Shown: positions 1-28,454, counted from the stretch's first letter. The stretch is DNA of 28,454 nucleotides from a virus (IMGVR_UViG_3300007276_000216:1-28454); one strand, 5' to 3'. Program-made: numbers and translations. Notes: generated by a model from the letters alone, not told the origin.

Positions 1-2
1 AA

Positions 3-59
3 GAAATTAAAGATTCATTTAGAGATTCAAAAGGATATAAATTTAATAAAACTTTCTAA
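3..59 (+). CDS. C-terminal end of an upstream gene (partial)
   Basis: Frame 3 reads 18 sense codons (EIKDSFRDSKGYKFNKTF) and then TAA at 57-59. The composition is typical of the neighbouring genes, and a strong terminator follows 27 nt later, which fits the end of a real gene. Frame 1 is also open further, to TGA at 121-123, but it would run through the terminator hairpin and is less likely. Too little is visible to identify the product. Confidence 0.5.
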   Translation, partial: EIKDSFRDSKGYKFNKTF

Positions 60-86
60 ATATAAAATACTAAAAACCAAAGGCTT

Positions 87-121
87 AATGTGCGATAAAT
101 TATTATCGCACATTTTTTTTT
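87..121 (+). terminator. Rho-independent terminator of the upstream gene
   Basis: A perfect 12-bp inverted repeat (AATGTGCGATAA at 87-98 against TTATCGCACATT at 103-114) with a 4-nt loop (99-102) is followed directly by a run of T to 121. This is a textbook intrinsic terminator. It separates the upstream gene from the gene 32 unit. Confidence 0.93.
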
Positions 122-140
122 GAAAAATTTTGAAAAACGC

Positions 141-171
141 TTGTAAAAAGCTTTTCATTATAGTATATTTG
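141..171 (+). promoter_or_regulatory. Bacteroidota-type promoter for gene 32
   Basis: TATATTTG at 164-171 matches the Bacteroidota -7 consensus TAnnTTTG. A TTG at 141-143 lies 20 nt upstream, the expected place of the -33 TTTG element. Transcription would start near 176-180 and give a leader of about 100 nt. The spacer holds a perfect palindrome, AAAAGCTTTT (146-155), which could be a repressor site or chance in AT-rich DNA. If real, the promoter is read by the host primary sigma factor. Confidence 0.7.
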
Positions 172-182
172 ATTCAGATAAG

Positions 183-278
183 ATTAACACCTGTGAACTA
201 TAAGTGGTGTTAATACAAATAAAGACTTCGATTCATAAAAAACGGAATCGAACCATTAATAACTAAAAACAAAAAACA
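183..278 (+). promoter_or_regulatory. Structured 5' leader of gene 32, possible autoregulatory operator
   Basis: Two stem-loops lie between the likely transcription start and the gene 32 start. The first pairs ATTAACACC (183-191) with GGTGTTAAT (206-214) around a 14-nt loop. The second pairs TTCGATTC (227-234) with GAATCGAA (245-252) around a 10-nt loop. An A-rich stretch with no visible pairing (253-278) then runs into the ATG. In T4, gp32 represses its own mRNA by nucleating at an upstream folded RNA and coating an unstructured region over the start. The layout here is similar, but an autoregulatory role is inference. Confidence 0.55.
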
Positions 279-1232
279 ATGAGTAACGAAAAAAAGAATC
301 CGTTATTAGCGATGTTATCTCAGTATGAGAAATCAACATCAAGCTCAAGTGAGTCTGCGTTTAACCCAGACAACTATTTTACAACCTACTTACCAGATGG
401 TATTGATAATGCAACGAAAAGAATTAGAATTTTACCAACAAATGATGGTAGTTCACCTTTACAAGAAGTTCATGTACATAGTGCAAAAGTGGATGGAAAG
501 AACAGAAAGTTCGTTTGTATTAAACATCTTAATGATGAAGATTGCCCATTCTGTGAATTGAGAGAACAATTACTTTCAACTGGTGTAAAATCAGATGAAG
601 AATTAGCTAAACAATTTAAAGCTAGGTTAATGTATATTGTTAAAGTAATTGACAGAGAAAATGAAGACCACGGTCCAAAATTCTGGAGATTTCCAATCAA
701 TTACAAAAAAGAAGGTATCTTTGATAAAATTGCCGCAGTTGGTAAAACTTACTGGGAAGCTGGTAAAGAAGATATCTTTGATGATAAAGAGGGTAGAGAT
801 TTAATTCTAAACATCGTTAGAGTTAAGAATCCAAGAGGTGGTACTTATCCAGTAGTGAACGCTATTCAAGGATATGATAGAACAGTTTTAAGTGAAGATT
901 CAGAGTTAGCAACAAAATGGGTTAACAGTGAAAAGACATGGGGAGATGTTTATTCTGTAAAAGGTTATGACTACTTAAAACTAGTTGCAACTGGTAAAAC
1001 TCCAGCTTGGGATAAGAAACTTGAAAAGTTTGTTGATAAAGATGAGATGGAAGAACAAACAGAAGATACTTCTAGTGATTTAGATTCACAAATCACTATG
1101 GGTGGTGGAGCTGCAACAACAGCTAAACAACCAACAAGTAAAGTAGCATCTGAAGAGGTTGCTGATACTACTAACACTGCTGAAGTGGAAGTACCAGTCG
1201 CTGTCGAAGAAGATGATGATTTACCATTTTAA
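279..1232 (+). CDS. 32: Single-stranded DNA-binding protein, T4 gp32 type
   Basis: This 317-aa protein (T4 gp32 is about 300 aa) would coat ssDNA during phage replication and recombination and organise the helicase, recombinase and nuclease encoded next to it. A zinc-ribbon-like set C80-x2-H83-x5-C89-x2-C92 lies in the N-terminal part of the core, as the His/Cys3 zinc site does in gp32. The core to about residue 245 is followed by an acidic, Ser/Thr-rich, low-complexity tail. The last nine residues are VEEDDDLPF, the protein-docking tip of cellular SSBs rather than a usual gp32 ending. It has its own promoter, a structured leader and a terminator, consistent with strong, separate expression. 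The start is preceded by A-rich sequence without a Shine-Dalgarno. Confidence 0.88.
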   Translation: MSNEKKNPLLAMLSQYEKSTSSSSESAFNPDNYFTTYLPDGIDNATKRIRILPTNDGSSPLQEVHVHSAKVDGKNRKFVCIKHLNDEDCPFCELREQLLSTGVKSDEELAKQFKARLMYIVKVIDRENEDHGPKFWRFPINYKKEGIFDKIAAVGKTYWEAGKEDIFDDKEGRDLILNIVRVKNPRGGTYPVVNAIQGYDRTVLSEDSELATKWVNSEKTWGDVYSVKGYDYLKLVATGKTPAWDKKLEKFVDKDEMEEQTEDTSSDLDSQITMGGGAATTAKQPTSKVASEEVADTTNTAEVEVPVAVEEDDDLPF

Positions 1233-1254
1233 GAATAGGTAAATAGATAATGTA

Positions 1255-1284
1255 GGGGGTGAGGTTTACCTACCCCCTTATTTT
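1255..1284 (+). terminator. Intrinsic terminator after gene 32
   Basis: GGGGGT (1255-1260) pairs with ACCCCC (1272-1277), and inside it AGG pairs with CCT around a small loop with one bulged G. TTATTTTAT follows. Being GC-rich in a very AT-rich genome, it should be strong. It probably caps gene 32 mRNA and lets only readthrough reach uvsX, because no clear promoter is visible between the two genes. Confidence 0.87.
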
Positions 1285-1306
1285 ATCTCTAATTATTAGG
1301 GATAAA
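1282..1306 (+). promoter_or_regulatory. Second hairpin in the uvsX leader
   Basis: TTTATCTCTA (1282-1291) pairs with TAGGGATAAA (1297-1306) through ten pairs including one G-U, around a 5-nt loop. Its left arm uses the T tract of the preceding terminator. It has no T tract of its own, so it is not a second terminator. It could modulate termination, protect the 5' end of a processed uvsX mRNA, or do nothing. Confidence 0.5.
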
Positions 1307-1339
1307 GTAGAAAAAAATCGGGGTACCTCAAAAATAATT

Positions 1340-2434
1340 ATGGCTAAAAAACCAAGTAAAACAACAGTAAAGAAAGCTAACTACGATTTTAGTAGTTTTA
1401 AAAAATCACAAGGAATCTCAAAGACAATTCCAGATAAAGAATTATCATGGATTCCATTATCAAAAGCATGGCATGATGCCATTAAATTACCTGGATTTCC
1501 AAGAGGTTATGTATCTTCAGTGAGAGGTTACACCAACACGGGAAAATCAACTGCATTTTATGAAGCAATTGCTGGTGCACAAAGAGTTGGAGATTTGCCA
1601 GTAATATATGAAACAGAGGGTAACTTTCATTGGGACCACGCTAAAACATGTGGCGTAGAATTTGAATGGGTTGTTAATGAAGATACTGGTGAATTAGTAC
1701 CAGAAGGTAAATTTATTTTCATGGGTAATTCAGAATTATTAGAAGCTTATGAATGCTATGACCATCAACATTCAAAGATGGGTAAAACCCCTTTAAGGTA
1801 TGAACCAGTAATAGAGGATGTAGCACTTCATATGACTGAATTGTTAAATGCTCAAGCTGAAGGATTGTTACAAGAGAATTTATGTTTTCTTTGGGATTCT
1901 ATTGGAACATTAAATGGATATAAATCTGCGATATCATCAACTACAAATAATATGTGGAATGCTGGGTCAATGAAAATTTTCCAACCAATTGTTAACTTTA
2001 GAATACCTTCATCTAGAAGACAAGACAAACCTTTCACTAACACATTCATTTGTGTACAAAAGATTTGGTATGATAATATGAATATGAAAATTAAGCACAG
2101 TTGTGGTGAGTTTATGTTCTATAATTCTAGATTAATAGTGCATTTAGGTGGAATTTTATCTCACGGTACGGCTAAACTTAAAGCAACTTCATTAGGTAAT
2201 GAATTCCAATTTGGAATTGAAACTAAAATTAGTTGTGAAAAAAACCATATTAATGGTTTAGAGAAAAAGGGTAAGATTGCATCAACCCCACACGGATATT
2301 GGAATCCGACAGAAATTGAAGAATATAAAAAAGAACATAGAGAGTTTATACATGAGAAACTTAAGGTTGAATATGGTGCTCAAATCAATTTTGTAACTGA
2401 AGAAGGTGAAATGTCAAGCGATGATATTTTATAG
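1340..2434 (+). CDS. uvsX: UvsX/RecA-type recombinase
   Basis: This 364-aa protein is a RecA-fold ATPase that would form filaments on gp32-coated ssDNA and drive strand exchange and recombination-dependent replication. The Walker A motif is GYTNTGKST (residues 63-71). An acidic ETEG (91-94) sits where RecA places its catalytic Glu, and the Walker B strand is LCFLWDS (181-187). The C-terminus is acidic, as in UvsX (391 aa in T4). The ATG at 1340 is chosen because it gives a normal lysine-rich N-terminus and A-rich upstream sequence. The in-frame GTG at 1259 lies inside the gene 32 terminator. The gene stops at TAG and sits directly after gene 32, near its partner. Confidence 0.87.
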   Translation: MAKKPSKTTVKKANYDFSSFKKSQGISKTIPDKELSWIPLSKAWHDAIKLPGFPRGYVSSVRGYTNTGKSTAFYEAIAGAQRVGDLPVIYETEGNFHWDHAKTCGVEFEWVVNEDTGELVPEGKFIFMGNSELLEAYECYDHQHSKMGKTPLRYEPVIEDVALHMTELLNAQAEGLLQENLCFLWDSIGTLNGYKSAISSTTNNMWNAGSMKIFQPIVNFRIPSSRRQDKPFTNTFICVQKIWYDNMNMKIKHSCGEFMFYNSRLIVHLGGILSHGTAKLKATSLGNEFQFGIETKISCEKNHINGLEKKGKIASTPHGYWNPTEIEEYKKEHREFIHEKLKVEYGAQINFVTEEGEMSSDDIL

Positions 2435-2458
2435 TATTAATTTTTAAATTAATGTGAA

Positions 2459-3544
2459 ATGGCTAAAAAGCCGCAAAAATACGGTAAATCTAAGAACATT
2501 AGAAATACCTTACTTATCGATGGAAATGCCTTGTTTAAACTAGGTTTTTTCGGAGCTAAAGATATGTTTACTAGGGATGGTGACCATATAGGTGGATTGT
2601 ACATCTTTATTACCATCCTTAGAAAACTATTACAAGAAGAATTATATTATAGAGTATTTGTCTTTTGGGATGGAAAGTTCAGTGGTAAACAGCGTTGGGA
2701 ACTCTATAGTGATTATAAATCTGATAGAAATAAAGATTTCGTTAATGGGACACACCCAATTGACATTCAAGAAAAAACCGAAATATTTTTAATCAGACAA
2801 TATTTAGAGGAATTATGTATTAGACAATTAATAGATAATTCTAAGTCTGGTGTTGAAGCTGATGATTTTATAGCTTATTATTGCAAAACAAAACAGCCAA
2901 ATGAGAAAATAACTATCTGCACTTCAGATAGAGATTTGGGCCAATTGATAAGTTCAGATGTTCGAATATACTTCTGTGATAGAAAAATTCGAGATTACGT
3001 AACTTTAGAAAATTTTAACAAATATTTTAACTATCACCCAAAGAATTTAAAACTAATTAAAGTAATTGGTGGTGATAATTCCGACAGTATTAAAGGTATT
3101 GAAGGTGTTAAAGAGACGACTTTATTAAAATTCTTTCCAGAACTTAAAGAGCGTGAACTATCTGTAAAGGAAATTATTCAATTAGCGAAGAAGCATCAAG
3201 CTCAACGTATTAAGGATAAAAAGAAACCGTTAAAAGCGTTAACTAATATTATCGAATCAAACACCCAAGGTGTACAAGGTAAAAATATCTATAAAATTAA
3301 TGAAAGTATTATAGATTTAAGTGACCCTTTAATTGATAAAAAAAATAAGGATTTAGTTGAATACAATAGAAATCCAATGGGCGATATCGAAGATAGAGGT
3401 ATTAAAAATGTATATCGCTACATGAAGCGTGATGGTGTCGATAAACAAATCGAATCATTCAGCACTAATTACTTACTTCCGTTTAAAAAACTAATAGAGA
3501 GAGAGCGGAAAGAATTAAATTTAATAAATGAACAAAATGGCTAA
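2459..3544 (+). CDS. rnh: T4 RNase H-type 5'-3' exonuclease (flap nuclease family)
   Basis: This 361-aa protein (T4 RNase H is 305 aa) would remove RNA primers and 5' flaps from lagging-strand fragments. The metal-binding acidic residues of the FEN/5'-nuclease family are recognisable: D21 in the IDGN strand, D71 in FWDG, the EADD group (133-136), D157 and D159 in TSDRDLGQL, and D206/D209 in GGDNSDSIKG. The last group starts the helix-three-turn-helix DNA-binding segment. A basic motif, YSDYKSDR (83-90), matches the R/K-rich arch of the family. The C-terminal 120 residues are less conserved. It follows uvsX after 24 nt and overlaps the next gene, so it is probably co-transcribed and translationally coupled. 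Confidence 0.85.
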   Translation: MAKKPQKYGKSKNIRNTLLIDGNALFKLGFFGAKDMFTRDGDHIGGLYIFITILRKLLQEELYYRVFVFWDGKFSGKQRWELYSDYKSDRNKDFVNGTHPIDIQEKTEIFLIRQYLEELCIRQLIDNSKSGVEADDFIAYYCKTKQPNEKITICTSDRDLGQLISSDVRIYFCDRKIRDYVTLENFNKYFNYHPKNLKLIKVIGGDNSDSIKGIEGVKETTLLKFFPELKERELSVKEIIQLAKKHQAQRIKDKKKPLKALTNIIESNTQGVQGKNIYKINESIIDLSDPLIDKKNKDLVEYNRNPMGDIEDRGIKNVYRYMKRDGVDKQIESFSTNYLLPFKKLIERERKELNLINEQNG

Positions 3545-4124
3545 TAAAAAAGACAGAAAGCAAAGACAATTCGAAAAGCAAATAGTGAAACCTTTTGAGT
3601 TTATATTAAGAATCAATGACCACATTATTTGTCAAAGATACTTCAATGTAAAAAATTATAATAATGATTGTAGAGAATCATTCGAGATTAAAGAAATGAT
3701 AGATGATATTATGGGTATTAATCAAGAAATGACATTAGGTTTAATTCCAGATTTCTTCAAATATAAATGTATGGATAATTCTTATAAACCTTTCTATGCT
3801 CAAAATAATCATTTAAATGATAAGGAGGATATTTTTTCTTTAGAGGTATTAAAGAATAATGTTAATAAATTACGTGATAAAGACGGTGATTTTAATTTAG
3901 ATGCAATTCGAAAGGATTCAATTGCTATAGGTATGTTTGATGGTAAAATATTCCACCCTAATGTTAGATATGAAATTGATATTAGGAGTATAATTCCTAA
4001 TATTATAAGAATTATACAAGATGCAATGAGCGAAAAGTCTTATACTAAAGTATATGGTTCAACTAGTTTAACTAGATATAACAGACTAAGTTCAGATGAA
4101 TATGCTAAGTTAGAAACATACTAA
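3528..4124 (+). CDS. Unknown protein of the replication operon, 198 aa
   Basis: I do not recognise the family. The gene starts inside the 3' end of the 5'-nuclease gene; ATG codons at 3528 and 3537 both fit, giving 198 or 195 aa and a 17- or 8-nt overlap. It ends 14 nt before the helicase gene. The N-terminus is basic (NKKDRKQRQFEKQIVK), followed by a mixed hydrophobic core with PFEFILRINDHIICQRYF. No signal peptide, membrane segment or catalytic motif is visible. By position it could be a replisome accessory factor such as a helicase loader (T4 gp59 is 217 aa), but I see no sequence resemblance to gp59, so this is only a positional guess. Confidence 0.8.
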   Translation: MNKMANKKDRKQRQFEKQIVKPFEFILRINDHIICQRYFNVKNYNNDCRESFEIKEMIDDIMGINQEMTLGLIPDFFKYKCMDNSYKPFYAQNNHLNDKEDIFSLEVLKNNVNKLRDKDGDFNLDAIRKDSIAIGMFDGKIFHPNVRYEIDIRSIIPNIIRIIQDAMSEKSYTKVYGSTSLTRYNRLSSDEYAKLETY

Positions 4125-4138
4125 AAAATAATAAAAAT

Positions 4139-5557
4139 ATGAGTAATATCAATAAAGATGTTGGTTTTGGGTTCTTAGGAATCCCTTATCAAAAGAGACT
4201 GTTATCCCAATTAATTACAGATTATAAGTTTTCGAGTAATATTATCTCAATAATAGATTCTAATTATTTTACTGATTTATATTTAAGGATTATCGCTTCT
4301 GAAATAAAAGAAGCTCATGAGACTGACGAAATTGTTCTAGATTATGAAAGTCTCATTTATAGACTTAACGCTAGAGGTGATAATGATGCCACTAGAATGT
4401 ATATTACAGCACAAATGGAAGAAATTAAAGACCTTCCGTTAAAAGACTCTGAATATATCCAAGACAAAGCCATGAAGTTCTGTAAACAACAAGAACTTCG
4501 TAAGGCCATGGAAGAAATTCAAGGGATTATTGAAAAAGGTAATTTAGATGATTATGATGCTTGTGAGGAAATAATGAAGAAAGCACTTGAAGTCGGTTCA
4601 GATAAAGATGCTGGTATTGATGTATTTTTTAATATTGATGACGTATTAAGTGAAGACTTTAGAAAACCTATACCAACTGGTATTAGTGGTTTAGATGAAA
4701 AGATGGATGGTGGTTTATCTAAGGGTGAATTAGGGGTAATATTAGCACCATTTGGTGTTGGAAAAACCACAATGATTACAAAAATTGCAAATACTGCATA
4801 TAGTCAAGGTTATAAGGTATTACAAATCTTCTTCGAAGATAATCCAAAAGTAATACAGAGAAAGCACTTATCGTGTTGGACTAGTATAGCACTTAATGAT
4901 TTAGCATTGGTTGAAAATCGTCCAATAATTGATGAAAAAGTAAAAGAATTTGAGGATGCTGGTGGATATTTAGAATTAAAGAAATTTCCTAGTGATGGGA
5001 CAACCATTCCAATAATCAAAAACTATGTTAGAAGGTTAACCGCTGCTGGTAGAAAACCTGATATTATCCTTATTGATTATATTGATTGTATTACATCAAC
5101 TAGAAATTATGATAAAGGATATGAAGCTGAAGGCCCAATCATGAGACAATTTGAAAGTTTGTTAAGTGAATTCCAAATGGTAGGTTGGACTGCTATTCAA
5201 GGTAATAGAGATTCGATTAATGCTGATACAGTTGACTCAACTATGATTGGAGGTTCAATTAAAAAAGGTCAAATCGGTCACTTTATAGTTTCAATTGCAA
5301 AAGATTTAGACCAAAAAGAAAGTGGTCGTGCTAACATGGCAATATTGAAATCTAGATTTGGAGTTGATGGGATAATTTTTACAGATGTTGAATTTAATAA
5401 CGCAAAGATTCAAATTAATATTGATGATGGAAATTACCTAAAAGCTTCTGAAATGCAATCATATAAAGAGACTAAAAACAACGCTTATACGGCTTCAGTG
5501 ATGAAAACCATTGAGTTACAAAAGGCTCTTGATAAGCAAACTCTTAAAGAAGAATAA
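4139..5557 (+). CDS. 41: Replicative DNA helicase, gp41/DnaB type
   Basis: This 472-aa protein matches gp41/DnaB in length and plan: an N-terminal helical domain (about 1-150), a linker, then a RecA-fold motor. The motor begins at the IPTGISGLDEKMDGGL segment (178-193), typical of DnaB. Walker A is APFGVGKTT (203-211), the catalytic Glu is in FFED (231-234), Walker B is IILIDYID (309-316), the sensor Gln is in IQGNRD (353-358), and KSRFG (404-408) resembles the arginine-finger loop. It would unwind DNA at the phage fork as a hexamer. No primase gene is seen in this window, and no fused primase domain is present. Confidence 0.88.
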   Translation: MSNINKDVGFGFLGIPYQKRLLSQLITDYKFSSNIISIIDSNYFTDLYLRIIASEIKEAHETDEIVLDYESLIYRLNARGDNDATRMYITAQMEEIKDLPLKDSEYIQDKAMKFCKQQELRKAMEEIQGIIEKGNLDDYDACEEIMKKALEVGSDKDAGIDVFFNIDDVLSEDFRKPIPTGISGLDEKMDGGLSKGELGVILAPFGVGKTTMITKIANTAYSQGYKVLQIFFEDNPKVIQRKHLSCWTSIALNDLALVENRPIIDEKVKEFEDAGGYLELKKFPSDGTTIPIIKNYVRRLTAAGRKPDIILIDYIDCITSTRNYDKGYEAEGPIMRQFESLLSEFQMVGWTAIQGNRDSINADTVDSTMIGGSIKKGQIGHFIVSIAKDLDQKESGRANMAILKSRFGVDGIIFTDVEFNNAKIQINIDDGNYLKASEMQSYKETKNNAYTASVMKTIELQKALDKQTLKEE

Positions 5558-5589
5558 AAATAATATTAATAAAAAGTAAATAAAGAAAA

Positions 5590-6549
5590 ATGAGCAAATA
5601 TTTAAAGATAGATAACGGTGATAGAGATACGAAATTTCCAATAATTCATAATGAACTTTGGGAGTTTTATAAAAAGCAACAAGCTAAAATTTGGACTGCT
5701 GAAGAATTAGATTTATCAAAAGACACTTTTGATGGTATACCACCTGAAGAAGTTGTGATACTAAAAAACCTTTTAGCGTTTTTTGGGGTTTCAGATACAT
5801 TAGTACAAGATAATTTGGCTGATGAAATAATATCAGAATTTTCAGAAGTTGAAGAAATTAAATCTAATTATGTCTACCAAGCATATATCGAAGATGTACA
5901 TAGTGAAACTTATTCTTTATTAATTGAGCAATTAATTGATAATGAAGAAGAAAAACAAGCTATGTTTAGAGCCATTAGAACTAACCCAGTTGTAGCCGCT
6001 AAAGTAAAGTGGGCACAAAAATGGTTAGATGAAGGTTCAATTATTCAAAGATTAGTTGCGTTTTCGTTATTAGAAGGTATGGGGTTTTCTAGCACCTTTG
6101 CAATGCTTATGTTCTTTAGAATGCGTTATCCGCAATTAGTAGGTTTAGGTCAGGCTAATGAATTAATATTACAAGATGAAGTTTTACATATGCATCTTGG
6201 TATTAATATGTATAACAAATATATTAAAGATGAATATAAGTTACCAGCTTCAGAAATCAAAGAAATGATTTTGGGTTGTTATGAAACAGAAAAGATTTTT
6301 GTTGAGTCAATATATGGTAATAATTATGTGCTAGGTTTAGATAAAGATAAACTTATTCAGTACATTCAATATGTTACGGACAGTTTATTAATTTATTATA
6401 ATATAGAAACTGTTTTTAAAGTTGAACAACCTTTTGATTTTATGGCATCTTTCTCAATTGTAGAACGTCAAAACTTCTTTGAAACTAAAGGTGGTGAATA
6501 TAATAGATTAACTAATATCGGTGGTGATTTAATGACCGATGATTTTTAA
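5590..6549 (+). CDS. nrdB: Ribonucleotide reductase class Ia, beta subunit
   Basis: This 319-aa protein is the radical-generating small subunit, which makes dNTPs for phage DNA together with NrdA. All expected residues of a di-iron, tyrosyl-radical enzyme are visible: D69 (SDTLVQDN), E101 and H104 in EDVHSETY, the radical Tyr Y108 in the same motif, E162 (LLEGMGFS), and E197 with H200 in DEVLH. The short acidic C-terminal tail ending MTDDF fits the NrdA-docking tail. It lies 21 nt before nrdA, with A-rich start sequence. No intron or homing endonuclease interrupts it, unlike T4 nrdB. Confidence 0.93.
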   Translation: MSKYLKIDNGDRDTKFPIIHNELWEFYKKQQAKIWTAEELDLSKDTFDGIPPEEVVILKNLLAFFGVSDTLVQDNLADEIISEFSEVEEIKSNYVYQAYIEDVHSETYSLLIEQLIDNEEEKQAMFRAIRTNPVVAAKVKWAQKWLDEGSIIQRLVAFSLLEGMGFSSTFAMLMFFRMRYPQLVGLGQANELILQDEVLHMHLGINMYNKYIKDEYKLPASEIKEMILGCYETEKIFVESIYGNNYVLGLDKDKLIQYIQYVTDSLLIYYNIETVFKVEQPFDFMASFSIVERQNFFETKGGEYNRLTNIGGDLMTDDF

Positions 6550-6570
6550 AAAACAAAAAGAAGAAAATTA

Positions 6571-8742
6571 ATGAAAATTATTAAGAAAGACGGTACTAGT
6601 CAAAATTTTAACCCAAATAAAGTATTGATTAGGATTAAAAGAACGGCCAAAAGCCTAAATTTAAAAGTTGATTCTGATAAGCTATCACAAAAAGTAATCC
6701 CACAGATTAAAGATGGAATGACCACAGACGATATTGATAACCTAGTTATCATTGAATCATTGGGTTCAGTCTACTTACATCCAGATTATTCGATGTTAGC
6801 ATCAGCTATTGAAATTGATATTACACAAAAGAATCATGAATATAAAGAATTTGATATTGAATTAGATTATTCAAGAGATTATACTTATGATTATTTAGCA
6901 TGGTCAACATTCAAGAAATCATATAGAAATGGTAATGAATTACCACAAGAAATGTATGGTAGAATTGCTACTGAATTAGCTGAAGATAAAAAATCAGCTC
7001 AGTATCTATATGAAATGCTTTCAACCAAGCAATTAAACTTTGCAACACCAATAAACTTAACCGCTGGAACTGGTGAGGGTAGTAATAGATTTATATCATG
7101 TGATATCAACTTTCTAAAAGAAGATAGTCTTGAAGGAATTATTGATACATTAGGTGAGTTAGCTAAATCATCTAAAGATGGTTCTGGTATTGGTATTTAT
7201 ATTGGTAATCTTAGAAGTTCTAAGAGTAAAGTAGGAGATTTTAACGGTAATGCCGCTGGTATCCCTAGATTTGCTGATTTGGCTCAAGGTATTGCTAGGT
7301 TTTTTAACCAAAGAGGTAGAAGAAATGGTGCATTTGCATTATATGCCCCAACTTGGCATAAAGATATAATTTCCCATTTAGAGTTAAGACTTAATGAAGG
7401 TGATGAAAGATTAAGAACTAGAGATATCTTTAATGGTGTTTGTATCGATGACTTATTTATGGAAGCTCTAACAGAGCAAAAAGATTATTACTTATTCTGC
7501 CCTAATGATATACTTAAAGCTGGCTTAAAACCTTTCTTTGAGTGTTCTCCTGATGAATTCAGGGAAGTATATCAACAAGCAGTTGATATGGGGTTAGGTG
7601 ATAAGATTGACCCAAGAACAATTTGGAATAAAATTCTTATGTCACAAGCATCAACTGGAACCCCATACGTTGTATTTATTGATTCTATTAATAGAAAAAA
7701 TATGCAAGAACATTTTGGACCAATTAAGAGTTCTAACTTATGTGTAGAAACTCTTTTATATGCTGATAAAGATGAAGTAGGTCAATGTGCTTTAGGTTCA
7801 ATACCATTAATGACTTGTGAGAACATTAGAGAAGCTTCTAGAGTTTTAAGTTATCATATTAATAGAGTAATTGATATTAACGTTTACTCTACTGAAAGGG
7901 CCAAAAAAGGTGGTTTAGGTCAAAGAACTATTGGAATTGGTGTGGCTGGATTAGCTGAGTACTTATACTCAAGAGGTATGAATTTTGAGTGTGAAGAAGG
8001 TAAAGAAGCATTCAGAGGTATTATGAGAGAAATATACTTAGGTGCTGTTCAAGGTTCACAAGAATATTATGCTAAACATAAGAAAACTTTTAGAGATTAT
8101 AATAAATCATTATATGCTAAAGGAATTTTTAACCCACAAAAATGGGGTGTTCATGAACATGAAATTGACATGAGTAAACCAGTTGCTAATAGTTTATTTA
8201 CAGCTCTTATGCCAACAGCTTCATCCTCTAACTTATTAGGTTGTACTGAAATGTTTGAAGTTCCACAAGGGGTAGTTTACAGAAGAAAATTAGATAAAGG
8301 TGAATTCGTTGTAGTTCAAAGAAATCTAGTTGAAGATTTAGAAGCGTTGGGTCTTTGGGATGATGATTTAGCTAAACGTATTGTTATGGCTGGTGGTACA
8401 ATTCAAGGTCTTTATGATATTCCAGAGGAACTTAGAGTTAAATATAAAACTGCTTATGAAGTTTCTCAAAAGAAGAGAATTGACATGATTAATCATGCGT
8501 TTCCATATATTGACCAATCAACATCACTAAATTTATATTACCCAGATGGTAACTTTACAAAATTATCTGCGGCATTAATACATGGATGGAAGATAGGTAA
8601 TAAAACTGGTGTTTATTACACTAGGGTACTTAAAAAAGATGCTGAAACGACATCCGATTTATTTAAAAGAAAAGATATTATATTACCAAGTACACAAAAA
8701 CCTGATGAATCAGATTTTGAGTGTATAGGTTGTTCAGCTTAA
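6571..8742 (+). CDS. nrdA: Ribonucleotide reductase class Ia, alpha (catalytic) subunit
   Basis: This 723-aa protein reduces ribonucleoside diphosphates. An ATP-cone allosteric domain fills about residues 1-90. In the barrel, C177 (FISCD) and C406 (GQCALGS) are the reducing pair, C391 is the thiyl radical Cys in the NLCVE motif (389-393) with N389 and E393, and Y682/Y683 are the radical-transfer tyrosines. The C-terminal ECIGCSA carries the CxxC shuttle (C718, C721) that is re-reduced by thioredoxin or glutaredoxin. The gene appears intact and is the last of its module, followed by a terminator. The order nrdB then nrdA is the reverse of T4. Confidence 0.94.
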   Translation: MKIIKKDGTSQNFNPNKVLIRIKRTAKSLNLKVDSDKLSQKVIPQIKDGMTTDDIDNLVIIESLGSVYLHPDYSMLASAIEIDITQKNHEYKEFDIELDYSRDYTYDYLAWSTFKKSYRNGNELPQEMYGRIATELAEDKKSAQYLYEMLSTKQLNFATPINLTAGTGEGSNRFISCDINFLKEDSLEGIIDTLGELAKSSKDGSGIGIYIGNLRSSKSKVGDFNGNAAGIPRFADLAQGIARFFNQRGRRNGAFALYAPTWHKDIISHLELRLNEGDERLRTRDIFNGVCIDDLFMEALTEQKDYYLFCPNDILKAGLKPFFECSPDEFREVYQQAVDMGLGDKIDPRTIWNKILMSQASTGTPYVVFIDSINRKNMQEHFGPIKSSNLCVETLLYADKDEVGQCALGSIPLMTCENIREASRVLSYHINRVIDINVYSTERAKKGGLGQRTIGIGVAGLAEYLYSRGMNFECEEGKEAFRGIMREIYLGAVQGSQEYYAKHKKTFRDYNKSLYAKGIFNPQKWGVHEHEIDMSKPVANSLFTALMPTASSSNLLGCTEMFEVPQGVVYRRKLDKGEFVVVQRNLVEDLEALGLWDDDLAKRIVMAGGTIQGLYDIPEELRVKYKTAYEVSQKKRIDMINHAFPYIDQSTSLNLYYPDGNFTKLSAALIHGWKIGNKTGVYYTRVLKKDAETTSDLFKRKDIILPSTQKPDESDFECIGCSA

Positions 8743-8763
8743 AATATTTTATCATAATGGAAT

Positions 8764-8795
8764 AAAGGGTGTGACTTTCGGGTTACGCCTTTTTT
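8764..8795 (+). terminator. Intrinsic terminator after nrdA
   Basis: AAAGGGTGTGAC (8764-8775 region) pairs with GTTACGCCTTTT (8782-8793) through 12 pairs, three of them G-U, around a 6-nt loop, with T continuing to 8795. It closes the replication and nucleotide module and separates it from the structural genes. Confidence 0.85.
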
Positions 8796-8808
8796 AGTTT
8801 AAAACTTT

Positions 8809-8826
8809 ATTTATTGATATTTATTA
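8809..8826 (+). promoter_or_regulatory. Degenerate copy of the late promoter-like element before gene 25
   Basis: TTATTGATATTTATTA resembles the TTATcTTATATTTATA element found before genes 6 and the tail fibre. It lies between the nrdA terminator and the gene 25 start, where a promoter is required. The match is imperfect and the DNA is AT-rich. Confidence 0.4.
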
Positions 8827-8839
8827 GTAAATTATAGAT

Positions 8840-9223
8840 ATGGCCAATAAAAGTATCAATATTGACTTTCCCTTTCGAGATAGTAGAGAAGGTTTCTTTT
8901 TAAAATTGAATACAGAAGATTCTAAAGCAATTAAAGCTGATTTAATCCACCTTATTTTAACTAATAAAGGTGAACGTTTATATTTACCAGACTTTGGAAC
9001 TAATCTACGTAAGTATTTATTCAATCCATATGATGGAATCACCGAAGATGAAATTAAATCAGAAATAAGTGAAGCTGTTAAGAAGTATATTCCAAACTTA
9101 AAAATCAACTCAATTACATTCGAAGAAGCCCCACAAAGTCAGTACGGTGCTCTAGTTAGGTTAGACTACACTGTAACGGAAGATGTGTTTGAAAGTCGTG
9201 ATTTTGTAATTATCCAACTTTAA
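8840..9223 (+). CDS. 25: Baseplate wedge protein, gp25/lysozyme-like family
   Basis: This 127-aa protein (T4 gp25 is 132 aa) belongs to the GPW/gp25 family, a central part of the baseplate wedge that primes sheath assembly. Diagnostic features are the N-terminal INIDFPF strand, the block LTNKGERLYLPDFGTNLRKY (residues 40-59) and the following LFNPYDGITEDEIKSEI helix region, all very typical of the family. Despite the family name, lytic activity is not expected. It is followed by a hairpin that overlaps its stop codon and by the gene 6 promoter-like element, so it may be its own small transcription unit. Confidence 0.9.
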   Translation: MANKSINIDFPFRDSREGFFLKLNTEDSKAIKADLIHLILTNKGERLYLPDFGTNLRKYLFNPYDGITEDEIKSEISEAVKKYIPNLKINSITFEEAPQSQYGALVRLDYTVTEDVFESRDFVIIQL

Positions 9224-9244
9224 CTTTATTTTGTTAAGTTTTTT
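9216..9244 (+). terminator. Probable terminator overlapping the gene 25 stop codon
   Basis: AACTTTAAC (9216-9224, with one bulged T) pairs with GTTAAGTT (9233-9240) around an 8-nt loop and is followed by TTTT. The gene 25 stop codon (TAA, 9221-9223) is inside the left arm, so translating ribosomes could influence folding. The stem is AT-rich and moderate in strength. Confidence 0.55.
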
Positions 9245-9261
9245 ATTATCTTATATTTATA
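9245..9261 (+). promoter_or_regulatory. Late promoter-like element before gene 6
   Basis: ATTATCTTATATTTATA is identical over 17 nt to the element before the tail-fibre gene (25273-25289). It lies 15 nt before the gene 6 ATG, immediately after a hairpin. Its core TATTTATA is the reverse complement of the T4 late promoter core TATAAATA. Promoter function is inferred from recurrence and position. Confidence 0.6.
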
Positions 9262-9276
9262 ATAAAAAACATTACA

Positions 9277-11103
9277 ATGGCAAAAGGTATAGCATACTCA
9301 AGTAGAAATTTCGCTGATATTAGAACAGAATTAGTAGATTTTGTTAAACAATACTATCCAGACATATTATCAGATTTTAACGATGCCTCAATAGGTATGT
9401 TATTAATAGAGCTTAATGCTGCTGTTAGTGATATGTTATCTGTTAATACTGATAGAGCATTTCAAGAAACACAAATCGATTATGCAGAGCAAAGAAACTC
9501 TGTATTATCCATGGCAAGAACATTTGGTCTTAAAGTACCAGGTAAACGACCATCTATAAGTATTGTAGATTTTTCAGTAACAGTTCCTGTTTTCGGTGAT
9601 ACTTTTGATGTAAGATATGCACCAATAATTAGAGTTGGTACACAGGTATCTGGTGGCGGTAAAGTATTTGAAACACTAGATGATATTGACTTTGCAAGTC
9701 CATTCACTTCAGGTGGAATCCCAAATAGATTAATAATTCCTAATTTAGATAGTAATAGTAATATAATAAGTTACACATTAACTAAAAGGGAAATTGTTTT
9801 AAATGGTATTACAAAAACATTTACAAAAACGATTTCAAATGCTGAAGTAGTACCTTTTTATGAATTGGTATTACCAGATAATGATATATTATCAATAACT
9901 TCAGTAATTACAAAAACAGGTACAAATTTTTCAAGTAGTCCTACTATCGATGAATTTTTAGATTTCGATAATAGATGGTTTGAAGTTGATGCTTTAGCTG
10001 AAGATACAAAATTTATTGAAGATACTGCGGCAGTATCAGATAATGGTGGAATTAGACCTGGTAAATGGGTTAGAATTACTAGAAAATTCATAAAAGAATA
10101 TACTGATAATGGTTTTATAAAATTAATTTTTGGTAGCGGAAATCAAGATGTTTCTCAATTAGACGATTTTAACGTAGATAATTCTTTAAGTAGTAGAATT
10201 GGTGACTTTATCAATAATCTATCGTTAGGGGAGACTTTAAAAGCCAATACAACTGTTTATATACAATATAGAGTTGGTGGTGGGTCTAATACAAATTTAG
10301 GTTCCAATACAATAACATCTATTAACCTAGTAGATATGTTTGTTAATGGACCAGATAATACAATTAATACTTCTATTAGACAATCATTAACGGTTAATAA
10401 CCCTGTACCAGCTTTAGGTGGTAGAGATGAACCTTCAGTTGATGAAATCAGACAGTTAGTTAAATATAATTTCTCAGCACAAAATAGAGCGGTGACAATT
10501 AAAGATTACCAATCTAGAGTAAGTTTAATGCCAGGTGAATTTGGGGTTCCTTTTAGAACTGGTGTATTTGAAGAGCAAAACAAAATTATGGTTTACATAT
10601 TAGGTTTAAATTCTTCAGGTAAACTTTCAAATTCATCTACTAATACACTTAAACAAAACATTTCAAATTATCTGGCAGATTATAAAATGCTTAATGATTA
10701 TGTTGTTATTGGTGATGGTAGAATTATTAATCTAGGATTTGAATTCGATTTATTAATCGAAAAAGATTACCCACAATCACAAATAATTTCAAGTGTGATT
10801 CGTAGTGTAAGAGAATTCATGGATATTAATAAACATTATATGGGTGAGAATGTATACTTAGGTCAATTAATAGAAAATGTAAATAATGTTGGTGGTGTAA
10901 CCAACGTAATCGAAATTAGAGTTTTTAATAAAGTTGGTGAAGGTGTTTATTCAATGAATGAAATTGAACAACCTTACGTTGATGATGAAACAAAAGAAAT
11001 CTCAATTTCTGACCAATACACATTGTTCGGAAATCCGATTGGAATGTTTGAAATTAAATTCCCTGAAAAAGATATAAAAATAAGAGTTAAAACAGCGCAA
11101 TAA
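9277..11103 (+). CDS. 6: Baseplate wedge protein, gp6/J-like
   Basis: This 608-aa protein (T4 gp6 is 660 aa) would form the ring of the inner baseplate that joins the wedges. The N-terminal region FADIRTELVDFVKQYYP ... SIGMLLIELNAAVSDMLSVNTDRAF is typical of gp6/baseplate J proteins, and a second family signature, DEIRQLVKYNFSAQNRAVTIKDY (from about residue 386), lies in the second half. The order 25 then 6 matches the functional pairing of the T4 wedge. It is preceded by a promoter-like element and stops one base before the next ATG, so the genes downstream are probably co-transcribed with it. Confidence 0.88.
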   Translation: MAKGIAYSSRNFADIRTELVDFVKQYYPDILSDFNDASIGMLLIELNAAVSDMLSVNTDRAFQETQIDYAEQRNSVLSMARTFGLKVPGKRPSISIVDFSVTVPVFGDTFDVRYAPIIRVGTQVSGGGKVFETLDDIDFASPFTSGGIPNRLIIPNLDSNSNIISYTLTKREIVLNGITKTFTKTISNAEVVPFYELVLPDNDILSITSVITKTGTNFSSSPTIDEFLDFDNRWFEVDALAEDTKFIEDTAAVSDNGGIRPGKWVRITRKFIKEYTDNGFIKLIFGSGNQDVSQLDDFNVDNSLSSRIGDFINNLSLGETLKANTTVYIQYRVGGGSNTNLGSNTITSINLVDMFVNGPDNTINTSIRQSLTVNNPVPALGGRDEPSVDEIRQLVKYNFSAQNRAVTIKDYQSRVSLMPGEFGVPFRTGVFEEQNKIMVYILGLNSSGKLSNSSTNTLKQNISNYLADYKMLNDYVVIGDGRIINLGFEFDLLIEKDYPQSQIISSVIRSVREFMDINKHYMGENVYLGQLIENVNNVGGVTNVIEIRVFNKVGEGVYSMNEIEQPYVDDETKEISISDQYTLFGNPIGMFEIKFPEKDIKIRVKTAQ

Positions 11104-11104
11104 T

Positions 11105-11416
11105 ATGGGATGTGGATGTAAAGGTGATTTTCAAAACGATGAGTTTATTGGAAAGGAAAATAGTGAGTTAACCCTAAGTGGTAAATTATTAAGAATTCCA
11201 GCGGGAATTATATTAACATTAATTTATGTTGTGTTATCTCCATTTATCTTATTTTATATTTGGTGGTTAGCAATAAGATATATATTTGGTCACAAAGCTG
11301 TGATGTTTGCTTTCTTAAAGAAATTTCAAAAATATAAAGAAAAAGAAGAAGATGATTTTGATGAAGATTTCAACGAAGAAGATTATGAATTAGTAGGTGT
11401 AGAAGTAATTAAATAA
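11105..11416 (+). CDS. Small membrane protein within the baseplate operon
   Basis: This 103-aa protein is of unknown family. The N-terminus MGCGCKGDFQND is Cys/Gly-rich without a lipobox. Residues about 31-61 are strongly hydrophobic, with a Pro at 46, and could be one long helix or a tight two-helix hairpin. A basic stretch follows (LKKFQKYKEK), then a very acidic tail (EEDDFDEDFNEEDYE). It starts one base after the gene 6 stop, and its stop overlaps the next start (TAATG), so its expression is tied to baseplate genes. A holin-like, membrane-anchoring or baseplate-assembly role are all possible; none is shown. Confidence 0.8.
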   Translation: MGCGCKGDFQNDEFIGKENSELTLSGKLLRIPAGIILTLIYVVLSPFILFYIWWLAIRYIFGHKAVMFAFLKKFQKYKEKEEDDFDEDFNEEDYELVGVEVIK

Positions 11417-14400
11417 TGTCAAGAAATATAAGAATCCGTACCGAACCAAATGGTGGTGATAATAGTGTTAAAATTCAATTAAATCAAGATTTTGATTTTC
11501 TTGAAATTTTATCATTAAAAATATCACAAGAAGATGTATACCGTAGTTTTTACTCAAATTATGGTGTGGTAGTTGGGCGTGTAATAATGAATAGTGGTGT
11601 TGGAGTTCCTAATGCTAGAGTTTCAATCTTTATTCCTTTAACTGATGAAGATGCTCAAGACCCAGAAATTTCAACCTTATATCCATATTCAGATTTACAA
11701 GTTTTAAGTGAAGAAGGTATTAGATATAATACATTACCTAAAGATGCACAAAGTGAGTGTCATGCACCAATTGGTACATTCCCAACTAAAAGGGAATTAA
11801 TTGATAACCCAGAGCTTTTTGAGGTATATAAAAAATATTATAAATATACAACAACAACTAACGGTGCTGGTGACTTTATGTTATTTGGTGTTCCAGTTGG
11901 TAATCATATATTAAATGTGGATGTGGATTTATCAGATATTGGAATATTTTCACAAAGACCTTATGATTTTATAGAACAAGGTAATCCTAAAAAATTATTT
12001 GATTCACCAACCAAATTTAAAGCTGGTAATAATCTTAATAATTTAACGCAAGTTAAAAATAGACAACTTGGTGTTAATGTAATTCCATTTTGGGGTGAAC
12101 AAGAAGCTAAAGAAGTCGGTATTAGTAGAATTGATATTGATTTAAATTATAATATACAACCACAAGCAATCTTCACTGGTTCAATATTTGGGGATAATGA
12201 AAAAAATAGTGTAAATAAAAACTGTAGACCTAGAAAAAAGATGGGTAGAGTTTGTGAAATGGGTGAAGGGTCTGGTACTATTGAAATCTTAAGGAAAACA
12301 TTATTTGGTGAAGTTGAAAAATTAGATATTGAAGGTGGTCAATTAATTAATGATAATGGTGTTTGGGCATTTCAAGTTCCAATGAATTTAGACTATATGA
12401 TTACTAATGAGTTTGGTAGATTAGTTCCAACTGATAACCCAAATAAAGGAATCGCAACTAGAACTAGGGTTAGATTTAAAGTATCATTAAATGAAACAGG
12501 TGGTAGTGGTAGATTAAGAACTAAAGCTAAATATTTAATACCTCATAATCCAGAAAGGGAAGATGAAGTTGATTATTCTTTTGATGAATCAACATCTGAT
12601 ATCCATTTTAGAGATATGTATTGGAATAAAATATATACAGTTAAAAATCACATTGCTAGATATCAGAAAAATTCTAATAAGGAAAATAGAAATTTTATAG
12701 GGTTTAAAGATGTTGATAATTGTGTAGGTCTTAAAAATCCTATACCATTTAATAAATTAGATACTGATTTTAATCCAGTTTATACAATCTTATGTCTAAT
12801 AATATCATTTATAATTGAGATATTATCAATTATAAATAATATTATTAGTTTTCAAATTAAAATACTTGGTGTTAAAATTAGACCATTTTGTTGGATAGGT
12901 TGTATTAGAATAACATGTCCAATTACTGATGTGAAATATACACCTGGTTGTAGAAATCGATGTAGTAGTACGGGTAATAATAGTAAGAGTGAAACATTAG
13001 ATTGTTTCCAAATAGCTTTAGCTGAAACACTTAATGTATTTGAATTTGATTTTTATAATGAATGGATAAATGGTGCGTTATACCCGTTTTTATTAAAATA
13101 TAAAAAGAATAAAAGTGATGAGAAATTTTGCGGTGAAATAGACGGTGGTGGTGAAGATAGTAATGGACTTGATAATAATAAGTTGGTAAACACCAACCCA
13201 GATAATGGTAGAGTCAGTGATAGTCAAGCTATTAGTATTCATGAGGGTGTTATTGTTAGTTATGAAGATGAATTATTTTATAAGCCCTTAACAAGTGGGC
13301 GTGTGAGAAGTGATGGTATTGGCGGTGTTGGTGGTGCTAAATTATATGCGACTGATTTATATAATTTAGGTGCGGTATTTGATTGTGATTGGCAAGCTTT
13401 ACCAAAAGTGCAACCAGAATTAATTGCAACAACATATCAAATCCCACCATTTGTTAATGAAAGGGATGAAGCTGGTCAAATTACTGTTACAGGTTTAGTC
13501 CCTTTATTATTCGATATTTCATGTACAAATATTAAAGTTAATAATACACAATCTAGGTCTATTAGAAGGATATGTGAAATAGGTGTGGGTCTTGATGAAG
13601 ATGATACAAGAAACACCGCAATTGATAATGCTGATATTGATGATGAATTAATACGTTCACAATTGATTAAATTAAATGACCCTAATTATGCATTTGATGA
13701 TATCGATTTAATCGACTCAAAATTTAATTCATCACAATATAATTCATATAGAGCTAAAACTAAAATTGGTGCTCTTGAACAGTTCAACAATTCATTTTAT
13801 TTCTATTTCGGAACTAAACCAAATAATTCTGCTTTAGATTTAATGAATAGTAAATATTTTACTTCTTGTAGTAGATTGCCTAAAATTATAATTAATATAA
13901 CTGGTATTATTTCAGATGTAACAACAGTTAATGGTACCGATGGGTCAATTAATATTACAGTACAAGGTGGTGCGCCAGATTATACATATGAATGGTATAA
14001 AACTGATAATCCTCAAATACCTTTAAGTGATACTGAAGATGTTGGTAATTTATCAGCTGGTAGTTATTTTGTAATAGTTACTGATAGTAATGGTGTTTCA
14101 GTTAAAAAAACATTTATTGTTAGAGGGTTATTAAAATTAGAAGCTAATATTACAACAAGAAATTCACAATCAACAACCGCTAATAATGGGATTATTTATA
14201 TTAACTCAATTACAGGTGGAATTGGGCCTTATGATATAACAATATTAAAAACAAGTACCCCAGCTGGGTTTACTTCAACACAACTTGATATTCCATATGC
14301 AACATTATTTGAAGGTTTAGATGATGGAATTTATGATATAACGGTAAGTGATAGTAATACGGATGAACCTCAAATTTCTGGTTATACTAGAACGATTGCG

Positions 14401-14928
14401 GTTCCAACTCAATTATTAGTAACTCCATTTTCAACACCAACTAATTGTGTTGAATTTAATGATGGTCAAGTTAGACTTAAAATAGAAGGTGGTACACCTT
14501 TTTATTCGGTTGAATTTTCATCAGTGACCACATCTACCTTTACAGGTTCTACATATAGTTCTGATATTACATATCCAGACCCAGATGTGGTAGCTGCTTT
14601 TGTAATATTTGAAGATTTACCACCAGGTGCTTATAGATTTTTAGTGGTTGATGAATTTGGTCAAAAATACCCTCCAAGTGGGATACCACAAGAAGTTGTT
14701 GTGGAAGATACGCCCGAACCAGGTCTAAATAGGTTGAATTCCACCACGTTAGGTGCATATAATTTAGTTGAAGGTGTTGAATATACTTTACAAAAGGGTG
14801 GTACCGATGTAGAAACAGGGATAATAGGTCCAGCAGATGGGTCATTAACTCTAGGGGGTCATCTTAAAAGTTCAGATAGATATCAAATAATAAGTCAATT
14901 TGGTTGTGCGAGTGATACGATAGAATAA
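11416..14928 (+). CDS. Large multidomain baseplate/tail protein with SprB-like repeats
   Basis: This 1170-aa protein sits where T4 has gp7 (1032 aa), but I see no clear gp7 similarity. Residues 1-40 carry a short pattern shared with three downstream proteins. Residues about 50-175 resemble a carboxypeptidase-regulatory-like beta-sandwich (GVVVGRV, GVPNARVSIF, later TTTTNGAGDFMLFGVPVGNH) with an inserted loop. Residues about 454-480 are a hydrophobic, membrane-like stretch, followed by a cluster of six Cys (from about 492). Residues about 825-1100 are three tandem Ig-like domains; the first matches SprB repeats well (NGTDGSINITVQGGAPDYTY ... LSAGSYFVIVTDSNG), the others more loosely. A 70-residue tail ends the protein. 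It is probably an outer baseplate component; the exact T4 equivalent is uncertain. Confidence 0.78.
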   Translation: MSRNIRIRTEPNGGDNSVKIQLNQDFDFLEILSLKISQEDVYRSFYSNYGVVVGRVIMNSGVGVPNARVSIFIPLTDEDAQDPEISTLYPYSDLQVLSEEGIRYNTLPKDAQSECHAPIGTFPTKRELIDNPELFEVYKKYYKYTTTTNGAGDFMLFGVPVGNHILNVDVDLSDIGIFSQRPYDFIEQGNPKKLFDSPTKFKAGNNLNNLTQVKNRQLGVNVIPFWGEQEAKEVGISRIDIDLNYNIQPQAIFTGSIFGDNEKNSVNKNCRPRKKMGRVCEMGEGSGTIEILRKTLFGEVEKLDIEGGQLINDNGVWAFQVPMNLDYMITNEFGRLVPTDNPNKGIATRTRVRFKVSLNETGGSGRLRTKAKYLIPHNPEREDEVDYSFDESTSDIHFRDMYWNKIYTVKNHIARYQKNSNKENRNFIGFKDVDNCVGLKNPIPFNKLDTDFNPVYTILCLIISFIIEILSIINNIISFQIKILGVKIRPFCWIGCIRITCPITDVKYTPGCRNRCSSTGNNSKSETLDCFQIALAETLNVFEFDFYNEWINGALYPFLLKYKKNKSDEKFCGEIDGGGEDSNGLDNNKLVNTNPDNGRVSDSQAISIHEGVIVSYEDELFYKPLTSGRVRSDGIGGVGGAKLYATDLYNLGAVFDCDWQALPKVQPELIATTYQIPPFVNERDEAGQITVTGLVPLLFDISCTNIKVNNTQSRSIRRICEIGVGLDEDDTRNTAIDNADIDDELIRSQLIKLNDPNYAFDDIDLIDSKFNSSQYNSYRAKTKIGALEQFNNSFYFYFGTKPNNSALDLMNSKYFTSCSRLPKIIINITGIISDVTTVNGTDGSINITVQGGAPDYTYEWYKTDNPQIPLSDTEDVGNLSAGSYFVIVTDSNGVSVKKTFIVRGLLKLEANITTRNSQSTTANNGIIYINSITGGIGPYDITILKTSTPAGFTSTQLDIPYATLFEGLDDGIYDITVSDSNTDEPQISGYTRTIAVPTQLLVTPFSTPTNCVEFNDGQVRLKIEGGTPFYSVEFSSVTTSTFTGSTYSSDITYPDPDVVAAFVIFEDLPPGAYRFLVVDEFGQKYPPSGIPQEVVVEDTPEPGLNRLNSTTLGAYNLVEGVEYTLQKGGTDVETGIIGPADGSLTLGGHLKSSDRYQIISQFGCASDTIE
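13888..14719 (+). repeat. Three tandem SprB-like/Ig-like domain repeats (protein level)
   Basis: Three domains of roughly 80-100 codons lie near residues 825-904, 904-996 and 996-1100 of the 1170-aa protein. Each has the sequence order 'DG-I-hydrophobic ... GG-P-Y ... F/L-L-aG-Y-x-V-x-D'. They are diverged at DNA level, so they are old duplications or separate acquisitions rather than recent copies. Confidence 0.65.
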
Positions 14929-16682
14929 TGGAAGAAAATAAAATTAGATTAAATAGTGCGTCTTCACAGGAATCTGTGAACGAAGATTCTTTCCTAAAAC
15001 TCAAATTGGAAAGTAAGACAAACTTACTACCTGTAGGTGATATAGAGAAGGTTATCAATGTGGGTGAACAATTTAATAAGGAAAGACAACAATCTCCATA
15101 TTATAGGTTAACGGGAACATTTAACACGTTATTTAATAATGTTTTATTTAATACTACTGAAATCAATAGTTGGAATACTTTTAATTCTGCTAAATTTAGG
15201 GATGTGAGTTTCCCATCAAATGCTACAACAATTAGTGAGTTAGACCAAACTGAAGGTGATTTAACATATAAAGAATCAATAGATAAGTTTCTTAGGGAAG
15301 ATAATGGTTGGTTTGGTTTTAGAGACCCAGATGTAAATAACACATCATTTTGTGTGTTTACGGATATGGAACCAAACAGAAATTTATTTTGTATGTCACC
15401 AAAAAATGGTGTTAAGAATTGGGAGATTACCATTTCATATCCAATTAAAGTAGGGCAATTACCAGGTGATATTACTCATAATTTAGTTAGTGGTGGCTTA
15501 TTACTTGTTGATGTTGAAGTAAGTATTATAAATAATAGAAATATGTTAACATTTACTACACCAGTTAAACATGGACTTTCTAAAAGTGATACAATTAAAT
15601 TAAAGAATTTATCAACTAATAATGGTAAATATACTGTAATTAGATTAGGTAAAGATAATGGTGATGATAAAGAATATAGTTTTAGTGTTGATATAAATGT
15701 GTTAGTAACATTAATTAATACTGGAAAATCAGCTAGAATGACTAGAATTGTTGGGGGTAGAGAATCTGTTTATTATTTAAGAAGGTTTAAAAAGATTTCA
15801 GTTAGAGATGGTTTTGAATTAGAAAATGATGATTATGAAGTATTTCCACTGGCATTTTCTCAGACAATATATGAAGATAAGGTGCCAAAATTTGTTTTTA
15901 ATGAAGATATTGATATTTCTAATTTAAAAGATAATTTAGGAAGACCACTATCAGAACTTTATTTAACAGTAATTAAAACTAATAGTGGTGGTATTAGACA
16001 TGATGGAGTTGAACAAGCACCCGTCTTTACATCAACTAAATCTGGTATTAAAATACCTTTTATTTCTGAAGTTGGTAGTAATTTAGGAATCCCAGATATT
16101 AATAGAATCACTAACGCTCCTACATCTCATATAGCATTAGATGAAGATGTTAATATTGAACAAGATGAATTTTATGGTGATGTTGTTGAGTATAACATCT
16201 TAGAACAAGAAGAAAAAATATTAGCGGATGTTTACCATAGGTTTAACACGATAAATAGAATTACAGGAAATGGTAGTGCTGAGAATGTTGATTTTTCCTC
16301 AAATACGGTTAACTTTGGGTTAAGATATGAAGGGTACATGTATAAAGCTCATCATAAAATACAAATAAAACAATTCTCAGCCTATATTGAACAAGGGATG
16401 TTTACAACATTAAATAAACCTACATATGCAAGTAATTTAAGGGATGGTAGATTTATATGGAGAGATTTATTAGATATTGGTGTTAATGATGGTCAAAATG
16501 AAACCTTAGATTATCCATTTTTAAATGGTGCTCACTATATTAATTCATGTTTCACGTTGGCACTTGAAAGACAAGACCCATTTAATTTTTATGGGTTACA
16601 ATATACCGCATTTCCGTCTGATGAATCTGGCATATTGATTGAAGATAATTATATAACTAAAAATACTGATGATGTCTGCTAA
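14928..16682 (+). CDS. Structural protein of the baseplate operon, 584 aa
   Basis: The family is not recognised. The protein is soluble, with mixed beta-rich composition, no signal peptide and no membrane segment. Residues 1-40 contain IRLN ... SFLKLKL, related to the start pattern of the 1170-, 289- and 243-aa proteins. A segment near residues 190-250 (TPVKHGLSKSDTIKLKNLS) looks like the short barrel motif, H-G-L...GD-x-V, common in phage structural proteins. Several Gly/Asp/Asn-rich beta segments follow. Its start overlaps the preceding stop (TAATG) and its own end overlaps the next gene by 14 nt, so it belongs to the same coupled operon. A baseplate wedge role is likely from context only. 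Confidence 0.78.
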   Translation: MEENKIRLNSASSQESVNEDSFLKLKLESKTNLLPVGDIEKVINVGEQFNKERQQSPYYRLTGTFNTLFNNVLFNTTEINSWNTFNSAKFRDVSFPSNATTISELDQTEGDLTYKESIDKFLREDNGWFGFRDPDVNNTSFCVFTDMEPNRNLFCMSPKNGVKNWEITISYPIKVGQLPGDITHNLVSGGLLLVDVEVSIINNRNMLTFTTPVKHGLSKSDTIKLKNLSTNNGKYTVIRLGKDNGDDKEYSFSVDINVLVTLINTGKSARMTRIVGGRESVYYLRRFKKISVRDGFELENDDYEVFPLAFSQTIYEDKVPKFVFNEDIDISNLKDNLGRPLSELYLTVIKTNSGGIRHDGVEQAPVFTSTKSGIKIPFISEVGSNLGIPDINRITNAPTSHIALDEDVNIEQDEFYGDVVEYNILEQEEKILADVYHRFNTINRITGNGSAENVDFSSNTVNFGLRYEGYMYKAHHKIQIKQFSAYIEQGMFTTLNKPTYASNLRDGRFIWRDLLDIGVNDGQNETLDYPFLNGAHYINSCFTLALERQDPFNFYGLQYTAFPSDESGILIEDNYITKNTDDVC

Positions 16683-17538
16683 CAAATATAAAATACGATT
16701 AGATAATCTAGATGATAAATTTATTAAAATCCCTTTAACATTGGATTTTGCTTCTGTGGACCAAAGTGAGGTAGTTAATAGAGAGTTTGTTGAAGATGAA
16801 GTTGAAAAGTCTATCAACCCAATTGTTGACTATGAACAAACTAGGTTTATACCATTAGGGTTTACAAGTAATACTTTAATTAAAGATTTATATTATAAAT
16901 TATCCTTTTCGAACTCAAATCAACGTATAAACTCAAATAGAGGACAATTAATTAATAAGTATTCGGATATTGGGTTCATTGATGATGATATAAAACTTAA
17001 TAAAAATAAATTTAAGAAATCTTTTTTGAGATTAAGTTTTTATGATTCAGATAAACCAACCAATCAAAATTTAGTTTCATTTATTACTATTTTTTGTAGA
17101 GTATATGGAAGTGATTTAACTCCTATGGTAGATACTAATGGGACTCCTAACCCTTTGGGTGGTATTCCTAAATCAGCAAATCAAATTGAAGTTAGGTTTG
17201 AATTAACTGACCCAATATTACAATCAGATGGTTTTCATGAAGGATTTCATTTATATTATTTTAAAAATGGTTTAAATAAGAATGATGTAGTTCCTGTGGA
17301 ATTATATATGAGGGCTGAATTTAATAATGCTGCCACTGGTAAAACAACTAGGTTTATTACAACACCAGATACCTTACCAATTAATGAAGTGATAGGTAAG
17401 TTACATACTAGATATTTATTAACTAGAACTGACACAGGTTATTTTTATTCAATAGACCCAATATATAATTCAGCCACTAATGTGATAGAAGAGGGTACCA
17501 GATTAACAGTTAACTTATACGAAATTAAAGTACAATAA
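16669..17538 (+). CDS. Structural protein of the baseplate operon, 289 aa
   Basis: The family is not recognised. There are two adjacent ATG codons (16669 and 16672); either can serve. The N-terminus KIRLDNLDDKFIKIPLTLDF belongs to the shared start pattern of this operon. The rest alternates polar and hydrophobic residues as expected for beta-sandwich structural proteins, for example FLRLSFYDSDKP (near residue 120) and QIEVRFELTDPIL. No Cys cluster or membrane segment is seen. It overlaps the previous gene by 14 nt and the next by TAATG. Probable virion protein. Confidence 0.77.
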   Translation: MMSANKYKIRLDNLDDKFIKIPLTLDFASVDQSEVVNREFVEDEVEKSINPIVDYEQTRFIPLGFTSNTLIKDLYYKLSFSNSNQRINSNRGQLINKYSDIGFIDDDIKLNKNKFKKSFLRLSFYDSDKPTNQNLVSFITIFCRVYGSDLTPMVDTNGTPNPLGGIPKSANQIEVRFELTDPILQSDGFHEGFHLYYFKNGLNKNDVVPVELYMRAEFNNAATGKTTRFITTPDTLPINEVIGKLHTRYLLTRTDTGYFYSIDPIYNSATNVIEEGTRLTVNLYEIKVQ

Positions 17539-18269
17539 TGGAAATTATTAAAAGACAAATATCTACAAATATCGGTAATTCAATTTATTTGAAAATTCCA
17601 TTAACCCAAACAATAGATAATGTTGGATTAATGACGGATATGCCATTTATTGAAGGTAGTCAAATTAATTTATCTTCAGGTGGTTTACCATTAGAATTTA
17701 TGAATGATGGAATTACAAGTACATTTTATAAACAAGGTGGTGTTGTTAATTACGCTTCAGACTCTAAATTAGAGGTAGTTAGAACATATGATGATGATAA
17801 TAGATATATACCAAATTTTGATTCTAAAAAAGAATCTTATATAAATTTCAGCGGTTCTTCAATAAATGGTGTTGATAGGGTAATAAATATTAATGGTAAT
17901 GAAATTGTATATACAGTTAATGCTAGGAGAGATTCATTAATAGGTACTCCGAACCAAATAACTGGTATCCAATATATAGATAATCCAGAAGAAGGGGTTA
18001 TAATACCAAGTGAGTTAGATGTTAATTCTACGAACACTAGAGTTCAATATTATGCTGAAGGTTGGAATGAAACCAATACTTCAACTGACCCACAAATACA
18101 AGAAGAATATTTATTAGGGATAATAAGTCAACCAGAAGTTAAAAGTGATGTATTTATAGATAGGACCACTTTTAGTGTTTTGGATAAACATTTAAGATTA
18201 TCTGAAATCGAAAGTTTAGAACATTTAACTAAATACGGTAACGGATTTTATAATATTAATAGAGATTAA
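17538..18269 (+). CDS. Structural protein of the baseplate operon, 243 aa
   Basis: The family is not recognised. The N-terminus IIKRQISTNIGNSIYLKIPL is close to that of the preceding 289-aa protein (KIPL in both), suggesting a common attachment element or distant paralogy. The body is rich in Asn, Ser and Asp with short beta segments. The C-terminal part, DRTTFSVLDKHLRLSEIES (near residues 210-228), is predicted helical by eye. The start overlaps the previous stop (TAATG), and the next gene begins 3 nt after its stop. Probable virion protein by context. Confidence 0.77.
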   Translation: MEIIKRQISTNIGNSIYLKIPLTQTIDNVGLMTDMPFIEGSQINLSSGGLPLEFMNDGITSTFYKQGGVVNYASDSKLEVVRTYDDDNRYIPNFDSKKESYINFSGSSINGVDRVININGNEIVYTVNARRDSLIGTPNQITGIQYIDNPEEGVIIPSELDVNSTNTRVQYYAEGWNETNTSTDPQIQEEYLLGIISQPEVKSDVFIDRTTFSVLDKHLRLSEIESLEHLTKYGNGFYNINRD

Positions 18270-18272
18270 ATT

Positions 18273-19190
18273 ATGGCAAATGGAAATTTTGGGACAGTTA
18301 GACCAGCTGATGTATCATTAAATGATATAGAAGTGTTCTTACATTATACCCCATCTAGAAATGATATTGGTGATACTACATTAACCAAATTAAATACTAA
18401 TGAGGTTCTTTCAGAAGTAAGTAACCCAAATAATACAAATAATGTAGAGATATTTGGTGGTATGTATACGTTAACGTTACCTAGTACACTTTTCTCTGAG
18501 AAGGGAATTTATACTTTACATATTAAACCAGTTGAAATTAGAACTAGAATATTAGATTGTGGTGTGTTATCAGCAAAATCAGAAATTAAAGGACTTATAT
18601 TTGATACTGCATCACAAAATTTAGATAGTGCATTTACATCTAGATTCCAAAATGGTGGTTTAGTTGGTTATAGAGTTGAATATTTAAATACAACAAATTC
18701 TTCTGGTGGTGTTAAGGTTAGAAATACATTTAGAGTAATTACATCTAATAATAGAGTTGATGTGGTTAATCAAAACTTAACTAATACAAATCAAAAAGCT
18801 GTTAGATATAGTTTTAATGATAACTCAACATTAGTTTTCTGTACAGTGACCCCAAGTTCTGCATCTAATGTAAAACCTAATGTATTACCATTTATTGGCG
18901 AACCAAATCAAGAAGTTATTATAACCAACACTTTTTTTAATCCAGTGATGATTGAAATTGAAATGGTTGAACATGACCTTGAAACAATTGCTTATGGTCT
19001 TTATGGTCCACAAAGTAAATCTCTTGAAGATGGTATTTATACACAATATACATTTGATGGTAGTATTTATAAGCAATATAACTTATTTGAAATTAAAGAC
19101 CAGTTCACAGGTGTGCCTCTATTTGAGGTTAAAGAGCCAAGAACTGAAATTGATTTTAGTAAAAACTTTGACGATATTAGCCAAGTATAA
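18273..19190 (+). CDS. Structural protein of the baseplate operon, 305 aa
   Basis: The family is not recognised. The protein begins MANGNFGTVRPADVSLNDIEVFLHY and lacks the shared N-terminal pattern of its upstream neighbours. It is beta-rich, with a segment near residues 60-95 (MYTLTLPSTLFSEKGIYTLHIKP) that reads like an Ig-like strand pair. The C-terminal third contains YGPQSKSLEDGIYTQYTFDG and ends in an acidic stretch. It ends in a TAATG overlap with the 970-aa gene, so the two are likely translated together. Probable virion protein by context. Confidence 0.77.
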   Translation: MANGNFGTVRPADVSLNDIEVFLHYTPSRNDIGDTTLTKLNTNEVLSEVSNPNNTNNVEIFGGMYTLTLPSTLFSEKGIYTLHIKPVEIRTRILDCGVLSAKSEIKGLIFDTASQNLDSAFTSRFQNGGLVGYRVEYLNTTNSSGGVKVRNTFRVITSNNRVDVVNQNLTNTNQKAVRYSFNDNSTLVFCTVTPSSASNVKPNVLPFIGEPNQEVIITNTFFNPVMIEIEMVEHDLETIAYGLYGPQSKSLEDGIYTQYTFDGSIYKQYNLFEIKDQFTGVPLFEVKEPRTEIDFSKNFDDISQV

Positions 19191-22102
19191 TGAGTAATAG
19201 AGTAAAAATCGTAGGATATGCAAAAAAGGAATTCTTTACTAATGGTATAGAGTATAGAAATTTCTCACCAGACCTTGTGGGTAATCAACTCGCATCGAAT
19301 GAGGGTAGCCCTGTCTTTACGATGGGTAATTTCAACATTTCTACAAATTTAGATGATAAGGTAAATAAAACATTTGTAACTAATAGTTTTTCTAATTACA
19401 AGTCTTTAGAAACCCTAAATCTTGATGAAGCTTTTGAAACTGTTATTACAAAATACTCTAAACAAGCTAAATTAAATTTAAATTACGATGATTTATTAAC
19501 TTATGCCTTCTTCGGTTCATTACGAGAATTTATAAGGGTGTCATTAGAAAATATAATTATAAAGTGGCCAGCTTCATTATATATTTCTGAAATTGACCCA
19601 ACGGATGCTTCTAATACGGGTGATACAATTAGTAATTATAGCTACAACGCTGTAACAAATACATCAACATTCGATGTTAACGTTAATAGGATTGAAAACC
19701 CATATAATATAAATTTTTTATCAGGTGGTACAATTGAGGGGACCTTCAATGAAACAAATCAATTAAGAAATTTATCAATTAATTATAATTACTATGAAGT
19801 TAATAATGAATATGGTGATTATAGTGTTATAGGCTTCACAGGTTCAAGTGATATTCTAACATCAACTATTACATTACAAACTCAAGGTAACCCATTTCCT
19901 AATTCAGGTAGTGAAAATATTAATTATCATGTTAGACCAAATGAATTAAAAAGAGAAGAATTCTTCTTTAATTTAAATGAATTTGAGAATAGATTACTTA
20001 ATAGACTATCAATACCTATTTACACAAGCTCATTTAGAGTGTTTTCTGAGACCGAAAATGGAACAACTGTAGAAAGTACCAAAAAAATTACTTGGCCTCT
20101 TAGAGATGGTTATAACATTGATTTTGATTCTATTGATTATTCTAGATTTGTTAACAAGTTATTAGAACTTTCAGATATTAATGATTCTTCTAGGTCAAAT
20201 TTAATGGTTAGATTTTTAGTTTCATCTTCTATTTCAGAATTTGATACTGGTGCTGATATTAATGGTAGTTATGGAAACACTAATGGTCAAAAAATGACCA
20301 ATGCGTTAAAAATCTATGGTAGAGAGTTCGATGAAGTCAAAAAATATTCAGATGGTATTAAATTTGCCAATGTTGTAACATATGATAAAAAGAATAATAC
20401 ACCTGATGCCGTTATTAAAAATTTAGCTAGAGTATTAGGTTGGCAATTAACATCATCAATTTCACAGATTGATATAATAGGAAATTTCTTATCATTAAAT
20501 AATAATTATTATGATGGGTATTCCAGAGGTTTAAGTGAAGCAGAAGCTGAAGTTGAACTTTGGAGAAGAATTGTTTTAAATACTCCATGGCTTTGGAAAT
20601 CTAAAGGTACTAGGAAGGCTATAGAATTTTTATTTAAATTTATTGGAGCACCAGAGGGTCTTATAACTTTTAATGAATATGTTTATGTGGCCGACCAACC
20701 AGTGGATGTTGATTTAGTTACAGAAATGATGGAGTATTTTAATAATACCTCAGATATTAGTGGACTAAACCTTGATTCAAATGGATATCCATTTATTCAA
20801 CCAAACACACCAGAAATGTATTTTCAAAAAGCTGGTTTGTGGTATAGACAAACGGGTGGTGCAAATCCAGATATAGATATACTTGAAGGTAATAATCCTC
20901 ATATTGGGCCTTACGATGGAGGTCAAGAATATATAAACCAATTTAGTACTTGTTTAGTCCCTAATTTTGTTCTTGGGACTAATGAAGAATCAGATATTGA
21001 AGCTGAAGTAAATTTATTTTCAAATTATGCTAATGGAACATTCGATGAATGTTGTGATGGGAATATATATGTGGCTGTAGATACAGATTTAGATTTTGAT
21101 GCTATAGTTCAGGTTAATAAAGATAATGTAATAAATAATTTTCCAGTTACTAATACTGGATGTACTTTTACGAGTTCATGGACTCTTATAGCTCAATTAA
21201 CTGGTGAAACTTTTTATGAAAATACATTTTTAACAAGTGTATCAGCATTAACTGAATCTGAATATATATCTGAAATTTATAATTTAAGTGGAACAACTGA
21301 ATTAAGTGGGATTACATTTAATTATAGTGATGGTAGTTTAGATATTATTTCACCTGATGGTTGTAATAATGATTTATTGAATACATATTTTAAATTAGAA
21401 TTATGTGTGTCAACTGCATATAATTGTATTGAAGAAGGTGTTGGTGCCAGTGGATTAACAGAGTTCTTTGTTCCAGTTAAATATAGTAATGGTTGTGGAA
21501 TTACAACTACTCAACAACTAGTTAATTCATTATATCATGATGGTGCTGGCGCATTACCAACTCTTGGGGATGTTATTTATAGTGATTCACAAGGTGTTAC
21601 ACCATTTGTGTCCCCTTCTGGTGATACATTCCCACACTTATATTTAGGTGGTGATATTAATAATGAAGATAATTATTTATTAACTAATAATAGTGGTGTT
21701 ATGGTAGATATTGTATGTGTTGGAACATGTACAGTTATACTTGGTAAAACAATAGGTAGAGTGGGTACAGGTATTGGTGGATTTAGTATCGATGGGTTAT
21801 TAGAACCAACTCAAGTTTCAATAACATATACAGTATATGATATAGTTAGAGATAATAATAATGCTACACTTAACATTATATTTGACAATGGTGTAATTTT
21901 AAATGAAAATAACTCACCTATTAATGATGTAATAACAATTTCACCTTCAGCAAATGTTGATTATACAAGTAATTTTACAACTTCAACTTCAAACATTCCA
22001 GAACTTAAAATAAGTCAATATAAAATTAGAATTGAATTGTTTGATATAGGTAATAATTGTATACTTGGACCATCATATCAAATATTAATAATAAATTTAT
22101 AA
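19190..22102 (+). CDS. Large baseplate/tail protein with a tail-protein-I-like patch, 970 aa
   Basis: The N-terminal 450 residues are of unknown fold, with several aromatic and Asn-rich stretches. Residues about 450-490 hold a conserved-looking helical patch, ELWRRIVLNTPWLWKSKGTR (W458, K472-G473-T474), followed by AIEFLFKFIGAPEG. This resembles the 'KGT-x-x-A-x-x-x-L' patch of P2 gpI-type tail proteins, which sit at the baseplate rim and hold fibres. From about residue 615 the protein is Cys-bearing and beta-rich (ECCDGN and further spaced Cys), like the genes that follow. It is probably the connector between the wedge and the receptor-binding parts, but that is inference. Confidence 0.75.
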   Translation: MSNRVKIVGYAKKEFFTNGIEYRNFSPDLVGNQLASNEGSPVFTMGNFNISTNLDDKVNKTFVTNSFSNYKSLETLNLDEAFETVITKYSKQAKLNLNYDDLLTYAFFGSLREFIRVSLENIIIKWPASLYISEIDPTDASNTGDTISNYSYNAVTNTSTFDVNVNRIENPYNINFLSGGTIEGTFNETNQLRNLSINYNYYEVNNEYGDYSVIGFTGSSDILTSTITLQTQGNPFPNSGSENINYHVRPNELKREEFFFNLNEFENRLLNRLSIPIYTSSFRVFSETENGTTVESTKKITWPLRDGYNIDFDSIDYSRFVNKLLELSDINDSSRSNLMVRFLVSSSISEFDTGADINGSYGNTNGQKMTNALKIYGREFDEVKKYSDGIKFANVVTYDKKNNTPDAVIKNLARVLGWQLTSSISQIDIIGNFLSLNNNYYDGYSRGLSEAEAEVELWRRIVLNTPWLWKSKGTRKAIEFLFKFIGAPEGLITFNEYVYVADQPVDVDLVTEMMEYFNNTSDISGLNLDSNGYPFIQPNTPEMYFQKAGLWYRQTGGANPDIDILEGNNPHIGPYDGGQEYINQFSTCLVPNFVLGTNEESDIEAEVNLFSNYANGTFDECCDGNIYVAVDTDLDFDAIVQVNKDNVINNFPVTNTGCTFTSSWTLIAQLTGETFYENTFLTSVSALTESEYISEIYNLSGTTELSGITFNYSDGSLDIISPDGCNNDLLNTYFKLELCVSTAYNCIEEGVGASGLTEFFVPVKYSNGCGITTTQQLVNSLYHDGAGALPTLGDVIYSDSQGVTPFVSPSGDTFPHLYLGGDINNEDNYLLTNNSGVMVDIVCVGTCTVILGKTIGRVGTGIGGFSIDGLLEPTQVSITYTVYDIVRDNNNATLNIIFDNGVILNENNSPINDVITISPSANVDYTSNFTTSTSNIPELKISQYKIRIELFDIGNNCILGPSYQILIINL

Positions 22103-22108
22103 TAAAAA

Positions 22109-22966
22109 ATGGCAATAACAGGAACAATAAATACATGTCAAATTACAACAAACACGCAGTTTGCGTTATCAGGTTTGTCTGAAACTAACTTATCAACTAT
22201 TAATATTACTGATGAGAATGGGTTAGACGTATCTGAATGTTTTGGAATTGAAAGTAGAATTGTAACGGTTATAGGTGATAACGTTACTTTAACAGGTGAT
22301 TGTAATACTAGTTTAGAAATTCTAGTAACGGATGGGGTATTTAAACCAGTTGAATGTAACTTTATTAGATATTCCCAAGATGATACTGGATTATTAACAT
22401 TCTATTTTAACGATGGGAGTACTTCAGATAATACACACCCAGATTGTTGTACAGCGTTAGGATTTACACCTGAAATTGGACCTGATTGTTATTATATATG
22501 TAGATGGAGAGATGAAATCGACCCAACAGATTGTAATAATTATCAAGCAACTGGAACATTTGATGAATCACTTCATCAAATATTTGAATATGCTGGTGGT
22601 GGAACAACAACTACTGTACCAAGTGCGGATTGTTGTTACGCATATAACTTAATTGAAGAAGTTTTAAATGGTAATATTTATTGTATTGAAGATGTACCAT
22701 TTGACCCATGTGCTGGTTTACAATTAGTGGAACCAATACCAGATTTTGGTCTTGTGACATTTATTGACCCAAATACTGGTCAAGAAACTCAAATAGTACC
22801 TAATTCTGAATGTTGTACATCAAACGGTCTTAGTTTCCAAATTGATAGAAGTGGTGGTTTTAATTGTTTTAATTCATTGTCAAATAACCCACCAACAGTT
22901 TCAATAACTAATGACGCTTGTTGTGAATTAATAGACGGTAATCCAATAGGTGATACCCCATTATAA
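22109..22966 (+). CDS. Cysteine-rich tail protein with repeated CC motif, 285 aa
   Basis: The family is not recognised. A Cys-Cys pair recurs at residues 113-114, 175-176, 235-236 and 271-272. The first three are followed after 12-16 residues by another Cys: DCC-x12-C, DCC-x15-C and ECC-x16-C. The fourth copy is cut off by the end of the protein. Such regular spacing suggests small disulphide- or metal-stabilised knobs. The 12 nt before the start include AATAAAAA and no Shine-Dalgarno. A similar unit occurs once in the 558-aa protein two genes downstream, so these proteins probably contribute related modules to the tail tip. Confidence 0.75.
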   Translation: MAITGTINTCQITTNTQFALSGLSETNLSTINITDENGLDVSECFGIESRIVTVIGDNVTLTGDCNTSLEILVTDGVFKPVECNFIRYSQDDTGLLTFYFNDGSTSDNTHPDCCTALGFTPEIGPDCYYICRWRDEIDPTDCNNYQATGTFDESLHQIFEYAGGGTTTTVPSADCCYAYNLIEEVLNGNIYCIEDVPFDPCAGLQLVEPIPDFGLVTFIDPNTGQETQIVPNSECCTSNGLSFQIDRSGGFNCFNSLSNNPPTVSITNDACCELIDGNPIGDTPL

Positions 22967-22981
22967 AAATAAATATAAAAT

Positions 22982-23563
22982 ATGTGTGTAATAGGAATAA
23001 CATTAAGTACTACAACCTCTGAAGATACTACAATAGTATCATCATCGGGGAGATATAGACGATTAGGAACATCATTATGGACTAATTTTGTAATAAATTT
23101 AGATAATCCCCAAACTCCTAATATTATAGAAGGTGGTTTTTATGAATTAGAAGTTAATGTCACAAATAGTGTTGGTGCAACTAGTGATTGGGCACAATCT
23201 ACATTTCAAGTTAATAGAGATTGTGGTAAATCAGCGACAATTGAAGAGGTTGGCTTAGGTGAAAATACTAATTGTTTTTCAAGTAAATGTATTAAAGTAA
23301 CTCCACCAGATGGTGAATCATCTACAGTAGTTATAACCAAAACTGGTTTAGGTGAGTGGTATGGTAATTCATCTTGTCTTGACTCAACAGTAGTTTTATC
23401 TGATACCACTGAAGTTATTTCATCACCAAAGACATATTCTATAGGTATTGATGCCGCTGAAGGCGGTGGTACAATAGGTACAACAACAATTCTTGTTTCC
23501 GTACAAGGTGGTCCACAATTCATATTAAGTAGAAATCACATAACCCCAGTTCAAAATTGTTAA
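22982..23563 (+). CDS. Beta-rich tail protein, fibronectin III-like start, 193 aa
   Basis: Residues about 3-80 have the strand pattern of an Ig/fibronectin type III domain (a YRRLGTSLW strand, GGFYELEVNVTNSVGATSDW). The second half contains five further Cys and a Gly-rich segment, AAEGGGTIGTTTILVSVQGG. It starts 15 nt after the 285-aa gene. Because that gene ends in a truncated CC unit, the pair might once have been one gene, but the 15-nt AT-rich gap looks like a normal intergenic space. Probable tail-tip structural protein. Confidence 0.72.
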   Translation: MCVIGITLSTTTSEDTTIVSSSGRYRRLGTSLWTNFVINLDNPQTPNIIEGGFYELEVNVTNSVGATSDWAQSTFQVNRDCGKSATIEEVGLGENTNCFSSKCIKVTPPDGESSTVVITKTGLGEWYGNSSCLDSTVVLSDTTEVISSPKTYSIGIDAAEGGGTIGTTTILVSVQGGPQFILSRNHITPVQNC

Positions 23564-23579
23564 TATTTTTATATTTATA
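23563..23579 (+). promoter_or_regulatory. Late promoter-like element before the 558-aa gene
   Basis: The sequence holds TTATATTTATA at 23569-23579, the same 11-nt core as the elements before gene 6 and the tail fibre. It ends only 4 nt before the ATG, so if it is a promoter, the mRNA would be nearly leaderless or start inside the gene. This makes it the weakest full-core copy. Confidence 0.4.
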
Positions 23580-23583
23580 AATA

Positions 23584-25260
23584 ATGGAAGTAACTAATTG
23601 TACAGATATAAATGGAGTTGCGTTAAATGAAGTTCAATTTAATGTGGATGGAACAGTTGTAGGTATTATTGAAATAGATAATATTAATACAACTAGTAAT
23701 TTAAGCTGTGCTTGTTGTGAAGCTCAAGGTTGGGTATTTGACCCAACTGATACAAAGTGTTACTGGGCTGCTTCTTGTTTAACTGGTGGTACTTATAATA
23801 TTGTGTTGGACCCAGTAGGTAATACAGGGGCTTTATTTCAAATAGATGAGAATCAAGAAGGGATATGTAGTTTAGAATTAGAATTTGATTGGTTACTTAA
23901 ATTTGATTGTACCAAGGTTAAATTACCACTTAGACAACTATTAGAAGAATTAAAATTAAACGTACAAATTGAAAAAGTAATTTTTGATGAATCATTACCA
24001 ATACCCAATAATTTAGAATCGGTAGCTTCTGAATCTATGTTTGATATAAATAATATTTTTACATATTTAGATGGTAATGAAAATACTGGTTTATTATTAT
24101 CAGGACCTGATAATAATTGTGGACCAATTTATGAAAACTTTTTAAATGATTTACAACCTAATGATGATGTCGTTAATGAATTTTCATTAAATTCTGATTG
24201 GGTTAGATTTAGAATGGTTATTGAAGATTTAGAAATTCTAGAAACAATTTATAATGAAAGGCTTAAGATATCTATTCAAGGTAACAGTCTTGCTAATTTC
24301 TCAATATTAATTGATAATGTTAAATTAAATAGACTGTGTGATGTACCAACACCATCACCGTTCTTAGATGAAGAATGTCCTAAATTTGAACTTAAGAGGG
24401 TTATTGATAATAAAAAATCATGGGTTGAAAAAACTGAATTTGAAGTTAGACAGTTTAATTTAGATAGAAGGGAAACTAGTTATAGTATTAACGAAGAAAA
24501 ATTATCAATCAACACGAAAGAAGTTGATTTACGTATTAATCCATCCCAAGCCATTGAAACCGATGTATTTAACAGTATTAGGGAAAACCCTTGTTTATTA
24601 GCTCCAGCAACTGGATGTACTTCAGGTGATACACATGAATGTGTTGATTTAACACCACTTATTACTGTACCATTAACTGAACTTATTGATGATAATGAAC
24701 TATTAAATATGTTAATTGATGCTAAAAGTAGAAAAACTATTAGAGCTTATCCAACAATAGATTTATTATTTTATAGATATAAAAATGCACAAGAACATTG
24801 TGGGTTAAATTTAAATAATATTGATGAAAATTCATTAGACCAATTTATTAATTTAATTGGTACGTATTGGTCTGATTTAATTGAACAATTAGTACCAGCT
24901 ACAACTATTTGGGGTTCTTCATTAACTAATGGTAATAACGCATTTACTTCTAGCAGTTCAAATAAATTTAAATATAAAAAATACACAGCATTCCCATGTG
25001 GTACAACGGCACCTTCTTATGCAGTTCCTAGTCCAACATATTTAGATGTTTCGGTTGATGTTACCTCTCAAGATATAACAAATAGTAATACTACAATCGC
25101 TCAATTATGTAGTGGATTATCAATTAGACAAATCAATGATGGTTCGGAGTTCATCGGAACTGTAACAATTATTGGGGATGGTGAAGGACCATCTTCAGGT
25201 TCAACGATTTCAATTACAGAAACTATCACAGATGAATGTGATAAATTTGAAGATTGTTAA
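23584..25260 (+). CDS. Tail structural protein with one CC unit, 558 aa
   Basis: The family is not confidently recognised. Residues 42-65 form the unit CACCEAQGWVFDPTDTKCYW plus AASC (Cys-Cys at 44-45, C59), the best-formed copy of the motif repeated in the 285-aa protein. The central part (about 95-330) alternates helix-like and strand-like segments (for example LRQLLEELKLNVQIEKVIF). Residues about 385-445, AYPTIDLLFYRYKNAQEHCG ... GTYWSDLIEQLVPATTIWG, look like a conserved core rich in aromatics. The C-terminus is a Ser/Thr-rich beta segment. Its position just before the fibre gene suggests a tail-tip or fibre-attachment role. Confidence 0.77.
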   Translation: MEVTNCTDINGVALNEVQFNVDGTVVGIIEIDNINTTSNLSCACCEAQGWVFDPTDTKCYWAASCLTGGTYNIVLDPVGNTGALFQIDENQEGICSLELEFDWLLKFDCTKVKLPLRQLLEELKLNVQIEKVIFDESLPIPNNLESVASESMFDINNIFTYLDGNENTGLLLSGPDNNCGPIYENFLNDLQPNDDVVNEFSLNSDWVRFRMVIEDLEILETIYNERLKISIQGNSLANFSILIDNVKLNRLCDVPTPSPFLDEECPKFELKRVIDNKKSWVEKTEFEVRQFNLDRRETSYSINEEKLSINTKEVDLRINPSQAIETDVFNSIRENPCLLAPATGCTSGDTHECVDLTPLITVPLTELIDDNELLNMLIDAKSRKTIRAYPTIDLLFYRYKNAQEHCGLNLNNIDENSLDQFINLIGTYWSDLIEQLVPATTIWGSSLTNGNNAFTSSSSNKFKYKKYTAFPCGTTAPSYAVPSPTYLDVSVDVTSQDITNSNTTIAQLCSGLSIRQINDGSEFIGTVTIIGDGEGPSSGSTISITETITDECDKFEDC

Positions 25261-25273
25261 GAGTAATCTTTAA
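25247..25273 (+). terminator. Hairpin spanning the stop codon of the 558-aa gene
   Basis: TTGAAGATT (25247-25255) pairs with AATCTTTAA (25265-25273) through nine pairs, one of them G-U, around a 9-nt loop that holds the stop codon (TAA, 25258-25260). Only a short T-poor tail follows, so it is at best a weak terminator. It directly abuts the promoter-like element, as at the 25/6 junction. Confidence 0.4.
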
Positions 25274-25289
25274 TTATCTTATATTTATA
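25273..25289 (+). promoter_or_regulatory. Late promoter-like element before the tail-fibre gene
   Basis: ATTATCTTATATTTATA is an exact 17-nt copy of 9245-9261. It lies 26 nt before the fibre ATG, leaving room for a short leader. Recurrence before two late genes, each after a hairpin, is the argument for promoter function. Confidence 0.6.
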
Positions 25290-25315
25290 TGTAAACATTA
25301 AATACATATATAATT

Positions 25316-28300
25316 ATGAGTCTTGAAACAATTCTTAATAAGATTGCCGCAATAACCGATGGTGGTAAAAATTCTGCGTTTGAAATGAGGTCAGTTTTAA
25401 CTGATATCACATCTACGTTTTCAGGTGCAACAACCCCTATAACAAACACTTCAGAATTAACCAATGATGGTGAAGATGGTGTTAATCAATTTATAACATC
25501 TGGTGATACAACTCAATTTATAACATCTGCTGATACACCAACAAATACTTCAGAATTAATTAATGATGGTGAAGATGGTATAAACCCATATACTACAATT
25601 ACAGAAGTTTATGGTGGTAGTGTAATTTTAGATGCTAATTATTATAGAATAGAAAATTTTGAATATTTCGTTTATGCTAACAAATATGTTATAAATGGTG
25701 AGTTATTTAATAATTATATTTCAAATACAATTACTTTATCAGGTGCCAGTTTACAAGATAGAATTGATGTAATTGCAATTAATAATGATGAGTCTTTCAG
25801 CGTTATTCAAGGTATTCCAGGTGAAAACCCGATTAAACCAGATATTAGTGGTGAAACTCAAATAGAATTAACATTTGTATTAGTACAAGTTGGTACCACA
25901 GAACCAACTAACGTTTTCGACATATTAATTTATGATGAAAATGTAGGAACACCTACTGAATGGAATACGTCAGTATCTTCAGCACAAGTTATTCCTAATT
26001 ATGGTGGGGATTCACAAAATGGCTCAACTTCAATTGCTTTTAGTGCTGTAACAAGTGCTGATTATATTAATTTTGATTACACCTCTACAATAAGTGGAAA
26101 TGACTTATCAAACATTGTTTTTAGAATTAAATTATTAAATGTAGCACCACATAGACTCTCAATTAGATTATATAATACAGGTACTAGTCAAACAGGACTT
26201 AACTTAAATATTGATAGTGGGTTATTTGGTTTCGATAATACAATATTAAACACTTGGCAAACTATTATAATACCTAAAACACTTTTAGGGGTTTCTGGGA
26301 TGGATTTCGATAGGATTAGAATATTCTCTAGAAGGTCTGGTGTTATATTCTTAATTGATAATATAATAGCACAAAATGGTACATTGGTTATATCAACTGG
26401 ACCAACAATTACAAACACTTCAGAATTAACCAATGATGGTGAAGATGGTATAAATCCTTATGTGAATTCACTTGAATTAAGTGCGGCAACAAGCGGCACT
26501 TCTGAATGGAGTACTTATACAGGAACTAGAGTTGGTGGAGATTTAATTGTTACATTAGCAGATTATGATTTCAGTGGAACTGGAACAAAAATCAATATAG
26601 ATGTTAGTTCTCAAGAAATTTTATTAGATACACAAACTGGGGGGCAGATTATAGTAAATGGGGAAATATTTTCTAAGTATGGAATTGGAGTTTCTTTTGA
26701 AAATGCAGCAGCAACTTTTAATGGTAATTTAAGAGCCAATGTAAGTGATTTTAGAGATTGGATTTTACCAGATGCATCAGGAACTTTAGCTTTAACAAGT
26801 GATTTTGGAGATTATATACCTTTAAGTGGAACAGGAGTTGGAAGTCCTGTAACTGGTGATATTGAATTTGAAGGTAGTTATAGTGAAAAAGGATTTATAA
26901 ATACTTTTACTGATGAAGATTTAGTATCAACCATGTATTTTAGTGATAATGGACTTTATTTACAAGCACGAAACATAGCGGGTACTCTCACATCTACTTT
27001 AAATATTAGAAAAGATGGGGTTGGAATGGTAACAACTGACCCTACTTCTAAAGGAGTGTATTCAAATACTTACCATGCAGCAAATTATGACGACAATACT
27101 TACGTCCAAAAGAAATATGTAGATGATAATTATATACCTCTATCAGGAACACTTTCTGGAAGTCCTGTAACTGGTGTTGTGGAATTAATTTATGAAGGTA
27201 ATAAATTAGGATTTTTCATGGATGTTGGTTCTTATGTAACAAGAATAGGAGTGGATGGCGGTGGGAAACCTTTTATGGAATTTGATGATACACTAGGTAT
27301 TACGGGAGAAGTAAGTAGTATTAATTTGGATAATGAATTTTTAAATATAAACGCAAATCACCCATTATTTAAAGGGATACTAGGTAGTTCATACTACGGA
27401 GCAAACTACACCGATAACACTTATGTTCAAAAGAAATATGTAGATGATAATTATATACCTTTAAGTGGAACACTTTCTGGAAGTCCTGTAACTGGTGATA
27501 TTGAGTTTTCTGAAACCAATAAATTATATAAAGTTGGTGGAGATTCTACTCAATCTATATATTTTGAAGATGGAGATTTAATTATTAGAAGCGAAGATAA
27601 TGAAGGAATTGGAACGGATGTTTCGGATTTTAACCATTTAACTGATGGATTACTTTTAGATAGTAATAATTCTGGTTTTTATGGAATTAGAGGGATTCAA
27701 TATTACGGAGCAAACTACGATGACAATACTTACGTCCAAAAGAAATATGTAGATGATAATTATATACCACTATCAGGAACAGGAGTTGGAAGTCCTGTTA
27801 CAGGAGTAATAGAAAGTACATCTAATAATTGGATTACAACTACTGTAAGTGACCAAGATTTTGTAATTGGAGTAGGCGATGATTTAGATATACTAAACAA
27901 CGCTAATAGGTCATCATCTCTTGAATTGGCTAACGGAGTTACCCAAAGTAAAGCTAGCCTTAGGATTAATAATGCTACTTATGCACAAAGATTTACTTTA
28001 ACCGAAACCTCTGGAGCTAGTTATATTAATATAACAGGTGATAACCCTGCTTTTAAAGGGTTGGATGGTTTTGCATACTACGGAGCAAACTACACAGACA
28101 ACACTTACGTTCAAAAGAAATATGTAGATGATAATTATATACCACTATCAGGAACAGAAGTTGGCAGTCCTGTTACTGGTAGAATTGAGGTTGAAGATTA
28201 TATTGTCAGTATTGGGCATAATGTAAATGAAAGTGCACTTCTAACAGATGGATTATATTCTTATATACTTTGGAACGGAGGGAATGGAGTTACAACTATA

Positions 28301-28454
28301 CAAAGTGGTGAAGTAGGAGGATTTGTGGGAGGTCTTGATATAAGAAACAACGGTTTAGAGTACGATTCATCAGACCCATCATCTAAAGGTATCTACTCAA
28401 CTTCATACTACGGTGCAAACTACAATGACAACACTTACGTCCAAAAGAAATATG
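25316..28454 (+). CDS. Long modular tail-fibre protein (3' end beyond the window)
   Basis: The frame is open from ATG 25316 to the right edge (1046 codons plus one base) with no stop, so the true gene is longer. The N-terminus MSLETILNKIAAITDGGKNS is probably the virion attachment part. NTSELxNDGEDG occurs at residues 44-55, 77-88 and 367-378. Residues about 209-352 read like a jelly-roll carbohydrate-binding module (WQTIIIPKTLLGVSG ... RIRIFSRRSGVIFLIDNI). From about residue 499, unrelated segments of 60-90 residues alternate with a nearly constant linker, YVQKKYVDDNYIPLSGT then GSPVTG (starts near 586, 693, 796, 921 and 1031). Glycine codons shift from mostly GGT to mostly GGA at about 26460. 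It is likely the receptor-binding fibre of a trimeric kind; a C-terminal chaperone or binding tip would lie outside the window. Confidence 0.85.
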   Translation, partial: MSLETILNKIAAITDGGKNSAFEMRSVLTDITSTFSGATTPITNTSELTNDGEDGVNQFITSGDTTQFITSADTPTNTSELINDGEDGINPYTTITEVYGGSVILDANYYRIENFEYFVYANKYVINGELFNNYISNTITLSGASLQDRIDVIAINNDESFSVIQGIPGENPIKPDISGETQIELTFVLVQVGTTEPTNVFDILIYDENVGTPTEWNTSVSSAQVIPNYGGDSQNGSTSIAFSAVTSADYINFDYTSTISGNDLSNIVFRIKLLNVAPHRLSIRLYNTGTSQTGLNLNIDSGLFGFDNTILNTWQTIIIPKTLLGVSGMDFDRIRIFSRRSGVIFLIDNIIAQNGTLVISTGPTITNTSELTNDGEDGINPYVNSLELSAATSGTSEWSTYTGTRVGGDLIVTLADYDFSGTGTKINIDVSSQEILLDTQTGGQIIVNGEIFSKYGIGVSFENAAATFNGNLRANVSDFRDWILPDASGTLALTSDFGDYIPLSGTGVGSPVTGDIEFEGSYSEKGFINTFTDEDLVSTMYFSDNGLYLQARNIAGTLTSTLNIRKDGVGMVTTDPTSKGVYSNTYHAANYDDNTYVQKKYVDDNYIPLSGTLSGSPVTGVVELIYEGNKLGFFMDVGSYVTRIGVDGGGKPFMEFDDTLGITGEVSSINLDNEFLNINANHPLFKGILGSSYYGANYTDNTYVQKKYVDDNYIPLSGTLSGSPVTGDIEFSETNKLYKVGGDSTQSIYFEDGDLIIRSEDNEGIGTDVSDFNHLTDGLLLDSNNSGFYGIRGIQYYGANYDDNTYVQKKYVDDNYIPLSGTGVGSPVTGVIESTSNNWITTTVSDQDFVIGVGDDLDILNNANRSSSLELANGVTQSKASLRINNATYAQRFTLTETSGASYINITGDNPAFKGLDGFAYYGANYTDNTYVQKKYVDDNYIPLSGTEVGSPVTGRIEVEDYIVSIGHNVNESALLTDGLYSYILWNGGNGVTTIQSGEVGGFVGGLDIRNNGLEYDSSDPSSKGIYSTSYYGANYNDNTYVQKKY
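25445..25480 (+). repeat. NTSELTNDGEDG repeat, copy 1
   Basis: This 36-nt unit encodes NTSELTNDGEDG in the fibre and is followed by VNQF. Copies 2 and 3 are at 25544 and 26414. Confidence 0.85.
25544..25579 (+). repeat. NTSELINDGEDG repeat, copy 2
   Basis: This is the second copy, encoding NTSELINDGEDG and followed by INPY. It differs from copy 1 by two bases (AAT for AAC in the first codon, ATT for ACC region in codon six) and precedes the carbohydrate-binding-like domain. Confidence 0.85.
26414..26449 (+). repeat. NTSELTNDGEDG repeat, copy 3
   Basis: This copy is the same at DNA level as copy 1 and is followed by INPY as in copy 2. It lies just after the carbohydrate-binding-like domain, so copies 2 and 3 bracket that domain. 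The codon habit of the gene changes right after this copy. Confidence 0.85.
26810..26866 (+). repeat. Fibre linker repeat, half copy
   Basis: This holds only the second half of the linker: DYIPLSGTGVGSPVTGDIE. It marks the beginning of the modular part of the fibre. Confidence 0.85.
27071..27175 (+). repeat. Fibre linker repeat, copy 1
   Basis: It encodes YHAANYDDNTYVQKKYVDDN followed by YIPLSGTLSGSPVTG. The block CAAAAGAAATATGTAGATGA (27107-27126) and the following ATAATTATATACC are identical in copies 1 to 4. Confidence 0.92.
27392..27505 (+). repeat. Fibre linker repeat, copy 2
   Basis: It encodes YYGANYTDNTYVQKKYVDDN followed by YIPLSGTLSGSPVTGDIE. It begins 321 nt after copy 1. Confidence 0.92.
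27701..27805 (+). repeat. Fibre linker repeat, copy 3
   Basis: It encodes YYGANYDDNTYVQKKYVDDN followed by YIPLSGTGVGSPVTG. It begins 309 nt after copy 2. Confidence 0.92.
28076..28180 (+). repeat. Fibre linker repeat, copy 4
   Basis: It encodes YYGANYTDNTYVQKKYVDDN followed by YIPLSGTEVGSPVTG. It begins 375 nt after copy 3; the module between copies 3 and 4 is the longest one seen. Confidence 0.92.
28406..28454 (+). repeat. Fibre linker repeat, copy 5 (cut by window edge)
   Basis: It encodes YYGANYNDNTYVQKKY and then the window ends. It begins 330 nt after copy 4. The array therefore continues to the right. Confidence 0.9.

Follow-up and report, generated by a model that had tools for sequence, protein, structure and literature searches.

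In T-even phages the exchanged part of the tail fibre is the distal tip. For these phages it is established that the distal tail-fibre locus is exchanged through recombination at conserved motifs (Tetart, Desplats and Krisch 1998, cited in PMC10408124). The same has been proposed for tailspikes: in those of E. coli phages, different phage genera have DNA motifs of 20-95 bp in common, which were suggested to act as recombination hotspots around exchangeable receptor-binding domains (PMC10408124). Here we describe a fibre gene from an incomplete virus record, contig IMGVR_UViG_3300007276_000216 (28,454 bases; analysed at full length and referred to as the window), which resembles the tailspikes in that shared DNA motifs flank apparently exchangeable segments. 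However, the tailspike motifs surround one exchanged domain in the receptor-binding protein region, whereas those of the window recur along a tandem array in another protein family. Compared with the T-even phages, whole cassettes serve as units, each bounded by a start motif (A) and an end motif (B) and arranged in tandem, and they were not found to be related in sequence to known fibre families.

A like array is carried by the Chryseobacterium phages MA9V-1 (WIC41292.1) and MA9V-2 (WNN12331.1), whose proteins of 797-798 aa follow the A...B grammar of the window's fibre (FVPLTGT..NPITG ... ASDNHYVQRKFV), the inserts being alternately long and very short. They differ from the window's fibre in being annotated as 'hypothetical protein' and in a motif B of PTSDN rather than YYGANY type. 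The short tail fibre of MA9V-1 was assigned to a different ORF (PMC10537231), and a term search of that paper gave no mention of a cassette-array architecture. The same cassette as in the window is found, in one and three copies, in the bacterial fibre genes L177 and L189, whose clusters also encode sheath-like proteins, an AAA ATPase and lysozyme; these fibres differ in being chromosomal, in having one to three cassettes and in cores unrelated to those of the window.

Results

The last ORF of the contig (25316-28454, plus strand; 1046 aa) is stop-free up to the contig edge and open there. A profile search against Pfam, PHROGs and NCBIfam gave no family match for it. It belongs to a run of tail and baseplate genes of a tailed phage, which includes two baseplate wedge subunits (8840-11103). 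Because the contig encodes, besides these wedge genes, an exonuclease, a DnaB-like helicase, a gp32-like single-strand DNA-binding protein (279-1232, plus strand) and a UvsX-like recombinase (1259-2434, plus strand; PHROG 97, E = 1.4e-7, with Pfam RecA below cut-off), the virus is a T4-like phage; its hosts would be Bacteroidota, judging from the cassette homologues described below. A sequence-only reading of the window had called gp32 and uvsX neighbours of the array, which is not the case, as they sit approximately 24 kb upstream (279-2434). Both products may be regarded as candidate recombination factors, yet their presence is no evidence for such a role, because they are expected in any T4-like phage. 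As part of the best explanation of the locus, ORF 25316-28454 is read as a long tail-fibre or adhesin subunit of a T4-like Bacteroidota phage, with a tandem cassette array as its distal part.

Several observations concern structural genes outside this array. A 1170-aa structural protein (11416-14928) contains a SprB repeat (PF13573), a type familiar from the gliding adhesins of flavobacteria, as well as a Hoc-like match. The N-terminal half of the fibre carries a second repeat, NTSELTNDGEDGINPY, in three copies (25419-25492, 25518-25591 and 26388-26461), which explains the majority of the 49 viral loci, otherwise unrelated, that were matched by the fibre search; most of these match only the N-terminal NTSELxNDGEDG stretch, not the cassette array. 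The NTSELTNDGEDGINPY stretch may be another joint common to structural proteins of Bacteroidota phages. Fibre residues 78-386 (25547-26473) align at 42% identity with a segment of a 2172-aa protein encoded by another phage (IMGVR_UViG_3300006919_000042; L002, 10001-10927), and mosaicism is thus also seen outside the array.

The final 547 residues of the fibre ORF, counted up to the contig edge, consist of five head-to-tail cassettes, all on the plus strand: cassette 1 (26813-27130; 106 aa; profile match 1e-36, with a model that includes cassette 1 itself), cassette 2 (27131-27451; 107 aa), cassette 3 (27452-27760; 103 aa), cassette 4 (27761-28135; 125 aa) and cassette 5 (28136-28454; at least 106 aa, its motif B being cut by the contig edge). 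A cassette of about 105 aa starts with motif A (IPLSGTxxGxPVTGxIE), continues with a beta-rich variable core and ends with motif B (G..YYgaNYxDnTYVQKKYVDDN). Where two cassettes meet, the end motif B (G..YYGANYxDNTYVQKKYVDDN) and the next cassette's start motif A (YIPLSGTxxGSPVTGxIE) together form a linker. Linkers 1 to 4, also on the plus strand, occupy 27053-27190, 27374-27511, 27683-27820 and 28058-28195, each with an invariant 32 nt (27107-27138, 27428-27459, 27737-27768 and 28112-28143, respectively), and linker 5 (28388-28454, plus strand) is truncated by the contig end. The linker is not an element in its own right, because the whole A-core-B cassette occurs singly in other proteins. 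This arrangement also explains the half copy at 26811-26869 (plus strand; motif A only, DYIPLSGTGVGSPVTGDIEF), since it is the start of cassette 1, whose motif A is preceded by unique sequence.

Start-to-start spacings are 321, 309, 375 and 330 nt, every value being a multiple of three, and the cores span 68-90 aa between the motifs. No significant similarity was found among the cores or between them and a profile built from other cores; in this core-profile search core 1 alone scored slightly above shuffled controls. The sequence-only reading had given the same coordinates and spacings and had described inserts that differ in length and share little, all of which holds. Its linker set likewise stands (four full copies, one truncated by the contig edge and a half copy), but 'almost identical' is too strong for their DNA, as identity among the full linkers is 74-82% over 129 nt. 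The cassette family had no model match in Pfam, PHROGs or NCBIfam. A monomer model of one cassette predicted, with modest confidence, five consecutive beta strands in the core (pLDDT about 60-74 there, 48 overall) and a monomer model of two cassettes was useless (pLDDT 28); both predictions are too weak for a fold search, and no solved structure resembling the cassette was found. The contig stops within a repeated linker, and its final 22 nt (28433-28454) are present two more times, at 27098 and 27728. This break may be a simple repeat problem or reflect several real continuations in the population.

Exact identity among the linkers extends over 32 nt in all four full copies and over 46-47 nt in the best pairs. 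The exact 32-mer was found in no other IMG/VR contig. At identical residues, 138 pairs of identical codons were observed, where the window's codon usage predicts 101±8.6 (5000 simulations, none reaching 138; p<2e-4), and the ten codons for QKKYVDDNYI are identical in 4/4 full linkers, with a probability of 3e-5 given codon usage. This excess of synonymous identity indicates that the linker copies share recent DNA ancestry, for which recent duplication could by itself also be the source.

The linker copies are, moreover, mosaic. Motif B groups copies 1 and 3 against 2 and 4, while motif A, by the residues after SGT, groups 1 and 2 against 3 and 4. TTA AGT is found in the half copy and copy 2, and CTA TCA in copies 1, 3 and 4; the blocks CTA TCA/TTA AGT and CTT TCT/GGA GTT, only a few codons apart, occur in all four combinations. 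Such four-gamete conflicts among the copies result in a Hudson-Kaplan Rm of 2. Parallel change may account for single sites but hardly for whole blocks, because AGT and TCA do not agree at any codon position. The motif B stretch at 27071-27106, which is the motif's 5' part, and its counterparts in linkers 2-4 also stand out by composition, with a GC3 of 0.50 compared to 0.15 for the whole gene. Among the pyrimidine-ending codons of this 5' part 24/39 end in C, compared to 98/596 in the whole gene (these 39 included); the corresponding p-value of 4e-11 is too strong, as the linker copies are not independent. This composition would be compatible with import from a donor of other codon usage.

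Among the window's own kin, no second IMG/VR contig with this fibre was found, and cores 4 and 5 had no match elsewhere in IMG/VR. The 970-aa gene at 19190-22102 retrieved 80 related loci, many of them truncated, and no cassette was present in the stretches of these loci that were fetched. In the closest ones with enough downstream sequence (L053, L056 and L057; approximately 61% identity), other genes follow the orthologue of 23584-25260. A pattern search with this last gene yielded no loci, though orthologues are present in L053-L057. In INPHARED, nothing was found with the whole fibre or whole cassettes as query, while a composite linker query matched, weakly, MA9V-1 and MA9V-2. These two phages have the same set and order of cassettes; their strongest divergence is in the insert of the last cassette (alignment columns ~560-640; 52-55% identity).

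Single complete cassettes occur in unrelated surroundings in a viral contig (L134), a Bacteroidia MAG (L136), a contig binned as Candidatus Nomurabacteria (L137) and Chryseobacterium tagetis (L138). In L137 the cassette directly precedes a Peptidase_S74 chaperone (PF13884, E = 2.6e-14), which places the cassette together with a trimeric fibre chaperone; the C-terminus of the window's own fibre is cut off. L137 has a GC content of 49%, shares the DNA GTCCAAAAGAAATATGT with the window and carries a Bacteroidota-type cassette; it is likely a phage contig or a recent transfer. In L138, a neighbouring protein (4330-5823) has motif A about 200 residues away from the rest of the cassette and may be a cassette whose core is far longer. 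Almost the same fibre was found in a viral contig (L131) and a Mucilaginibacter MAG contig (L135), the motif B of which is 85-87% identical at the DNA level to that of the window's linker 2.

The cassette was present in 69/296 genomes of the Chryseobacterium tagetis family, compared to 3/395 in a sample of the phylum, and in this family the same flanks surround different cores. Between L178, L179 and L180 on the one hand and L185 and L188 on the other, protein identity is 87-92% in the N-flank, 16-20% in the core and 85-89% in the C-part; between L155 and L166 it is 94%, 13% and 76%, respectively. Among the 21 listed pairs whose identity before the cassette reaches 85% or more, core identity is no higher than 20% in 8 and 67-100% in most of the remainder; the pairs, which are not independent of one another, correspond to two or three events at the least. 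Conversely, the protein identity of L155 to L185 and L188 is only 9-10% in the N-part, compared to 80-85% in the core and 93-97% in motif B, as is the case for a transplanted core. At the DNA level L155 is a chimera: it is 87% identical to L166 over 300 nt up to motif A, and from within motif A onward it follows L188 (core 87%, motif B 93%), the cores of L166 and L188 being unrelated (26%). The transplanted core and this chimera show that rapid divergence alone is insufficient. Copy number also varies at a syntenic locus, with one cassette in L177 and three in L189; the downstream DNA of the two clusters is 84% identical over 1.36 kb, and the single cassette of L177 finds its counterpart in the third cassette and C-terminus of L189. 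Same flanks around a different segment with breakpoints in conserved motifs, the signature of T-even-type exchange, are thus found among members of the cassette family but not for this phage itself.

The chromosomal fibre clusters encode tail-sheath-like proteins at a distance of approximately 35 kb from the fibre; G203 has three of them and G214 two, the matches being weak, with one above cut-off. In G214, an AAA ATPase adjoins the fibre, and lysozyme and a spanin-like protein, both read by eye, were also found. PF13699, a core family of extracellular contractile injection systems (eCIS), gave no match, its control likewise being without a match anywhere. From this gene content, we read the clusters of G203 and G214 as probably encoding a contractile particle, i.e. 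a tailocin or injection system.

Discussion

The fibre array is probably explained by in-frame exchange and addition of cassettes through recombination at the A and B motifs. For the cassette family such exchange is well supported; for this phage it is supported indirectly, by the DNA of its linkers. That modules are swapped, gained or lost at the linkers, as the sequence-only reading had proposed, is borne out in the Chryseobacterium family by the swaps, the transplant, the junction in motif A and the one versus three copies. For the phage itself the codon excess and the mosaic linkers speak in favour of the proposal, while no rearrangement was seen in close kin. Counting against exchange in this phage, moreover, the swaps were seen in chromosomal fibre genes that belong to another lineage and mostly have a single cassette, and MA9V-1 and MA9V-2 keep one cassette order. 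An exact identity of 32-47 nt is also short for efficient homologous recombination.

The array might instead have arisen by ordinary tandem duplication of one fibre domain, with motifs kept for structural reasons, fast-diverging cores and no exchange at this locus. The head-to-tail repeats of similar length would fit such an origin, and the conservation of the motifs across distant proteins shows that protein constraint is real. Nevertheless, duplication followed by divergence leaves unexplained a synonymous identity of the linkers above the codon-usage expectation, their four-gamete conflicts and cores without clear mutual similarity, and it could not have put the same core on unrelated N-termini, as seen in the relatives. 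We therefore regard it as unlikely. To mis-joining of a repeat-rich region during assembly, in which case the order or number of cassettes would not be real, we give very little credence: although this metagenomic contig ends in a linker, with its last 22 nt found twice more, a single ORF is open over 3.1 kb and across four junctions, the exact repeats of 32-47 nt are spanned by ordinary short reads, and the same grammar is present in the assembled genomes of MA9V-1 and MA9V-2 and in many chromosomes.

Hypervariable cores of phage adhesins are typical targets of diversification devices, and a diversity-generating retroelement or an invertible segment acting on the fibre could be considered on this general ground. 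The repeats of the array are, however, direct, with only weak inverted pairs and none convincing around a core, so that the inverted repeats flanking a variable part that typify the Mu G-segment are missing; the cores differ over their full length and by indels, not at scattered adenine positions; and inspection of the ORFs listed for this fragmentary contig revealed neither a reverse transcriptase nor a site-specific recombinase. We consider a dedicated device of this kind very unlikely.

Under cassette exchange at the motifs, homologous recombination would take place within the shared motif DNA, either between phages or between copies of the array. It would both exchange and add cassettes, and the mosaic linkers would be its trace. 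Since the copies are spaced by multiples of three, such exchange would always be in frame. The motifs may further act as structural joints into which any core plugs, and variable cores would alter fibre length and surface binding. In a broader and more tentative reading, which we regard as possible but rather doubtful, the A and B motifs would be an exchange currency shared by Bacteroidota phages and the fibres of chromosomal contractile particles, with adjustable arrays that display several cores at once and a repertoire that changes by in-frame recombination.

What is new compared to the T-even and tailspike systems is an exchanged unit with defined ends that forms tandem arrays and is common to phages and chromosomal contractile particles of Bacteroidota. 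These defined ends allow the starts and stops of cassettes to be predicted and many 'hypothetical' fibres to be annotated, and defined cassettes make the link between array composition and host range directly testable.
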